DNA of 64,000 nucleotides from Planctomycetota bacterium (GTDB lineage Bacteria > Planctomycetota > Planctomycetia > Pirellulales > Pirellulaceae). The position numbers and the translations under genes are program-made. Positions 1-64,000 of the stretch are shown piece after piece; within the stretch, counting starts at the first letter, position 1; every line of letters starts with the position of its first letter. Location of the stretch: assembly GCA_029259935.1 (NCBI GenBank), contig JAJDEH010000154.1:12123-76122 (forward strand), written 5' to 3'. The notes beneath the pieces were generated by a model. It saw only the letters and a list, made by a program, of their open reading frames with translations, ran no database searches and was not told the DNA's origin.

Positions 1-931
1 CTTGGCCTCGAGACGCGGATGGTTGAAACCGCCAACATTGAAAATAGCCCCAGCCGATCAGTCCCAGGCCGGCCGCGACTGCAATCGGCCAGGCAATGTC
101 AACCACCCAGCCTTGCGATGTGCTGACCGCCGCCATGCTGGCGAGATTGTAAATCCATGAAGCGACGGTGTAGTTGAGTTGTCCGTGTTTCGCCCAGGCG
201 AGGATCGCCTGCCGGCCCTCGGTAAGAAAGTCGCCCCACAGCGCGGGTCCCGAGATCCAAACTCCCGTGGCGATCATCAGGGCGCACCATAGAGTGTTTT
301 TGGCACGTTTCGGCCAACTCGAAGCGCCGCGCCAGATGAACCAGGGTAGCAGCACGAACGGAAACAGTTTTAACAGACCCGCCGCGCAAACCAGCAAACA
401 GGCCGCAGCGCTGAATCCGCGTCGATGAAGGGCGAATGCCGACAGAATGAACACCGTCAACAGCAGTTGAACTTGCGAAAAATGAAAGTGCCAATAGACT
501 GCCGGTGACACGATCACGACGGCGCAAAACAAGCGCCAGGATTGTGTATTCAGCCGGTCGCCGATCAGATGCCGCGTCAGCACAAGCACGGCGACCAAGC
601 AGGCGGCTTCCACCAAAACCCAGGCAGCGAACCCCAGCGGCTGCGGCAAGATGACAAAAGGCACGAACATCCACAACAACGTCGGCGGATTCGTGGCTTG
701 GCTAATGTCCGTTTCGATCAGGTCGGTGAAGCCATGTTGCCGCAGTTCCGGCTTGAGCGGAATTCCGTAAGGCGATTGTCCGTCCAGCAGCAACTGGCTG
801 GAAACGTAGTAGTGGGCGAAGTCATGTTGGCCCCTTCGCGAGGGAACTTGAGCCGCCAGAATGAGCAGGGCGACCGCGACGAGTGCCACGTCCAGATATC
901 GGTTTTGGCCAAGAATCCTAAGGGCGTTCAT
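1..931 (-). CDS. Membrane glycosyltransferase, GT87/DUF2029-like (3' end off window)
   Basis: Reading the minus strand from the ATG at 931 gives an open frame of 310 codons that runs off the left edge, so the C-terminus is missing. The product has an N-terminal membrane segment (about residues 14-28), a lumenal-type loop containing DFAHYY and a PYG motif, then many hydrophobic helices. This is the pattern of the GT87 (DUF2029) polyprenol-phosphate-sugar mannosyltransferases. The family adds sugars from lipid carriers on the outer face of the membrane. It lies 35 bp downstream of a dolichol-phosphate-mannose-synthase-like GT2 on the same strand, which could supply its donor lipid. GTG and TTG codons slightly upstream are alternative starts. 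The family call rests on topology and short motifs. Confidence 0.72.
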   Translation of the reverse strand, partial: MNALRILGQNRYLDVALVAVALLILAAQVPSRRGQHDFAHYYVSSQLLLDGQSPYGIPLKPELRQHGFTDLIETDISQATNPPTLLWMFVPFVILPQPLGFAAWVLVEAACLVAVLVLTRHLIGDRLNTQSWRLFCAVVIVSPAVYWHFHFSQVQLLLTVFILSAFALHRRGFSAAACLLVCAAGLLKLFPFVLLPWFIWRGASSWPKRAKNTLWCALMIATGVWISGPALWGDFLTEGRQAILAWAKHGQLNYTVASWIYNLASMAAVSTSQGWVVDIAWPIAVAAGLGLIGWGYFQCWRFQPSASRGQ

Positions 932-966
932 GATTGCCTCGGCGCCATCCGGAGCCACGCGCCGAG

Positions 967-1812
967 TCAATCGGCCAAGCCGTAACGCACGATGCAGTAC
1001 AGGGCGTTGAAGAGATCCTTGACGCCGATCTTCTTGCCTTCTTCATAACCGCGTGCTTTGTACGTGATGGGCACCTCTTCGATGTGATACCCGCGGCGAG
1101 CAAGCTTGGCGGTGACTTCCGGTTCAAATCCAAAGCGGTTTTGCGCGATGCCGACCGACTGAATCGCTTCGCGGCGAAACGCTTTGTAACACGTTTCCAT
1201 GTCCGTCAGTGCCAAGCCCGTGAACCAGTTCGACGCACCGGTCAGCAGGCCGTTGCCCCACCGGTGGATCATCGACGGATCTTGCGGACGGTCGCCCAGA
1301 AAGCGGCTGCCGTATACGACATCCGCGTTGCCTTCCAGAATCGGTTTCAACAAAGGCGGGATATCGCGAGGATCGTATTCCAGGTCGGCGTCTTGAACGA
1401 TGACGATATCTCCCGTCGCTTGCTCAAAGCCGGTTCGCAGCGCGGCACCTTTGCCTTCGTTCTTCGATTTGAAGACGATTTTGATATCGGGGATCTGTTC
1501 GATTCGCCGCAGGAATCCACGGGTGCCATCGGTGCTGAAGTCGTCGACCAAGATGATTTCCTTGGCGACGGGCAGCAAGCTAACGCGGCCAATAATTTCG
1601 GCGATCGTGGATTCTTCGTTGAACACCGGAATGATCACCGACAACTTGAAGTCGGCCGGCAAATCAAAGGTCAAGGGACGCGATTGGTAGGAGTTCTCGT
1701 CGGCGAGCAGGCTCGTCAAATCATCGATCGTCCGCAACGCGCGGTCGACGATCTCCGTGGATGACAAGGCATCATCCACGAGCCTATCAGAGGATGTCAG
1801 TGTTTCATTCAT
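967..1812 (-). CDS. GT2 family glycosyltransferase (polyprenol-phosphate mannosyl/glucosyltransferase-like)
   Basis: 281 aa from ATG 1812. A longer in-frame start at 2025 would overlap the upstream gene by 190 bp, whereas 1812 leaves a 23-bp gap, so it is preferred. Visible GT-A motifs are VIIPVFNEE near residue 55, [10 protein letters not shown], and the DxD-like DADLEYDP near residue 135, followed by YGSRF and a C-terminal [10 protein letters not shown] segment. This is the DPM1/Ppm1-like layout: soluble, without C-terminal membrane helices. Known members transfer a sugar from a nucleotide donor to a polyprenyl phosphate. With the flanking membrane proteins it probably forms a small cell-surface glycan or protein-glycosylation unit. 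The sugar cannot be told from sequence. Confidence 0.85.
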
Positions 1813-1835
1813 GAGGCCGCTTTCCAGGGCGTGTT

Positions 1836-3593
1836 TCAATCGCTCACCAATTGGACGTCTCTTCGGCCTCGAACAGGGAGGGCCGGCCAAGTAACATATC
1901 CCTTTTGAATCTCGTCGCTGATCCTGCGCTGCGCGGGCGGGATATAGTAAACGCTTTGCCGATCGTCGTATTTGGCGCGGCGTCCCCACAGTTGGGCGAT
2001 GTTGTCTTGATATAACAGCGCCCACTCGTCGAGATTTTCTTTCATCACCTGCTGCGAATGCGGCTGGCCCCGGCTGAGCAGCACTAAATCAGGACGGCGA
2101 AATTCCAAGATCCGCCCGCCATCAAATGCCGGCGACTGGCTGCTTCGCCAACGCCACTTGGAACCGCGGTCGCCGAGCGTCAAGTCGAAACTCATGTCGA
2201 CGATCTCTTGTGGATAGCAAGTGCGGAAGCGGCCGTCGAAGGCGACTTGAATTCCTGGTTCCTCGGGCGAACGCGTGCCGAACGCTCCGATAACGTATTG
2301 CGCCCAGTTGTAGGTAACCACCATGCGCCCTTGCAGGTTGTGGTCGGCGATGTATTGCATCGCGGTCACGGGATACCGGGCACGGTCGACTTTCAAATCG
2401 GTCAGTCGTTCGTAGAGCCGCGCACCTAAAACCAGATAAGACAAACACAGACCGCCAATCAACATGCGTCGCATGAGCGGGGACATCTGGCCGCCGAATT
2501 GACCTTCCTCTTGCGAAACGCGCCAACGGCGAAAACAGGACTCAATATGAACCGGCATCCAAAAGCCGAACAGGATCGCAAAAAACGGGATGTGCCGCTG
2601 GTGTTCGAGGGATTGCCACAGCGTCAGTGTCAGCAGCACCAAGTGGGTGAAGTCACGAGAGCGTTTCGAAAACGCCATGGCCGTGCCGAACAGCGCGATA
2701 ATTAACCACAATTCGACATTCTCGAGGGCGAACATGTTGGGGGCCGCCCATTCGGTAATCTCTGGACGCGGTGTCCCCAACGATTCGAGCAGCCACAGCG
2801 GCAGGCCCGGGCCATAAGGATTGACCAGGGTCGCCAGGCCCGCCACGAAAATCATCAAGGCAAAGCGGCGCACGATTCCCATCCCGTCCCAGCCGCGTTG
2901 CATGAGCACTTCGACGGTTCGGCACACCAAATAGGCGACGTACAAACAATACCCGGCCACAAAGCCGCCGTGTGAGTTGGCCCAGAACAGAAACAAAATG
3001 GGGGCCAGCCACAGCAGTCGCAAGCGGCCCGCGCAGTAGTTGGAATCCTGATCTTCATCGCGCTCGAAACCAGGGCCGAAGCGAGGCAAATGCCAGTTGC
3101 CTTGCCAGCCGTGAAAGCAATACGACAACAGCACGACCAGCAGCGTGAAATAGATGTATGAAAACAATTGCGGCCGCACGGCCCAGTGGAAAGCCATGTT
3201 CGTCGCCACGAGCATCGCCACTAAGCAAACGGTCACTAGCTTCGCGCCGTCACGAAAGGCCTGCCAGACGATCAATCCCAGCAGCAGCAAGCTCAGCACG
3301 AACTTCGCCATGACCAGCCCCACCGGGCCAATCGTATCCGCACCGATCGCCATCAACAGTTCGGCGAAGTTTTCGTGGTTGACCCAGCGATAGCCCGCGG
3401 CTGTGTAGGAATAAGTTGTCGTCGGCGCGAATTCTCCATCGGCGATCGCGTCGCGTCCATATTGCACGTGTCCCCACAGATCCGGACCGGTAATATTCGG
3501 CGACATCGCCACGGCACTTCCTAGCACGATGGCCAGCAGCAACGCGCGTTGAAACCACAACGCAGTCTTGGATTCCTGATTCGGTTCGGACAT
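1836..3593 (-). CDS. Polytopic membrane protein, unknown (GT-C-like topology)
   Basis: 585 aa from ATG 3593. It has about 9-10 hydrophobic helices over residues 15-400, with an early [10 protein letters not shown] loop and a HENFAELL segment, then a soluble C-terminal domain of about 170 residues with [11 protein letters not shown] and a Y-rich tail. An acidic loop after TM1 and a large C-terminal domain recall GT-C glycosyltransferases and the uncharacterised membrane proteins often annotated in planctomycetes, but I see no defining catalytic motif. It lies 23 bp upstream of the GT2 gene on the same strand and is probably co-transcribed with it. It is separated from the E2 gene upstream by 193 bp with no obvious signal, so belonging to the ubiquitin-like cassette is possible but unsupported. 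Confidence 0.7.
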
Positions 3594-3786
3594 TTCTTCT
3601 TCAACTCCCAGCGAGGCGGTGCCATACGTCGCCGGACACTCCGTGGCCGGTTTCGCAGCTTGAGCGCGACGGTTCCGGTAATGTGTCCTCCGAAATATAG
3701 GATACGAAGCGGAACGCGCTCGCGGATTGTGCGCTGCGACCGTTACAACCGCGCTATTGAGAAATGCCCGCGCTGTCTTCGGAGAT

Positions 3787-4521
3787 TCACTCGAGATTCG
3801 GCGGGCGCAAGTCGCGCGGATCGACGGGCAGATGCTTGGCGTTGGTGTCGGCCCACATGGCCGCTTCGCCGTCGAGCGGGCTCTTGATGTTATACGCCTG
3901 ATAACTGATCAATTCGCCGATTCGAATCACGAGATCGACCAGCCGTTCGGCCGCCGTCCAGTGATCGCCAACGCAGATCATGGCCGGTTCGATGTTGGGA
4001 TGAAAGATGGGCGTCAGCATGCGGCATTTGGGGCTTTGCCGGGGATAGTCGCGCGTCAGTTGAATCTCAACGACGTGCCCTTCACGATAGATCGGCTTGC
4101 CGTCCTGGCCTCGCGCCAATCCCCGCACGTTGTAAATAATTCGATACAGTTCCGGTGGATTCCCAACGGCTTGATGAATTCGAATCAGCGGAAAGCTTTT
4201 GAAGGCGCTTCGGACGGTTTCCGCATCCGCGACAAGCCGGCGAGTTCGCGGCGGTAACTTGGGCTTCTTTTGCTTGGCGGGAACTGGCTGGGAGGGCGCC
4301 GCGACGGGCGAATCGACGTTACTCTTTCGCGTGGTGGTTGGCGTTGCCGGCGCGGAAGCTTCCGCCGGTTGGCGAAGTCTCTGAACGGTGCCGGCTCCCG
4401 CCGATGTCGCTCTTGGCACCAACAGCGATTTACCGCAACCTTTGCACTTGCCTTTGCGGCCCGCGAGATCATCGGCCACGGAAAAAGTCTTGCCGCAGTT
4501 GTCGCAGTTAAACGTGATCAT
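3787..4521 (-). CDS. Zinc-ribbon / E2 ubiquitin-conjugating-enzyme-like (UBC fold) protein
   Basis: 244 aa from ATG 4521, with GAGG 5 nt upstream; an in-frame TTG at 4524 is less likely. Residues 6-29 form a Cys4 zinc ribbon (CDNC then CKGC, with GRKGK between). A Pro/Ala/Lys-rich linker runs to about 90. Residues 95-235 look like a UBC/E2 domain: YPRQSPKCRMLTPIFHPNI matches the classical YPxxPPxxxFxTxxxHPNI stretch, with HPN at 174-176. A Cys at 183 in MICVGDHW sits 9 residues after that His, against 10 in UbcH5. This is followed by a W-x(8-10)-hydrophobic helix and a region aligning with the post-Cys NPxxPL segment (IKSPLDGEAA). It therefore keeps the catalytic Asn and Cys. Inferred role: accept the Ubl from the E1 at 8728-9948 and transfer it, probably with the RING-like protein next door. 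Confidence 0.82.
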   Translation of the reverse strand: MITFNCDNCGKTFSVADDLAGRKGKCKGCGKSLLVPRATSAGAGTVQRLRQPAEASAPATPTTTRKSNVDSPVAAPSQPVPAKQKKPKLPPRTRRLVADAETVRSAFKSFPLIRIHQAVGNPPELYRIIYNVRGLARGQDGKPIYREGHVVEIQLTRDYPRQSPKCRMLTPIFHPNIEPAMICVGDHWTAAERLVDLVIRIGELISYQAYNIKSPLDGEAAMWADTNAKHLPVDPRDLRPPNLE

Positions 4522-4552
4522 CAAACCTCAACATCGGGGCTGTTAGTTTCAT

Positions 4553-4605
4553 TTGTGGTGCAGCCGTCCCGGCGGCAATCGGCAGGCGAGACGCCTGCAC
4601 CACAA
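4553..4605. repeat. REP-like inverted repeat between RING and E2 genes
   Basis: Arms of 11 bp (TTGTGGTGCAG at 4553-4563 and its complement at 4595-4605) enclose a second perfect hairpin with 7-bp arms (GCAGGCG at 4582-4588, CGCCTGC at 4592-4598). The phrase CAGGCGAGACGCCTGCACCAC resembles short dispersed repeats common between planctomycete genes. It lies in the only sizeable gap (98 bp) of the cassette, so it may attenuate transcription or stabilise the upstream mRNA. There is no U-tract, so a classical intrinsic terminator is unlikely. Confidence 0.6.
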
Positions 4606-4619
4606 CTTTCTCTGTACAG

Positions 4620-5315
4620 TCAAACCATCCAATACAAGAGCGAGAGGCAGAACCCAAACAAGACTCCCAAAACCGAAATAGCCGTGGCCGCCACGGGTAC
4701 GGCCCAACCGATCTTGTGCGAGCGATTGACTCCCATGACGAGGGCCAAAACTCCCATCAACAGCGACGGGAACCCACAAGTCACAATACTAAACAAAGCC
4801 GCCAATGCACTAGCCGCCAAGACGACGTATTCCCACGGCACGTCGGCTTCCACCGGTCGTTGCTTGGTTCGCTGCAACCGTTGTGGCGACCAGGTGCCGC
4901 CGGGCTGCATCGTCGGTCCGGGCTGCATCAGGGGACTGGCTTGCGGCGTGGTCGTGGGCGGACCCAGGCCTTGAATGCTGATATCCGGGCCCACCTTCAG
5001 CGCGTTGACATTCTTGCAACCATAGGCCGAGCAGCCGAGATTCTCCTGCCAACATTCGGAATGGAATGGCAAGCCGCAAGCCTGGCAGGCGGTTCTTTCG
5101 TCGTCGTCGTCGATCCCGGTTTGACAGACACTGCAGACTTCTTGGATTTCGACCGCGTTTTCGGTCGTGAAACTCTTTCCGGCCACGGTGGCCGGGTCGG
5201 GAATTTCCAACACCAGTTGGCACCGCTGGCACTGCCCCTTGCGGCCCACTTGCGAGGCGCGCGCGGTCAGCACGGCTCCACACTGGCAAGCGAATTGGAA
5301 TTTCTCGTCGGACAT
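4620..5315 (-). CDS. Membrane RING/PHD-like treble-clef protein (Prok-RING type), candidate E3
   Basis: 231 aa from ATG 5315. Residues 10-32 are a zinc ribbon (CQC then CQRC). Residues 61-100 hold eight well-spaced ligands: C61-x2-C64, C77-x2-C80, H85-x2-C88, C95 and C100, with the hallmark GLPFHSECW. This is a cross-brace RING/PHD-like binuclear zinc pattern of the kind described for prokaryotic RING families. A Pro/Thr/Gln-rich linker (about 115-155) leads to two membrane helices (about 162-197 and 203-229), so the zinc modules are membrane tethered, probably facing the cytoplasm. It lies 15 bp downstream of the FHA gene and upstream of the E2 gene. The inferred role is to bring the E2 to substrates at a membrane; ligase activity is not proven by the motif. 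Confidence 0.8.
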   Translation of the reverse strand: MSDEKFQFACQCGAVLTARASQVGRKGQCQRCQLVLEIPDPATVAGKSFTTENAVEIQEVCSVCQTGIDDDDERTACQACGLPFHSECWQENLGCSAYGCKNVNALKVGPDISIQGLGPPTTTPQASPLMQPGPTMQPGGTWSPQRLQRTKQRPVEADVPWEYVVLAASALAALFSIVTCGFPSLLMGVLALVMGVNRSHKIGWAVPVAATAISVLGVLFGFCLSLLYWMV

Positions 5316-5330
5316 GTGTTTTGGCGAAGC

Positions 5331-6581
5331 CTACCGTTTCGCTCGTTCTTGAAACAGAAAGACCGTCCCGCCGATTTGAATGGAATCGCCGCTCTTGAGT
5401 CGCGTGCGCGATACCGGTTGGCCATTGACAAAAGTTGGCGATGACTCATCCAGGCTTTCGATCTCGAATCCACCGGGCCGCTTGTGAACGGCCGCGTGCC
5501 GTGGAGCGATGGCGGGATCCTTGAACAAGTAGATTTCACATTGGGGCGAACTGCCGATGTACGTCGGATTTTTATATAAGACGAATTGCTTGCCCGCGAT
5601 TAAACCCACGGCCACCCGCAGCCAGCCCGATTTGGTGGCGGTTTCCAGCACGCCCGTTCCGATTCCCGTTACCATGCCGATCGCACAGATCGCCACGAAA
5701 CGGCTGCCCACCGCGCTGTTGGTGGCTTCCGCGATGATGTCGAACAACATTCCACCCAGCGTCCCCCCAATAATTCCACCAGCCAACCCAATGGCGAAAC
5801 GCTTCCAGTTCTTCAGACTCACTCCCGGAGCAACCGCCAAACTGCCGCCGACCATCGACCAGGCGATCGTGCGCCAGACCACCTGAGTAAAAAACGAGTC
5901 CTCGGGACTGCCAATGAGCGGTTCCACGATCAGGTTGAGAACGACGGTGGTGGCAATCGCGCCCACCGTGGCCCCAACGACTCCGGCAGCGATTCCGATC
6001 GAACCCTTGATGATCACGCCACGCCAATTGCTGCTGACCAGATCCTCGGCAATAGACAGGCTGCCGCTGATCAAAATGCCGACCCAACCAAAAAGGAAAA
6101 TAATTCCAATCAACCCGCTAATTCCATCTCGGGACAGTTGCTGGTCCATGGCTATCACGCGCTCGTCATCCGACAACGATTCGTCCGCTTCAATCTGGAG
6201 GTACGGATTGCTTGAATAAGCCTGCCGCAGTTCCACGATTTGTCTTGCCGCTTCCTCGGACGTAATCTCTCCATTGTTCGCCTGCTCAATCAGTTGCTGC
6301 TCGGTCTGCCAGACATAATCGTAATTCTCTTGCGTACCGAAGAATATGAGAAACACCAGTTCCGCCACCAGCCACGCCAGCAGCCCGCCCACCAAGCCGA
6401 ACAGGCCCATGTAGACCATGGTGTTGTACAGCAGTTGGCTCCAGTTAAAGCCGCCGATGGCCGTGCCCGACTGTTGTTCGTAATGGCTTTGCGCCCGATC
6501 GGTGGCTCCTTGCTGGCGCAACCGTTCATCAACCCGCGGGCTGTGGATCTCCTCGGAAGTGATGCGGATTTTGTTGCTCAT
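5331..6581 (-). CDS. Polytopic membrane protein with C-terminal FHA domain
   Basis: 416 aa from ATG 6581. A soluble N-terminus of about 45 residues is followed by hydrophobic segments at about 50-80, 153-175 and 188-217, and a Gly-rich stretch with GxxxG repeats at about 240-330. Residues 332-413 form an FHA domain: YIGSSPQCEI (341-350), APRHAAV (359-365), then D-x2-S-x-TFVNGQPV (378-390) and GDSIQIGG. FHA domains bind phosphothreonine. Here the Arg of the usual GRS motif is Ser, and the Ser of SRxH is Pro360, so phosphopeptide affinity may be altered. In the cassette it could recruit phosphorylated substrates or partners to the membrane. It is 49 bp downstream of the protease gene and 15 bp upstream of the RING gene. 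No strong Shine-Dalgarno is visible. Confidence 0.8.
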   Translation of the reverse strand: MSNKIRITSEEIHSPRVDERLRQQGATDRAQSHYEQQSGTAIGGFNWSQLLYNTMVYMGLFGLVGGLLAWLVAELVFLIFFGTQENYDYVWQTEQQLIEQANNGEITSEEAARQIVELRQAYSSNPYLQIEADESLSDDERVIAMDQQLSRDGISGLIGIIFLFGWVGILISGSLSIAEDLVSSNWRGVIIKGSIGIAAGVVGATVGAIATTVVLNLIVEPLIGSPEDSFFTQVVWRTIAWSMVGGSLAVAPGVSLKNWKRFAIGLAGGIIGGTLGGMLFDIIAEATNSAVGSRFVAICAIGMVTGIGTGVLETATKSGWLRVAVGLIAGKQFVLYKNPTYIGSSPQCEIYLFKDPAIAPRHAAVHKRPGGFEIESLDESSPTFVNGQPVSRTRLKSGDSIQIGGTVFLFQERAKR

Positions 6582-6630
6582 GGTGGTCCGTCAAGCGATG
6601 CCGCGATTCCCGCGATTTGGCTTCGAAGGT

Positions 6631-7548
6631 TTATCTTTGCACGCGGGCCAACAGGTCGGAGACGTCTTGGAAATAAACCCACTTTTCCCGGTCGAAGACC
6701 AGATCTGCCCGCACGGCGAAACCCAGCGACTGCGCCAGACTGGGATCAAAGACTTTCGTGTTGACGCCCACGACAAAGCCGTCTTGGTTCACCAGCGGGC
6801 CGCCACTATTCCCCCGGCTGATTGCCGCGCTGGTCTGCAACTCCATTCCGCGCCGCTTGGCCGACACAATGCCATTGGTGACGGTGAAGTCCAACCCCAT
6901 GGGATGGCCGACCGCCACCACCGGCTCGCCCACGCGAACGTCGCTAAATCGACCGAGCGGCCCGAGGGTTTGCAGACCCGGCGCGTCCACTCGCACGAGC
7001 GCCAGATCCAACTCGTCGTCTTTCGTACGACCGACGATTTCACCGGGCACGCGATAACCGGCCCGAATCACGACCTGGCAATCGTCGGCGTCCGCAACGA
7101 CGTGCAGGTTGGTCAAGATCAAATGGAGGTCGCCGCTGCTGGCGATCACAAAACCCGTTCCCAGCGCGGATTGATCGCACTCCAGGCGGACCACGCTACG
7201 ATTGGCGCGGGCGGCGATCTGTTCGACCCAGTCGCGTTCGGGCTCCTTGGTCAACCAAGCCAAACCCAGGGCGATACATCCCGCGCAAGACAAGCCGGCA
7301 AGTAGAAAAGCCACGACGCGAAAAAACCCTCGCGCCGACGGCGGACCGTGCCGCCACCAAATCCAAGCATTCAAGAACGGGACGAAGGTCATGACGATCC
7401 AGACGGCGACAGGCAGTCCCGACCCAGGAGCTTTCGTGCCGTGCGCGGGAGTCGCACTCTGCAGCGCTGGCGCGGCCGGCATGCTAGGCGGCTTGGGGCT
7501 TGCCAAGTCCTGGGGACGAATGACGATCTTGTTGGGTGGGTCATTCAT
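6631..7548 (-). CDS. Membrane-anchored trypsin-like (S1C/HtrA-type) serine protease without PDZ
   Basis: 305 aa from ATG 7548. A far-upstream in-frame start at 7632 would lie deep in the JAMM gene; 7548 overlaps that gene by only 8 nt (ATGAATGA), suggesting coupling. A Pro/Ala-rich N-terminus of about 44 residues is followed by two membrane segments (about 47-66 and 75-99). The protease domain (about 105-290) has His149 in LTNLHVV, Asp181 in DDELDLALVRVD and Ser248 in GNSGGP, a complete triad in the HtrA/DegP-like arrangement. No PDZ domain follows. Whether it faces the periplasm or cytoplasm is not settled by the sequence. Possible roles are processing the Ubl or other cassette proteins, or degrading modified targets. 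Confidence 0.85.
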   Translation of the reverse strand: MNDPPNKIVIRPQDLASPKPPSMPAAPALQSATPAHGTKAPGSGLPVAVWIVMTFVPFLNAWIWWRHGPPSARGFFRVVAFLLAGLSCAGCIALGLAWLTKEPERDWVEQIAARANRSVVRLECDQSALGTGFVIASSGDLHLILTNLHVVADADDCQVVIRAGYRVPGEIVGRTKDDELDLALVRVDAPGLQTLGPLGRFSDVRVGEPVVAVGHPMGLDFTVTNGIVSAKRRGMELQTSAAISRGNSGGPLVNQDGFVVGVNTKVFDPSLAQSLGFAVRADLVFDREKWVYFQDVSDLLARVQR

Positions 7549-8731
7549 CGGGTGACGAACTCGCTTCCCCTGGGTCGTCGTTCTCGTCGACCTCACTCTC
7601 GGATTTCTTTTCCTCCTTGGATTCACCGTCATTCGACTTTGGCTTATCGGGAGTTTTCGATTCGACCGGTTCGGTACCCTTGCCGGGAAACTCGCCGGTT
7701 GCCTTCGGCCGCGCCGATTCGTTTGCGGACGGCTGGACCTCCGCTTTACCGGACGGCTCTGGATCGGAGGTTTCTTTTTCCTGGTCGGGCGCGATCCTAG
7801 GCGGGTTCACGAGTACCCTGTTGGGCGCGCGGTGCTGCCTTTCGCCGCCCCATCCGGGAACTCGCGCGCCAAAATGTTCGATCAGCAGCGGAGCCATGAG
7901 CAACGTGACGGCCAAGCTGTAGAAAATTAGCAACGCGACAAAAACTGAAAGGAAGGATAGCCGTCGTTCAAGACGAGCGACTCGCGCGGCGGTTTCCTCG
8001 TCGTGGCCCATCGACGGTTCTATTTGCGGCGTTCCTGATTCGACGGTTCGCGCCGTGACCGAGAGTGCATCCGTCGACACGGGTCGCATTTCGCTAGGCG
8101 GCGTTGCCTCAATGGGCGGATCTTCCGGCACGTCGGGCTCGATCAGCAACCCATCACGGGTCGCCTTTCCCGATCGCCAAACAAACAGGCCTTCGTCTCC
8201 GCCCAGTGGATCGTAGACGAACGCCAATTGTTCGTCGGCGCTGAAGTAATTCTCGTGGATGAACAAATCCATGGCGGACAAGAAGATGCCAAATCCCGGG
8301 TGCGTATGATACCAGCCCAAAATCCTTAGTTCAGGATACTTCTGGTCCAGTTCGCCATGAATGTGATTCCAAGTTTCGCCCGTGAACGTGACCTGCGCCG
8401 TTTGGCCGTCGGAGTGCTGGCCTTCAATGATCTGTTCGATATAAACAAAGGGGCCGCGTTCATCTCGGTACCCGTTCCCGATCATGACGCCGCAGATTTC
8501 CACGTCGGTGCGGGTTTGCCCGTGACGGTGGATGGCGTTGAGGACGGACTGCCTGACAACCACGCGCACGGAATTTTCACGCCGTGCATCATCGGCGGGA
8601 AAGGATCGCTCGGGCCACTCGTTGGCGTCGACCAGGTCGATGTCCGGACCCGTACTCGGTTGCTGACCGGCAACAGGATCCGATTCGTTCCGTTCAGATT
8701 CGGTTTGGTTTGTTTCAGTATCTTGGCTCAT
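7541..8731 (-). CDS. Membrane-anchored JAMM/MPN metallopeptidase (deubiquitinase-like)
   Basis: 396 aa from ATG 8731, overlapping the E1 stop by 4 nt (ATGA); an in-frame GTG at 8737 is an alternative. Residues 55-190 are a JAB/MPN domain with Glu78 in VEICGVMIG and the full JAMM signature HTHPGFGIFLSAMD at 142-155 (H-x-H-x10-D), so all zinc ligands and the catalytic Glu are present. Such enzymes cleave isopeptide or C-terminal bonds of ubiquitin and bacterial Ubls. After a low-complexity linker, one membrane helix spans about 258-284. The C-terminal ~110 residues are Pro/Glu/Lys/Ser-rich and probably disordered. Context: between E1 and the trypsin-like gene. Predicted role is maturation and/or removal of the Ubl at a membrane. 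Confidence 0.88.
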   Translation of the reverse strand: MSQDTETNQTESERNESDPVAGQQPSTGPDIDLVDANEWPERSFPADDARRENSVRVVVRQSVLNAIHRHGQTRTDVEICGVMIGNGYRDERGPFVYIEQIIEGQHSDGQTAQVTFTGETWNHIHGELDQKYPELRILGWYHTHPGFGIFLSAMDLFIHENYFSADEQLAFVYDPLGGDEGLFVWRSGKATRDGLLIEPDVPEDPPIEATPPSEMRPVSTDALSVTARTVESGTPQIEPSMGHDEETAARVARLERRLSFLSVFVALLIFYSLAVTLLMAPLLIEHFGARVPGWGGERQHRAPNRVLVNPPRIAPDQEKETSDPEPSGKAEVQPSANESARPKATGEFPGKGTEPVESKTPDKPKSNDGESKEEKKSESEVDENDDPGEASSSPDE

Positions 8732-9948
8732 GACCACTCCAACTCATCTTCGCCGGCGACCAACGGTCCGAGGACTTCGGCGGCGTCGCCCGTTAGCTCG
8801 ATCCCCACTCGACGCTCGGAGGTCTGCGCGATGATGATATCAAATGGCGGCACGCCGATGTCGCGCAATGTTCGGTCAAGGAAGGTCTCCGTTCCTCGAA
8901 TCTTGAAAAACGTTTCCACGTCGCGACGAACTTGCCTGCACCGCGGACACCATGCCTTGTCGGCCGGTACTTTCCCCAGCGACGCGAACATCATTTCTTC
9001 ATTGCCACATTGGCGGCAAACAAGTTTTTCAAGCACATCGCGGCCTAGTTCCAATTCCACCTCCGGACCTAGCATGGCTCGAGCCTGTTCCAGCACTCTT
9101 CTAATGCGCGTGTCGGCCTGTACGCCGTCCAACGTGATGATCTCTTCCAATGTATCGTGGCTGTAGCACTCTTCCTTTCGCTGATACTCAACGCCATAAG
9201 AATCACCGCCAAGCCCTTCAAAGAACCAACCGCGACCCGCCATCGTCGACATCCCGTGTACCAGTTTGACCGCCTCTTGGCATTGGACGCCGGCAATGAT
9301 GCTGCTGATGGTGGGCGTGGTAGGGGTTTTGCCCGCTTCCATTTCTTCCCGGGATAACAAGTTGCACGATCTACGTCGTTCCAGCAATTTCCAATCGACC
9401 TCCGACATGGTGCATTCGTAACACGGGCCATCCGGGACGAACACACGAGCGCAGCCTTGAATCTGTTCGATGGCGCCATCGATCCATGGACGATCAACTC
9501 GCCAACAATTGCGATTGATCGCCAAGCGGGCCTCGCGATTGTCCAAGCCGGCAATCACGACATCGGCCCAACGAAATACCCCCAGTCCCAAGTCGTAGAC
9601 GATGTTGCCCTTAAAATCTTGCACGCGCATTTCGGGGTAGATTTCGCGTGCCGCCCGCGCCGCGACTTCCGCTTTATAGCGCCCATTGTCGGCCGCCCGA
9701 TAAAGGACGGATCGGGATAGATTGGAATTCTCAATTCGATCCAGGTCGGCGACGAGCAAATGGCCCACGCCCAGCAAGGCAAGATTCTTGACAATCTCAT
9801 TCCCCAGCGCGCCCGCGCCGACGACGAGCACCTTGGTTTGCGAGAGCTTTTCTTGATCCCACCAACCAATCAAACGAAAGCGATGAAACCGGTCTTGTTG
9901 ATCGGCATGAACTTCGTCCGACGAAACTCGTAGCGGCTGGTCATTCAT
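8728..9948 (-). CDS. E1-like ubiquitin-activating enzyme (ThiF/MoeB superfamily)
   Basis: 406 aa from ATG 9948, overlapping the Ubl stop by 4 nt (ATGA); an earlier in-frame start at 10044 would overlap the Ubl gene by 100 bp. The Rossmann adenylation domain shows VLVVGAGALG (GxGxxG at 44-49), the DLDRIENSNLSRS stretch at 68-80 and DNREARLAINRNC near 136-148. C176-x2-C179 fits a ThiF zinc pair. Cys195 in RRRSCNLLS, just before the TPTTPT loop and the IAGVQCQEAVKLV helix, is the best candidate for the thioester Cys. The C-terminal part (about 300-406) adds a second CxxC pair set (C311/C314, C334/C337) and an unassigned domain. Inferred role: adenylate the adjacent Ubl and pass it to the E2-like protein. 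Confidence 0.88.
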   Translation of the reverse strand: MNDQPLRVSSDEVHADQQDRFHRFRLIGWWDQEKLSQTKVLVVGAGALGNEIVKNLALLGVGHLLVADLDRIENSNLSRSVLYRAADNGRYKAEVAARAAREIYPEMRVQDFKGNIVYDLGLGVFRWADVVIAGLDNREARLAINRNCWRVDRPWIDGAIEQIQGCARVFVPDGPCYECTMSEVDWKLLERRRSCNLLSREEMEAGKTPTTPTISSIIAGVQCQEAVKLVHGMSTMAGRGWFFEGLGGDSYGVEYQRKEECYSHDTLEEIITLDGVQADTRIRRVLEQARAMLGPEVELELGRDVLEKLVCRQCGNEEMMFASLGKVPADKAWCPRCRQVRRDVETFFKIRGTETFLDRTLRDIGVPPFDIIIAQTSERRVGIELTGDAAEVLGPLVAGEDELEWS

Positions 9949-10244
9949 TTGGGACCACGCGTCGTCGGTTTCGTCGCGCCGGCGGTGATCTCCGGCTGCA
10001 GTCGCAACACGTCGCCTTCTTGGCAGGCAACGTCCGTCAGACATTGCTCGTCCAGAAGTTGCCGACCCGAACGTTTGTGATGAAACTTGTAGCTCAGCGG
10101 CTGCCCATCGGGCCCTGTTTGGGGCAAGTTCATTTTCTCCAACAGCACGGCCAGAATTCGGTTCACCGCGGCATCGTCGGGCAATTCCACATCTTGGCGT
10201 TTGTTGCCCGTGGCATCCCAGACCTGAACTGTAATCATGGCCAT
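9945..10244 (-). CDS. Ubiquitin-like beta-grasp protein (YukD/EsaB-like)
   Basis: 99 aa from ATG 10244, preceded by AGGAG at 10-nt spacing; an in-frame ATG at 10238 is the alternative. The pattern is that of a beta-grasp Ubl: strand ITVQVWDATG (4-13), strand KRQDVELPDD, helix AVNRILAVLLEKM (27-39), strand LSYKFHHKRSGRQL, then a QEGDVLRLQP strand (75-84) with the GDxLRL phrase typical of YukD-like proteins. The C-terminal tail is ITAGATKPTTRGPK, with no terminal Gly-Gly. Either the conjugation site is unusual or the tail is trimmed first, for example by the JAMM or trypsin-like protease. It is the promoter-proximal gene of the cassette and its stop overlaps the E1 start, as expected for the modifier. 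No ESX/T7SS genes are near. Confidence 0.82.
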   Translation of the reverse strand: MAMITVQVWDATGNKRQDVELPDDAAVNRILAVLLEKMNLPQTGPDGQPLSYKFHHKRSGRQLLDEQCLTDVACQEGDVLRLQPEITAGATKPTTRGPK

Positions 10245-10514
10245 CCGCGCATTTCTCCTAGCCTGCTGAGTGTCGTCTTCCCCCCCGTCAATTTAACGTG
10301 ATGGAGATTCGCTGGCAAACGTCCGGCCAAGGGTCGCGGCCGCCGCCAGCCACCTTCTTACAACCGGAATAGGCCTAAAAAACAGAAGTACCCGATTACT
10401 TCTATTCGAGATTCACGGATTGATCCGATCTGACGTGTGGATGGGGTAGCAGCGTCCGTTACGATCTTGACGAAGTTGTAAGCACTCTTCGGGTCTGGAT
10501 TGGGGTTCTCTATC
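10245..10514. promoter_or_regulatory. Divergent intergenic region with inverted repeat
   Basis: A 270-bp gap between the Ubl cassette (minus) and the outer-membrane protein gene (plus) must hold promoters for both. The one symmetric element I see is AGAAGT at 10384-10389 and ACTTCT at 10398-10403, 8 nt apart, which could be an operator or a small hairpin. No convincing -35/-10 pair can be assigned by eye. Confidence 0.3.
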
Positions 10515-11624
10515 GTGTCTAAACACAACCATCGTTGGAATTTGGCATTCGTACTGGGTCTTTCCTTTTTGGCCGTCAACGCTGCTGTCGCGCAGGTGGT
10601 CGACTTTTCCGATCATTCCGCTAGTAGCGGCGAAGGCTCGGTGCAGTTCGCCAACTACGCGAATAGGCTGTCGGAATTCGAGGCCCGTTTGCAAGCAATG
10701 GAAAACTACCAGCCGCGCATTGCCTCGCTGGAAAGCGAAGTCCAGCGACTGCCCGCCCTCACTTACCAATCGCGGAGTTTCTTCTACGCCGGCTATGATC
10801 ACGTCCTCGCCAAACCGTACTTCTCCAGAAACGTTGCCTTCTATGAAATGGCGACCCTCACATCCAATTTCACAAGTTTTGATTGGAGTACCCAATACAC
10901 TCCGCGTTTTTATGTCGGATACGAAGCAGATAGTGGAACAGGAGTAAGGGTCGCTTACTGGCAGTTTGACGGGCAAGCCAAGTTCTTACGCACTCAGCAG
11001 CCCGGCGAACGACTGTTCATTGAAGTCAACGCCGCTGACGCCACGGTTAACAACGAAGTAGCAACGGCGGGTGCAACGGGTTCCTTGGTCGGAGGTCATT
11101 CCATCCAAGTGGACGTCTTGGATCTGGAACTCACGCGAAACGCCGAATTTGCGTGGGGGTGGCTTCGAGGCCAGGGCGGCGTCCGCTACGCGCGCTTGGA
11201 GCAATCCGCCTTGTGGCTGGAGACGGGTAGCCCCGACTTCGTGGCCTTGAATTACGACTTCGAGGGCATTGGGCCGACCGTCATGGTCGAAGCGGGCGTG
11301 CCGCTGTTCGGGTCCAATCTGTCCGCGTTCGCAAACATGCGTGGCTCTCTGCTTTTTGGCAATCGATCGATTACGACGCGTGACCTAGTGGGCGGCGATA
11401 CGATTCCTTCCTACGATTCGCTGCAGTCGGCGATCGAGGGCCAAGTGGGGTTGGATTGGGCGACCACTGTGTTTGGCCACCCGCTGACGGTAAGGGCTGC
11501 CATGGAAGCTCAGACATGGTTCCGCGGCGGTGCGGCTTCGGGCGGCGATGACGAAGGCATTCCCGTCGATCAGATCGACATGGGGTTCTTCGGGGCGGCA
11601 TTTACGACGATATTGGAACTGTAA
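10515..11624 (+). CDS. Lpg1974-like outer-membrane beta-barrel protein
   Basis: 369 aa if started at GTG 10515; an in-frame TTG at 10500 is the alternative. The N-terminus is basic then hydrophobic and ends in AVAQVVDF, a signal peptide of about 28 residues. A short coiled coil follows (NRLSEFEARLQAMENY, LESEVQRLP). The rest is rich in alternating aromatic/hydrophobic strands (FFYAGYDHVLAKPYF, FDWSTQYTPRFYVGYEADSGTGVRVAYW), and the C-terminus FGAAFTTILEL fits an outer-membrane barrel. This matches the Lpg1974 pore-forming family common in planctomycetes. It is divergent from the Ubl cassette, and no functional link is evident. Confidence 0.75.
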   Translation: MSKHNHRWNLAFVLGLSFLAVNAAVAQVVDFSDHSASSGEGSVQFANYANRLSEFEARLQAMENYQPRIASLESEVQRLPALTYQSRSFFYAGYDHVLAKPYFSRNVAFYEMATLTSNFTSFDWSTQYTPRFYVGYEADSGTGVRVAYWQFDGQAKFLRTQQPGERLFIEVNAADATVNNEVATAGATGSLVGGHSIQVDVLDLELTRNAEFAWGWLRGQGGVRYARLEQSALWLETGSPDFVALNYDFEGIGPTVMVEAGVPLFGSNLSAFANMRGSLLFGNRSITTRDLVGGDTIPSYDSLQSAIEGQVGLDWATTVFGHPLTVRAAMEAQTWFRGGAASGGDDEGIPVDQIDMGFFGAAFTTILEL

Positions 11625-11779
11625 GGTCCAACCTCGTGTCCCTGTCCAGTCTATTACTGCGGACTCGTCGCAACGACAAGCCGAGAAGGTGCTTCAGGTT
11701 TGTTTGAGATCGCCATACTGAAAGAAATAGGGGACAATAAATAGGACGACCTTCATTCATCGTTCCGGTAGCCCGCTTG

Positions 11780-12211
11780 ATGCCCTTCAACGAGTCGAAT
11801 AATTCGAATCCCTATCGCCCGCCTGTTGACGGCGAAAAACCTGCCGCAACGACTTGGGTCGCTTCACTGCGAAGAACTTGGCCGGTCATGCTTCTCGTCG
11901 GTATGTTGTCGGCTGGGGTTGCCGCCATCCATGCACTAGAATTCATCAACGAGCTGACTGTCGAAGAGTACTTGTTGGAACACAATAAGACGACACGTCT
12001 ACCCTTGTCGATCGGCCTGGCGGAGGTTGTGTTGATGATCAAGGCCGTTATCTTGGCGACGCTTACGTGGTTAGTCTATCGTGCGTCAATACGCATTCGA
12101 CGAATTAGGGAACCGTGCGAATTCCAAGACGCGATCGCCGGTCTATCGCCCATTTGGATCGTGGCAGCAGGATACGTGGTACTTGTCATGGTCGAGAAGG
12201 CGACTCTTTGA
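11780..12211 (+). CDS. Small membrane protein, unknown (NPYRPP N-terminus)
   Basis: 143 aa from ATG 11780 (TTG 11777 just before is less likely). It starts with a polar SNNSNPYRPPVDGE segment, a motif often seen at the N-terminus of small planctomycete membrane proteins, then has three likely helices (about residues 34-55, 77-101 and 122-139). There is no catalytic motif. It is followed after 49 bp by another small 3-TM protein on the same strand, and the two are probably a pair. Function unknown. Confidence 0.6.
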   Translation: MPFNESNNSNPYRPPVDGEKPAATTWVASLRRTWPVMLLVGMLSAGVAAIHALEFINELTVEEYLLEHNKTTRLPLSIGLAEVVLMIKAVILATLTWLVYRASIRIRRIREPCEFQDAIAGLSPIWIVAAGYVVLVMVEKATL

Positions 12212-12260
12212 CAGATCCCAGTACGTACGGCGGACGCGCGGCATTCAAGAAGGATATCCC

Positions 12261-12641
12261 ATGGCTTATCCCTTTCGCTCAAGGAATTCGCAACTCCTCA
12301 ACGTTTTTGCCTTGTCACTCCTGTCATTACTTGCCGTAATTTGTTCCGCAAGCTCTCTGCGATCGGCTTACCTGTCTTTGGCGCCCAATTGGTTTGAAGT
12401 ATTGATCTATGAACTGAGAGAATTGATCGGAATGGCGCAAGCCTTAACACTGGGCTTTCTAGCACTGTTCTTGCTGCTGTCAGCACTTCGAATGAAAGCA
12501 GTCGATCGTGCGATTTCTGAATGCCATGATCCGTTTAAGTATCTGCATCAAGTGTGGTGGCTGGTTGCTTTGTTTATAGCTCTATGCATCGCGCAGCGCG
12601 CGGTCATTTACCACGAGTCTCGATACATATATCTCTTTTAG
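12261..12641 (+). CDS. Small membrane protein, unknown
   Basis: 126 aa from ATG 12261, chosen because AAGGA lies 6 nt upstream and a longer in-frame start (12081) would overlap the previous gene by 131 bp. Three hydrophobic helices are visible (about 15-35, 53-75 and 100-118), with a basic N-terminus (PFRSRNSQ). No recognised domain. Its stop lies 45 bp from the convergent end of the propeller gene. Confidence 0.6.
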   Translation: MAYPFRSRNSQLLNVFALSLLSLLAVICSASSLRSAYLSLAPNWFEVLIYELRELIGMAQALTLGFLALFLLLSALRMKAVDRAISECHDPFKYLHQVWWLVALFIALCIAQRAVIYHESRYIYLF

Positions 12642-12686
12642 TGCGAACGTTGGCTCCAACGTGGGAGCGGGCGCCGGCCGCTGGAT

Positions 12687-14156
12687 TCATTCCGCCGGAA
12701 TGTAATTCAGCGTGTAGTAGGCCTCATCGTGCAACAGCGGCAGGCCTTTCGCTGAACGCACTCCGTCCATGTGCAGTTCATGGACGTGGCCTTCTTGCAA
12801 GCCGTCGATATGTAGACGCACTGATTTGTTATCGGAAGCGACGTCCGCCCGTGTGATCTTGGCTTCGGTGTGATCCACTTCGGGGCTGCCGTAGCTGGCT
12901 TGGAAGATGTAGGTGTAAGTCGGCAAGCGGTACGATGCCGGATCGCCCGCCGTTTTCGGGTCGACCGGCTTGGTGAACGTCAATTCAAAGCCGTCCGGCT
13001 TGGCGCGCATTTCGTGAACTTCGAATGGAATCTTTCCTGTCCAGTCGAGCCGTTCCAGGGCGAACGGATTTTTACCCCGCGACCCCCAACCGCGATTGGT
13101 GCTGCCGACGAACATCTTCCCGTTGTCAGTCATTTTCATGGCCAACGTGCCGGAACCAAACCCTTCGCGAAACGGAAAACAGACACCTTGATAATGGCCG
13201 TCGACCTTTTCCAGAAACACGCGCATCACCGTACTGAATGTCTGGTCGCCGACGAAAAGCTGGTTCTCGAAAGGTCCAAACTTACCGCCGGTGGTATCGC
13301 AAACCACGCCGCTGGCGGACTGGCCCATCTTTTTGTAAGGAAACAGCACGGCCGGCGGCTCGTACTCGGGAATCTTTTTGGCTTCCGTCATGATGCGGCT
13401 GCCGCTTTGCGGGTCCTTGGGCCGAGGGCCGATGGCGTCGGTGATGTCGTACCAGTTGTTGCCGCCGGGGTGGCCCTGAAACGATCCGGGACGCAGCCAC
13501 GAGAGTTTGCTGGTCCCGTTCCAAGGTCCCTGGTTGTCGGTATAAAACATGTCGCCCGCGGCGTTCATGCCGATGCCGCCCGGCGATCGAATGCCGCTGC
13601 AGGTGGGAATGGTCTTGCCGTCGGGAGTGACCCGAACACACCAGCCGCGATATTTGCAGTTGCTGTTGAACGAGCCGGTCAGGCAAAGCACGACCCAGAT
13701 ATTGCCATCGCGGTCGAACTTCGATCCGATGGCGTATTCGTGATAGTCGCCGGTGATTTCCCAGCCATCGGCCACGACCTCGAACAGATCGGCGCGGCCG
13801 TCGTTATCTTCGTCTTTCAGCCGGGAAACGTCACACCGCTGAGTGATGTAAAGGTAACCATCGCGCTGAGCGAGCCCCAGCACTTCATGCAGGCCGCTGG
13901 CAAATCGCTTGGACTTAATTTTTTCAGCCGAATCGGCGAACGGGTTCTCAAACATGTAGATGTCACCCCGCCGGGAAGAAGCCGCCAGTTTTCCGTCGGG
14001 CATCAGTTCCAGCCCCCCAACTTCCAGCACCACTCCCTCGGGAATGGGCAACGCAAAGATGGGGTAATAATCGTCTTCCGTGGGAAGTTTTTCTTGGGCT
14101 AGGCCCAGCGCGGAAAAGTACGTCAACAAGACGGCCAACGTCGCGATCTTCTTCAT
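12687..14156 (-). CDS. Secreted six-bladed beta-propeller, glucose/sorbosone-dehydrogenase-like
   Basis: 489 aa from ATG 14156. An upstream in-frame start at 14240 is unlikely because [20 protein letters not shown] is a typical signal peptide. The mature part has repeated propeller phrases: [68 protein letters not shown], and [10 protein letters not shown]. This is the sorbosone/glucose dehydrogenase-like propeller fold (DUF7133-type) that planctomycetes encode in many secreted copies. Residues from about 385 form a C-terminal Ig-like or CopC-like module ([11 protein letters not shown]). It is likely periplasmic or extracellular, and substrate and cofactor are unknown. A 128-bp gap separates it from hemH. 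Confidence 0.75.
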
Positions 14157-14284
14157 CTGCAGATCCTTCAGGTTGCGGTGTTCAGCGGAATGCGAATAGT
14201 CTAATCGGAACGGACGCGGACTAACACCTTGGTAAGCCATGAGAACGGCCCCCCCTCACGGTCCGGAAACACGGTCCGGCCCCG

Positions 14285-15307
14285 TCATCGGGGTCGCCCT
14301 GACGGGCAGCAGTCAGCCGGACACTCGTCGCGGCGGGCTGGCAACGACCCGATTACGCGACGCTCGGCACCTTGCGTCCTTTCCTCGATCAGTTCACGGA
14401 TCATGGCGATGAACACCGGGTGAGTGCCCACCGTTTTGGCTCGCACCATGTTCAATCCCAGCTCGTCACAAACGTCGCGGGCTTCGGTGTCCAGGTCGAA
14501 CAGAATCTCCATGTGGTCGGAAAGAAAGCCGATGGGGACCAGCACGACGTTCGCAACGTTGCCTTCGGCGTGCAACTGTTTCAGGTAATCGCAAACATCG
14601 GGCTCGAGCCAGGGTTGCGTGGGAGGGCCGCTGCGACTTTGGTAGACGAGCGCACTGCCGAAATCGCCTATTTGCTCGTTAACCAACCGGCAGGCTTCTT
14701 GCAGTTGCGGAACGTAGTCGCCGCCCTGGGCCATCGACTCGGGAATACTGTGGGCGGTGTAAACAAGTTGCGTGGACGAATGTTGCTCGGACGGAATCTC
14801 GGCAAGCGCCGCTCGCACGCGTTCGGCCATTGCTTCGATAAAGCCGGGGTGGTTAAAGAAGGCTCGTAGTTTTTCAACTTGTGGCGCGTCTACGCCGACA
14901 ACCTGCCGGGCCCGCTCGACATCTTCTCGATACTGGCGACACCCGGAATAAGAACTGTAGGCCGATGTCATGAAGGCCAGAGCTCGATGAATGCCGTCGG
15001 CTTTCATTTGCCTCAGTGTGTCGGCCAGCATGGGGTGCCAATTGCGGTTGCCCCAATAAATCGGCAGGTTGACGCTGGCCGCTTTTAGCTCGGTGGTCAA
15101 CGCGGCGATCAGTTCCCGGCACTGGCCGTTGATGGGGCTTACTCCGCCGAATCGCTGATAGTGTTCGGCCACCGCCAGCATTCGCTCGCGAGGCACGTTT
15201 TTTCCACGTAACACGTTTTCCAAAAATGGAATGACATCCTCGGGACCTTCCGGTCCGCCAAAGGAAACCACCAGCAGCGCGTCGTAGTTGTCGGTATTTT
15301 CAGCCAT
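14285..15307 (-). CDS. hemH: Ferrochelatase
   Basis: 340 aa from ATG 15307 (an upstream in-frame start at 15391 lies inside the neighbouring gene). It shows the class I ferrochelatase/coproporphyrin ferrochelatase layout: N-terminal LLVVSFGGPEGPEDV, FGGVSPING near residue 50, YTAHSIPESMAQGGDY around residue 185 with the metal-inserting His, and YQSRSGPPTQPWLEPD at about 235. Length is typical. It inserts iron into a porphyrin in the last steps of haem synthesis. Its start overlaps the stop of the upstream 4-TM gene by 8 nt, so the two are probably translated together; the TIGR01777 epimerase is next upstream. The tail (ERRVIGSLPARRDECPADCCPSG) contains a Cys cluster that might be an Fe-S ligand set or simply a drifted end. 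Confidence 0.92.
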   Translation of the reverse strand: MAENTDNYDALLVVSFGGPEGPEDVIPFLENVLRGKNVPRERMLAVAEHYQRFGGVSPINGQCRELIAALTTELKAASVNLPIYWGNRNWHPMLADTLRQMKADGIHRALAFMTSAYSSYSGCRQYREDVERARQVVGVDAPQVEKLRAFFNHPGFIEAMAERVRAALAEIPSEQHSSTQLVYTAHSIPESMAQGGDYVPQLQEACRLVNEQIGDFGSALVYQSRSGPPTQPWLEPDVCDYLKQLHAEGNVANVVLVPIGFLSDHMEILFDLDTEARDVCDELGLNMVRAKTVGTHPVFIAMIRELIEERTQGAERRVIGSLPARRDECPADCCPSGRPR

Positions 15308-15785
15308 CTTGGTCTTCACTCGTGATAGTCTTGGTTTCCGTTGCCGAGGCGGCCGGTTGATCGGACACGCGCTTCGACGTCGTAGAGGCATGGTATAGTA
15401 TCGCCGCGAATGGTAACCACCAGATCAGGTCGTTTGTCAAAAGAATCGCGCCGAACGACCACGGCAATTCTCCTTGAACCACGGCCAGCAGGAACCCGAT
15501 CGGTCCAAATATTTTTCCCAGCAAACCGACCAACGTAATCGGCCAATGCCGAATCGGATCGGCGGCGGCGATCAAGTAGCCGATTCCGTAGACGCCGACG
15601 ATCATTCCCACGCACTGCCAAATCTGGGGATACCGCGGCGGATCCAGCTCCACGAACTCGAACCATCGCAGTGGAAAGAACACCACCAGCAGACCCCACG
15701 CCAGATTGTAAGCCCCGGCCAGCACCAGCACCCAGGCCATCCAGCGCGGCGGGCGAATTTCGTCACGGTGTGTCATGTCGTTCAT
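15300..15785 (-). CDS. Four-TM membrane protein, unknown
   Basis: 161 aa from ATG 15785. A polar basic N-terminus (RDEIRPPRW) is followed by four hydrophobic helices (about 15-38, 55-73, 82-103 and 108-128) and a polar C-terminus. PRYPQIWQCVGMIVGVYGIGYLIAA and GKIFGPIGF are the most conserved-looking parts. Such small proteins are often found beside TIGR01777 epimerases, as here (8 bp downstream of it), and the gene overlaps hemH by 8 nt. No function can be assigned. Confidence 0.7.
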   Translation of the reverse strand: MNDMTHRDEIRPPRWMAWVLVLAGAYNLAWGLLVVFFPLRWFEFVELDPPRYPQIWQCVGMIVGVYGIGYLIAAADPIRHWPITLVGLLGKIFGPIGFLLAVVQGELPWSFGAILLTNDLIWWLPFAAILYHASTTSKRVSDQPAASATETKTITSEDQDG

Positions 15786-15793
15786 CGATTAGC

Positions 15794-16687
15794 TCATTTG
15801 CCCAAAACGTGCCGCAGCGCCACTTCCAACTCGGGATGCTGGAATTCGTATCCACTGGCGACGAGTGCCCGCGGCTTGACGTGGTCACTGGCCAACAGCA
15901 ATTCATGCGCCATTTCGCCAAGCGCAAGGCGAAGAAAAAATGCCGGCAAGGGAACGATCGTCGGACGCTTCAAGACACGGCCCAGTGTCTTGGTGAACTC
16001 TCGATTCGTCACGGAATTTGGGGCCACTAGATTCACCGGACCGCGCAGTGATTCAGTCACGATGGCGTGATGAATGGCACCCACCGTATCATCCAGCGAA
16101 ATCCAGCTCCACCATTGCTTGCCGCTTCCCACAATGCCTCCACCTCCCAGCTTGAAGGGAAGCAACATTTTGGTGAGCGCTCCGCCTTTGGGGCTCAGCA
16201 CTAGGCCGATCCGGATGTTCACGACGCGCATCCCGACGTCGACCGCGGCTTTCGCGGCCGCTTCCCAATCTTGACACAGAACCGGCAAGAACCCTTCCCC
16301 CGTGGAACTACTTTCATCCAACACTTCCTCGCCCCGTGAACCGTAGATGCCAATGGCCGAAGCGGCCACCAACGTCTTCGGAGGCGCTTTCATTTTTGCC
16401 AGACCCTCGCACAGCAGGCGCGTGCCAACGATTCGGCTGTCTCGCATCCTTTGCTTACGGGCCTTGTTCCAACGGCCTCCCGCGATGTTCTCGCCGGCCA
16501 AGTGAACGACCGCATCGACCCCTTCCAGTGGCGCGGAATCAAATTCCTCCCGATCAGGATGCCAAGCCACCTCGCCTTCCCCGGCCATCCCACGGACTAT
16601 TCGAGTAACTGAATGTCCCTCCGTTTTCAGCAGCGAAACCAGTTCGCCGCCAACGAGGCCACTGGATCCGGTAATTGCGACATGCAT
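15794..16687 (-). CDS. TIGR01777-family NAD(P)-binding epimerase/SDR (YfcH/SDR39U1-like)
   Basis: 297 aa from ATG 16687; an extended start at 16783 is rejected because MHVAITGSSGLVGGELV is the natural Rossmann beginning (GxxGxxG at residues 7-13). Further family marks are VVHLAGENIAGGRWN (about 65-79), the SRIVGTR stretch, AASAIGIYGSRGEEVL with the active-site Tyr region, and NIRIGLVLSPKGGAL. The C-terminus HELLLASDHVKPRALVASGYEFQHPEL is diagnostic for TIGR01777 (DUF1731). Family members are atypical extended SDRs of unclear substrate; bacterial ones have been linked to cell division. It heads a minus-strand unit with the 4-TM gene and hemH. Confidence 0.9.
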   Translation of the reverse strand: MHVAITGSSGLVGGELVSLLKTEGHSVTRIVRGMAGEGEVAWHPDREEFDSAPLEGVDAVVHLAGENIAGGRWNKARKQRMRDSRIVGTRLLCEGLAKMKAPPKTLVAASAIGIYGSRGEEVLDESSSTGEGFLPVLCQDWEAAAKAAVDVGMRVVNIRIGLVLSPKGGALTKMLLPFKLGGGGIVGSGKQWWSWISLDDTVGAIHHAIVTESLRGPVNLVAPNSVTNREFTKTLGRVLKRPTIVPLPAFFLRLALGEMAHELLLASDHVKPRALVASGYEFQHPELEVALRHVLGK

Positions 16688-17064
16688 CAAGCTCGATTCC
16701 TTTCCGGTGTTTAGTGCATCACAAGACAGCCTGATTCGTGTCGGTGATGCGGGCATTTTCTCATGGCGGCATCCAAGGCTCAAGCGGGCCGCGAATCACG
16801 CCGCATTTTCGGCAGGGGGAGCAAATTACATCCGGTCATTACACGGCGCGCGCAAGATCTTAACAGAAGTTTAATCGGATATTCACCAATGACACATTTG
16901 CTCTTCATGTGGGTCAACAAAATCTGTAACTGAAAGGCGTCGATTGGAATCACTACCGACGGCCTGAGGTTCCGCCACTTGTGCATTCCACTTTGATCAG
17001 AGCAACAACATCACTTAACACAAGGATCCGAGGCCCTAAGGCCTCATTCTTAGGATTAAACTCA
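16688..17064. other. Intergenic, divergent promoter region
   Basis: This 377-bp AT-richer gap lies between the divergent TIGR01777 gene and the first DUF1559 gene. The one structured element is the palindrome GAGGCCCTAAGGCCTC near 17029-17044. TAGGATTAA at 17051-17059 may act as the ribosome site of the DUF1559 gene. I see no other gene in it. Confidence 0.4.
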
Positions 17065-18264
17065 ATGAATACATTGCCTTGTGCCGGCGATTCCGGCTTG
17101 GCCCGCGCGAAACCCCGACCGGGATTCACTCTGGTCGAAATGCTGGTCGTGATCTTCATCATCGCGGTGCTGGCCGGACTTTTGATGCCCGCAGTTCAAG
17201 TCGCCCGCGAGGCCGCCCGCAACGCCCAATGTCAAAGCAATCTGCGGCAGTTTGGCATCTCGTTGACCGCTCATGCTGATTTGTCCGGCTCGTTATGTTC
17301 AGGCGCGTTTGACTGGCAGGAGGATGGTTGCGTCACCGAGATCGGTTGGGTCGCGGATCTGGTGAATAGTGAACAGCCCGCCGGCAAGATGCTGTGCCCG
17401 TCCAATCCTTTTCAGTTGAGCGCGGTGTACAAGGACCTTTTGGATCTGGGAGCCGCTGACTTTGGAGCTAACGTTTGCGTCGACATGGACGGCAGCGAAC
17501 CTCGGCTTGCACCAGACGGAACCACCATCACGAATCCTTGCCGCCTGATTCTTGAGGATCAGACGAGCGGATCGTCGACCTACGACCCGGGCACTGATCT
17601 GCGCCGTGAACTTGTCGAAAAGAAAATCTACGAGAAGCATTACAACACAAACTACACCGCCAGTTGGTTTTTGGTGCGGTCCGAATTGTCCTTGGACACC
17701 GACGGCAATCTGCGCGAAACGAGGCCCGGTTGCGGCAAGTCGCTTACGTCGCGCAATTCCACGCGGGGACCGCTGCGTTTGGCGCAGGTCGATGGTGCCG
17801 CCATCAGCTCGTCGTTCATCCCGCTGATTGGCGACGGCAATATCGGCTTGGACACGCTTTCCCAACCGATTGGCGAACACGACATGGGTACGAACTTGAT
17901 CGCTCCCTTCACGGCCGGTCCCGTCTTGGGCCGGATCACCGATCCGCCAACCATGGGCACACCCGCTGACTTTTCGAGTTCCACCGACAAGTCGGTTTGG
18001 TGGCCAGTTTGGGCCAGAGACTCGTTGCAAGACTATCGTCGATTTGCCCCCGTGCATGGAGGTCGCTGCAACATTCTTTTTGCGGATGGCAGCGTGAAGT
18101 CCTTTGAAGACGAAAACGGAGACGGGCTACTCAATAACGGATTTCAAGCGACTCCCGGCAATGGCTTCGCGGATGGGACCACGATTGAACTGCCACCGGA
18201 AGAATTTGAAAGCTTGTATTCAATGATGGATCAAACCGCACATCAACTCCAATCAAGCAGATAG
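17065..18264 (+). CDS. DUF1559 protein with type IV pilin-like N-terminus
   Basis: 399 aa from ATG 17065. A prepilin-type cleavage/methylation motif ([10 protein letters not shown], residues 25-34) is followed by a single hydrophobic helix and [21 protein letters not shown], the hallmark start of DUF1559. Near the end is [19 protein letters not shown], the conserved H...FADGS element of the family. Several Cys residues (CPSNPFQ, DGCV) suggest disulfides. DUF1559 proteins are expanded in planctomycetes; they are presumed to be processed by a prepilin peptidase and assembled or displayed at the surface, but their job is not known. A second copy follows 148 bp downstream, and a PilM-like gene lies 3 kb downstream. 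Confidence 0.9.
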
Positions 18265-18363
18265 GGAGGTGGGTATAGAAGTAATTCGTCGCGTTGAAAG
18301 TTGCCAGCGTAAATGTATCTCATCGTTCAATTCAAAATCAACATCCGCTACTTAACAGAAGAG

Positions 18364-18396
18364 CCCACGGATCGACAAAAAATGAGATGCCGTGGG
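18364..18396 (+). promoter_or_regulatory. Small hairpin just upstream of second DUF1559 ribosome site
   Basis: CCCACGG (18364-18370) and CCGTGGG (18390-18396) form a 7-bp stem with a 19-nt loop, ending 3 nt before AGGAG (18400-18404), the ribosome site of the 18413 gene. It could affect translation or message stability. No regulator is known. Confidence 0.3.
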
Positions 18397-18412
18397 TCCA
18401 GGAGAATTGGGA

Positions 18413-19663
18413 ATGAAAAAGGAAGAACGCACGGCGTTCACACTTGTCGAATTGTTGGTGGTGATTGCGATCATTGCCTTGTTGGTCGCCATCTTGCTGC
18501 CTGTTCTATCACGAGCACGCGAATCCGCTCGTAACACGGCATGTAAAAACAACCTTCGCCAGTTTGGTGTCGGTTTTCATCTGTTCGCCGATCGCGACCC
18601 CCGGGAACGGCTTTCGAGCGGTGCATGGGATTTCCGTCGCGATGGTTGCATGGACACCTATGGCTGGGTCGCCGACCTAACCAATATCAATGCCGCGCTG
18701 CCCAACGAAATGCGTTGTCCCAGCAACCCGCTGAACGGCCCTGAAAAGCTGAACGACTTGCTTGGAAAAGACACGACCAATGGTAAAGACGGCGCACCCG
18801 CCTCGCGCCTTGCCGATGGTGTCTGCGGCAGTCCCCAGTGGGCCGGCCTCAGCGGTCCCGGCAGCGGCACGACGTTCGCCTCGACAGACGCGGACTCAGC
18901 CCAGCGTGCCGAACTTGTCGCGCGAGCCTTTATCGAGAAGGGGTTGAACACCAACTATGCCTCAAGCTGGTTCTTCTCGCGCACGGGGCCTCGATTCACC
19001 GTTGACGGTTCCGGCAACTTATTGAGTGTCGGCGACCCCACCAAGCAAGGTTTGAAGGGTTTGAGTACCACATTGGGCGCGCTGCGTCGGCCCATCGTGG
19101 AATCGAGCCCCGTGGTCAGTTCGTTGGTTCCGCTGCTTGGCGACGCCGCTCCTGGCGACGTTGACGAAGCCGTTCTGTCGCAAGACATTTTCTACGATGC
19201 GGCTGGCGTGTTCGCCAACGGCAGCACGGACGAGCGATTCTTCCTCGACGGTGGCGAACTGCTGTGCGAAGCCATGAACGACGGTCCCGCTTTCTGGACC
19301 GGTACTCGCGTTTCGCTGATCGCTCAGCAGTCGGATCTGTCGACTCAGATCGAGTGCGAAAAGGCCGGCAGTTGTCCGCCGCCGACGGCAACCTCGGCCA
19401 CATTTCTGCAAGACACGCGAGACTGGTACGCCGTCCACGCGGGTGGTCTTAACGTGCTGTTTGCGGACGGCAGTGTCAAGGAATTCGCCGATGCCAACGA
19501 CGATAAGTTTCTCAACCCAGGTTTTCCCGTCGACGAGAACTTGACCGAGGACGACTACGCCGCGATCGGTTATCGCCATCCAGACGTTGAACTTCCGCCG
19601 GGCCAAATCTTCAGCAACATCTTCCTGATGGACCTGTCCAAGCACGGCGTGTTTGAAAACTAG
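18413..19663 (+). CDS. DUF1559 protein with type IV pilin-like N-terminus (second copy)
   Basis: 416 aa from ATG 18413, with AGGAG 8 nt upstream. The short leader [17 protein letters not shown] is a prepilin signal with Ala, not Gly, before the Phe, which is unusual for the peptidase and may slow processing. The helix and [22 protein letters not shown] define DUF1559, and [19 protein letters not shown] is the C-terminal family signature. It shares the overall plan of the 17065 gene ([22 protein letters not shown] against [22 protein letters not shown]), so the two are tandem paralogues. Expected at the cell surface. Confidence 0.9.
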
Positions 19664-19712
19664 CTCCCGCTCGGCATGGGGTGCTTGCGGACCCATCGCC
19701 GTTTGACCTTCC

Positions 19713-19746
19713 CCAGGTAGGAGGTGCTTTTGTGTCTCCTACCTGG
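19713..19746 (+). terminator. Perfect 11-bp hairpin after the DUF1559 pair
   Basis: CCAGGTAGGAG (19713-19723) pairs perfectly with CTCCTACCTGG (19736-19746) around a 12-nt loop. The stem begins 49 bp after the DUF1559 stop and 29 bp before the DUF1573 gene. No long U-tract follows, so it may be a weak terminator, a processing site or a structure controlling the next gene. Confidence 0.5.
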
Positions 19747-19775
19747 ATTTACGTTCATGCAAAGAGAGAAAGCGA

Positions 19776-20993
19776 ATGAATCGGATCGTTGCTATCCCGG
19801 CCTTGATCGTTGCCGTCGTGGTCCTGCCATTGGTCTGGGTCGGCGCTTCCGCGCGAAAACGGCCCGTGCTGCGGGTCAACCCGAAAACGGGAAACTATCG
19901 CCCCATCACCGAAACGGAAATGCAAGACTTCCGCGAGCGAAGTGGTTTGACTCCATCGGCCGTCCCGCCCAAGGCGGTGGTCGACCAAACCGAATACGAT
20001 TTCGGCGTGATGGATCCACGACAAACGGATGGCCACGTGTTTGAGATCCGTAACGAGGGGTCGGGGCCTTTGTATTTGACCGGTTCCGGTACCACTTGTA
20101 AGTGCACCGAGTTCAACGTGCTGGACTCGACCATTCCTCCCGGCGAAGTCGGACGCGTCCAAGTGGTTTGGAAGACAGTATTTGATTCTGGATCGTTTCA
20201 TGAATCGGCAACCATCAAGACAAACGATCAGAACGTGCCCGAGATCAAACTGGTCGTTCGTGGAAACGTGCTTCGCGAATTCGGCTTCCAGCCTTTTCAA
20301 CTCGACTTTCCGCGCTTGTTGCCGGGAAAAAACCAGTCCCGTACCGCGCTGTTGTTTTCGGAAAAATGGGACAGCTTCGGCATCGCAAATGTGGCGTCTA
20401 CGATGCCGGGGCTAACTTGGAAGATCAAACCGGCCGACACCGAGGCGCTGGCCGAAGCGGACGCCAAGAGCGGTTATCAAATTACATTTACGACTCCGGA
20501 AGATCTCACCACGGGCCGGCATTCGCATCGAATTCGCTTTCAATTATTGCCGCAGGGCGAGCAGGAAGCCCGGTCCGTTGAGCTGGGCAGCGTGGCCAAT
20601 GTCATTCGACGACTGTCAATTTATGGGCCGTCGTTGAAAACAACCGCGGACGGTACAGGGGAAGTCAGCCTGGGCAATCTGCGATTGGGACAAGGAAAGC
20701 ACCTTCGCTTGATGGTGAAAGTGCACGACGAAGATTCCACTCTCAGCGGAGCGAAAATCGTGACCCAACCAGACTTCCTGCAAGCCACGATTACGCCTCA
20801 CGAAGCCTCGGCTCACAAGAAGTACGGCTTTTACGATCTGGATATCAGGGTGCCGAAGGACGCGCCCGAAGGAATTCATGACGGAATCAATGCCGGCCAA
20901 TTGCGGCTGATGCCGAATCACCCGCGCATCAAGGAAGTGAAATTACGGGTCATCTTCTCGGTGGTCGATGACCGGCCGGGCTACGCGCGGTAG
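19776..20993 (+). CDS. DUF1573 domain protein, membrane-anchored or secreted
   Basis: 405 aa from ATG 19776, with AGAGAGAAAG upstream as a weak ribosome site. An N-terminal hydrophobic helix (residues 4-24) acts as anchor or signal. The DUF1573 Ig-like domain (about 68-165) contains DFGVMDPRQTDGHVFEIRN, the TTCKCT cysteine motif and the following PPGE. Further strands to residue 400 suggest two more Ig-like modules. DUF1573 proteins are common in planctomycetes and Bacteroidota and are presumed extracytoplasmic scaffolds. Its position between DUF1559 and PilM-like genes suggests a surface-structure cluster, but this is inference. Confidence 0.82.
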   Translation: MNRIVAIPALIVAVVVLPLVWVGASARKRPVLRVNPKTGNYRPITETEMQDFRERSGLTPSAVPPKAVVDQTEYDFGVMDPRQTDGHVFEIRNEGSGPLYLTGSGTTCKCTEFNVLDSTIPPGEVGRVQVVWKTVFDSGSFHESATIKTNDQNVPEIKLVVRGNVLREFGFQPFQLDFPRLLPGKNQSRTALLFSEKWDSFGIANVASTMPGLTWKIKPADTEALAEADAKSGYQITFTTPEDLTTGRHSHRIRFQLLPQGEQEARSVELGSVANVIRRLSIYGPSLKTTADGTGEVSLGNLRLGQGKHLRLMVKVHDEDSTLSGAKIVTQPDFLQATITPHEASAHKKYGFYDLDIRVPKDAPEGIHDGINAGQLRLMPNHPRIKEVKLRVIFSVVDDRPGYAR

Positions 20994-21045
20994 CCGCAAA
21001 TCGCGGTCAGCATGCTAGTCAGTTGTTGAAGCAATCTAATCGAAT

Positions 21046-21081
21046 TTGAAACGGTGAAACTTTGAAAACGGTGAAACTTTG
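21046..21081 (+). repeat. Short tandem repeat before the PilM-like gene
   Basis: The phrase TTTGAAAACGGTGAAAC occurs twice in tandem (one copy one base shorter) and a third partial copy supplies the TTG used as start codon at 21079. It replaces a recognisable Shine-Dalgarno, so initiation of the following gene is uncertain. Confidence 0.5.
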
Positions 21082-23322
21082 AATCGTGGCCTCAAGCAAC
21101 CAGTAGATATCGCAACAAGTTCAGGTGACGACTTGCGCGAACCGATCGTTTGTATTAGCTGTCGGAAGTCGAATGGTCACGACCGAAAGTTTTGCTCAAA
21201 GTGTGGGCAGTCTCTGTGGGAAAGCTGTGAAAGTTGCGGGCACACCTTGCCCCTGGCCGAAGCGTTTTGCGGGGCATGTGGTACCGATTTGGAGGCCGTT
21301 CGCAGAGACAAACGTGGGCATGGCGAAAGCAGTTTGTCGCGCGCTGCCGAGCTTTCTCGTGAATCAGAATATGACAAGTCACTGGCTTTGCTGGAGAGTC
21401 TGGTGGCCGACGAAGATCCTCGACTGGCCGACCTAATCGAGCGGGCTAGCGAACTTCAACAGCGCGTGTCGCGGGAGAAACAGCACCAAATGGCATTCGC
21501 CGCCGAGACACTTGGCAAGGCGAAGAAGCTGCTGGAACGCCACGCGTATGACCAGATTATCGGGCTGGTGACGGACGTTGCGGAAACCGTTCGATCGGAC
21601 GAACTGAGATCGTTGTTGGCGTTGGCGGTTGGTCGCCGCGATGAAGTGTTGGCGTTGAGCGGTGAAATTCGTGACGGTGTAAAGTCGGGAAAGCACTCGG
21701 ACTTGATGCCCAAATTGAGCCGGATGTTGGTGTTGCTGCCCAGCCATAAACAAGCGAAACAGCTCTTCGATTCCATTCGGCAAAAGCTGTTGCACTCCGC
21801 CAAGAAGGAATTTGCACGCCATCAATATCGCAAAGCCAAGTTGTTGCTGGACCGAATTCCATTGGACGCTCAGTCGGACGAGTGCGTGAAGTTGAGCGAT
21901 GAGGCTCATGAGTTGGCTTGCCACGTGGACAGTCTTTGTGCCTCGCCCTTGGTTGACAAACCGCTGTTGGCGATCACGAACAAGTTGGCGAAGGTTGCCG
22001 CTGGTCACCCGCATGTTGCCAAGTTGAGACGCAAGCTAAAAGAAAAAATGAAGGTCCGCTCCCAGGATCCCCGCGCGCCACTTCAAACCTGGGCTCGCGC
22101 ACCCAAGCGGTCACACTTTGCATTTCCAGTGGACTGGCTGGGCGGTTCGCGTCGTGTCACGGGCTGGGCGGAATTGAATTCACGAGACCATCTCCAACAA
22201 CCTGGTTCGTTTTTTGTGGCATGCGGCCTCGCCCTGCAGGCACTGGGACGGGCGGAAGTGGCCGTGAACTTGGTCCCTCGCGAGAAGAAAGGGCTGTTTG
22301 ACGTCTTCACGCGCAAAAAGAAAAACGGGACGACGGTCGCCGGTTGGGGATTTGACCTTGGTGTATCGTCGCTGAAGATTGTCAAACTCGTCCAAGAGGG
22401 TGACACGGGCGAAGACCTGCGAGTTGCGGCATGCCACCGAATCGCGTTCAAGAAGCACCGGTTCGCGGCCAGTACCGAATCCGATGAGCGGGAAGTCATC
22501 CAACAGGCGCTCAAGTCTTTTCTGGCGAAGAACCAACTGGGCGACGAGCCGATTGCGGTTTCCATTCGCGGGTCTCGCGTGTTCGGGCGATTCTTCAGGT
22601 TGCCGCCCATGGAGGAGGAAGTGGCCCTCAAGGCAATTCGTCACGAAGCATGCAATCAAATCCCTTTACCCATCGATGAGATGGTTTGGGACTACCACAT
22701 GGAAAGACGTTCAAAAGACTCGGCGAATGAAAACTCCGACTTGATCATGCCACGAAACGTGACGTTGGCGGCCGTCCGCGAACGGGATGCGCGCGAGTAC
22801 TTACGCCCGTTTCAAGAATTGGAAATGAAGGTGGAAGTGCTGCAGAACGAATTTTGGGCTCTGTATAACTTCGCCCATTATGAATTCTTCGCGAACCAAG
22901 CAACGTCAAGCGAGGGAGTGCCTGGTGACGCTCAACCGACAACGCAAGCCATCGCCCTGCTGGATGTTGGCAGCGAGGCTTGCGGTTTGGTGGTTTGCAT
23001 GCCGGGACATGGCTGGTTTCGATCACTTCCCGCCGGCGGTGATGACTTTACAAAAGCGATTTCGCAAACCTTCAACCTAACCCACGAGCAGGCAGAGCAA
23101 GTCAAGTTGAATCCAGCGACCGCGCCCAGGCTGAGCCAGTTGCAGCAAGAATTCCAGCGCATCTTCGCATCCCTCGTGGGGCAGATCGACCGTTCCTTGG
23201 TCTCGTTTTCTTGCGAGAATCCAGATGTGACGATCAAGCATTTGTACACGGTTGGCGGCGGTGGGCAGATGCACGGCATGCTAACGAACCTCAGGAACGG
23301 GGCGGCGGATGCCAATGTTTGA
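21079..23322 (+). CDS. PilM-like actin-fold protein with two N-terminal zinc ribbons
   Basis: 747 aa from TTG 21079; a stop lies 24 nt upstream and no ATG/GTG start is available near the N-terminus, so TTG is the only sensible start. Residues 25-67 hold two zinc ribbons (C25/C28/C39/C42 and C50/C53/C64/C67). Residues about 80-330 are helical repeats rich in Lys/Leu, TPR-like. From about 415, GWGFDLGVSSLKIVKL is the actin-like phosphate-binding start of PilM. It continues with SIRGSRVFGRFFRLPPM, EACNQIPLPIDEMVWDYH, IALLDVGSEACGLVV and YTVGGGGQMHGM. PilM is the cytoplasmic ATP-binding component of type IV pilus and related assembly machines. Usual PilM is about 350 aa, so the N-terminal half is an addition. 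No pilN/O/P/Q follow here. Confidence 0.82.
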   Translation: MNRGLKQPVDIATSSGDDLREPIVCISCRKSNGHDRKFCSKCGQSLWESCESCGHTLPLAEAFCGACGTDLEAVRRDKRGHGESSLSRAAELSRESEYDKSLALLESLVADEDPRLADLIERASELQQRVSREKQHQMAFAAETLGKAKKLLERHAYDQIIGLVTDVAETVRSDELRSLLALAVGRRDEVLALSGEIRDGVKSGKHSDLMPKLSRMLVLLPSHKQAKQLFDSIRQKLLHSAKKEFARHQYRKAKLLLDRIPLDAQSDECVKLSDEAHELACHVDSLCASPLVDKPLLAITNKLAKVAAGHPHVAKLRRKLKEKMKVRSQDPRAPLQTWARAPKRSHFAFPVDWLGGSRRVTGWAELNSRDHLQQPGSFFVACGLALQALGRAEVAVNLVPREKKGLFDVFTRKKKNGTTVAGWGFDLGVSSLKIVKLVQEGDTGEDLRVAACHRIAFKKHRFAASTESDEREVIQQALKSFLAKNQLGDEPIAVSIRGSRVFGRFFRLPPMEEEVALKAIRHEACNQIPLPIDEMVWDYHMERRSKDSANENSDLIMPRNVTLAAVRERDAREYLRPFQELEMKVEVLQNEFWALYNFAHYEFFANQATSSEGVPGDAQPTTQAIALLDVGSEACGLVVCMPGHGWFRSLPAGGDDFTKAISQTFNLTHEQAEQVKLNPATAPRLSQLQQEFQRIFASLVGQIDRSLVSFSCENPDVTIKHLYTVGGGGQMHGMLTNLRNGAADANV

Positions 23323-23480
23323 GCTCACGGAGGTGTGGTGCATGAACGCCGCCGTGCGCTCACCTGGGCGATCTCTCCGGGCGTTCCGTGGGACGAGACC
23401 GATCTAAGTACCTGACCGGACCGAAATTCACTTTACCAGTATTTCACCGCACCAGTATTTCACTGCAACAGAGTTCCGCC

Positions 23481-24440
23481 CTAGCCGACGCCCCGATCGC
23501 GATGCCATTGGACAAACTGCTTGAGCCCCTCCTCGAACGAGACCGTCGGTTTGTAGTTCAAAATACGGCGGGCCTTGTCGAGATTGGCATGGGTTAGCGG
23601 CATGTCGCCTGGCTTCTCTGGTTGATGATCGATTTGAGCCGACTTGCCAATTTCGCGCTCCAGCATTTCGATCAACTGACGAATTTCGATCGGCTTGTCA
23701 TGGCCCAAATTGAATGCCTCGCCAATCGCCTCTTCCAGGCTGAGCGCCGCCAGCAGGCCAGTGCAGATATCGTCTACGTGCGTAAAGTCGCGGCGGATCG
23801 AGCCGTCGCCAAACAGCGGCAGCGACTCGCCCAGGAAGATCTTCTTGGTAAAAATCGTCATCGCCAGATCGGGCCGCAACCGTGGCCCATAAACGCTAAA
23901 CAGCCGCAGGCGAACCGTCGGCACGTCGTGCAATAAACGATACGTTTCACAAAGCAACTCGCCGGCCCGTTTGCTGGCACCGTACGGGCTGAGCGGAATT
24001 CCGAGCTCCGCGTCCTCACTAAAAGGAGCGGTCGCGCCTGCGCCGTAAACGGTCGAGCTGGATGCGAACAAAAAACGTTGGACCGGATGATGCCGCGCCG
24101 CTTCCAACAAATTCGTCGTCCCACAGACGTTGGTTTGCTGGTAAATCAAGGGATGCTCGACGCTGTATCGCACGCCGGCGTAGGCACCCAGATGTACGAT
24201 TCGCGTGACGTCGTGCTTTGCTAGTAGTGAATCGGCAACGCCCGCTTCACAGAAGTTGGCTTCGACCATGCTGACCCGTTTCTCGCCCGCAAAACCGGCG
24301 ATGTTTTCGTGCTTGTCCCGGGGATCGTAGTAGTCATTGAAACTGTCCAAGCAGACAATTCGCTCGTCAGTGTCGCGCAACAGCCGCTCGATCAAGTGGC
24401 TGCCGATAAAGCCGGCTCCGCCGGTAACCAGAATGGACAT
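23481..24440 (-). CDS. NAD-dependent sugar epimerase (UDP-glucuronate/UDP-glucose 4-epimerase-like)
   Basis: 319 aa from ATG 24440; a start at 24491 adds an unlikely polar leader. It is an extended SDR with MSILVTGGAGFIGSHLIERLL (GxxGxxG), DSFNDYYDPRDK, VHLGAYAGVRYSVEHPL, SSSTVYG with the catalytic Ser/Thr, and YGASKRAGE (YxxxK). RLRLFSVYGPRLRPD and GDGSIRRDFTHVDDICTGL are also typical. The combination of YDPRDK and AGVRYS is closest to UDP-glucuronate 4-epimerases. It likely supplies a sugar nucleotide for surface polysaccharide. Single gene, 59 bp downstream of tsaE on the same strand. Confidence 0.85.
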   Translation of the reverse strand: MSILVTGGAGFIGSHLIERLLRDTDERIVCLDSFNDYYDPRDKHENIAGFAGEKRVSMVEANFCEAGVADSLLAKHDVTRIVHLGAYAGVRYSVEHPLIYQQTNVCGTTNLLEAARHHPVQRFLFASSSTVYGAGATAPFSEDAELGIPLSPYGASKRAGELLCETYRLLHDVPTVRLRLFSVYGPRLRPDLAMTIFTKKIFLGESLPLFGDGSIRRDFTHVDDICTGLLAALSLEEAIGEAFNLGHDKPIEIRQLIEMLEREIGKSAQIDHQPEKPGDMPLTHANLDKARRILNYKPTVSFEEGLKQFVQWHRDRGVG

Positions 24441-24499
24441 GCTGTTTACCTTGTTTGTTTCGTATCGATGTTCGTGCTTCTCAAACGCCAAGCACCTAT

Positions 24500-24979
24500 T
24501 TAGTCAGTTAGCCGCGCCTCGATTTGGCTCAATACCACTTCGCAGTCGGTCCCATGCGCACGCAAGCGGACCGTGCGGGCCGTGCCGTCCTTGACTTGGA
24601 TGTCGATTTCAATCCGTGATCTTGGCAAGCACGTCGCAACGCGGTCGGCCCATTCGATGACGGTAATTCCGTCGGATTCAAAATACTCATCCACGCCAAG
24701 TTCCAAAAACTCGTCGTCGTCTTGGATTCGATACGCATCCAAATGGTAAATCGTTTTCGTGCCTTGATAGTGCTGGCACAGTACAAACGTGGGACTGGTT
24801 ACGTTCTCGCGGGCAATCCCGCACGCCAGAGCCAAAGCTTGCACCAGCCGCGTCTTGCCGGCTCCCAGTGTACCGCTGAGCGCCAACGTGGTCCCACTCG
24901 GAACGACTTCCGCCAGCAGGCCGCCCAGACGGTCGGTGTCGGCTTCGGACGCGGATTGATATTCAATTTCCCTGCTCAT
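24500..24979 (-). CDS. tsaE: tRNA threonylcarbamoyladenosine biosynthesis ATPase TsaE
   Basis: 159 aa from ATG 24979, which lies 4 nt after the thiL stop; the longer in-frame reading inside thiL is rejected. The Walker A is GTLGAGKT (about residues 35-42), followed by the TsaE marks NVTSPTFVL near residue 67, IYHLDAYRI near 85, and GITVIEWADRV near 112. Length is typical. TsaE drives the TsaB/TsaD complex making t6A at position 37 of ANN-decoding tRNAs. tsaE next to thiL is a recurring bacterial arrangement. Confidence 0.93.
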   Translation of the reverse strand: MSREIEYQSASEADTDRLGGLLAEVVPSGTTLALSGTLGAGKTRLVQALALACGIARENVTSPTFVLCQHYQGTKTIYHLDAYRIQDDDEFLELGVDEYFESDGITVIEWADRVATCLPRSRIEIDIQVKDGTARTVRLRAHGTDCEVVLSQIEARLTD

Positions 24980-24983
24980 GGGT

Positions 24984-25910
24984 TCAATGCTCGAAGCCTC
25001 GTGGAGCGAGCGGCCGTTTGCCTTGCACATCGGCCACCCACAATCCAGGTTCGTCGATGAACCGGCCGATCCGCGTGACTGGGACATCGACCGGTTGATC
25101 ACTCAGTATCCGCGCCGCCTCGGCCGGAGCCACCGCCAGCGCCAATTCGAAATCTTCGCCGTCGCCCAGCGCGTGATCGAGCGCGGAAACGTTCGCGCCG
25201 TCGCCGGCCAGTCGTCGCGCGTCGTTGGAAATGGGAATCGAATCCAAATCCAGCAGCACGCCACAGCCGCTTTCGCGAGCGATGCGTGAAACATCCAGCG
25301 AGAGCCCGTCCGAGACGTCGATCGCCGCGTTGACCCGGTAATGCTCGCTAATTTCGATGGCCTCGGCGACGCGCGGTTGGAAGGTCATGTGACTGGCGGC
25401 CAAGCTTCCACCGAATTCACCCGTGACTAGCAGTTCGTCACCCGCCCGGGCCCCCGATCTGCGCCATGCTTTGATGGGATCCACCTCGCCAAACGCCGTG
25501 ATACTGATCGCCAACGGCCCCTGCCAACTGTTGGTGTCGCCGCCGGCAAGCGCCACGCCAAATTGATGGGCCAGCGGCAAGAATCCTTCGCAAATCTCGA
25601 TGGCCAATTCCTTGCCGCGGTGTCGCGGCAGCGCCAATGAGACGGTTATCGCAACCGGCCGCGCCGCCATTGCCGCGAGATCGCTCAAGTTCACCGCCAG
25701 AGATTTTCTTCCTGCCAGACGAGGGCCACATTTTTCCAATTCGAAATGGGTCCCATCCATGAGCATATCGGTCGTCACGACCAAGCCAGCGGCGTCCGGC
25801 CAAGAAAGGATGGCCGCATCGTCACCAATTCCCAGTTGCAGCCGGGAATGAGGCGCGACTCGCTCGCGCAACCAACAAATAAACTCGGTTTCCACACTGA
25901 CGCCATTCAA
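24984..25910 (-). CDS. thiL: Thiamine-monophosphate kinase
   Basis: 308 aa from ATG 25910. Diagnostic ThiL/PurM-fold segments are GIGDDAAIL near residue 28, TTDMLMDGTHF near 46, AVNLSDLAAMAARP near 75, GGDTNSWQGPLAISITAFG near 125, RSGARAGDELLVTGEFGGS near 150, DVSDGLSLDVSRIA and GDGEDFELALAV near 255. These carry the Mg-ATP binding Asp residues. The enzyme phosphorylates thiamine monophosphate to thiamine diphosphate. Followed 4 nt later by tsaE. Confidence 0.95.
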   Translation of the reverse strand: MNGVSVETEFICWLRERVAPHSRLQLGIGDDAAILSWPDAAGLVVTTDMLMDGTHFELEKCGPRLAGRKSLAVNLSDLAAMAARPVAITVSLALPRHRGKELAIEICEGFLPLAHQFGVALAGGDTNSWQGPLAISITAFGEVDPIKAWRRSGARAGDELLVTGEFGGSLAASHMTFQPRVAEAIEISEHYRVNAAIDVSDGLSLDVSRIARESGCGVLLDLDSIPISNDARRLAGDGANVSALDHALGDGEDFELALAVAPAEAARILSDQPVDVPVTRIGRFIDEPGLWVADVQGKRPLAPRGFEH

Positions 25911-26116
25911 ACAGAACTTGGCAAGGCCGCTTCACCAGCAGCTAGATCAATCTCCTGATTATGCTGCCGACCCGTGGTTCCACGCAACGGGCCGGAACCC
26001 GGTAACGCCACCGGCATCCGCCGCGTTTTGACTCCGTTCCCGCGATGTGATATGGATGGCGATGTAAATTGAAAATCGTTGCTGTAGGCTTGGCCCCAGA
26101 ACCAATAGGACTCGAA

Positions 26117-27595
26117 ATGCGCATCGCGACCGGCGGCATCATTCACGAAACAAGCACTTGCGTCGACACGCGGACTACCGTCCAGAGCTTTGAAAATGAC
26201 CGTGGAATTTTTCGAGGCGAAGCGATCCTGAAGCAATTTCAGGGGGCCAACGTGCAAACCGGCGGCTTTATCGCCGGTGCCGAGGAACATGGCTTCGAAT
26301 TGGTGCCGCTGCTGCGGGCGTCGGCTTTTCCTGGCGGCTTGATCCCACGTGAGGATTACGACGCGTTGAAGAACGAGCTACTCCAGCGGCTCAAGGCGGC
26401 CGGGCCCGTCGACGGCGTGCTGCTCGATTTGCACGGCGCGATGGTGGTCGAGGGGATTGATGACGGCGACGGCGACATGATGGCCGCCGCCCGCCAGGTC
26501 GTTGGCCCGGATGTACCGATAGGCGTGCCTCAAGATCTGCACGCCAATCACACGCGGTGGCGAGTTGAAGTTGCCGATGCGATCGTGGGCTACGACACCT
26601 TCCCGCATGTCGACATCGCCGAGCGAGGAAAGGAAACCGCCGACATCATCGTGGCCACGATCCAGGGGCGGATTCGTCCCACGATGGCCCTCCATCAGTT
26701 GCCCATGTTTTGGAGTACGCCTTGCCAGGTTACGGCCCACCCGCCAATGAAAGAGGTGATCGATCGACTGCATGACATGGAGCAGCGCGAGGGCGTGATC
26801 AGCATGACAGTCGCCACCGGCTTTCCTTGGGCGGACGTCCCCGACGCGGGCAGTTCGGTGATCGCGGTGACCGACAACGATCCGCAACTGGCCCAGCGGA
26901 TGGCCGACGAGCTTGGTGGTTGGATCTGGGATCATCGCCAGCGTTGGTACGCGCCGCCGCTCGCGGTGCGGGACGCGCTGGCGGCGGGCGAGCAACTCGG
27001 CCGTTATCCGATCATCATCGCCGATCACTCGGACAATACCGGCGGTGGCTCGCCCGGCGACTCGACCGAAGTGCTGCGGACGTTCCTGGAGATGAAATTA
27101 CAAGACGCGCTGCTGCTGTACCTGGTCGACGAACAGGTAGCCCAACAAGCTCATGCAGCGGGCGTGGGCAGCCGCATTCAAGTTCGCATCGGCGGGAAAT
27201 CTTCGCCGGTTCAGGGACCACCGGTCGAAGCCGAAGCGGAAGTGGTCGCGCTAACCGACGGCGGCTTTGCCTACGACGGCCCGATGTTCGCGGGCCTATC
27301 GGGAAGCATGGGAACTTCGGCGTGGCTCAAGATAGGAGGCGTATCGGTGGTGGTCGTTTCGGCTCGCGAGCAACCGCTCGACCAGGCGTTCGCTCGCGGC
27401 TTGGGCATTGATTGCGCGAGCATGCGCTATATCTGCGTGAAGTCAGCCGCTCACTTCCGAGCCGCCTTCGAGCCGATCGCGGGCTCGATCCACAACGTCG
27501 ACGCGGCCGGCATTCACACGCACGACTTCTCGCAATTGCCCAAAACGAATCGCGAACGGCAAGTCTTTCCCGTCGAAATTTCGCCCACCAGCTAG
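26117..27595 (+). CDS. M81-family metallopeptidase (MlrC/microcystinase C-like)
   Basis: 492 aa from ATG 26117, with AGGA about 8 nt upstream; an in-frame TTG at 26069 is possible but the family starts at MRIATGGIIHETSTC. Further matches are DGVLLDLHGAMVVEG near residue 110, QDLHANHTRWRVEVADAIVGYDTFPHVDIAERG near 160 and ADHSDNTGGGSPGDST near 330. These hold the zinc-binding Asp/His residues of MlrC. The C-terminal MlrC domain ends HDFSQLPKTNRERQVFP. The characterised member hydrolyses linearised microcystin; most homologues act on unknown small peptides or amides. No export signal. Confidence 0.9.
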   Translation: MRIATGGIIHETSTCVDTRTTVQSFENDRGIFRGEAILKQFQGANVQTGGFIAGAEEHGFELVPLLRASAFPGGLIPREDYDALKNELLQRLKAAGPVDGVLLDLHGAMVVEGIDDGDGDMMAAARQVVGPDVPIGVPQDLHANHTRWRVEVADAIVGYDTFPHVDIAERGKETADIIVATIQGRIRPTMALHQLPMFWSTPCQVTAHPPMKEVIDRLHDMEQREGVISMTVATGFPWADVPDAGSSVIAVTDNDPQLAQRMADELGGWIWDHRQRWYAPPLAVRDALAAGEQLGRYPIIIADHSDNTGGGSPGDSTEVLRTFLEMKLQDALLLYLVDEQVAQQAHAAGVGSRIQVRIGGKSSPVQGPPVEAEAEVVALTDGGFAYDGPMFAGLSGSMGTSAWLKIGGVSVVVVSAREQPLDQAFARGLGIDCASMRYICVKSAAHFRAAFEPIAGSIHNVDAAGIHTHDFSQLPKTNRERQVFPVEISPTS

Positions 27596-27665
27596 CCCAC
27601 GAACCGCAGTGACGAGCGCGTCGGATTCGCAATTCAACGGCCTCTTAGTCGCTACGGACTATTCG

Positions 27666-29699
27666 CTACGGAGTTATCCCGGGAATGGAGGGCATTCCGA
27701 GTTCGTTGGTGATCGCGGCCATGATGGCGTCGCTGGTTTTATGTTGATCGCACTGCTGCCGCAACTCTTCGGAAGTAACGATTCGGAATGAATCCATCGT
27801 AAATTCGGCAAACTCGGGAACGGCAATCACATACGTTTCAGGGCGAATATAGCCGGCCTCGGCGAGTTGCCAGTCGAAGATGGCGTCGATTTCCGGGTCC
27901 ACCGTCCCCGTGGCGTCTTGAATCTCGCCATCCATCGTCGGCCACGAACGAACGCTTGGCGGTTTGACGAATTTCACGTTGAGCCGCGTTAAGCGAACTC
28001 CCAATGTCGCCCAAATCTTGGCGATTTGTACGGCGCGATTGGTCATGACGATGCTCGATCGCCGCGCGTCGCCGCCCAGATAGGGGCTCTTGGTCAATTC
28101 GTCCAACCATTGTTTGGCGTGTCCTTGCACCAACAGCGGATCGACAGCATCTTCATCCGTTAACGCGGGGCGCATGCCGATATCATTACAAGTAAGCAAA
28201 TAGAACCCAAAAAAGAGTTCCTTGGTTTGCCGCAACTCCGCGCGGAAAGACTGGGTGATTCCACTGTCGGGCATGGGACGAGCCATCTCCTCCAAAACGT
28301 CCTCGCCCAGGGTTTTCAAAAGGTAGCTTTCCAGGAACGCATACAATCGCGCTCGCCGCAGATAGAAGGCGGCACTCGGCTCGACGGTCAGCCGAGGGCG
28401 GATTTGGTGCTGAAGCAAAATATCGCCCTGCGATTGTTGATCCTGGTCGTCGCGGCGCTCACGGGCGACATTCGATTTCCGCGCTTGAATCTTGAACAGA
28501 GCCAAGTTGCGGAGTTTGTACTTTCCGCTGAGCGACAACTTACGGCTTTCCGGCCCGACCGACGGAACTTCCAAGGCCGCCAAGGCGAAGACTTGATGTT
28601 GCAGCCAGCCATCGGTCTCCGTGGGCCGTAGGTCAATCTCCCCCGATCGAATTTTCTGAATTGCTTCCCGTATGATGTTCCCCGGCACGGGTTGCATCGC
28701 TCTCAGTAATTGCGGAATCAGATTTCGGATCAGCGCCACTTCGCGAATAACGGCCGGCTTCAAAATCGCGATGGTGTGGCGATGCATGTCTCGTTCGTTT
28801 GCCAACTGCGTGTCGACCGCGCCCGCGTCGACCAAGTCGGATAAGGAAAAACAAGTTTTCGGAACGCTGATTCGCGCGAACAGTTCGTCAAGCCGTCGGT
28901 ATTGTTTTAGCAACGACTCGTCCTCCCGCAGCGCTCGGGCAATGGCCGTCGGCACATCTTGGGAATTCAATGGGAATTCGTATTGCAAGAAGCGGAAGAA
29001 CTTCTCCACGCGATCCATTTCCTTCGACCAACTCTGCCACGGCTGGGGCGGACGTCGTGAGGCATTCTCGGCAATACGGATCGCCCACCGATCTTTCGCC
29101 TCCTGGCGATGAAGGGGCAGTTTCCACGATCTTCCCGCCGTTTCGAGCGCCGCCACCAAGAAGGCGGCCGCCTCGCTTTCGGCAGGCAGATTATTCAAGA
29201 TCGCTTCGACGAAATCCGGCGCGGCGGGAGCGACCTGCAAGTCTCCACGAAAGCAAGCTAAGTAAATCGCCGCGGTCAATCGTTCGTCGAACCGGCACGC
29301 CACGAAATCCACCATCCGCGCCGAAGGCAGAAAGTTGAGTTCGTCCGCACGGGCGTTTTCCAAAACTTCGAGATAGGACGGACGCAGGATGAACAGCCGG
29401 CGGTCGATATCCGGCTTCAACGGCGGACAATCCAACTCGAACACGGCCGCGCTATGATTGACTTGCGAAAAAGCGATCGGCCGGCTGTCGACAAGATCTT
29501 CCTCCCATTCCGCGTTCTTGTCACCCAGCCGATCATCCTCAATCGTCCAGTCATCGCGCAGCGGCAGATTCACATAATCAACCATCTCCACGACTTCGTA
29601 CTTGGAATGCCACCAATAGTGATAACCAACGATGCCACAAGTAGCCGCGGTGGGAACACTGAAGATGATCAAACTGATCGCGCAGGATCGAAGATTCAT
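27666..29699 (-). CDS. Large membrane-anchored protein, unknown
   Basis: 677 aa from ATG 29699 (GTG 29702 is the alternative). A hydrophobic N-terminal helix (about residues 5-26) ends at GIVGYHYWWHSKYE and acts as an anchor or uncleaved signal. The remainder is soluble, mostly helical and rich in Arg/Glu/Leu, with no domain, repeat or catalytic motif I recognise. The order of charges suggests the large domain is extracytoplasmic. It stands alone between the MlrC-like gene (convergent) and the YkgJ-type gene upstream. Confidence 0.65.
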   Translation of the reverse strand: MNLRSCAISLIIFSVPTAATCGIVGYHYWWHSKYEVVEMVDYVNLPLRDDWTIEDDRLGDKNAEWEEDLVDSRPIAFSQVNHSAAVFELDCPPLKPDIDRRLFILRPSYLEVLENARADELNFLPSARMVDFVACRFDERLTAAIYLACFRGDLQVAPAAPDFVEAILNNLPAESEAAAFLVAALETAGRSWKLPLHRQEAKDRWAIRIAENASRRPPQPWQSWSKEMDRVEKFFRFLQYEFPLNSQDVPTAIARALREDESLLKQYRRLDELFARISVPKTCFSLSDLVDAGAVDTQLANERDMHRHTIAILKPAVIREVALIRNLIPQLLRAMQPVPGNIIREAIQKIRSGEIDLRPTETDGWLQHQVFALAALEVPSVGPESRKLSLSGKYKLRNLALFKIQARKSNVARERRDDQDQQSQGDILLQHQIRPRLTVEPSAAFYLRRARLYAFLESYLLKTLGEDVLEEMARPMPDSGITQSFRAELRQTKELFFGFYLLTCNDIGMRPALTDEDAVDPLLVQGHAKQWLDELTKSPYLGGDARRSSIVMTNRAVQIAKIWATLGVRLTRLNVKFVKPPSVRSWPTMDGEIQDATGTVDPEIDAIFDWQLAEAGYIRPETYVIAVPEFAEFTMDSFRIVTSEELRQQCDQHKTSDAIMAAITNELGMPSIPGITP

Positions 29700-29827
29700 C
29701 ACGCGGCACTTCTCATTTCACGAGGAGGAACGACATCATGGAGGCGGCGGCTTGGAATCATCGTATCAAGTCCGGCAACGTTCGGCAAAACTGACAGCTT
29801 GAAAAAGCACGGCTGCCGCCCAGAGAA

Positions 29828-31075
29828 TCAACGGGCGTACCAGATCGCCAATTGCTCCAGCGCGCCAAGCTGCTTGAGGCTTGCGATGCGCCGACGATGG
29901 ATCGGACCGACCAGCGCGTCGTGGCCTTGTCCGCGATCGATGGTCGTCACCATGTCGATGGCGTCTTCAGGAGTTGGCGAATTTCCTTGGAGGAAGTAGC
30001 GCATCATCCACAAGGCCGCCGGATAGGCCAGCGCCAAGGCGCGGAACTTCTCCACGATCGACCAACCCTGACGAACGGCGACCGCATACTGTTTGGAAAC
30101 CGCGTTGGCTTCGAAGTAGGCATTCAGCGGCTGCTGTACCGATTGCTCGAAGTGCCCGAACGGTTCTTCCAAGTCTTTGAAATTCGCGGCGGGAAAAGAT
30201 TCGTGGATCCGAGGTACTTCCTGTTTTCCGCGAGCGAACTTGAAGGCCGACCAGGCGAGTCGCCAGCGCTCACTCCACGACTCGCGAACATGATAACTAG
30301 GATGCAGTCGCAAATAGCCGGCCACGGTCAAACGAAACAGGGGGCGCGCCGATCGGCTTGGCGGCTGGCCTTCGCGAAACAGTTCGCTTGATTCATCGAT
30401 CGCCGCCTCGCGGAGAACCGCGGTCAATTCGCCCAGGTCTTGGGCGTCGGTATTTTGAAGCCGGCACTGTTCCAGCAGATCGCAAAATCGTAGCCCGTGA
30501 ACAATGCGACGAATGAGCGGAAATTTGGCATCCGTCATTAGTTTCTCGATGGCCGCGGTCACCTGCATTGTTTCTTTCCAAGACCGCCGGTGTCGCCGGG
30601 TAATCTTCGGCGGCGAGATCTGCTCGGCGATTCTCGGTCGCTGGCGAGCAAAATCTTTGGCTTCCTTGATATGCTCGGCCATCGGCCGGCCTTGATCGGC
30701 GGCCGCCGTCGGACAACTGCGCCGCATCGTCAGGTAGGCCGTCTTACCGACGGGGACAATTTGCAGCGGGTACATCTGGCAGATGAGTGGCTTTCTTTCA
30801 AAGCCGAAATCCTTATGAATGCGGCACAGGCCATCCTCCATGAGGAACACGCAAGTGCCGTCGTCGCGCTGTCCCAGGTGCGGCCGCCCTCCAAACAGTC
30901 CGCGCCGCACGACGGTTTTCACGCCTTGATAGTCGGGGTGCTTGTGCCACTCTTGCTCGCGCAGCTTCGCCAGATCGTCCTCGTCCAAGGGAACGACGTT
31001 GCCCCGGCAGCACTTCCCACAACCGGTGCAATCCCAGCGTTCGACAATCGGCAGTGGCTTGATCGGAAGTGTCAT
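29828..31075 (-). CDS. YkgJ/CxxCxxCC zinc- or iron-cluster protein
   Basis: 415 aa from ATG 31075. The N-terminal part has CTGCGKCCRG (C16-x2-C19-x2-C22-C23), then CVFLMEDGLCRIH and KPLICQMYPL, which together are the full YkgJ (CxxCxxCC) signature for an Fe-S or zinc cluster. Residues from about 130 are a long helical extension absent from short YkgJ proteins and of unknown role (contains LCAG-free, Trp-rich segments such as SERWRLAWSAFKFARG). Function of the family is unclear. It lies 125 bp upstream of the unknown anchored protein on the same strand. Confidence 0.8.
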   Translation of the reverse strand: MTLPIKPLPIVERWDCTGCGKCCRGNVVPLDEDDLAKLREQEWHKHPDYQGVKTVVRRGLFGGRPHLGQRDDGTCVFLMEDGLCRIHKDFGFERKPLICQMYPLQIVPVGKTAYLTMRRSCPTAAADQGRPMAEHIKEAKDFARQRPRIAEQISPPKITRRHRRSWKETMQVTAAIEKLMTDAKFPLIRRIVHGLRFCDLLEQCRLQNTDAQDLGELTAVLREAAIDESSELFREGQPPSRSARPLFRLTVAGYLRLHPSYHVRESWSERWRLAWSAFKFARGKQEVPRIHESFPAANFKDLEEPFGHFEQSVQQPLNAYFEANAVSKQYAVAVRQGWSIVEKFRALALAYPAALWMMRYFLQGNSPTPEDAIDMVTTIDRGQGHDALVGPIHRRRIASLKQLGALEQLAIWYAR

Positions 31076-31188
31076 GAAAAATCGGCGGTGTTGGGACTTC
31101 TAATATAGCACGACGGCTGCTGTGTCCTGCCCTCGATCATTGACCGAATTCGCTCCAGCAATGATACTTCCCGTGAGGAGATTCAAGA

Positions 31189-33009
31189 ATGCGTGAGCCA
31201 GCTATTTACAATTCGTCGCTTCCAAATGCCTTCACTTTCCGTCCGTGTTGGGCGGCCGTTGGGATGGCAACGGTCATGGTTTCATTCATTTTCGCGACAT
31301 CCGCCCGCGGGAAAGAAGATAGTCCGCCGAATGTCGTGCTTATCATGACCGACGACCAGGGCTGGGGCGACGTTCATTCCCACGGCAACGACCAGATTGA
31401 CTCGCCGGTGCTCGATTCGTTGGCTTTGCAGGGTGCCCGGTTCGATCGCTTTTTCGTCTGCCCCGTTTGCGCGCCGACGCGAGCCGGACTGCTGACGGGC
31501 CGCTATCATCTGCGGACCGCGACTCACGGCGTGACGCGCGGCGAAGAGAACATGCGGGCCGACGAGGTGACCGTCGCGGAAGTCTTCAAAAACGCCGGCT
31601 ACACAACAGGTTGTTTTGGCAAGTGGCACAATGGAGCCCACTATCCCCATCATCCCAACGGACAGGGCTTCGACGAGTTTATCGGATTCTGCGCGGGACA
31701 TTGGAATAACTATTTCGACACGCAGCTTGAGCACAATGGCCAACCGTTTCGATCCAAGGGTTACATCACCGATGTTCTCGTCGGCGCGGCGACGCGTTTT
31801 ATCACCAAGAATCGGAAACGTCCCTTCTTTTGCTACGTGCCGCTGAACGCGCCCCACTCGCCTTGGCAAGTGCCCGACAAATACTTCGACAAGTACAAGA
31901 CGCAAGGCCTGGATGACAAAACCGCCTGCGCCTACGCCATGTGCGAAAACATTGACTTCAACATCGGGATTCTTTTGAAGAAGCTCGACGACTTGAAACT
32001 GGCCGACAACACGATCGTGATCTTCACGACCGATAATGGCCCCAATTCCAATCGGTACAACGGTGACATGAAAGGCCGCAAGGGAAGCGTGGACGAAGGC
32101 GGAGTTCGCGTGCCCTTGTTCGTTCGCTGGCCGAAACATATTCGAGCCGGATTGAAAGTGGATCCGATCGCCGCCAACATCGATATGCTGCCGACACTCG
32201 TCGACTTATGCGGTATTCCCACCGAGGAGTCGCTGCCCCCGACCGATGGCCGAAGTGTCGCGCCGTTGCTGTTGGAACAGGATGTGAAGTGGGCGGATCG
32301 CGAACTGTTTACTTTTCGCCGGACGGGCGAACTGGGTGCCGTGCGGAATCAGCAGTGGCGTGCCGTTCTTCAACGCAACAAGCAATGGGCGTTGTACGAC
32401 ATGGCCGCCGATCCGGGGCAAAAGAAAAACATCGCTGCTGATCAGCGGGCCGTTGTGAAAAGGCTGAGCGATTTGTATCAGGCCAAGCTCAAGGACGTGT
32501 CAAAGGCTGGCTTTGAAACATTGCCGATCCAAGTGGGACATGACGAGCGACCGGCCGTCACCTTGCCCGGCCATGAAGCGTTCCTCGAGCCGTCGACGAA
32601 AAAGGGCATCAGTTATCTCGGACGGAACGGTTGGGCCAACGACTGGATCACGAACTGGACCGACACCGATGCCTATCCGTGGTGGGAAGTCGAAGTTGTC
32701 CAGGCCGGTAAATACAAAGTCGCTCTCAAATACGTTTGCTCGAAAGCAAATGTCGGTTCGCGGCTGCGAGTTGAAGTGGGTGGCAAGAGCGTTGAAGGTC
32801 GCATCGAAAAAGCGCATGATCCCCAGCCGATCCCCAGCCCGGACCGCGTGCCGCGAGGCGAAGTTTATGAAAAGACCTGGGCCACGCTCGAACTTGGCGA
32901 AGTGGAACTGCGGCCGGGCCGTACGCGACTGGCTGTGAAAGCACTCAGCAAACCGGGACCCCAGGTGGTCGATTTGAAAGCAGTTCAACTGCGGAAAGTT
33001 GTCGATTGA
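31189..33009 (+). CDS. Secreted sulfatase (formylglycine type, CxPxR)
   Basis: 606 aa from ATG 31189, with GAGGAG 8 nt upstream. The N-terminus (residues 1-42) is a long signal peptide with a hydrophobic stretch ending at TSARG. The catalytic start is NVVLIMTDDQGWGDV with the metal-binding Asp pair. CAPTRAGLLTGR carries the Cys converted to formylglycine, and GKWHNG, VPLNAPHSPWQ and FTTDNGPNS hold further metal and substrate residues. Beyond residue 430 there is a 170-residue C-terminal beta domain (WWEVEVVQAGKYKVALKY), probably a carbohydrate-binding or jelly-roll module. It probably desulfates marine polysaccharides outside the cytoplasm. The next gene starts 11 bp after its stop and encodes an esterase, so the two likely act together. 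Confidence 0.9.
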   Translation: MREPAIYNSSLPNAFTFRPCWAAVGMATVMVSFIFATSARGKEDSPPNVVLIMTDDQGWGDVHSHGNDQIDSPVLDSLALQGARFDRFFVCPVCAPTRAGLLTGRYHLRTATHGVTRGEENMRADEVTVAEVFKNAGYTTGCFGKWHNGAHYPHHPNGQGFDEFIGFCAGHWNNYFDTQLEHNGQPFRSKGYITDVLVGAATRFITKNRKRPFFCYVPLNAPHSPWQVPDKYFDKYKTQGLDDKTACAYAMCENIDFNIGILLKKLDDLKLADNTIVIFTTDNGPNSNRYNGDMKGRKGSVDEGGVRVPLFVRWPKHIRAGLKVDPIAANIDMLPTLVDLCGIPTEESLPPTDGRSVAPLLLEQDVKWADRELFTFRRTGELGAVRNQQWRAVLQRNKQWALYDMAADPGQKKNIAADQRAVVKRLSDLYQAKLKDVSKAGFETLPIQVGHDERPAVTLPGHEAFLEPSTKKGISYLGRNGWANDWITNWTDTDAYPWWEVEVVQAGKYKVALKYVCSKANVGSRLRVEVGGKSVEGRIEKAHDPQPIPSPDRVPRGEVYEKTWATLELGEVELRPGRTRLAVKALSKPGPQVVDLKAVQLRKVVD

Positions 33010-33020
33010 ACGAGGTAACC

Positions 33021-34007
33021 ATGAAATCAGCTCTTCGCCAACGCGCGGTCCTAACACCCGTCTGTTTGGGTTTGCTGCTTGCGACTTTCGTTATGTCCGA
33101 TTCGGCACGAGCCGGGGACCGCATCAAGGTGCTGATCGAAAGCACGATGGATCAAGCCAAGCAGCCATGCTACGTCGTTTTGCCGGGGAACTTCGATCCC
33201 GATGGCGATCCCGTGCCATTGTTGGTTTCGCTTCATTCGTGGAGTGCGAATCTGGAACAACGTCGTGAAACGCTGGAGGCCAAAGCCGAGGCCCGAGGCT
33301 GGATTTCCATTTTCCCGAATTTTCGCGGCCGCAACGACCACCCCGAAGCCTGTGGTTCTCTGCTGGCTCAGCAAGACATCCTGGACGCCGTCGCCTGGGC
33401 TCAAAAAAAGTACCCGGTCGATGAAAAGCGAATTTATCTGATGGGCGTATCGGGCGGCGGACACATGACCATGTTGATGGTCGGCCGTCATCCGCAAGTT
33501 TGGGCAGCGGCCAGCGCGTGGGTTGGCATCAGCGATCTGGCTGCCTGGCACAAACTGCACGACCAACGAAAGAGTCGTTACGCGCTGATGATGCGTGCCT
33601 GCTGCGGCGGCGCGCCCGGAGCAAGCGCGGAGGTCAACAAGCAATATCGCGATCGCTCGCCGATCAATTTCTTGCACCGCGCCGTCGACGTGCCGCTCGA
33701 TATCGCCGCCGGCGTTCACGACGGCCACAAGGGATCGGTGCCCATCCATCATTCGCTGAACGCCTTCAACGCAATTGCCGGGGCCGCGAAAGCCGCGCCG
33801 ATTACGGAGCAGGAAATCCAACAAATCAGCCGCCCCAACGGCCGTCTAAAATCGCCCCGGGCGAGCGACACCGTGAGCGATGATTCGTTCGGTCGCGCGA
33901 TTTATCTGAGGCGATCGGCGGGAAAATCGCGCGTCACGATTTTCGAAGGCGGCCACGAAGGAATCGAAACAGCCGCCATGGCTTGGCTAGAGCGACACTC
34001 GAAATGA
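33021..34007 (+). CDS. Secreted alpha/beta-hydrolase (esterase/S9-like)
   Basis: 328 aa from ATG 33021, with GAGG 5 nt upstream. A signal peptide covers about residues 1-31 (ending SARAG). The hydrolase core has LLVSLHSWSAN, an IFPNFRGRN strand, QQDILDAVAWAQKKYPVDEKRIYLMGVSGGGHM with the nucleophile Ser in GVSGGG, and GGHEG near the C-terminus for the catalytic His. It resembles prolyl-oligopeptidase-type and feruloyl/acetyl-xylan-type esterases. It lies 11 bp after a sulfatase and probably removes acyl groups from the same sulfated polysaccharide. Substrate not determinable. Confidence 0.8.
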   Translation: MKSALRQRAVLTPVCLGLLLATFVMSDSARAGDRIKVLIESTMDQAKQPCYVVLPGNFDPDGDPVPLLVSLHSWSANLEQRRETLEAKAEARGWISIFPNFRGRNDHPEACGSLLAQQDILDAVAWAQKKYPVDEKRIYLMGVSGGGHMTMLMVGRHPQVWAAASAWVGISDLAAWHKLHDQRKSRYALMMRACCGGAPGASAEVNKQYRDRSPINFLHRAVDVPLDIAAGVHDGHKGSVPIHHSLNAFNAIAGAAKAAPITEQEIQQISRPNGRLKSPRASDTVSDDSFGRAIYLRRSAGKSRVTIFEGGHEGIETAAMAWLERHSK

Positions 34008-34020
34008 TGCCCGTCGAGCG

Positions 34021-34172
34021 CTAGTATTTTGTCAGGACTTAGTTTTCGGGTGGCTGGGGTCGAGCGAAGCGAGCACCCAGGATTCGCGCTGGGGGCTCAC
34101 GTTGTTCGACCCGGGCTCACGTTGTTCGACCCCAGCCACCCAGCCGAAAACCAAGCTGCGATGGAACGCTAG
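34021..34172. mobile_element. MITE-like element, copy A
   Basis: 152 bp bounded by CTAG on both sides. The ends are imperfect terminal inverted repeats (CTAGTATTTTGTCA at left; the complement of the right end reads CTAGCGTTCCATCGCA), followed inward by a long inverted repeat GGTGGCTGGGGTCGA / TCGACCCCAGCCACC. A 20-bp unit GGGCTCACGTTGTTCGACCC occurs twice inside. The same design appears at 42230-42366 and 46798-46929. No coding sequence inside. Confidence 0.65.
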
Positions 34173-34183
34173 TTCGGGTCGTG

Positions 34184-34552
34184 TTAGCCGCAACCCCGCT
34201 CTTCTCCAACCGAGATTGCCAAGCCGTCCGGATCGAGATACTGGGCGAGTCGCACGCCGAACTCGTCCTTGGGCTCCTGAATACAGGGCACGTTGTTGTC
34301 GACCATCTTGGCATGAAACTGATCCAGGTTGGGAACACTCAAACCGGGTTGACATCGTCCCGCCACCGCTTGCGGATTGTCCTTTTCGGCGTGGGATCCG
34401 TCGCTGGCGTGCAGCGCGAGGGTCGCGCCGTCGGTGGCGAACTCGGTCCATTCCGGAGACTCGAACTTCAGCGGCAGCCCCAGCACATCTCGATAGAACG
34501 AAACCGCCCGATTCATATCGCTCACAAAAACAATCGCATAGGCTACGCGCAT
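34184..34552 (-). CDS. VOC/glyoxalase-fold protein
   Basis: 122 aa from ATG 34552. It has a single VOC (bleomycin-resistance/glyoxalase) domain: AYAIVFVSDMNRAVSFYRDVLGLPLKFE at the start, WTEFATDGATLALHAS, and AQYLDPDGLAISVGEE at the end, with the usual paired beta-alpha-beta-beta-beta modules. The family includes dioxygenases, lyases and antibiotic-binding proteins, and the exact reaction cannot be told. Standing alone, it has the MITE-like copy A just past its stop. Confidence 0.85.
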   Translation of the reverse strand: MRVAYAIVFVSDMNRAVSFYRDVLGLPLKFESPEWTEFATDGATLALHASDGSHAEKDNPQAVAGRCQPGLSVPNLDQFHAKMVDNNVPCIQEPKDEFGVRLAQYLDPDGLAISVGEERGCG

Positions 34553-34739
34553 TGGAAACCTCCAGGAAACCGACTACCGGATAACTACCGGAATTCTAAC
34601 AGGCCGGGAATTCGTCCGCGACGTTGCTCGTTCCTTGGCGACGGGAATACGCGTCCAGCCCGGCCGCTTCCACGTCTGAGGTAAAAAAAACAGAAAAATC
34701 TCGTCCAAACTTGCCGCATGTGCGTGTAAACAGATTGAT

Positions 34740-35306
34740 GTGACCACGACAAGCGACCACGAGCTGATGGCCCGGCTAGCGGCTGGCGACTCCGACGCCC
34801 TGGAGGCGATCGTTCGCCGTTGGGAAGCCGGCGTGGGACGAGTGCTGGCCCGGCTGACTCCGAATTCGACCGACGTGGACGATTTGCGTCAAGAAGTTTT
34901 CTTACGCGTGTTGACCGCGGCCAGTCGCTACCGAGCCGACGGCCAGTTTTCCGCTTGGCTGTATCGCATCGTGATCAACTTGGCCCGCGATGCCGCTCGG
35001 CGGCGACGGATTCGAAGCTGGCTGCCGCTGGGCGACCATCAGCCGGTAGACCGCAACGGCGCGCCGCGGCAAGCCTGCTCGCAGCGCGAAATGACCAAAG
35101 CTATCGAGCATGCGTTGGCCGCGTTGCCCGATCGGATGCGCGAGGTGCTTGTCCTGAAACATTATGCCGGATTGACGTTCGCGGAAATCGCCTCCGCACT
35201 GAAACAGCCCGCCAGCACGATTAAATCGAGAACCCAATCCGCACTCCGCCGCTTGCAAGCGGAACTTGCGCGGCGCGGAGTGGGCGAAGAGGAGTTGGAA
35301 CCATGA
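34740..35306 (+). CDS. ECF sigma factor
   Basis: 188 aa from GTG 34740 (no better ATG upstream). Region 2 is ALEAIVRRWEAGVGRVLARLTPNSTDVDDLRQEVFLRVLTAASRYRADGQFSAWLYRIVINLARD (DDLRQEVF, the core-binding motif, and FSAWLYRI). Region 4 is LAALPDRMREVLVLKHYAGLTFAEIASALKQPASTIKSRTQSALRRLQ with its helix-turn-helix. It reads as a typical ECF sigma, redirecting RNA polymerase. The anti-sigma gene starts inside its stop (ATGA overlap), so they are coupled. A single A-rich tract (34681-34694) lies 46 bp upstream. Confidence 0.92.
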   Translation: MTTTSDHELMARLAAGDSDALEAIVRRWEAGVGRVLARLTPNSTDVDDLRQEVFLRVLTAASRYRADGQFSAWLYRIVINLARDAARRRRIRSWLPLGDHQPVDRNGAPRQACSQREMTKAIEHALAALPDRMREVLVLKHYAGLTFAEIASALKQPASTIKSRTQSALRRLQAELARRGVGEEELEP

Positions 35307-35977
35307 ACTGCGACGATATCAAACATCAACTGACAGAATTTGTTTACGACGAACTGCCGCCCGACGACCGCCGCGCCGTCGAGGCGCATCTGGCGAGTTG
35401 CCAGCCATGCCGGGATCAGGTGAAACAACTGCAAAACGGCCACGACCTGGTGGAAGCGGCCGCGAACGCCGCGCGAGAGCGCCAACTTGCGGAAATCGAC
35501 GCCGCAGCCGTGGTCCGCCGCGCGGAACAGCGAACGCAGCTTAGCCGCCGCCGATGGCGCGGATTCGCGCTGTTGGCAACAGCCGCCACCCTTCTCGTCG
35601 CGCTGATGAACTGGATGTCGCTACGTTTGGAAATTCACTCAACGCATCTCGTCGTCGGGTGGAGCCAGCCCGTGGAAAACCAATCCGATCAGCCGGAAGA
35701 CCCGAAGCTGGATGCACTGCGTGGGCAACTCGACAGTCACGACGCGCGGCTTGAAGAGTTCGATCAAATGATGCAACTCGCCTTGGCCGAGATCAAGAAC
35801 GACAACGAGGAATTGGAGCCCGGACTGCTCGCATTTTGCATGCGTCTCGATCAACGATTGCGGCAGCAAGAGCAGCGCGGTGAACAGCGCTGGGAAACGA
35901 CGAAACAATTGATTCGACATTGGCGCCCCGAGGACGTGGTCGCCTTGCAACCTTCTACCCCAGGAGCGGCAGAATGA
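35303..35977 (+). CDS. Anti-sigma factor, zf-HC2 type, single TM
   Basis: 224 aa from ATG 35303, overlapping the sigma stop by 4 nt. The N-terminus is a zinc-binding anti-sigma domain (C3, H33 in VEAHLASCQPC with C37/C40). A membrane helix spans about residues 91-112 (FALLATAATLLVALMNW). The extracytoplasmic part is acidic and helical. It probably holds the sigma factor at the membrane until a signal is sensed. Its own stop overlaps the start of the haem gene by 4 nt (ATGA), making a three-gene operon. Confidence 0.9.
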   Translation: MNCDDIKHQLTEFVYDELPPDDRRAVEAHLASCQPCRDQVKQLQNGHDLVEAAANAARERQLAEIDAAAVVRRAEQRTQLSRRRWRGFALLATAATLLVALMNWMSLRLEIHSTHLVVGWSQPVENQSDQPEDPKLDALRGQLDSHDARLEEFDQMMQLALAEIKNDNEELEPGLLAFCMRLDQRLRQQEQRGEQRWETTKQLIRHWRPEDVVALQPSTPGAAE

Positions 35978-37455
35978 AACGTCTCACTTTACATGTGCTG
36001 TTTTTGACGCTGGCATTGGCCGCGGGCCGAGCCTTGGCTCAACCAGAAAGCAAAGCGGGCGGCAATGCCGGCCGGGATGCCGACATCGCGGACGATATGC
36101 AAACCATGGCGACGATGCTGCAAGAGGATCTTCAGCAGTTGTTCGCGTTGAGTATGGATAATCCCCATTTCAAGTGGCATCGCAGCGCGCCGGCTCCGGC
36201 GGTCGGCGTTCCCCTGGCGGAACACCTTCCTGGTCAGGGCGTGATCATCCAGATGCGCATTCCCCAGCCATTCGACGAGCAGGTCGCGGCCAAGAAACCC
36301 GCGGAACCGCCCGCTCGAATCTCACGCTGGGAAAGGACCGAGCGCAAGTTGCGGGGAGAAGCACCGCATAGGGATCTCGTCACGACTTCGTGCTTTGCTT
36401 GCCACGACAGGAGCCAAACCGCGCGAGGTGCCTGTCCGGAATTTCCGAAACAGCGGTTCACTGACTGTCGTTCGTGTCACGCGGTCCCGGCCTGGCACAC
36501 GCCCTCCGGTTCGGCCGTTTTGTGGCGGATAGGAAAGAAGAAGGAGATTACGCGGGCCGATTACTATCGGCTGCATGCCTACTTCAATCACGACGGACGA
36601 AAGCCGCCCACGCGCGCAGCCGTGACGAACCAAGTGGTGGATCTGTTGGCCAAAAACGGTCACAATTTCCGTCACCTTCAGCCCGACGAGAAAGTGACCA
36701 TCTCGCTTTCCTACGTGCGTCCCACGAAAAAATCGGCCAACAAAGCGGGCGCCGCGCAGCCAAGTAACAACAAGCCGGCTGCTAGTCGAAACTCGCCGCC
36801 GCCCAACGGCGCGGCGCAGGCAGGTTCAAGCCCGCCCAGTCGAGAGTTGGCCGGCGACCTGCTGATGCAGCAACAGAAGTACGAACTTGCCCTCGAGTCC
36901 TACGAACGGGCGATCGCGACCGCGTCGAAAACCGGCGATCATTTCGACCACGCCGCCAACAAGCCGCCCGCCACATTGTTGCGGAAACTGAATGCCGCCT
37001 ACGAAGCCTTGGGCCGCGGCGACGAAGGAAAGCGTCGCGTCATGGAGTTAGCGGGAGTAGCGGAAAAACAGAACAACCCCCAAGCGGTTGCCAAGAACCC
37101 GGTCGATCAGTTCGTCCTTGAGCAGTTGAAGAAGCGGGGATACCTAGCAGCCACGGCTGAATCTCGTGAGGTGCAAATTCGGCGATTGACGATTGATCTG
37201 TTGGGACGCCTGCCGACGGCGAGCGAAGTGGGGGCATTTCTCGCGGATGAGTCGCCCCGTGCGTCGCGGGCGCTCGTTGCTCGCTTGCTCGGATCGCCCG
37301 ACGATCGTCCAGCGCCCGTCCTGCGCCCGGGGCCGCCCAGCCGAATTACCATCTCGACAACCAAGTCGCAGTTGGACCTGATCGGCGGCGGAAAGATTTC
37401 GCGAGAAGACTTCGCGCAGTCGTTGACGATCCGCATCTTCGATTCACCACGCTAA
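35974..37455 (+). CDS. Secreted di-haem c-type protein with truncated DUF1549-like end
   Basis: 493 aa from ATG 35974, with CAGGAG 7 nt upstream and a 4-nt overlap with the anti-sigma stop. A signal peptide covers about 1-22. Two c-type haem sites are present: CFACH (140-144) and CRSCH (165-169). A TPR-like helical part (about 285-350) follows. Residues 365-450 (NPVDQFVLEQLKKRGYLAATAESREVQIRRLTIDLLGRLPTASEVGAFLADESPRASRALVARLL) match the start of DUF1549, but the expected continuation is missing. Instead the frame runs into an Arg/Pro/Ser tail, so the gene looks truncated or frameshifted after about residue 450. It may be an extracytoplasmic redox sensor feeding the sigma/anti-sigma pair; this is inference. 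Confidence 0.75.
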   Translation: MKRLTLHVLFLTLALAAGRALAQPESKAGGNAGRDADIADDMQTMATMLQEDLQQLFALSMDNPHFKWHRSAPAPAVGVPLAEHLPGQGVIIQMRIPQPFDEQVAAKKPAEPPARISRWERTERKLRGEAPHRDLVTTSCFACHDRSQTARGACPEFPKQRFTDCRSCHAVPAWHTPSGSAVLWRIGKKKEITRADYYRLHAYFNHDGRKPPTRAAVTNQVVDLLAKNGHNFRHLQPDEKVTISLSYVRPTKKSANKAGAAQPSNNKPAASRNSPPPNGAAQAGSSPPSRELAGDLLMQQQKYELALESYERAIATASKTGDHFDHAANKPPATLLRKLNAAYEALGRGDEGKRRVMELAGVAEKQNNPQAVAKNPVDQFVLEQLKKRGYLAATAESREVQIRRLTIDLLGRLPTASEVGAFLADESPRASRALVARLLGSPDDRPAPVLRPGPPSRITISTTKSQLDLIGGGKISREDFAQSLTIRIFDSPR

Positions 37456-37985
37456 ACGGAAACTCGCTCACGCGGTGGTGTGCGGCAACTTTTTCTGGCG
37501 AGCTCGTGATGGACATCCGCAACGTGAGGAAAAGCCGTGAAAACGGCGACAGCATAGAGCCGCTGGCGTGAGCCGGCGGATAGTCAGTCGTAAAGAAGCG
37601 AGCCGCGAAAGCGGCGACAGCACAAAGAACGGTGCAACAAGTCGAACGGTGCAACAAGTCCGGAACTGCTGTCGCCGCTGTCGCGGCTAGGCGTGGGGCT
37701 TTCCTTGATCCATGGGCTGACGCCCATGGCTACATGCTGCCGCCGTTTTCACGGCTTTCAAAACGGCGGACCAATGGACGCGGTTCGGTCGCGACATAAG
37801 TCTTCTTATGGGCAGTTGTTATGCTCGCCATTAATTTTTGCCGCACACACGCGGTGCTTCCCTTTTGATCGCTCTTGAAGTTCCGTCCTTCCATGCCACG
37901 GCATGTTGGCTTATCTTGGCATCCCGTCGTCGTTGCCAAAACGGCAAAGGAGAGACTAGGAAAGAGCGTTCAAGCGAACAACCTG
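37456..37985. repeat. Intergenic repeat cluster with several inverted repeats
   Basis: A 530-bp gap with no credible gene. It holds two related 22-mers AGCCGYGAAARCGGCGACAGCA at 37533-37554 and 37601-37622 plus an inverted copy at 37667-37688. It also has a 17-bp tandem repeat GAACGGTGCAACAAGTC (37627-37660), CCATGGGC/GCCCATGG (37710-37729) and the perfect 10-bp arms CCGCCGTTTT/AAAACGGCGG (37740-37769). These look like stacked mobile repeat fragments or a structured RNA. Confidence 0.55.
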
Positions 37986-38327
37986 ATGAGACTGTTTGAG
38001 GGAACCGAGTGGGATCGACCGCCCCGTTGTGATCAATGTGGCGAGCTGGAGGAAAGCTGCGTTTGCCCGCCACCGCCGAAGGAGTTCACCGCGCCCGAGA
38101 AGCAGACGGCCCGGCTGGCGGTGGAAAAACGCAAAAAGGGCAAGCTCGTTACCGTCGTGAGGGGTTTGCCGGCGGAAGAAAACGATCTGTCCGCGTTACT
38201 CGGCAGGCTCAAAGCTGCTTGCGGTGCCGGCGGCACGCAAAAGGAAGAACTTCTGGAAATCCAAGGCAGCCACTTGGAGCGTGTTCGTGAATTGCTCACG
38301 AAACTCGGCTACCGCGTTCGCGGCTAA
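37986..38327 (+). CDS. SUI1/YciH-family translation initiation factor (eIF1-like)
   Basis: 113 aa from ATG 37986; a start at 37875 would add an unlikely leader. After a short N-terminal segment with two CxxC pairs (CDQCGELEESCVC), the SUI1 domain reads VEKRKKGKLVTVVRGLPAEENDLSALLGRLKAACGAGGTQKEELLEIQG, with the VVRGL strand and the GAGGT loop before the final helix HLERVRELLTKLGY. Length is normal for bacterial YciH. YciH is thought to affect start-site fidelity. infA follows 230 bp downstream on the same strand. Confidence 0.9.
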   Translation: MRLFEGTEWDRPPRCDQCGELEESCVCPPPPKEFTAPEKQTARLAVEKRKKGKLVTVVRGLPAEENDLSALLGRLKAACGAGGTQKEELLEIQGSHLERVRELLTKLGYRVRG

Positions 38328-38557
38328 ATCGTCATGCGGCGGAGGGTCGGTGGCGTTTCAAGCTGCGAACAGTAGCAGGCCGTGCTTGCCCCGCCGTCAT
38401 TGCCTGCCAACTCGACTCAAAAACCGTAAACTTTCTCGTTCGACCTGGATTTGGGGTTGACCAACCGGGTAGAATATCTTCTTTGCCTGTGTGATTTGGG
38501 AAAATCATCCAGGAAACGCATTGGTGAGTACATCAATAACCTTATTGGAGGGACTGA

Positions 38558-38779
38558 ATGGCGAATAAAGAAGAAGCATTTGAAGTCGATGGAACAGTGA
38601 CGCAGGCGCTGGCCAATACCCGGTTTCGCGTGGAATTGGAGACCGGCAACGAAGTTCTGGCCCACGTAGCTGGCCGGATGCGGAAGCACTTTATCCGAAT
38701 CGTTCCCGGCGATAAGGTCCGTGTCGAATTGTCGCCGTACGATTTGACCAAGGGCCGAATTGTCTACCGAGAACGGTAA
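38558..38779 (+). CDS. infA: Translation initiation factor IF-1
   Basis: 73 aa from ATG 38558, with GGAGG 8 nt upstream. It is a single S1/OB-fold protein with [60 protein letters not shown], matching IF-1 throughout; length is standard. IF-1 binds the ribosomal A site during initiation together with IF-2 and IF-3. Located 230 bp after the SUI1-like gene, which also acts in initiation, although the gap suggests separate promoters. Confidence 0.96.
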
Positions 38780-39107
38780 ACGGCGCTCCTCGGCGACTCT
38801 CGCCAAATCTCTGACTCATCCACCGGGCGGCTCGGGTTGCGCGCCTCGGTCCCGCCAAAACTCCCGCCTTTACAGCCAGCCGGGCGGTGTTTTCCGCGGC
38901 CAAAATCCATGCGGCATTACCTAGACGGTGGCCGATCAATCCTTTACGCTGGCGGTCGAAATTAAGCCTTTTTTTGCCCGTGAAACATAGGCCGCCAAGT
39001 CGGGGTATAAGCTTGGTTGACTGCCGCCTGGGCGGCAAGCGCGGCCTCGGCCGTTCCGACTGCTGGCTTCCGGCCAATTGAATTTGTCACCATTAGGAGA
39101 AATCGTT
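38780..39107. other. Intergenic region after infA
   Basis: 328 bp without a gene. The only structure I see is a small GC hairpin GCCGCCTGGGCGGC near 39021-39034 and a T-rich run TTTTTTT near 38969. The end contains TAGGAGA (39094-39100), the ribosome site of the next gene. Confidence 0.35.
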
Positions 39108-40799
39108 GTGAAAACAATTGCAAACCTGCTTGCCTTTTCGGCCCTGGCATTGGCGTTGGTCTTGGTGCCGGTGCAACAGGTGTCGGCCCAAAACGAACAA
39201 GCAAAGCCCGCCATGGTCATTTCCGTGGCGAGCATCAACGAGCAACTGGCGGACGTGTCGTATTTGTTGAAGGCCGCCGGGCAAGACCAATTCGTTCCGT
39301 TGCTGGAACTGGGCGCGCTGACTTATGTCGATGGTTTCAATAAGCAGCAGCCGATGGGTGCATTCGTCAATATGACCATGGGCGAACCCAGCGTGACGGC
39401 CTTTGTCGCCGTTGAAGACTTGGACAAGGTGCTGATGAAAGTCCAAGATCAAACGGGACAACCCGAAGACCTGGGCAACGGAGTGCAGAAGCTAACGGCA
39501 CCCGATGGCCAAGAGATCTTTGTCAAGGAAAAAGGCGGCTGGGCTTTTATGTCCAACGCGCTTGATAACCTGACGGACGTGCCGGACGATCCTTCGAAGG
39601 CACTTGGCGACCTTCCCAAGGATTACAACGTTGCGGTTCAGATCAACGTGCGGGCCATCCCCGCCGAACTGCGCCAAATGGCGATCCAGCAGATGAAGGA
39701 CGGCTACGAGCAAGGCTTGGCCAACCTGGACGAGGAAGATCCAGAGAACAAGGAAGCCTTGGAAAAGATCACCGCCAATGGCCTGGATTCGATCGAGCAG
39801 TTGGTCAACGAGTCCGACCAAGTGACGCTTGGCTGGAACGTCGACGCCATGGCCCGTACCACCTACATCGACTTTGAAATAACCGCGGTGGCCGGCACCA
39901 AGCTCGCATCCCGAATGGAGAAGCTGAAAGACACCAAGACGAACCACAGCGGATTCCTGCTAAAGGACGCGGCGGTTAACTTGAACTTTGTCAGCATCAT
40001 GGCCGACCAAGATAAGGTCGCGTTTCTGGAAATGCTGAACACGATGAGCACCAAGGCGCTCGCCGAGTTGGACGATGACGACAATCTGGACGAGGCCGGA
40101 CGAACCGCCGCCAAGAATATTTTGAGTACGGTGTTTGGTTCGTTAAAGAAAACCGTCGAGGGCGGCCGGCTGGACGGCGGCGCGGCACTGCTATTCGAAG
40201 GCAAGAAATTGGCGTTCGTGGCGGGCGGCTTGATGGCCGGCAGCGCCGAATTGAACAACGCTTTTCGCGAGGCCGTGGATCTGGCCAAGAAAGACGCCAA
40301 GTTCACCGGCACGGTGGAAATGGATCTCGAAACTCACGCCAACATCACGTTTCATAAGCTCACCTTTCCCGTGCCAGACGACCAGGACGAAGCGCGGGAT
40401 GTGTTAGGCGAGGATCTCGAAGTCTATGTGGGAATCGGCGCGGAGAGCGCCTACATTGCCGTCGGCCACGACTCTCTGACGAAATTGAAGCAAGTCATCG
40501 ATGCCTCGGCTTCCGCGGCGAACCAAGACGTGCCGCCCAGTCAAATGACGATTGCCTTGCTGCCCATTCTGAAATTTGCTTCGCAGTTCCCCGAGGGTGC
40601 CGTGCTGGCCGGAGCCGTTACTTCGCTAGAGCAGAACGCGGACAAGGACAAGATTCGTCTGTCCAGCCACACCGTGGAACGCGGTGCCCGAACGCGAATC
40701 GAATTGGAAGAGGGTGTCCTGCAAGCCATCGGGGCCGGCGTTCAGGCGGCCATGCAAGGCTTTGGCGGCGGGGGCGGCGGCGGTTTTGATGATTTTTAA
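39108..40799 (+). CDS. Secreted protein, unknown, Gly-rich C-terminus
   Basis: 563 aa from GTG 39108, with TAGGAGA 7 nt upstream; an in-frame TTG at 39078 is less likely. A signal peptide covers about residues 1-28 (AFSALALALVLVPVQQVSA). The mature part alternates acidic/hydrophobic strands with LKDTKTNHSGFLLKDAAVNLNF, an Asp/Glu-rich helix (DEEDPENKEALEKI) and ends in a GFGGGGGGGFDDF tail. No known domain. It is probably periplasmic or surface exposed; genes of this kind recur in planctomycetes. It is followed by a clear terminator. Confidence 0.75.
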   Translation: MKTIANLLAFSALALALVLVPVQQVSAQNEQAKPAMVISVASINEQLADVSYLLKAAGQDQFVPLLELGALTYVDGFNKQQPMGAFVNMTMGEPSVTAFVAVEDLDKVLMKVQDQTGQPEDLGNGVQKLTAPDGQEIFVKEKGGWAFMSNALDNLTDVPDDPSKALGDLPKDYNVAVQINVRAIPAELRQMAIQQMKDGYEQGLANLDEEDPENKEALEKITANGLDSIEQLVNESDQVTLGWNVDAMARTTYIDFEITAVAGTKLASRMEKLKDTKTNHSGFLLKDAAVNLNFVSIMADQDKVAFLEMLNTMSTKALAELDDDDNLDEAGRTAAKNILSTVFGSLKKTVEGGRLDGGAALLFEGKKLAFVAGGLMAGSAELNNAFREAVDLAKKDAKFTGTVEMDLETHANITFHKLTFPVPDDQDEARDVLGEDLEVYVGIGAESAYIAVGHDSLTKLKQVIDASASAANQDVPPSQMTIALLPILKFASQFPEGAVLAGAVTSLEQNADKDKIRLSSHTVERGARTRIELEEGVLQAIGAGVQAAMQGFGGGGGGGFDDF

Positions 40800-40828
40800 G
40801 TCGAAACCGATCCAAGCTTGAGATTTAC

Positions 40829-40866
40829 AACGACGCCAATCCCAACGGATTGGCGTCGTTTTTGTT
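40829..40866 (+). terminator. Intrinsic terminator
   Basis: Perfect 14-bp stem AACGACGCCAATCC / GGATTGGCGTCGTT with a CAAC loop, followed by TTTGTT. It lies 30 bp after the secreted protein gene and is the best terminator in the window. Confidence 0.9.
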
Positions 40867-40953
40867 ACCCTCTTCTCGCTGGGATTCTTTTGGAGTACGG
40901 TGAGTTTTGGAAACGGATACAGTCGTTGAGTGATGCTCGGGAGAAGTTTACAC

Positions 40954-42219
40954 ATGGCGTCGATTCAAGAATTCCCGCTCGTGCGGCAACAGATTGCCGG
41001 GGTTACGGTCGCTGAACTGGCAAGCAAATTTGGGACGCCCGCATTTGTCTATGATGCCGGCCAAATCTTGCAACGGATCGAAGACCTGCGGCAGTTCGAT
41101 GTGATTCGCTATGCCCAAAAGGCGAACTCGAACCTGGCAATTTTGGATTTGGTCCGACGACATGGAGTGTTGGTCGATTCGGTCAGCGCGGGCGAAATCC
41201 ATCGCGCTTTGGCGGCCGGCTATTCGTTGGGCGGGGAACCCCCTGAAATCGTCTACACCGCCGACATCTTCGATCGCGACGCGCTCAGCTTGGTGGTGGA
41301 CAAAGGCATTCACTGCAACTGCGGCTCGCCCGACATGATCGAGCAGCTTGGCAAGGCGGCACCGGGACAGAGCATCACGCTGCGAATCAATCCCGGCTTC
41401 GGCCACGGCCACAGCCAAAAGACCAACACCGGCGGCCCGCAGTCAAAGCATGGCATCTGGCACACTCAGATTAACGACTGCGTGCAACTCGCCTCAAAAT
41501 ACAATCTGACCGTCAGCGGATTGCACATGCACATCGGCTCGGGCACCGACTTGGAGCATCTGGCGCAGGTGTGCGGTTCGATGGAAAATGCCGCCCGCTT
41601 AGTCGGACCGTCGCTGACCACGATCAGTGCCGGCGGCGGATTGCCCATTGCCTATAGCGAAAACGAATCGCCTATCGACCTGGAACAATATTTTCAACTT
41701 TGGGATGCAACGCGCCGCCACCTGCAGGAAGAACTGGGCCATTCACTTTCTCTCGAGATCGAACCGGGCCGTTATATCGCCGCCGAAAGCGGATACTTGA
41801 TAACTGAGATCCGCGCCGTCAAGCAAATGGACGAAAACAAGTTCTATCTTGTCGACGCGGGCTTCAACAATCTGGCGCGGCCGATACTCTACGGAGCGTA
41901 CCATCCAATGTCGATCGCGGTGATGGAGGGCGGCGAGGATCGTGCCCTGCAAGATGTCGTCGTTGGCGGGCCGTTGTGCGAATCGGGCGATATCTTTACC
42001 CAAGATGGTGACGGCTTTGTTTGCCATCGCCAGTTGCCCGAGGCGGGCGTCGGGGATCTGCTGGTGATCGAATGTGCCGGGGCGTACGGCTCGGTGATGG
42101 GCTCGAATTACAACTCCAAGCCGCTCGCCGCCGAGGTACTCGTTCAAGACGGTGAGGCGAATCTGATTCGCGCCCGGCAGACCTACGAAGAGTTGATGCA
42201 AGGCGAGATCATCCCCTAG
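40954..42219 (+). CDS. lysA: Diaminopimelate decarboxylase
   Basis: 421 aa from ATG 40954 (an in-frame start at 40930 is rejected; GGGAGAAG lies upstream of 40954). It is a PLP-dependent group IV decarboxylase: TPAFVYDAGQI, the RYAQKANSN with the PLP Lys, DSVSAGEIHRALAAG, INPGFGHGHSQKTNTGGPQSKHG, SGLHMHIGSGTD, EPGRYIAAESG and the C-terminal VGGPLCESGDIFTQD with the catalytic Cys, and ECAGAYG. It makes L-lysine from meso-diaminopimelate. It stands alone, with MITE-like copy B 11 bp after its stop. Confidence 0.92.
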   Translation: MASIQEFPLVRQQIAGVTVAELASKFGTPAFVYDAGQILQRIEDLRQFDVIRYAQKANSNLAILDLVRRHGVLVDSVSAGEIHRALAAGYSLGGEPPEIVYTADIFDRDALSLVVDKGIHCNCGSPDMIEQLGKAAPGQSITLRINPGFGHGHSQKTNTGGPQSKHGIWHTQINDCVQLASKYNLTVSGLHMHIGSGTDLEHLAQVCGSMENAARLVGPSLTTISAGGGLPIAYSENESPIDLEQYFQLWDATRRHLQEELGHSLSLEIEPGRYIAAESGYLITEIRAVKQMDENKFYLVDAGFNNLARPILYGAYHPMSIAVMEGGEDRALQDVVVGGPLCESGDIFTQDGDGFVCHRQLPEAGVGDLLVIECAGAYGSVMGSNYNSKPLAAEVLVQDGEANLIRARQTYEELMQGEIIP

Positions 42220-42229
42220 CGGACAAAGC

Positions 42230-42366
<137 letters not shown>

Positions 42367-42550
42367 TGTCGTCTTTCACGGATCGAAAGGCGACCAAACA
42401 CCGCTGGGCGCGCCGGCCTGTCCCAAAAGTTGGGCTCTTTGCCTCGCCAAAAGCGGCTTGCTAGACTATGTGGACCGGTCCGGCCCCTTTATGCGGACGC
42501 CCTCGAACTCTGAAAACTCTCCCGAGAACATTTTCGTCAAGGATTATTAC

Positions 42551-44431
42551 ATGTTCAAAAGATGCGTGTTGATTGCAGGACTTCTCTTCTTGATGTCGGC
42601 GTCGTTCGCCATGGCCAAGCCTTCCCTTCGCGCGCTCATTGTCGATGGTCAAAACAATCACGGCATTTGGCCCAAGACAACCAAGATGATGAAGCGCTAT
42701 TTGGAAGATTCGGGTTTGTTTAGCGTGGACGTGGCCACGACCAAACCCAAGGGCACCGACCCGGACTTCGCGCCCGATTTTTCCAAGTACAACGTAGTCG
42801 TCTCGAACTACAACGGCGCTCCCTGGCCCGAAGCGACTCGCAAATCGTTTGTCGACTATGTCAAAGATGGCGGCGGTTTCGTGGTCATCCACGCGGCCAA
42901 CAATGCCTTCGGCAATTGGAAGGAATACAACGAAATCATCGGCCTAGGCGGTTGGGGCGGGCGCAACGAGCGGAGCGGTCCCTATGTCTATCTAAGTGAA
43001 GCTGGAAAGGTGATTCGCGATACTTCCAAAGGCGGCGGTGGGCATCACGGACCGCAACACCCCTTTGCCGTCATCGTCCGTGACGGCAAGCATCCGATTA
43101 CCAAGGGCATGCCTGATCACTGGTTGCATGCCAAGGACGAACTGTACGACAAGCTGCGGGGGCCCGGCGAAAACATGCAAGTGCTGGCCACGGCCTATGC
43201 CGATCCCAACAAGGGTGGTTCGGGCAGGCACGAACCGATGATCATGACCTTGTCCTACGGCAAAGGGCGCGTCTTTCACACTCCGATGGGACATGCCGAT
43301 TATTCGCAAGAATGCGTCGGCTTCATTACCACTTTTCTGCGCGGCACCGAATGGGCGGCCAGCGGCAAGGTCACTCAGGAAATTCCCAAGGATTTCCCCT
43401 CGGCCGACGAAGTCAGCGTGAGATCGTTTGCGGTGGCCGACCCGCCGGCGGGCTCGGGTCCGGCGAAACAATGGGTCGTTTATGAAGGCAAATCGGATCC
43501 CGGTGCCGGCAAGCATATTGTGCTGGTCGCCGGAGATCAGGAATACCGGTCCGAAGAGGCGATGCCACAGCTTGGCAAGATCCTTGCCGTTCATCATGGA
43601 TTCAAGTGTACCGTGTTGTTTCCCATGGACGACAACGGAATCATCAACCCGAACAACACGCGCAACATTCCGGGACTCGAGGCGTTGAAGACCGCCGACT
43701 TGATGATCATGTCGTTGCGTTTTCGTGATCTGCACGACGCCCAGATGAAGCACATCGACGATTACCTCAAGTCGGGTCGCCCGGTGATTGGGATGCGCAC
43801 CTCGACGCACGCGTTCAACATGGGCGGCAACAAGCCTTACGCTCGCTACAGCAACGGCTACGGCGGCAAGGAAGAAGCTTGGAAGGATGGGTTTGGCCGG
43901 CTGGTACTCGGTGAAAAGTGGATCAGCCATCACGGCGGCCACCACAGCCAAAGTACTCGGGGAATCATTGCCGAGGGTGCGAAGGACCATCCCATCGTGC
44001 GCGGCATCAAGAATGGTGACGTGTGGGGACCGACGGATGTTTATGGTGTGCGTCTTCCGCTGCCGAAGGGTTGCCAGCCGCTAGTGCTTGGGCAAGTACT
44101 CAAAGGCATGAAACCGGGCGACGAGCCGTTGGAAGGTCCCAAGAACGATCCCATGATGCCCGTCGGTTGGACCAAGCCTTTTCAACTGCCCGGTGGCAAG
44201 GCGGGCCAAGCCTTCACCACGACGATGGGGTCGTCCAATGACCTGGTCGCCGAGGGAACTCGCCGCATGCTGGTGAATGCCGCCTATTGGTGCGTCGGTT
44301 TGGCGGACAAGATTCCAATGGACGGAACCAAAGTCGACTGCGTCGGCAAGTTTAGTCCTTCGGATTATGGCTTCAAGCGAGGCGACTACTGGCCCAAGAA
44401 GGGGCTCAAGCCGTCTGATTTTGAACTGTAG
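42551..44431 (+). CDS. Secreted protein with two ThuA-like domains
   Basis: 626 aa from ATG 42551, with AAGGA upstream; a start at 42458 would add a polar leader. A signal peptide covers about residues 1-23 (VLIAGLLFLMSASFAMA). Residues 27-265 are a first ThuA (class-I glutamine-amidotransferase-like) domain with ALIVDGQNNH, VVVSNYNG, GGGFVVIHAANNAF and GRVFHTPMGH. A second related domain occupies about 345-600 with IVLVAGDQEYRSEEAMPQLGKIL, DLMIMSLRFRDL and GRPVIGMRTSTHAF. ThuA domains lack the amidotransferase Cys and are linked to trehalose or other sugar use. Planctomycetes encode many secreted copies. Its stop is 1 nt from the convergent gene. Confidence 0.85.
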   Translation: MFKRCVLIAGLLFLMSASFAMAKPSLRALIVDGQNNHGIWPKTTKMMKRYLEDSGLFSVDVATTKPKGTDPDFAPDFSKYNVVVSNYNGAPWPEATRKSFVDYVKDGGGFVVIHAANNAFGNWKEYNEIIGLGGWGGRNERSGPYVYLSEAGKVIRDTSKGGGGHHGPQHPFAVIVRDGKHPITKGMPDHWLHAKDELYDKLRGPGENMQVLATAYADPNKGGSGRHEPMIMTLSYGKGRVFHTPMGHADYSQECVGFITTFLRGTEWAASGKVTQEIPKDFPSADEVSVRSFAVADPPAGSGPAKQWVVYEGKSDPGAGKHIVLVAGDQEYRSEEAMPQLGKILAVHHGFKCTVLFPMDDNGIINPNNTRNIPGLEALKTADLMIMSLRFRDLHDAQMKHIDDYLKSGRPVIGMRTSTHAFNMGGNKPYARYSNGYGGKEEAWKDGFGRLVLGEKWISHHGGHHSQSTRGIIAEGAKDHPIVRGIKNGDVWGPTDVYGVRLPLPKGCQPLVLGQVLKGMKPGDEPLEGPKNDPMMPVGWTKPFQLPGGKAGQAFTTTMGSSNDLVAEGTRRMLVNAAYWCVGLADKIPMDGTKVDCVGKFSPSDYGFKRGDYWPKKGLKPSDFEL

Positions 44432-44432
44432 G

Positions 44433-45686
44433 TCATCGTCGCCGAACGTGACCGGCTGGCAACGGGAAGACCTCCATCATCGAAGCCGTGGCCTCGGTCA
44501 TGGGAACTTGAACGTTGCTGTCCGGCACCAGCATGCGGACGACGTCTAGCACGTCGCGATCGCCCATCGGATTCGGCTGGACCAATAACGGTGCCGCCCG
44601 ATCATCAACCATGATCGTGCCCTGATGGTCGTTCCTGCCGTGTAACGTCAGCACGTGCTGATCGAGGTTGAACCCGCAATGCAAGTTGCGGAAGGCCGTG
44701 GTCGAGTCGAATGCCAGGGTCTTCGCGCTTAATCGCAAGTGCGTAGCCGCGGCGTCAAGCAACGAGGCGCTGACAACGCCCTGCTCGCAGTGCAGCGATC
44801 CGGTTCCTTTCCGCAGTCGGCCATTCTGTATGACCACGTCTTTCAACTCGATTCGCCCCACACCCTGAAGCTGATGAGGAAATTGCTGGCTGACCAATCG
44901 GTCTAGGTCAACGTTCAGTAGACGGCCGTCGATTTCGCCTCGCACATCACTTGGCGAATGCTCGACCCAGATCATGCCTGCAAAGTGGCACTGCCCGCCG
45001 AGTGTTTTCAGCGCGGGCATCCGAGACGACAACATTTGGCAAGGAATCGAGTTTCCATTAGTTTGCAGAAACAACCGCGTGGATGCCTCGCTGCCCGCGA
45101 CACGGTGGCGTGCAATCCTCAATTCGACGGGCTTCGTCGCTGGCTGATCGCCTGGCGAAAACCAGATCTTGGCCACCGGTCCCGAATCCATCACGTCGAT
45201 CTTACAGGTCACGTCCCGCAACAACTGAGCCGGCGTGGTGGAGTTCGCCGTCCCTTGCCGCTCGTCGACCAGTTCCAACTGATGGATCCGTATCGAGAGC
45301 GATTCGCCGCCAGAGCGCCATCGGCGTAACGAGCGCTGATGCAGAATCTCGTACAGGCGCCCAAGCTGCCTGACGGGAACTCGCGCTTTGGAAACGAGAA
45401 ATACCGTCCCTTGCTCGTTCGTGGTCAATTCCGCTTGTTCCAGGTGGGCGATCGTATGGCCGGTTTCCGGATCGGAAAACTCGACCTGATTCAACCGAGT
45501 CGTGCCCAAACGCCGGAGCCGAGTTGTTTCGATCGCGACGTCAACCTCCAGTTGGCTCGACAGTGTCGCCTCCCAATTCGAGGCGGCGTCGGGCCACAGA
45601 ATCCACGTGGCGACGGCCAACGTCGGTGTAAGACAAAACGTAATGAAGCTAAGACGGCAAAGAATAATCCGTGATTGCCGATTCAT
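44433..45686 (-). CDS. Membrane-anchored protein, unknown (AsmA-like features)
   Basis: 417 aa from ATG 45686. An N-terminal helix (about residues 9-31, IILCRLSFITFCLTPTLAVATWILW) is followed by a soluble beta-rich domain with phrases like LEVDVAIETTRLRRLG, FSDPETGHTIAHLEQAEL, and VQNGRLRKGTGSLHCEQG. This resembles the extended beta-structure of AsmA-type and DUF3971-like envelope proteins, but the match is by eye only. The C-terminus is a short Arg-rich tail (GHVRRR). It converges with the ThuA gene (1-nt gap). Confidence 0.55.
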   Translation of the reverse strand: MNRQSRIILCRLSFITFCLTPTLAVATWILWPDAASNWEATLSSQLEVDVAIETTRLRRLGTTRLNQVEFSDPETGHTIAHLEQAELTTNEQGTVFLVSKARVPVRQLGRLYEILHQRSLRRWRSGGESLSIRIHQLELVDERQGTANSTTPAQLLRDVTCKIDVMDSGPVAKIWFSPGDQPATKPVELRIARHRVAGSEASTRLFLQTNGNSIPCQMLSSRMPALKTLGGQCHFAGMIWVEHSPSDVRGEIDGRLLNVDLDRLVSQQFPHQLQGVGRIELKDVVIQNGRLRKGTGSLHCEQGVVSASLLDAAATHLRLSAKTLAFDSTTAFRNLHCGFNLDQHVLTLHGRNDHQGTIMVDDRAAPLLVQPNPMGDRDVLDVVRMLVPDSNVQVPMTEATASMMEVFPLPAGHVRRR

Positions 45687-45814
45687 GCGAACATCCTTGT
45701 TCGAACGATCCGTCGCGAAACTGGGGAAAAGCCGGCGGGGATTCTACCGGGACCGTGTCCGTGGCGGTAGTGCGGTTGCGGACGGACGACGGGCGGCCGA
45801 CAATCTTCGTCACT

Positions 45815-46801
45815 GTGAAGCATTTACTCACCCGCCACTGGTTTCTGTTTGCGCTGGGCCTGGTGCTGGTTGTCGGCATCGCCTTCTCAAAATCCCTGGA
45901 ACCGCTAGCAGACATAAAAGAGCTGCGATATTGCATCGTGGCCACCGTTTTGTTCCTGATGGCGTTGCCCTTGGAAGCGAGCGCCATGTGGCGCGCCCTG
46001 CGAAGTCCCGGGCCGACGTTGCTGGCCGCTTCGATCAACTTTGTCGCCATCCCGTTGACGGCCTGGGCCGTTTCCGGGCTACTGAGCCAGGATATGGCGG
46101 AGGGATTATTCGTCGCGGCGGCCACGCCCTGCACGTTGGCTTCCGCTTCGGTCTGGACCCGCCGCGCCGGCGGCAACGACGCCGTGGCGATCATGGTCAC
46201 CGTGATTACCAATCTCTCTTGTTTCATCTTGACGCCCTTGTGGCTGTATTGGATGACCGGGCAGAGCTTTCAGGCCGAGAGCCTACAACTTGGGCCGATG
46301 ATGCTCAAGCTTGGCGTGCTGGTGGTGCTGCCGATGACTTTGGCTCAACTCCTGCGGCTCTACAAACCAATCGCGACAACGGCAACCAAGCTAAAGCCGA
46401 AACTCGGCTTGCTGGCGATGTGCGGCGTCCTCTCCATGATCTTCTTGGGTTCGATTCGCGTGGGGGTCAAGCTATCTGAATCCGACGGAATCGGCGCACC
46501 GTTTTTCGACTTTGCTCGCATGTTGATCGTCGTGTTGGGGATTCACCTGCTGGCCATGGCACTCGGCCTGTGGTTGGCCTTTGTCTTCGGCTTCAAGCGC
46601 GAAGACCGCATCGCCGTCGGCATCGCCGGCAGCCAAAAGACGTTGATGGTCGGGCTGCAAATGGGACTGGAACTGAAATTCAGCGTCCTGCCCATGGTCG
46701 TCTACCACGTCGGCCAACTGCTGCTGGACACGATCATCGCCGACCGGCTGCGCAAAGCCGGCGATCAAGAGCGGAATCAATCAGCGTCGGCCAACAAGTA
46801 G
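45815..46801 (+). CDS. Bile acid:sodium symporter (SBF-like) family transporter
   Basis: 328 aa from GTG 45815; a longer reading from 45671 would overlap the divergent gene. It has about ten membrane segments, with the SBF-like organisation LLTRHWFLFALGLVLVVGIAFS, MALPLEASAMWRALRSPGP, and VAAATPCTLASASVWTRRAGGNDAVAIMVTVITNLSCFILTPL. This is a broken-helix core around the conserved TPC and N residues; RIAVGIAGSQKTLMVGLQMG forms the second. These export or import small organic anions or sodium-coupled solutes; the substrate is unknown. The TAG stop codon belongs to the terminal repeat of MITE-like copy C. Confidence 0.85.
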   Translation: MKHLLTRHWFLFALGLVLVVGIAFSKSLEPLADIKELRYCIVATVLFLMALPLEASAMWRALRSPGPTLLAASINFVAIPLTAWAVSGLLSQDMAEGLFVAAATPCTLASASVWTRRAGGNDAVAIMVTVITNLSCFILTPLWLYWMTGQSFQAESLQLGPMMLKLGVLVVLPMTLAQLLRLYKPIATTATKLKPKLGLLAMCGVLSMIFLGSIRVGVKLSESDGIGAPFFDFARMLIVVLGIHLLAMALGLWLAFVFGFKREDRIAVGIAGSQKTLMVGLQMGLELKFSVLPMVVYHVGQLLLDTIIADRLRKAGDQERNQSASANK

Positions 46802-46929
46802 TATTTCGTCAGGACTTAGTGTTCGGGTGGCTGGGGTCGAGCGAAGCGAGCCCTCAGAATTCGCGCTGGAGGCTCACGTTGCTCGACCCCAGCCACCCAG
46901 CCGAAAACCAATCCGTGACGGAACATTGG
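46798..46929. mobile_element. MITE-like element, copy C (overlaps transporter stop)
   Basis: 132 bp with ends GTAGTATTTCGTCA (46798) and the complement CCAATGTTCCGTCA (46929), and an inner inverted repeat GGTGGCTGGGGTCGAGC / GCTCGACCCCAGCCACC shared with copy A. The first TAG of the element is the stop codon of the transporter gene (46799-46801). A small gene on the other strand ends 10 bp from its right edge. Confidence 0.65.
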
Positions 46930-46939
46930 CCCGGACTAT

Positions 46940-47272
46940 TCATGAGGATTGAAATCTTCGAGCCCCCAAGAGCATCCAAGAAGTGGTACGACAGCCAAAT
47001 ACAACTTTTCCCTCGACATCCACGGACGGAGAATAGTAGATCTCCGCACCATCCTGCCGCAGCGCGGCGACCGCGGACTTTTGCCTCGTGGCCGATCGCC
47101 AATACCCACCGCAAGCCGCCGACAGCAACGCCATCAAAGCGGTAAAAGCCAACAGCCTGCGCAGCGTAAACCGCCCACGGCGCTGGGTGCGTTGGGCACG
47201 AGGCTTTCTTACCCACAAGGGGGTGAGGAAGATCTTGCGAAGTCGGTAACGGATGCGCTGCCAGAAAACCAT
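46940..47272 (-). pseudogene. Short membrane protein of the FSLR/FTLRRLL type, probably truncated
   Basis: 110 aa from ATG 47272. The sequence RRGRFTLRRLLAFTALMALLSAACGGYWRSATRQKSAVAALRQDGAEIYYSP is the N-terminal anchor common to a planctomycete family of membrane proteins, which usually continue into a leucine-rich or other domain. Here the frame ends after a further 30 residues, close to MITE-like copy C, and an alternative frame (FLDALGGSKIS) looks like a better continuation. It is therefore probably truncated or frameshifted. Confidence 0.5.
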
Positions 47273-47446
47273 GAATCATTTCCACGAGATTACTGGTAGT
47301 TCGCCCGGCGAGGGACGATCTTGCCTTGCCACTCCACGGGGATTCAATGACGGGGATTTAGTGGCATCGCGACTGGGCAGTCTGTCCCGAATTCACCGGT
47401 CGGCTAACGCCAGCCGCTCGCCGGATGGGCGTCGCACGTATCCGGC

Positions 47447-49015
47447 CTACGCCATCGCGTCGACCAGCAAATCCTCGACGGGTACGCCTTCGACGGTTCC
47501 CGTCATGATCTCGCGGATGGCGATTTGATCGTGCATGGCGGGCAGGCCCCAGTCGGATTCATAGCGGAAACACTCGGTGGCGCTGACCGCTCCGAAGTTT
47601 TCGTCCAAGATCTCGAAGTGGTCGGTCGTTAGCAGCGCCGGATGCGGAACTCCGCAAGCGCGGGAAAGTTGAAGAAGTTCCTTCCGCAGCGTCGTGACGT
47701 AGTTGGCCATGCGCGCGGACTTGAGCCTTGGATCGAGCCCTTTCATCAGCCACTTGTTTTGCGTGGCCACGCCGGTTGGGCAATGGCCGGTGTGGCACTT
47801 CAGAGCTTGGATGCAGCCGATCGACAACATCGCTTCGCGGCCCACATTGATCAAGTCGCAGCCGCAAGCCATCGCCAGCAGAGCGGTCTCCGGAAATCCG
47901 AGCTTGCCCGATCCGATGAAGACCACGTTGTGATGGGCGTCGCCTTGGACAAATTCTCGATAGACGCGCGTAAACGCCAGCTTGAACGGCAAGGCCACGA
48001 AGTCCGAGAACGCCAGCGGAGCGGCCCCCGTACCCCCTTCGCCGCCGTCGATGGCGACAAAATCGACGCCCCGGTTGGTCGTGGTCATCAGGCGAACAAG
48101 GTCTTTCCAGAAGTCTATTTCGCCGACAGCGGACTTGATGCCGACCGGCAAGCCACTACGGTCGGCCAACAGTTCGACGAAATCGAGCATGCTGTCGACG
48201 TCATGAAATTCGCGATGCGACGACGGACTGTTGCAGTCCTTGCCAAGCGGGATGCCGCGAATTTCGGCGATCTCGGGCGTGATCTTGCTGGCCGGCAATC
48301 GGCCACCCAAACCGGGCTTGGCTCCCTGGCTCAGCTTGATTTCTATCGCGCGAACGGGATGGGCGGCGACCACATCGGTAAATCGCTCGATGTCGAAGTG
48401 CCCGTTTTCGTCGCGGCAGCCAAAGTAACCCGTGCCGATTTGCCACACGAGTTCACCGCCGTTTTGGTGATAAGGCGAAATGCCCCCCTCGCCCGTGTTG
48501 TGCAAACAACCGCCAAGCTTGCTGCCGGTGTTCAGCGCCTCGACCGCCGGCCCGCTGAGCGACCCGTAGCTCATTCCCGAAATGTTAATCACCGACTCGG
48601 GGCGAAAAGCTTTGCGCCGTTGGCGATGAGCACCTAAAATCTTCGCGCAGGGAATATCGTGTCGTGGGTTGTATTGTTCGTCGCCCGGCTGGGGATCTCC
48701 CAGAGGAAACGCGGAATGTTTGATCACTAGGTGATTCGGCGAGTTCTCCATGTCATGATCGGTGCCGAATCCGAAGTAGTTGTTTTCATTTTTCGACGAA
48801 GCATAAATCCAACTGCGCTGATCGCGGCTGAAGGGCCGTTCTTCGTTGTTGTCGGTCACGATGTACTGCCGCAGTTCCGGACCGATGCTTTCCAGCCAGT
48901 AGCGAAAGTGTCCGATGACAGGGAAATTGTGAATGATGGAATGACTGCGTTGAGTAATGTCGCGCGCCACCCATATCAACAAGCCCGCTACGACAAGGAG
49001 CACAAACCAGATCAT
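47447..49015 (-). CDS. FMN-binding glutamate-synthase-like protein, membrane-anchored
   Basis: 522 aa from ATG 49015 (TAGGAA about 8 nt upstream); an earlier reading from 49336 is not credible. Residues 1-23 are one membrane helix (MIWFVLLVVAGLLIWVAR). The remainder is the central FMN domain of GltB: INISGMSYGSLSGPAVEALN, GEGGISPYHQNGGELVWQIGTGYFG, SQGAKPGLGGRLPASKITPEIAEIRG, PVGIKSAVGEIDFW, DFVAIDGGEGGTGAAP, GCDLINVGREAMLSIGCIQALKCHTGHCPTGVAT (with the Cys cluster of a 3Fe-4S site). It lacks the amidotransferase part. Such stand-alone enzymes are oxidoreductases of unsettled substrate. Confidence 0.88.
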   Translation of the reverse strand: MIWFVLLVVAGLLIWVARDITQRSHSIIHNFPVIGHFRYWLESIGPELRQYIVTDNNEERPFSRDQRSWIYASSKNENNYFGFGTDHDMENSPNHLVIKHSAFPLGDPQPGDEQYNPRHDIPCAKILGAHRQRRKAFRPESVINISGMSYGSLSGPAVEALNTGSKLGGCLHNTGEGGISPYHQNGGELVWQIGTGYFGCRDENGHFDIERFTDVVAAHPVRAIEIKLSQGAKPGLGGRLPASKITPEIAEIRGIPLGKDCNSPSSHREFHDVDSMLDFVELLADRSGLPVGIKSAVGEIDFWKDLVRLMTTTNRGVDFVAIDGGEGGTGAAPLAFSDFVALPFKLAFTRVYREFVQGDAHHNVVFIGSGKLGFPETALLAMACGCDLINVGREAMLSIGCIQALKCHTGHCPTGVATQNKWLMKGLDPRLKSARMANYVTTLRKELLQLSRACGVPHPALLTTDHFEILDENFGAVSATECFRYESDWGLPAMHDQIAIREIMTGTVEGVPVEDLLVDAMA

Positions 49016-49150
49016 GAACCAATTTCCTACAACAGAGGCCGTCAAACCGTTTTCAAATCGTAGGTTGCAAAAAAGCAGCGCGCCTGCCGCGTAGACCGCA
49101 CAATCGCGTGTTTCGGCACAAGCCGCATCCATCGACCGCCCAAGGCGAAA

Positions 49151-49447
49151 ATGGTAGCGGAATGCCGTAGCTTGGCTGGACGCGGCTTCGATTGTTCGTG
49201 TCGCGACGGCGGACCCAGTTGGCGATACAATGGGCGCCTGTTTTATCCCACGGTGCTGAAAGTCGACGGCGCATACTTGATGTGGTACGGAAGTGACTGG
49301 ACCACCCGCTCCAACACGCCAGCCGAAAAAAGCCACCGTTCGTCAATAAGTACTTCGCCGTCAACACGGCGGTCTGGAAATCTCGCTAGGGGAGATCGCA
49401 AGAGCAACCTTCCAAAATTCAGGGCGCGAGCCTCCGTCCGCCAGTGA
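49151..49447 (+). pseudogene. Possible remnant of a GH43/beta-fructosidase-like gene
   Basis: Within a 441-bp gap the plus frame contains RLFYPTVLKVDGAYLMWYGSDW (split here: FYPTVLKVDG then AYLMWYGSDW), a phrase very like the PTVLKVDGTYYMWYGS blade starts of family-43-type propeller glycosidases. The sequence before and after is not a continuing glycosidase, so this looks like a decayed fragment. Confidence 0.4.
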
Positions 49448-49456
49448 CACAGAATC

Positions 49457-49795
49457 ATGAGCCAACCCAATTGCAAACGCCGATGGCAATTCAGCCTGCG
49501 GACGCTGGTCTTGCTGATGACCTTGGCGAGCATGCTGGCCATCGGGGCTCACCGCTTCCGACAGTGGGGGAAAGAGCTGCATATCCAGCGAAGTGAGTTG
49601 TTGGCGGAACGATTCCGTTGGAGTGGCGTTCGATTTGGCAAATGGTCCGAGCGCCAAACGAAGGAATGGGACGCAGCAGGGAAAAAGGCCATCCGCCAAC
49701 ACGAGGAGTTTGAGCGCAAATACTGGCTACCGATTGCATTTTACTATCGGACGAGCTGGGATCCTGACTCTCCAATTCAAAAAACTGTCCATTGA
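49457..49795 (+). CDS. Small membrane protein, FSLRTL family
   Basis: 112 aa from ATG 49457. It has the family N-terminus RRWQFSLRTLVLLMTLASMLAIGAHRF, a basic stretch then one membrane helix (about residues 11-28), followed by about 80 charged residues rich in Arg/Glu (SELLAERFRW, WSERQTKEW) and ending HYRTSWDPDSPIQ-like. It is the same family type as the truncated gene at 46940-47272. Function unknown; no strong ribosome site. Confidence 0.55.
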   Translation: MSQPNCKRRWQFSLRTLVLLMTLASMLAIGAHRFRQWGKELHIQRSELLAERFRWSGVRFGKWSERQTKEWDAAGKKAIRQHEEFERKYWLPIAFYYRTSWDPDSPIQKTVH

Positions 49796-49798
49796 GGA

Positions 49799-50623
49799 AG
49801 CCGCCTGATTCCTCGAGCCGCCCATTCACGCTCGCCCGGCCCAAAGTTTTGGTGGTCCTTATGTAACTGCCCCAAATCAAGTTGACGGGCGGGAGTTCCT
49901 GGCCACAAGAAACACAAAAATCCACGAAGACAGCGCGAGTAGCTTTTGCGTTTCCTGTGCTTTTCGTGGCGGCCCGTCGGCGCGCGGGTCCCGCCGAACC
50001 TGAAAGACGCGCCTGCGACACTTACAGCGATGGAGCTTCCCTACATCCAGTTTCTGTCGCCAGTTGACGGTCTCGAAGCCCCTTGTCGGCCGAGGGCACC
50101 GGCTCAAGCCGAGCCGCAAAGCCTTCGCCTAGATGACGACGTTGGCGGAATGATGGAAGGCAGAATAACTTTTCCATCACCTCGCTTGCGGAAACCGACA
50201 TCTAATTCGCAGCAGTGTACACTTCGACTAACGTCAGGCCCCATCCGCTCGCCGCCTGCCTGCACAATCGTGCTTTGGCTACTCCACCTGGCAGGGCTTT
50301 CCCTCTGCATGGTCGAAACAACTAGGGGCCGCCCTTTTCGCGCTTCTAATCGGGAACGGCGGAGTATGGAATATGGGTGGCACTTTTCGTATTTGCAGAT
50401 TTTTGGTGGGATGATTGCGCACTTCCAACCGGCTTTGCAAATCCTTCTTGGTGGAGTTCTGGCTCACACTCTGCAACTGGCGGAAAAAGGCTGCGACGAA
50501 CTGAACGATCCGCCGTATGAAATCGAAGCCATCACCGACAGGCGGGGCGTCGATCTGCCTAGACGAAATAGTTTCGGACGTGCTACGGCTGTTGCAAAAC
50601 GGACGGTCGGTTCGTTGAGATCG
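49799..50623. other. Intergenic, decayed region with one arm of an inverted repeat pair
   Basis: 825 bp with no gene I trust. It carries the 78-bp repeat at 49896-49973, whose inverted partner lies at 54372-54449. A plus-strand reading across 49946-50767 exists but runs into the kinase gene in antisense and shows no domain. Confidence 0.4.
49896..49973. repeat. Inverted-repeat arm L (pair with 54372-54449)
   Basis: Complement reads GCCACGAAAAGCACAGGAAACGC ... CTTCGTGGATTTTTGTGTTTCTTGTGGCC (broken here). It matches 54372-54449 with the same spacing and about 78 bp length. This is the dispersed CGAAAAG/TTCGTGGATTTTT type repeat seen between genes in several phyla. Confidence 0.55.
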
Positions 50624-53575
50624 TCAGTCTTGCGTCTCTTTGCCGGGTGCAGGTTGGTCTTTGGGCCGGTTGTGAACACTCTCCGCTCGTCCAATCACCT
50701 TCAACTCATCATCCACTGTGACCCACTTGGCACCAACAATCTTGCCGTCGTGCCCATTGCCGGATGAGTCTTTCAGGACGCTGCCACTGCCTTTGTCGAA
50801 GTGATACAGGGCCATCGTATGCTTATCGGTTTCAAAACGCTTAGAGGGAATGAATTCTTTGGGGTAGCGGGCGATGTTGGAAAAGCGCACTTCGTCCATA
50901 ACGAGACGAAACGCACTCATATTCTGTTTGTCACCTAACTGAGATACGCTAAAGATACAAGGCTGTGCAGATTCACGTTTCCCGATTATCACAGGGATGC
51001 GTTCCCCTTGCAGTCTGCCGTCGATGTACAACGACAGCGCTTTGCCGTCGTAGACTACGGCAACGTGTACTGCCCGATTCTTTTCCAGCAATCGAGTCGC
51101 AACGGTGTGGGCATTTTGTGGTTCGCTCGTTGCATACGCCATCAACACCCCTTTGCGCTGGAGTTGTAACGCAAGGCAGGGTGGAGGGCCGAGCAAGGCG
51201 ATTGAGTGTGAAAGATCAGTGGGGAACTCCCCGTCGAATGTGAGACGGACCTCCATAGTCAGTGCATGAGAGCCGTCGTACATAGCCATCGTCGATGGAT
51301 CAATTGTCGCCTTTCCATCAAACTCCAACGCATAGTTCTCTTCCGGCTCTCTCGAAACCACCTTCAACTCATCGTCCACCCGCACCCACTTGGCACCGAC
51401 AATTTTCCCGTCGTGACCGTTGCCGGATGAATCTTTCAGGACTGTGCCGGTGCCTTCATCGAAGTGGTACAGGGCCAGCGTGTTCTTGTCGGCACTGAAA
51501 CGTTTGGTGGGCGTGAAGTCCTTGTCGTAGCGGGCGATGTTGGATATGCGGACTTCGTCGATGATTCCGTCCAAGCTGATCTCATTATTCATGCCACCGA
51601 TGAAGAATTCACCCACATCCCATGATTGCCTCTTCCGATCAGGTCGGGCTACCGCTCGTTTGCCATCAACGAAGAGATCAACCTTCGAGCCATCCCAAGT
51701 ACATGCGAGATGAGTCTTCTGCTTCAACAGCACTGTTGAAGAAGCAGCGAAAGTCGACTGCTTCGTATGAAAGTGGCCGTTGGCGGTGCCATCTGCTCGA
51801 ATCCACAGGGACGGACTGGCACGTCTCCCGATGCCACGAATGATCGTCCCGTGTGAATAAGAGTTCAGATTGACGAAGGCTTCAATTGTTATCGGAGTCA
51901 GGTCGTCGTACACCAGATTTTCCAAAGTAACTGAGTCGTCTACTCCATCAAACCGCAGGGCGAAATTCCGTGACGACGAACTAACTGCGCCATTGCTCGC
52001 CGCTTCCTTCTCCAAACGCACTTTGATCGTCTGCTTGTTCCCGGTGTCAAATGTGAATCCTTCCGTAAACGTCTTGAACCCGGCCATCGTCACTTCGAGC
52101 TTGTGCCGCTTTTCGTCCGGCTTCACCTCGATGGTCTCATTGCCCTTGCCAGTCTTGATCGTGATTTTCTTCTCGCCGTCAATCGTGACGACCGCACCGA
52201 CCAGTTCCGGCTGATCGATCTCCAGGACGACCGTGCCTGCTGGTGTTTGCAGCTTGATGATGAGACCAGCGGCCAACAGCAACACCGCCAGACAACCTGC
52301 CGCAATCGCCAGCGCTTTCTTGCCAAATCTGCCGCCACCTTGCTCGGCATCAAGCACGGCTTCGCCAATGATCGTCGCATCCAGAAAACCTGATGCCAGC
52401 GTGTCGTTATGGGCAGCGACCGTGGGGGCGGTTTTCGGTTTTGTGGCAAGTCGCTGCGTTGGCTCGCCTTCGACTGCGAGAATGTGCAGAAATTGCTGAT
52501 AGTCGGGATCAGTCACGCTCGTATCGACAGATGACGAACTTCCAGACGCCGGTTCCAGCAGGCCGCAAGCATTCAATTCAGCAATGACTTCGCTCATGGT
52601 CTGCTGCCTGTCTGTGGAGCGTTTTGCCACCATCTTTTGGAATACTTGATCGAGGGCTTGGGGCACGTCGGGACGTGCAGCCATCAGCGAGGGAATTGGC
52701 TGATCCCGGTGAGCGAGAATCTTTTTGACGATAGTATCGCCTGCGAAGAGAGAATCGCCGGTGAGCAGGTAGTAGAGTACGCAGCCAAGACTGTAGATAT
52801 CGCTGCGGGCGTCGGCGGCGTGCGTGTCTTCGGCCTGTTCGGGTGACATATAATCGAGCGTGCCCATGACCGTGCCGGATTGTGTTAGAGCCGTCATCGG
52901 CTTCTCGTCGGCAACCTCTTCCAATCGGGCCAAACCCATGTCGAGGATTTTGACCGTGCCCTCCGTATCCAACAGGATGTTGGCCGGTTTGATGTCTCTG
53001 TGGACAATCCCTTGGGAGTGAGCGTATTGCAGCCCCTTCGCCGCCTGCATGACGTAATCGACGGCCTGTTTGACAGAAAGCACGCCTTTCTGTTTTACCA
53101 GTACGGACAGGTCCACGCCCTCGACATGCTCCATCACGAAGAAATGCAGCCCTTTGGCTTCGTCGGCATCGAAGGCAGTGACGATGTTGGGGTGGGACAG
53201 CTTCGCAGCGGCTTCGACTTCACGGTGAAAGCGTTGAATAACGCTTGGGTATTCCGACTTGTCTTTTGGAAGCGTCTTCAGGGCCACCCGGCGTTTCATG
53301 CGACGGTGCCGAGCCAGATAGACCTGCCCCATTCCGCCTTCACCGATCTTGTCGAGAATCAGGTAGTTGCCGAGGACCAACCCGGAACCCTTGCCGCTGA
53401 TGATCTGATTGATCTGGTATTGGGTCAGCTTGTTTTGCTGGATGAGTTCGCTCGCCAGTTCCTCGACGGACTTCGGACCATCAGCCAACGTCTGGTGCAG
53501 CGCAGCCAGATCGTCGTCCGAAAGCACACCGCTGTCAGAAAGGTTTTGAATGAATTGTTGGACTGAGATGTCCAT
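50624..53575 (-). CDS. Ser/Thr protein kinase with TM, PEGA-like and LamG-like domains
   Basis: 983 aa from ATG 53575 (an upstream ATG at 53614 is the alternative). Residues 1-65 are a planctomycete-type N-terminal helical region ([25 protein letters not shown]). The kinase (about 68-340) has [13 protein letters not shown] (78-90), VALK with Lys100, [11 protein letters not shown] (192-202), DMGLARLEE (DMG replaces DFG, 212-214) and [12 protein letters not shown] membrane helix follows at about 430 ([18 protein letters not shown]), then a PEGA-like domain ([27 protein letters not shown]). Two LamG/concanavalin-like modules (about 545-725 and 760-960) each end with the same [31 protein letters not shown]. 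It is a transmembrane kinase whose outside part probably binds sugars or surface polymers. Confidence 0.9.
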
Positions 53576-53904
53576 ATGAAGTATCGGTTTCCGACACGTC
53601 GAATCAGTTTCCACTACCCATCATCGTACTACCGAGCGGCTGGGATGTCATTATCCAACTGTCATGCGATTCGGCGGCATCCTCTTCGACATGAAAGATG
53701 GGCAAGGTTTGGGTTGCTGCCCCATCAAAGTGCATCCCAGTTGTAAAGTGTCAGTATCCTCGATTCTCGGCTTCGAATTCCATGGAAAAACAGCCACCCG
53801 ACTTCTTCAACCAGTGTAACGTCTCGATTGAAAGCGACAGTTTACACATTTAGGACACCGACAAGCCTCCTGTTCGATGATCACTTCTTCAACAGGAGAC
53901 GAGC

Positions 53905-54132
53905 ATGTCCAAAGCGACCGCCCTTTACGTCCGAGTATCCCACCGGGATCAGACGCACGCCAGTCAACTTCCTGATCTGGAACGGTGGACCGCCGCAAAG
54001 GTATCGACGAAAGCGACGAAAGGAAAGCGACGAAAGGGGCCACCCATAATTTGGTTGCACTCGGGCATTGGATCAAGCCGAGGGTGCCATGGGAAACGCT
54101 TTGAGATGTCTTCGTTTGGTAGAGCGCGTTAA
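53905..54132 (+). pseudogene. N-terminal remnant of a serine recombinase/resolvase
   Basis: 75 aa from ATG 53905, with AGGAG 7 nt upstream. MSKATALYVRVSHRDQTHASQLPDLERW reads as the beginning of a serine recombinase, with the catalytic Ser of YVRVSHRDQT. The remainder (beyond residue 30) is not recombinase and stops early, so the catalytic domain, the Arg residues and the DNA-binding part are missing. It is evidence of a former mobile element. Confidence 0.6.
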
Positions 54133-54371
54133 TCACGCCGGAGTTGCGGATATCGCTGACTTTTTGCGGCGGCAGAGGCGTGCGAGAGCCACGTGGCACA
54201 ACGTAACCGTAACCGAAGGCAAACAATGTTCACCACTTCTCGCGGGTCGTGTGGCTATTCCATCTCATTGGGATGTCCAGCGGATTGCAAGGGAAATCGC
54301 TGAAGCAATCTCCGGTGGCAAACCGGCCGTGCCGGAGGACGAGACTTCGAGTTTGCAGCCAAGCGGATGGA

Positions 54372-54449
54372 CCGCCGCGAAAAGCGCGATAAGACGCAAA
54401 AACTACTCCCTTTCTCTTCGTGGATTTTTTTGTTTCTTGTGGCCAAGAA
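54372..54449. repeat. Inverted-repeat arm R (pair with 49896-49973)
   Basis: Plus strand reads CCGCCGCGAAAAGCGCGATA ... TTCGTGGATTTTTTTGTTTC ... GGCCAAGAA. It is the inverse of 49896-49973, so the kinase and the recombinase remnant lie between two inverted copies. Confidence 0.55.
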
Positions 54450-54938
54450 CCGGCGAGTATGGGCGGTGAAAGCTCTCGCGGAAAAGAAACTATTCAGTTC
54501 GGCGGATTGTTGTAAAATGAAGGTAGTAGCCAGATGGGCCGACGATCGGAGTTCCTATGTTTGGTGAACGGGGCGCGGCTCGCGGACACTCTGGGTTGCG
54601 AGTCGGTATCGCGCGGATGCGTAGCTGCGCGCTTGCCATCCTGAAATCGTTTCAGCTTTGCAACCATTTTTTTGGCGTCGAGCCGGTGTGATCGCTGGCC
54701 GGGTTACGCCTAAGTCGTTACGGAAACTTTTCTTAGGGCAGTGAATTATGAGAAAATCAAAGGGGGCGTGGTGATGCGACGTATGTTACACCCCCTTGAG
54801 TGCCCCGCTTTGCGGGGACGGCGGAGCGGCGAGGAACATTGCTCCGGATCCATTGTGATACAGGATGATTCGAAATCCGAAACGAATTCAAATTCTGAAT
54901 ACCAAATGCTCAAGACTCGAAAAACACGGGATCGAATC

Positions 54939-56393
54939 ATGAGACAACAAAAGCTTTTTCTGGTGGCCGTTCTGGCGGCGTGCATTTTTGCGGCGGCCGG
55001 CGTCGAGACGGCTTCCGCGGAGCGTCCCAACATACTGATCATCTCCATCGACGACTTGAACGACTGGACGAGTTGTCTGGGCGGCCATCCGCAGGCCAGA
55101 ACGCCGAACATCGATCGGTTGGCCCAGCGCGGCATTCTCTTCCGCAACGCTCATTGCCAAGCGCCCGTTTGCACGCCGTCGCGAGCATCATTGGTGACGG
55201 GGCTTTATCCCACGACGACAGGTTTGTACTTCTTGCAGCCGGCCCTGGAGGCTTCGAAGGTCGCCATGCGGCGTCCGCACTTGCTGCGGCATTTCGCCGA
55301 AGCCGGCTATCAGACCATGGGAGCCGGCAAGTTTGTTCACGGCGCCAATGATGGCAAGCACTATCAAGTGTATGGCGGAGGGATGGGAGGCTTCGGGCCA
55401 TTGCCCGAAAAGAAATTTGCCTATCCCGACGGCGTCAAGCTGTGGGATTGGGGCCCGTATCCCGAAAACGAAACTCAGACGCCCGACTACAAGATCGCCG
55501 ATTGGGTCATTGACGGTCTCAAGCAAAAACACGATCGCCCGTTCTTGCTAGTCGCCGGCTTCTGGCGGCCGCATGTTCCCATGTATGCGCCTCCGCGCTG
55601 GTTCGAGCCGTTCCCGTTAGAGAAGACGTTATTGCCAAAAGTTCTGAAGACGGACCGCGACGACCTTTCCGCTTACGCCAAGACACTCACCGAGGGCTTC
55701 CCCGCGCCGCGCCACGAATGGTTTGTCGAAAACGACGCCTGGCGCGCGGCGGTTCAATCTTATTTAGCCAGCGTGGCGTTTGTCGATCATAGCGTGGGCC
55801 GCGTACTCGACGGCCTGGACGAGAGCGGACAACGAGACAATACCATCGTCGTTCTGCTGTCCGATCATGGGTGGCACTTGGGCGAAAAGGAGCGGTGGGC
55901 AAAGCGGTCGTTGTGGAACGACGGCACGCGGGTGCCGTTGATCGTTGCCGCGCCGGGCTTCGAGGGCAAGGCAGCCAGTGACCGGCCCGTCGGGCTGATC
56001 GATATCTTTCCCACGTTACTCGATCTTGCCGGCCTGCCTTCCCGTGAAGATCTTGAAGGACGCAGCCTCACGCCTTTGCTCAAGGATCCGCAACTCGAAT
56101 GGAAACGTCCCATTCTGACTTCGTTCGCGCCCGGCAACCATTCGCTGCGGTCAACCCGTTGGCATTACATCCGCTACGGCGATGGCAGCGAAGAACTGTA
56201 CGACCACGATTCAGATCCGCACGAATGGCACAATCTTTCCGGGCGGCGCGAGCATGCACGGATCCTCGCCGACATGCGCGCCTCACTGCCCAAAAAGGAA
56301 GCGGCCCCAGTTGTCGGCGAGTGGCAGAAGTGGGAAATTCAGGCCTGGCGCAAAGCGGAAGAAGAGAGCCAAAGAACAAAACGCGGCCGTTGA
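54939..56393 (+). CDS. Secreted sulfatase (CTPSR type, iduronate-2-sulfatase-like)
   Basis: 484 aa from ATG 54939 (an in-frame start at 54741 is rejected; signal peptide at 1-28 ends TASAE). Catalytic marks are NILIISIDDLNDW with metal-binding Asp, CTPSRASLVTGLYP with the formylglycine Cys, GKFVHG, RPFLLVAGFWRPHVPMYAP and VVLLSDHGWHLGEKERWAKRSLW. The LSDHGWHLGE motif is typical of iduronate-2-sulfatase-like family S1_7. It removes sulfate esters from polysaccharide outside the cytoplasm. An SGNH/esterase fusion gene begins 45 bp downstream and probably belongs with it. Confidence 0.92.
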   Translation: MRQQKLFLVAVLAACIFAAAGVETASAERPNILIISIDDLNDWTSCLGGHPQARTPNIDRLAQRGILFRNAHCQAPVCTPSRASLVTGLYPTTTGLYFLQPALEASKVAMRRPHLLRHFAEAGYQTMGAGKFVHGANDGKHYQVYGGGMGGFGPLPEKKFAYPDGVKLWDWGPYPENETQTPDYKIADWVIDGLKQKHDRPFLLVAGFWRPHVPMYAPPRWFEPFPLEKTLLPKVLKTDRDDLSAYAKTLTEGFPAPRHEWFVENDAWRAAVQSYLASVAFVDHSVGRVLDGLDESGQRDNTIVVLLSDHGWHLGEKERWAKRSLWNDGTRVPLIVAAPGFEGKAASDRPVGLIDIFPTLLDLAGLPSREDLEGRSLTPLLKDPQLEWKRPILTSFAPGNHSLRSTRWHYIRYGDGSEELYDHDSDPHEWHNLSGRREHARILADMRASLPKKEAAPVVGEWQKWEIQAWRKAEEESQRTKRGR

Positions 56394-56438
56394 CCCGCCG
56401 TGACCATTCCAACTTGAGACTATCAGCAAAGGAAATCG

Positions 56439-58622
56439 ATGGATCGTCGAACAATGATTTATAACGCCCGTAGCGCGTGGGTCGCTCTGCTGTTTCTGAT
56501 GCTAGCCGGCGCTCATGACCACCTTTTGGCCGATACGCAGTTTCCCCTCGACGCCAAGCGGATTCTGTTTCTGGGAGATTCAATCACGCACAGCGGCGGC
56601 TACGTCACCTGGATCGAAACGCAACTGCGCTTGCAGGGCGTCGACCCGCTGCCGGAAATCGTCAACATCGGACTCAGCAGCGAAACCTGCAGCGGGTTGT
56701 CTGAACCGGATCATCCCTTTCCGCGACCCGACGTCCATGAGCGGCTGGACCGGGCGCTGGCGAAAGTGAAACCGGATGTCGTCGTTGCCTGCTATGGAAT
56801 GAACGACGGCATTTACTATCCGTTCGGCGAAGAGCGATTCAAAGCCTATCAAGACGGCGTCAATCGATTGATTGAAAAAGTTCATGCCACGGGGGCTAAA
56901 ATCATTGTGATGACGCCGCCGCCCTTCGATCCGGTTCCCATCCGAGACAAAGGGAAGCTCAAACCGGCGGGCGAAGACAAATACGCTTACTTCGCCATGT
57001 ACGAAAGTTATGACGACGTACTGGCCCGCTATGGCAAGTGGGTGATGGAGCAAAAAGACCGCGTCGAAATGGTCATCGATTTGCATACGCCGCTTACGGA
57101 CTACGTCGTTGAAAAACGAAAAGCCAATCCGAAGTTCACTCTCTCACCCGACGGGATTCATCCCAACGCGGAAGGCCATCGGCTGTTGGGTAAGACAATT
57201 CTGCATGCCTGGGGAATTCCATCCGCGACCGAGCCCGGCGATGATCTTCTCAAGCTGATGTCACAGCGAACGAGATTGCTGCATGATTCTTGGTTGAGCC
57301 ACGTGGGACACAAACGGCCTGGAGTCAAGAAGGGTCTGCCGCTCGATCAAGCCCTCGCCAAGGCGAAGGAACTGGAAAAGCAAATCGCGCCGCTCATCCA
57401 GAAGGCCCAACAGCCGACCAGTTCCAGCCGTGATTCGGCCGGCGGCAAGATGTTTCAGGTTCACTACCCGGCGATGGCCGAGCCCGGCCAGTTGCGATTG
57501 TCGGTCGACTACTATCTGTGGATTCCGACCGGTGCCAAGCGACTGCGAGGCGTGATCGTGCACCAACACGGCTGCGGAGATGGCGCGTCCAGCGCCGGCC
57601 AAACTGCGGCGGACGATTTGCATTGGCAGGCATTGGCCCGCAAGTGGGACTGCGCGTTGATGGGCTCGCGCTACGAACCTCGCAGCGACGTCAACTGCCG
57701 CTTATGGTGCGACCCTCGCAACGGTTCGGGCGACCGCTTTCTGGAGTCCCTATCCCATTTCGCCGAGGCATCGGGACACGGTGAACTGAAGTCCGTTCCT
57801 TGGTGCTTATGGGGCCATTCCGGCGGAGGATTTTGGGCGAGTCTCATGCAAACGAAATACCCCAAGCGAATCGTCGCTATTTGGCTTCGCAGCGGCACGG
57901 CCTTTGGCTATTGGACCAACGGAGATGTCGAAGCTCCCGAGATTCCGGAAGCGGCCTACCAGGTTCCAGTCGTGGGCAATCCAGGCTTGAAGGAAAAAGA
58001 CCACGAACGATTTCACCGCGCCTGGGACGGACTGGCCGCGATGCAGAAAGCTTATCAAGCCGAAGGAGCCTTCTTTGAATTCGCGCCCGACCCACTCACC
58101 GGTCATCAGTGCGGCGATTCGCGATATCTAGCCATTCCCTATTTCGATTTCTGGCTTCGCCATCGCTTGCCCAATGCCGGCAACGACAAGCATAGTCTGG
58201 GCGCTGTTGCTGCCGCGCTAGAAGATTGGCGCAAGATCATGGCACCGAAGCTAAAGGAATATTGCGAAACCGGCGCGGTTGCCGACCAAACTCCGCCTCC
58301 CGCGCCGCGAGAAGTATCCGCCAAACCAAACGACGAGGGCGGCGTGACGATTACCTGGTCAGCCGACGCCGATTTCGAGAGCGGCGTCCGGTGCTTTATC
58401 ATCGAACGCGACGGCAAGCCAATCGGACAGGTGCCGGAAGAGCCGGTGGGTCGCTTTGGCCGTCCGTTGTTCCAAAGGATGTCGTACCACGACACTCCTG
58501 AACTGCCGCTGCCCAAGATGCGGTTCGTCGACAAAGACGCACCCCGGAAGGAACTGCCCACGTACACAGTGCGTACCGTGAACAGCGTCGAACTCAAATC
58601 CAAACCGACGGCGAGTCGCTAA
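56439..58622 (+). CDS. SGNH hydrolase fused to alpha/beta hydrolase
   Basis: 727 aa from ATG 56439, with AAAGGAAA 5 nt upstream. A hydrophobic signal of about 30 residues (WVALLFLMLAGAHDHLLA) precedes an SGNH/GDSL esterase domain: ILFLGDSITHSGG (GDS nucleophile block), NIGLSSETCSG, VVACYGMNDG (GxND block) and DGIHPNAEGHRLLG (DxxH block). From about residue 340, RLRGVIVHQHGCGDGASSAG, WCLWGHSGGGFWASLM and DPLTGHQCGDSRYLAIPYFDFW form a second alpha/beta-hydrolase with Ser in GHSGGG, and the last ~90 residues are a fibronectin-like tail. It probably deacetylates a polysaccharide. Two esterase domains in one chain is uncommon. Confidence 0.82.
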   Translation: MDRRTMIYNARSAWVALLFLMLAGAHDHLLADTQFPLDAKRILFLGDSITHSGGYVTWIETQLRLQGVDPLPEIVNIGLSSETCSGLSEPDHPFPRPDVHERLDRALAKVKPDVVVACYGMNDGIYYPFGEERFKAYQDGVNRLIEKVHATGAKIIVMTPPPFDPVPIRDKGKLKPAGEDKYAYFAMYESYDDVLARYGKWVMEQKDRVEMVIDLHTPLTDYVVEKRKANPKFTLSPDGIHPNAEGHRLLGKTILHAWGIPSATEPGDDLLKLMSQRTRLLHDSWLSHVGHKRPGVKKGLPLDQALAKAKELEKQIAPLIQKAQQPTSSSRDSAGGKMFQVHYPAMAEPGQLRLSVDYYLWIPTGAKRLRGVIVHQHGCGDGASSAGQTAADDLHWQALARKWDCALMGSRYEPRSDVNCRLWCDPRNGSGDRFLESLSHFAEASGHGELKSVPWCLWGHSGGGFWASLMQTKYPKRIVAIWLRSGTAFGYWTNGDVEAPEIPEAAYQVPVVGNPGLKEKDHERFHRAWDGLAAMQKAYQAEGAFFEFAPDPLTGHQCGDSRYLAIPYFDFWLRHRLPNAGNDKHSLGAVAAALEDWRKIMAPKLKEYCETGAVADQTPPPAPREVSAKPNDEGGVTITWSADADFESGVRCFIIERDGKPIGQVPEEPVGRFGRPLFQRMSYHDTPELPLPKMRFVDKDAPRKELPTYTVRTVNSVELKSKPTASR

Positions 58623-58644
58623 ACGCCGCCCGCAATAAAGCGGA

Positions 58645-58866
58645 TCAATAGTGCGGCGGTTTTTCGTTGGGGTCGGGTGCCATTCCCTGGTCGCCGATCA
58701 GTGATTCTAGTCGACTCAGTTCGGCCGGGATTCGCGATTGCAGCCGGGCATTTTCCTCGCGCAGTTCCAGCACCACCTCGTTCAACTGTTTAAGAAGATG
58801 CTCGTGATGCGAGAGTAACTCTTCAAGGCGAGTGACGCGATCTTCTAGCGTTGCTTGGTTGGACAT
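58645..58866 (-). CDS. SlyX-family protein
   Basis: 73 aa from ATG 58866, chosen because GGAGGG lies 6 nt upstream (ATG 58872 sits directly against it). The whole protein is a coiled coil: RVTRLEELLSHHEHLLKQLNEVVLELREENARLQSRI, ending NEKPPHY, which is the SlyX signature. Function is not established. Single gene, convergent with the SGNH gene. Confidence 0.85.
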   Translation of the reverse strand: MSNQATLEDRVTRLEELLSHHEHLLKQLNEVVLELREENARLQSRIPAELSRLESLIGDQGMAPDPNEKPPHY

Positions 58867-59008
58867 GGGCATCCCTCCGCGGCTCAAATAGCGAGTCATG
58901 CCGATGAGTATAACACGCAACGTGTTGGATGCTGTCTCCCGAAGCGAAAGGCGACGCCGAGCGTTTTGTCACGGCTTGATTTAGGGTTGTTCGCCCCTAT
59001 GCCCTTGG

Positions 59009-59031
59009 CACTGCTGGGCAAGCCAGCAGTG
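59009..59031. repeat. Small hairpin of the 'CACTGCTGG' type
   Basis: CACTGCTGG (59009-59017), GCAAG, then CCAGCAGTG (59023-59031) form a perfect 9-bp stem. The nearby TTTTGTCACGGCTTGATTTAGGG recalls the ends of the MITE-like copies, so it may be a fourth, decayed member or a terminator of the CpsB gene. Confidence 0.4.
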
Positions 59032-59069
59032 GCACCAGCGCGGCGTTAGGTTGGCAACAGCGATCGAAA

Positions 59070-59870
59070 CTACGCCGACTTGGCCCAGGAAAACCAACTC
59101 GACTTCTTCTTGCGTTTGATTTCGACGGGGCGAATTTCCACTTCGCGCCCTTCGGCGACTGCGGCCGGGTTGCGGCAGCCGACGTCGATCGCGGTTTGCT
59201 CATCGGCCAGTTCGGCGACTTGCTCTAGGGCGCGCCGAATCAGTGGACGACGCGATTTCGGACCGTGAGCATCGGTGGCGACGAAATGAACGGAACCCTC
59301 TTGCACCATCGCTTCGGCCATTTCCTGGGGGCCGGGGCCGAAGGTGCCGACAATGCTGCCCGCCGTGACTTGCATCAGACAGCCGCGTTCGACCAGCGGG
59401 GGAATCAGATTGGGCTGCCGCAGCAAGCCCTGGTTTCGTTCCGGATGGGACAGGATTCCCACCATCCCGGCCGCTTCCAGCCCGTCCAGCACTGGCTCGA
59501 GCGGAATGTACATTTCATGAGGCAATTCCAACAACACATGACGGCCCAGGTCGCCCAAGGTTAACACGCTGCCTGCTTTCAGCCCGGGAATCATGTCGGC
59601 TTCGATCCGCACGTCGGCTCCGGGCATGACTCGCAGATCAATCTGGTTGCTATCAAGCAACTGCTGCAGCTCGGTCACCCGCTGGCGGATTTTCGCGCCG
59701 TCGTTGGCTCGGTAACTGCCCAACTGATGGGGTGTGGTAATGACCGTGCGGATGCCGTCTTCCACGGCCATTCGGGCCATCGCCAGTGAATCCTCGGGCG
59801 TTTTTGCACCGTCATCAATCCCGGGCACCAGGTGGCAATGAATGTCGACAAAGGGCAGGTCAAAGCGCAC
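59070..59870 (-). CDS. CpsB/YwqE-like tyrosine-protein phosphatase (PHP fold)
   Basis: 266 aa from ATG 59870. It is a PHP-type metallo-phosphatase: FVDIHCHLVPGIDDGAKTPEDSLAMARMAVEDGIRTVITTPHQ with the metal-binding HCH, ADVRIEADM, GILSHPERN, VTAGSIVG, and VHFVATDAHGPKSRRP with the last metal site. This is the CpsB/Wzb-type phosphatase that removes phosphate from tyrosine kinases of capsule synthesis. The C-terminus carries a Lys-rich tail (EIKRKKKSSWFSWAKSA). It stands alone; no Wzc-like kinase is in this window. Confidence 0.88.
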   Translation of the reverse strand: MRFDLPFVDIHCHLVPGIDDGAKTPEDSLAMARMAVEDGIRTVITTPHQLGSYRANDGAKIRQRVTELQQLLDSNQIDLRVMPGADVRIEADMIPGLKAGSVLTLGDLGRHVLLELPHEMYIPLEPVLDGLEAAGMVGILSHPERNQGLLRQPNLIPPLVERGCLMQVTAGSIVGTFGPGPQEMAEAMVQEGSVHFVATDAHGPKSRRPLIRRALEQVAELADEQTAIDVGCRNPAAVAEGREVEIRPVEIKRKKKSSWFSWAKSA

Positions 59871-60054
59871 GGCTGCATCCGATCATGGTTGGAAGATATT
59901 CACGCCCCAAGCTGGGGAGTATAGAGAGAGCGTCAAACTGGTCAATAGACTTTGAGCCTAGATCCGCGGCGGAATCGGCGGCAAGATGGCGCGGAATGGT
60001 GGCGCGACGGTGCCCGGGTCGCGACAATCATTCAATGAGGTTACGCTGGTCTAG

Positions 60055-61620
60055 ATGACTGACAACTTGCTCCATGCACTCCTAACCGATCTGGAAGCTT
60101 CCGCCAATTTTGATGGGGCGGAATGCGCCCGCGCCGCGCAAGATCTGAAGTGGATCGACGGCGCGACGGACGAGCAAGTCGTGGAATTGATGGGCGCACT
60201 CGCCGAGGCAACGGGAATCGACGCCCCCGCGCGAGAACCGTATCTTTCGCAAATCCTGGTTCGCCTCGTTCAGCGCGCGCGGGGACTTGAATTGGGTGCA
60301 AGTGACGAGCGGTTAGCTGAACTTCTACGGCAAACCATTGGCCGACTGTACACACGCCTGGGTCCGCCAAGCGGCTGCCGCCACCATTTACTGAGCGTGC
60401 TGGTGGCGCTGGGTGGCGACGATGCCCTGCGCATGTTCACGGATCGGATGGTTCACGATCCGCCTGCCGCCGAGGCTGCCGCGGTCGCCGTGTTGACTCC
60501 TTTTTTTCGAAAGGGAAACGCGTCGTCCGCCACGCCACTTTTTCCCCGCCTGCTGGATGGACTTGCCCATTCCCATCTGGCCGCGCCCATTCTGGATCTG
60601 GCAAACTTCATGACTCGCGAAGATCTGGTGGACACGCATCCCGCGCGAAACCGAGTCGAAGAGTTATCGCTGCTGCTAAGGAATCTCGCTCAGCGACTGA
60701 GTTTGCTTGAAGAGAACCCGGCGGCGTCCGGAGACTCGCCGGAGGAACTCAGCGACAAAGTCGATCAATGCGTTTCGCTGGCCGTCTCGCTATGCGACGC
60801 GTTGGCCTTGATTGGCGACACGTCGGTGGTTGGCAGCATCAACCAAGCGCTTGAGCTTCGTCACCGGCGGCTACGCACCGAAGCCGCGGCCGCATTGGTT
60901 CGCTTGGGTGAAGAAAACGGCAAGAACGAATTGCTGGGGATGGCTGCCGAACCGGTCGCGCGGCTTCGCACGTTGGCCTACGCCGAAGAACTCGATTTGC
61001 TGGAGGAAATCGATCCTCAATTTACAACCGCCGAGGCCCGCGCCGAAGCTGCATTGTCGCTGCATTTGGCGCAGCCCACGCAACTCGGCTTTCCTCCGAA
61101 TTCGTGCGAGCTGATCGATCACCGAGAACACTATTGGCCCGGCTTTGACGACCTCGTGGAATGTTTTCTGTTTCGATTTGTCTATTTGCTTGGCGAAAAT
61201 TCTTACAGCAACATTGGAATCGTCATCGAAGACGAAGCCCAATCTTTGATGTCCGATTTGTGCGATTTGCCGCCGGATGATATTTACGCCGTCTTCGCGG
61301 GCTGGCAGGCGGAACACGAAGAGATCTACGAAACCGACGCCCGCATGCTCAGCGAAGCCCAGCGGGTTGAGGTGGCCCGGCTGGAACGCCGGCTGAGGGA
61401 CGATGGCTGCCAGGCCATTTCGGCGGTTACCCTCGGTTCTTTTTTTGGCGAACGAGTGCTGGTCGCTCAAGCGGAAAAAGATGCCACCCGCGGCTTGGCG
61501 GTTTGTGATTCATGCGACGCCTATTGGTATCCAACGGGTGGCCGCTCGCGGGCGCTGGGACCGCGTGAAGTCTACTCGATCTACAAAGGCCGCAAGCTGT
61601 TGCGCTCGTTTAACGACTGA
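60055..61620 (+). CDS. HEAT-repeat-like protein, unknown
   Basis: 521 aa from ATG 60055. The main part is a helical repeat protein with HEAT-like phrases (ALGGDDALRMFTDRM, ALELRHRRLRTEAAAALVRLGEENGKNELLGMA). The last ~180 residues are different, with acidic strands and CDSCDAYWYPTGGRSRALGPREVYSIY, a CxxC and Tyr-rich end. Probably a cytoplasmic scaffold; partners unknown. Confidence 0.7.
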   Translation: MTDNLLHALLTDLEASANFDGAECARAAQDLKWIDGATDEQVVELMGALAEATGIDAPAREPYLSQILVRLVQRARGLELGASDERLAELLRQTIGRLYTRLGPPSGCRHHLLSVLVALGGDDALRMFTDRMVHDPPAAEAAAVAVLTPFFRKGNASSATPLFPRLLDGLAHSHLAAPILDLANFMTREDLVDTHPARNRVEELSLLLRNLAQRLSLLEENPAASGDSPEELSDKVDQCVSLAVSLCDALALIGDTSVVGSINQALELRHRRLRTEAAAALVRLGEENGKNELLGMAAEPVARLRTLAYAEELDLLEEIDPQFTTAEARAEAALSLHLAQPTQLGFPPNSCELIDHREHYWPGFDDLVECFLFRFVYLLGENSYSNIGIVIEDEAQSLMSDLCDLPPDDIYAVFAGWQAEHEEIYETDARMLSEAQRVEVARLERRLRDDGCQAISAVTLGSFFGERVLVAQAEKDATRGLAVCDSCDAYWYPTGGRSRALGPREVYSIYKGRKLLRSFND

Positions 61621-61881
61621 CGGCCGCATGTCCGCGAGCTATTTTCGGCACATGCAAAGCGCCTGAATTAGGATGTAATCTAACTCTCGCCTTGCTAGTC
61701 CGGTTCTCCGCCTTGCCTAGCGTGAGCCTGTTGAAAAACACGTAGGCCGGACCGAGAAGCAAAGCGACGACGTTCCGGCATCCACGATTTGAGCGGAAAC
61801 TGGGAATTGGCAGAGCAGCGCTTCGCTTGATCCAGCCTGCACAATTGGTTTTTCAACCGCCTGCTAGAGGAGGTCTTACAG

Positions 61882-61908
61882 ATGGCTCAATTCAAGTCCT
61901 CAAGATAG
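61882..61908 (+). other. Possible 8-codon leader mini-ORF
   Basis: A very strong ribosome site (GAGGAGG, 61867-61873) precedes ATG 61882 at 8 nt, but this frame reads MAQFKSSR and stops at 61906-61908. The GTG of the GT9-like gene begins 6 nt later (61914) with only weak signals, so the mini-ORF could be a translational leader that re-initiates at the GTG. Confidence 0.35.
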
Positions 61909-61913
61909 ATTCC

Positions 61914-62954
61914 GTGACCCGCCCTAGAAAACTCATCCTGCGAAACTTGCAAGCGCCTGGCGACATTCTTATGCTCACCGCCGCGGTCCGCGACCTGCAT
62001 TTAACGTACCCCAACACATTCATTACCGACGTGCGGACTCCGTTCCCGCATCTATGGGAACACAATCCCTATATCACCAAGCTCGACGAATCCGATGCCG
62101 ATGTCAACGTGATCGACATGGAGTATCCGCTGATCCATGAATGCAACGAAGGCGCCTATCACTTCATTCATGGGTTCTCGAGGTTTCTAAACGAGAAGCT
62201 CGGTCTCCGCATCAAGGTGCACAAGTTCTGGGGAGACGTTCATTTTTCGGCCGAGGAAAAAACTTGGATTAGCATGGTGCATCAGCATTTCACGGGCTGG
62301 GATACACCCTTTTGGCTGATCTGCACGGGCGGCAAGACGGACTATACAACAAAGTGGTGGATCGTCGAATATGCCCAGCAAGTCGTCGACCACTTTCGCG
62401 ACAAGGTCCAATTCGTGCAGTTCGGCGCGGACGGGCCCAACCACGATCATCCGCGATTGCAAGGAGCCATCGACCTAGTCGGCCAAACGGACATTCGCAT
62501 GTTCATGCGAATGGTGTACCACGCCGATGGCGTCATCTGTCCCATCACCTTCGCGATGCACTTAGCGGCGGCGGCCGAGACCAAACCGGGCAAGCCCAAG
62601 CGGCGGGCGTGTGTCGTCACCGCGGGCGGCCGTGAGCCGAGTCATTTCACGGCCTACACCAATCACCAGTTCCTGCATACCAATGGTCAGCTAATGTGTT
62701 GCGACAACGGCGGCTGCTGGAAGAGCCGAACGGTTCCGCTGGGCGACGGCGACTACAAAGATGGCGAGCTCTGCACCGACGCGGTCGATTTCCAAGACCG
62801 CAAGGTCCAGCGCTGCATGCGCGACGGCGTGACGGGCGAGGATGTCATTCGAGCTGTTGAGAAACACTATGTCGGCGGTGCGCTCGGCTATTTACCTAAC
62901 GGCCAGCGAACCGTGGAAGCGAGTTGGGATCAGCGGATCTCGAAGCAGTTCTAG
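61914..62954 (+). CDS. Glycosyltransferase family 9-like (heptosyltransferase-type)
   Basis: 346 aa from GTG 61914 (an in-frame TTG at 61827 is less likely). The N-terminus MTRPRKLILRNLQAPGDILMLTAAVRDLHLTYP is the GT9 start (ALGDVLLxTPxxxxL). Later matches are WLICTGGKTDYTTKWW, LVGQTDIRMFMRMVYHADGVICPITFAMHLAAA (donor-site loop with the P-x-G-like turn) and REPSHFTAYTNHQFLHTNGQ. It probably adds a heptose or hexose to surface lipopolysaccharide. A Cys-rich part (MCCDNGGCWKS) is unusual for the family. Confidence 0.8.
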   Translation: MTRPRKLILRNLQAPGDILMLTAAVRDLHLTYPNTFITDVRTPFPHLWEHNPYITKLDESDADVNVIDMEYPLIHECNEGAYHFIHGFSRFLNEKLGLRIKVHKFWGDVHFSAEEKTWISMVHQHFTGWDTPFWLICTGGKTDYTTKWWIVEYAQQVVDHFRDKVQFVQFGADGPNHDHPRLQGAIDLVGQTDIRMFMRMVYHADGVICPITFAMHLAAAAETKPGKPKRRACVVTAGGREPSHFTAYTNHQFLHTNGQLMCCDNGGCWKSRTVPLGDGDYKDGELCTDAVDFQDRKVQRCMRDGVTGEDVIRAVEKHYVGGALGYLPNGQRTVEASWDQRISKQF

Positions 62955-63142
62955 CGAGGCAGTCTCGGCCCAATACGAACGGGCATGAAAGAACAACCGG
63001 TGGTCGCCATTTGGCGGTTCGCGCAGCCCTGGGCCGCACCGGCCGCCAGATTTTGGTTGACATGGAAGCCCGAGACGACGACTATGCGCTAGTCCGGTCT
63101 TGTCGCCAACTTAAACCTCGTTCGAGGACATCGTTCGATCCC

Positions 63143-64000
63143 ATGGGTGATCGCATAATAGGAACGCAACCCAGCGATATTCTCTGGGTCCTTCTTGGTG
63201 CTGTGTTGGTTTTTGTCATGCAACCCGGATTCATGTGTCTGGAGAGCGGGCTGACGCGATCCAAGAATGCGATCAACGTCGCGATCAAGAACATCACGGA
63301 CTTTGGGCTGTCGGTCTTTTTGTTTTGGGCGCTTGGTTTTGCGCTGATGTTCGGCACATCGCAAAGCGGTTGGTTTGGCACATCCCATTTCCTGCTAGAA
63401 ATCGGCAGTGGGCGCACTTCGTTGGCCGTGTTCTTTGTGTTCCAGGCGATGTTCTGCGGTACGGCAACGACGATTGTCTCCGGCGCGGTCGCTGAACGCA
63501 TGCGGTTCCGCGGATACTTGTTGGTGGCCGTTATATTGTCCGCCCTGATCTACCCGCTGTTTGGCCATTGGTCGTGGAGTGGCTTGGACGGAACAGCGGG
63601 CTGGCTGCGAGCGATGGGGTTTCGCGACTTCGCCGGTTCGTCCGTGGTGCACAGCATCGGCGGTTGGGTCGCCTTGGCTGCCGTGCTGGTCATTGGTCCT
63701 CGTCACGGCCGCTTCCCGCCGGGCGAGCCGCCACAAAGTATCCCCGGTCAAAGCCTGCCGATGGCGGTGCTGGGAACCTTGCTACTGTGGATGGGTTGGT
63801 TCGGCTTCAATGGCGGCAGCACGCTGGCACTAAACGACGCCGTGCCGCGCGTCATCATCAACACCATGTTGTCGGGCGTCGCCGGCTTGCTGACCAGCCT
63901 GTTGATAAGCTGGTGGATTCACGGCAGGCCGGCGGTGCAATTCGTGATGAACGGTGCACTCGCCGGATTGGTCGCCATCACCGCCGGTTGCAACGCGGTG
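63143..64000 (+). CDS. amt: Ammonium transporter Amt (3' end off window)
   Basis: The open frame starts at ATG 63143 and is cut by the right edge after 286 codons. Amt marks visible are FVMQPGFMCLESGLTRSKNAINVAIKN, FQAMFCGTATTIVSGAVAERMRFRGYLL with the Phe/Trp gate region, FRDFAGSSVVHSIGGWVALAA (the D-[FYWS]-A-G-x-x-V-x-H family signature) and LLWMGWFGFNGGS. It conducts ammonium or ammonia across the inner membrane. In planctomycetes such genes are often fused at the C-terminus to signalling domains, which cannot be checked here. Confidence 0.9.
   Translation, partial: MGDRIIGTQPSDILWVLLGAVLVFVMQPGFMCLESGLTRSKNAINVAIKNITDFGLSVFLFWALGFALMFGTSQSGWFGTSHFLLEIGSGRTSLAVFFVFQAMFCGTATTIVSGAVAERMRFRGYLLVAVILSALIYPLFGHWSWSGLDGTAGWLRAMGFRDFAGSSVVHSIGGWVALAAVLVIGPRHGRFPPGEPPQSIPGQSLPMAVLGTLLLWMGWFGFNGGSTLALNDAVPRVIINTMLSGVAGLLTSLLISWWIHGRPAVQFVMNGALAGLVAITAGCNAV

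Follow-up and report, generated by a model that had tools for sequence, protein, structure and literature searches.

The window, that is the whole 64,000-nucleotide stretch of planctomycete DNA that was analysed, carries at 3787-10244 of its minus strand seven tightly packed genes, which Pfam assigns to a YukD-type ubiquitin-like protein (Ubl), an E1, a JAMM peptidase, a trypsin-like protease, an FHA membrane protein, a RING protein and an E2 (Table 1). We put at about 0.83 the probability that they encode a Ubl-conjugation pathway put together on the cytoplasmic side of the membrane; judged from sequence, the cassette is most likely a membrane-anchored system of the type reportedly predicted by Burroughs, Iyer and Aravind in 2011. 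Packing is operon-like, the Ubl stop overlapping the E1 ATG (9945-9948) and the E1 stop the JAMM ATG (8728-8731). The likely trypsin ATG (7548, in a frame that stays open to 7632) precedes the JAMM stop (7541-7543), and the gaps after the trypsin gene are, in gene order, 49, 15 and 98 bases.

The preliminary description had listed these seven genes; all are present in the order it gave, each domain is recognised by Pfam, and the residues it had named in the E1, JAMM, RING, E2 and trypsin-like proteins are present and conserved across the window and the related loci. Its claim of a complete Ubl-E1-E2-RING-JAMM conjugation cassette is supported as far as sequence goes: the E2 falls in the UBC fold, and the candidate catalytic cysteines of E1 and E2 do not vary. 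Its placement of the system at a membrane agrees with hydropathy, which alone predicts membrane segments in four of the seven proteins of the window (JAMM, trypsin, FHA and RING) and none in the Ubl, E1 and E2.

Table 1. Features of the conjugation cassette, in positions of the window
Feature	Position	Strand	Basis
Ubl, YukD-type beta-grasp, 99 aa	9945..10244	-	PF08817 1.7e-10
Predicted mature Ubl end, Gly89	codon 9978-9980	-	C-terminal conservation ending at Gly89
Ubl tail after Gly89, 10 residues, non-conserved	9948-9977	-	
E1, 406 aa: ThiF/MoeB-type adenylation domain and UFD-like C-terminus	8728..9948	-	ThiF 1.8e-51
E1 N-terminal motif LRVSSDEV	9910..9933	-	matches pattern
E1 catalytic-Cys candidate, Cys195	9364-9366	-	invariant 77/77
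JAMM metallopeptidase, 396 aa, one TM (260-278), charged C-terminal tail	7541..8731	-	JAB 4.4e-13
Trypsin-like serine protease, 305 aa from ATG 7548, two N-terminal TMs	6631..7548	-	Trypsin_2 6e-29
Trypsin N-terminal motif-like IVIRPQDL	7504..7527	-	one position off; fails strict pattern
Polytopic membrane protein, 416 aa, five predicted TMs, C-terminal degenerate FHA	5331..6581	-	FHA 3.3e-14
FHA-protein N-terminal motif IRITSEEI	6546..6569	-	matches pattern
RING-like (Prok-RING_1, C4HC3), 231 aa, two predicted C-terminal TMs; putative E3	4620..5315	-	PF14446 4.2e-07
E2 (UBC fold), 244 aa, zinc-ribbon-like N-terminal part	3787..4521	-	UQ_con 7.4e-11
E2 HPN 174-176 and catalytic-Cys candidate Cys183	Cys183 codon 3973-3975	-	

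The same gene set, mostly in the same order, was found in loci of Planctomycetota, Acidobacteriota, Verrucomicrobiota and others, and we conclude from this recurrence that the grouping is not due to chance. Edaphobacter aggregans, with locus L065, is one of the carriers. The related loci are 80 of the 94 relatives from one contig scan, with genes called as the longest open frames, uncurated. Ubl, E1, JAMM, FHA, RING and E2 occur together in 37 of the 51 loci of sufficient length; no trypsin was detected in 15 of the 37 loci with E1, JAMM, FHA, RING and E2, 13 of the 15 being from Planctomycetota and some ending short upstream. Within 148 Planctomycetota genomes, strong Ubl and E2 matches were found in at least 6, and the six genomes with the strongest Ubl matches are also the six with the strongest E2 matches (G016, the centre of the search, being one of them); counts from this first genome-by-genome scan, with at most 19 candidates scored per genome, are lower bounds. 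Alignments were built from 23 of 120 listed proteins for the Ubl and 20 of 120 for a first E2 set, and from 47 of 76 loci rows for E1, 30 of 48 for a wider E2 set and 26 of 60 for RING. The protein searches listed the best 120 of 1691, of 3028 and of 508 matches, the last from 7998 candidates scored as relatives of a protein of locus L102.

Ignavibacterial-type genomes have the set split in two. The idea that they are without E2 or JAMM was overturned by genome searches, which found both away from Ubl-E1-RING: 14 of 15 such genomes keep both parts, with one E2 that always adjoins a JAMM, and this means that the parts of the cassette stay together even when unlinked. FHA and trypsin gave no match in the Ignavibacterial-type clusters (the clusters being what was read), which keep Ubl, E1, RING, JAMM and E2, and a second cassette type, E1-Ubl-E2-JAMM, found in Planctomycetota and Acidobacteriota, gave no RING, FHA or trypsin match. 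The preliminary suggestion that FHA, trypsin and membrane together might mark a distinct subtype is right in part; FHA and, less often, trypsin go with the cassette outside planctomycetes too.

Ubiquitin-like modifiers usually, though not universally, end in a diglycine. The Ubl of the window departs from this with a single Gly: all 200 Ubl sequences, the window's included, carry -PExxAG with one invariant Gly (-PEITAG in 198, -PEISAG and -PESTAG in the other two), and 84 of them stop there. Among 1498 pairs that are 85-98% alike before the Gly and both tailed, the cores were 88.8% identical and the tails 9.6%, compared with 8.0% expected from composition. Random sequence after an invariant Gly fits a precursor cut at Gly89, and by these alignments selection on the Ubl ends at that residue. 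Tails were also present in seven loci with JAMM and E2 and no detected trypsin (L006 and L015 with at least 4.6 kb on both sides), which speaks for JAMM as the enzyme that does the trimming; the proposal that tails need trypsin is disfavoured by the same seven loci, though five have less than 3 kb upstream. Eight tailed loci have no JAMM in the same locus, with a JAMM match elsewhere in all eight genomes (borderline by Pfam in G001, spread over two frames in G011). Against solved-structure profiles, ubiquitins scored best for the Ubl, weakly (whole-chain E 5e-4, with no single stretch passing). Bacillus YukD is reported as not conjugated (PMC1779556).

The E1 keeps Cys195 in all 77 rows (window and loci), drawn from seven NCBI-named phyla. 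One of them, L061, has lost all four CCCH zinc-ligand positions and retained Cys195, so that a catalytic and a structural role of this residue can be told apart. UBA7 (2.7e-28) is the best PDB sequence match of the window's E1, with UBA7 and UBA1 in the lead. The E1 model (pLDDT 90) aligns over residues 15-385 to Uba1 4ii3 (282 residues, 4.0 A) and over residues 22-388 to SAE2 9dqb (304 residues, 3.7 A); by the model its C-terminus is UFD-like, in whole-chain alignments rather than in a comparison of the domain alone. For the E2, profile and structure comparison agree on a UBC fold with HPN and a candidate catalytic Cys, its best solved-structure sequence matches being E2s of the UBE2N/UBE2K group. 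His174-Pro-Asn and Cys183 were present in 49 of 49 rows (window and loci), which represent five NCBI-named phyla, and eight split-type E2s were inspected in addition.

Both peptidases have the residues expected of their families. The JAMM carries the MPN+ signature E...HxH...SxxD, with H142, H144, S152 and D155 in 63 of 63 rows and E78 in 62 (window and loci); its best PDB match is Rpn11 (2.4e-9), and hydropathy gives a single TM in 57 of 62 relatives. In the trypsin-like protease D181 and S248 are kept in 39 of 39 rows and H149 in 37, the exceptions being one Arg and one gap. Its domain is nearest, among NCBIfam models, to Do/HtrA (TIGR02037, 1.9e-43, under the curated cut-off), and two TMs are predicted by hydropathy in 31 of 38 relatives. 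A RING-TM-trypsin fusion, confirmed by Pfam, is present in the related cassettes L101 and L102, and both Pfam domains occur, counted by eye, in 105 of the best 120 of 508 relatives of the L102 protein, L102 included. The tie of RING-trypsin to cassettes is seen in L101 and L102 only, the 105 listed proteins coming without genome context.

A phosphothreonine-binding FHA domain usually has the pattern GR...SxxH, in which Arg and Ser bind the phosphothreonine. The window type departs from it: His362 is found in all 53 rows with a residue there, Arg in 7 of 53 and Ser in 5 of 53, and the window has Ser and Ala in their places. A plain phosphothreonine reader was therefore rejected for the window type and kept for FHA-RING fusions. 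The RING protein scores just over the Prok-RING_1 cut-off (30.2 bits, cut-off 29.1), and its cross-brace set of eight zinc ligands (C61, C64, C77, C80, H85, C88, C95, C100) is complete in 61 of 61 rows, after a Cys-rich N-terminus (C10, C12, C29, C32). At least one TM is predicted by hydropathy in 54 of 60 relatives. FHA-like stretches were found by sequence pattern fused to 11 of 60 RING proteins; in the one fusion scanned (L009), Pfam confirmed the FHA and gave the RING at 0.001, under its cut-off. Since they are fused to RING in relatives, FHA-like stretches and trypsin are both tied to it.

A short N-terminal motif recurs in three of the proteins (Table 1). Its pattern, composed after viewing the sequences, was matched by 37 of 53 FHA homologues compared with 8 of 565 other genes, by 24 of 37 trypsin homologues and by 18 of 76 E1 homologues, the counts lacking independence because the loci are related; some of the E1 signal may come from the usual MoeB/ThiF N-terminus. 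The first 60 residues matched in 3 of 60 RING, 1 of 48 E2, 2 of 78 Ubl and 0 of 62 JAMM proteins. The control stretch, residues 61-120, matched in 9 of 53 FHA proteins, many of whose frames have unverified N-terminal extensions, and in 27 of 62 JAMM proteins, where it is the active-site FLSxxD stretch.

In the pathway that we propose, the Ubl would be synthesised with or without a random tail and trimmed to Gly89, presumably by the JAMM. The E1 would adenylate Gly89 and take the Ubl as a thioester on Cys195; the thioester would move to Cys183 of the E2, docked by the UFD-like E1 C-terminus, and the membrane-anchored RING would activate E2~Ubl for modification of substrate amino groups, a reaction that the membrane-anchored JAMM could reverse. 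The polytopic FHA protein may serve as a scaffold, with an FHA domain that probably needs no phosphothreonine for binding, the FHA-RING fusions of some planctomycetes being a possible phospho-directed version, and the trypsin-like protease may act on proteins that carry the tag or are bound by RING. For the Ubl, JAMM, E1, E2 and RING parts, identity is supported by comparing sequences and structures; that any of their steps takes place we infer from sequence, and the roles given to scaffold and protease we infer throughout.

It is possible, though we would not count on it, that conjugation serves quality control, proteins at the membrane being fed to the protease so that RING and trypsin work as a small proteasome. 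The RING-trypsin fusions and the Do/HtrA-like domain with its intact triad are in keeping with this, as are the two predicted TMs, which would place both ends of the protease on one face. It sits less well with the loci and Ignavibacterial-type clusters where no trypsin was detected, and the topology is a hydropathy prediction only. A fuller version, which we hold slightly more tentatively still, would have E1, E2 and RING put the single-Gly Ubl on proteins in or near the membrane and a RING-coupled serine protease cut what is tagged, with the N-terminal motif as a docking site shared by E1, protease and FHA scaffold and with FHA-RING steering in some planctomycetes. Such FHA-RING ligases would be built like eukaryotic RNF8/CHFR, and the machine, if real, would be a proteasome-free ubiquitin-protease system across several bacterial phyla.

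Anti-phage defence of the Bil/Bub kind, in which conjugation is real and its targets are phage or stress, seems to us more doubtful. The patchy spread among Planctomycetota is what defence would give, and experimentally studied bacterial Ubl systems include Bil, Bub and CBASS-linked ones (PMC12687455, PMC13373217), but for Bub itself phage protection is reported as not demonstrated (PMC13373217). In PADLOC the E1 matches E1-E2 models (best 9.2e-18) and BilD (7.3e-9), the JAMM matches JAB models (best 2.3e-7) and the trypsin RT-Protease_XI (4.3e-13), whereas Ubl, FHA, RING and E2 gave no match at E up to 1. The scanned neighbours are ordinary genes (ferrochelatase, glycosyltransferases, porin-like, pilin-like), and viral carriage was rejected, no relative being confirmed on viral contigs. 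The E1 tree (48 rows) follows phylum largely, with 9 changes compared with a shuffled mean of 27, and the Ubl changes slowly, at 60-84% identity over 80 loci (found with search patterns that favour conserved copies); this slowness across phyla is a hint that its role lies in cell biology and is not purely one of defence.

A type VII secretion accessory like YukD/EsaB, the other genes being bystanders, is very improbable: the Ubl does match Pfam YukD and weakly T7SS_EccD (0.044), and the FHA protein Yop-YscD_cpl (2.3e-13), but WXG100 proteins occur in only 3 of 12 genomes and are absent from the other 9, all of them among the 11 that carry this cassette (G101 having the second type), no secretion-type family is prominent, by eye, in recurrent neighbour clusters, and the invariant Ubl Gly and E1/E2 cysteines would have no role. 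Sulfur-carrier or cofactor chemistry of the ThiS/MoaD kind in place of protein tagging is just as improbable, since the E1 best matches UBA7/UBA1 and such a pathway has no known use for an HPN- and Cys-bearing E2, for a RING or for a UFD-like E1 C-terminus.

Should the Ubl-conjugation pathway function in the way its parts indicate, it would be a bacterial ubiquitin-type pathway with a striking likeness to the eukaryotic one, having separate E1, E2, RING and JAMM, and a compact system for asking how such a pathway can operate in the absence of a proteasome, whether a single Gly suffices in a beta-grasp tag, and whether an early link existed between tagging and membrane proteolysis.

Among known systems, the operons of Burroughs, Iyer and Aravind come closest; these authors are also said to have proposed conjugation of YukD-like Ubls and a UFD in some E1s. 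Such operons are described as uniting Ubl, E1, E2, RING and JAB in one conserved neighbourhood, as is found here. A review places related operons described by Burroughs et al. in Actinobacteria, Planctomycetes and Acidobacteria (PMC4197634). FtsH ternary conflict systems, also of planctomycetes, likewise have separate JAB, E1 and RING genes with Ubl and E2, but according to PMC7159879 they join Ubl and E2 in one protein with EAD1 and sit beside an FtsH-type ATPase, vWA-MoxR and caspase-like effectors; the cassette of the window encodes the two as distinct proteins, accompanied by FHA and trypsin. Bil shares Ubl, E1, E2 and JAMM, and BilC cuts BilA to expose a C-terminal Gly; according to PMC11354881, however, BilA has two Ubl domains in a four-gene BilABCD, compared with one 99-aa YukD-type Ubl here, to which RING, FHA, trypsin and membrane anchors are added, and the PADLOC results (Ubl and E2 unmatched, E1 matching BilD) place the cassette outside Bil. 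Bub operons resemble it as bacterial Ubl conjugation operons (PMC12687455, PMC13373217). CBASS Cap2/Cap3 has the same E1/E2 and isopeptidase chemistry and, with Cap2/cGAS, gives a precedent for a single C-terminal Gly being enough (PMC10097602); there cGAS itself is conjugated and E1 and E2 domains share one protein, whereas here each has its own gene and the Ubl, by its YukD profile, has the beta-grasp fold. Compared with the eukaryotic pathway, whose UBE2N/UBE2K-group E2s, UBA7/UBA1 and Rpn11 are the best solved-structure sequence matches, the cassette has a short single-adenylation E1, a single-Gly Ubl, and a JAMM and a RING that are both predicted to be anchored in the membrane.

The preliminary description had proposed a complete ubiquitin-like conjugation cassette at a membrane, and its seven-gene observation was confirmed: Pfam recognised all seven domains, and the set recurs across loci. 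The products are a YukD-type ubiquitin-like protein (Ubl), a ThiF-type E1, a JAB/JAMM peptidase (JAMM), a Trypsin_2 protease, an FHA protein, a Prok-RING_1 protein (RING) and a UQ_con protein (E2). The start codon overlaps the preceding stop codon at the Ubl/E1 and E1/JAMM junctions, and also at JAMM/trypsin, given the likely trypsin start; the other gaps measure 49, 15 and 98 bases. The scanned genes around the cassette are of an ordinary chromosomal sort and encode glycosyltransferases, a porin-like protein, ferrochelatase and pilin-like proteins. In a quick E1 tree, the window groups with eight other rows, all Planctomycetota, in a starred set of nine. At the level of gene anatomy the conjugation interpretation is supported too, and the best reading of the cassette is a putative membrane-anchored Ubl-conjugation pathway.

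Coordinates of the cassette and of other features (L-numbers are loci of relatives in other genomes)
Feature	Sequence	Position	Strand	Remark
Seven cassette genes	window	10244 to 3787	minus	head to tail
Likely trypsin start	window	7548	minus	
585-aa protein	window	1836-3593	minus	directly downstream of E2; no Pfam match; then a GT2 glycosyltransferase
PilM-like type IV pilus assembly protein	window	21079-23322	plus	double zinc ribbon at N-terminus
Large Hanks-type Ser/Thr kinase	window	50624-53614	minus	laminin-G-like domains; distant from cassette
GYF_2 + DUF4234 membrane protein	L023	14028-14738		extra operon gene downstream of RING; one Pfam-scanned
RING protein running on into zinc ribbon and SnoaL-like domain	L059 (Ignavibacterial)	11660-12604		one protein scanned
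Borderline Prok-JAB match	one contig of the split-type genome without E2 match	455-733		

An alignment of 23 Ubl relatives led to 80 loci from species-level genomes (80 of the 94 relatives were retained). By record title, the E1-bearing loci belong to Acidobacteriota (31), Planctomycetota (20), Ignavibacteriota (10), Armatimonadota (5), Verrucomicrobiota (4), Bacteroidota (3), Lentisphaerota (1) and unassigned records (2). In these 80 loci, many truncated where a contig ends, matches to the window proteins numbered 76 for E1, 62 for JAMM, 60 for RING, 53 for FHA, 48 for E2 and 38 for trypsin. When 8.5 kb or more was available beyond the Ubl (51 loci), E1, JAMM, FHA, RING and E2 were found together in 37, of which 22 also had the trypsin; 10 had only E1 and RING, and 4 other subsets or nothing. 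Acidobacterial loci with a trypsin gene generally carry it upstream of the Ubl instead. The gene cluster of the GYF_2/DUF4234 protein spans L023 and 21 other loci, mostly acidobacterial. Three deep planctomycete cassettes (L101, L102, L109) encode at least two tandem RING-like proteins.

The best test of whether these parts belong together is the split case. Loci from Ignavibacteria and related Bacteroidetes records hold Ubl, E1 and RING at most. Of 15 such genomes searched with an E2 profile, 14 hold a single E2 and one yielded no match; two cassette genomes searched in parallel yielded one apiece. Twelve of these 14 have a Prok-JAB match, read by position, next to the E2; six such stretches were read gene by gene. 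In the other two a purpose-built profile placed a JAMM beside the E2, in one case spread over two frames. HPN and the cysteine were kept in all 8 split-type E2s read. No FHA or trypsin match was found in the split-type clusters read. Since 14 of the 15 split genomes retain E2 and JAMM, we conclude that Ubl, E1, RING, JAMM and E2 travel together even in genomes with a broken operon.

Phylum-wide searches, each counting the centre genome, gave E2 matches in at least 17 and Ubl matches in at least 13 of 148 Planctomycetota genomes, at least 11 and at least 3 of 149 Acidobacteriota genomes, and 2 and 1 of 99 genomes of the phylum of L061. In Planctomycetota, the six strongest Ubl genomes (E <1e-38), one being the centre of the search, are also the six strongest E2 genomes (E <1e-54). 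Some weaker E2 matches belong to a second, smaller type, E1-Ubl-E2-JAMM (L103, L104, L105, L108), in which no RING, FHA or trypsin match was found, nor an E1 match in L108. Its Ubls likewise run into -AG.

All 200 Ubls compared (120 database sequences among the matches listed, the window's included, and 80 loci) carry either -PEITAG (198) or one of two single-letter variants (one sequence each). The protein ends there in 84, and continues for 1 to 61 residues in 116. Among 1498 pairs in which both Ubls are tailed and 85-98% alike before the glycine, tail identity was 9.6%, where composition alone would give 8.0%; purifying selection thus ends at Gly89 of the window Ubl, as a precursor trimmed at this residue would show. 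This end also fits a single-glycine tag of the kind of CBASS cGAS (PMC10097602). Seven loci whose Ubl is tailed have JAMM and E2 but no detected trypsin, two of them (L006, L015) with ample flanks, so the JAMM would be the more probable trimming enzyme. In eight loci with a tail there is no JAMM at the locus; JAMM matches occur elsewhere in those genomes.

Hydropathy predicted one membrane segment in 57 of 62 JAMMs, two in 31 of 38 trypsins, three to six in all 53 FHA proteins and at least one in 54 of 60 RINGs, with none in E2 or Ubl and none in 67 of 76 E1s. RING and trypsin are fused in one protein in L101 and L102, which ties the trypsin to the pathway; by Pfam, L109 has a trypsin protein without RING. 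Counted by eye, in proteins seen without genome context, 105 of 120 relatives of the L102 protein among the matches listed (its own copy included) have both Pfam domains. An N-terminal stretch with an FHA signature precedes the RING in 11 of 60 RING proteins (one Pfam-checked), nine from records with Phycisphaer- in the title, the other two (L014, L019) from records that bear no finer name than Planctomycetota or Planctomycetes. FHA domains usually bind phosphothreonine through an Arg and a Ser. In the operon membrane protein these are mostly lost while an IYLFKD strand is strongly kept, so its FHA domain probably recognises a partner independently of phosphothreonine.

FHA, trypsin and E1 proteins, three different families, frequently begin with K-h-x-h-S/T-x-x-D/E-h. 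The strict pattern lies within the first 60 residues of 37/53 FHA, 24/37 trypsin and 18/76 E1 proteins, compared with 8/565 of the remaining genes in these loci; shuffling gave means of 0.6 to 1.6. Among 55 window ORFs it matches only the FHA protein and E1; the trypsin of the window deviates from it by one letter. The motif may be a docking strand for some shared partner, a lead only, since the pattern was drawn up with the sequences already in view and the loci are not independent of each other.

This kind of system is already known by prediction. The abstract of Burroughs and colleagues (2011) reportedly proposes conjugation of YukD-like Ubls. A review (PMC4197634) credits them with describing, in Actinobacteria, Planctomycetes and Acidobacteria, operons akin to the ubiquitin cluster of Caldiarchaeum, and a later survey (PMC7159879) reports conflict systems of the FtsH type in which JAB, E1 and RING accompany a Ubl-E2 protein. 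A search of open-access papers, most subscription titles lying outside it, brought up no experimental work on this operon. Several features may be new: a single-glycine maturation site with sharp limits, fusions of RING with trypsin and of FHA with RING, an FHA scaffold that has degenerated, the motif at the N-termini, the Ignavibacterial split and the wide range of phyla. Membership in Bil was tested, and the cassette fell outside it. In mechanism, Bil, Bub and CBASS are its relatives.
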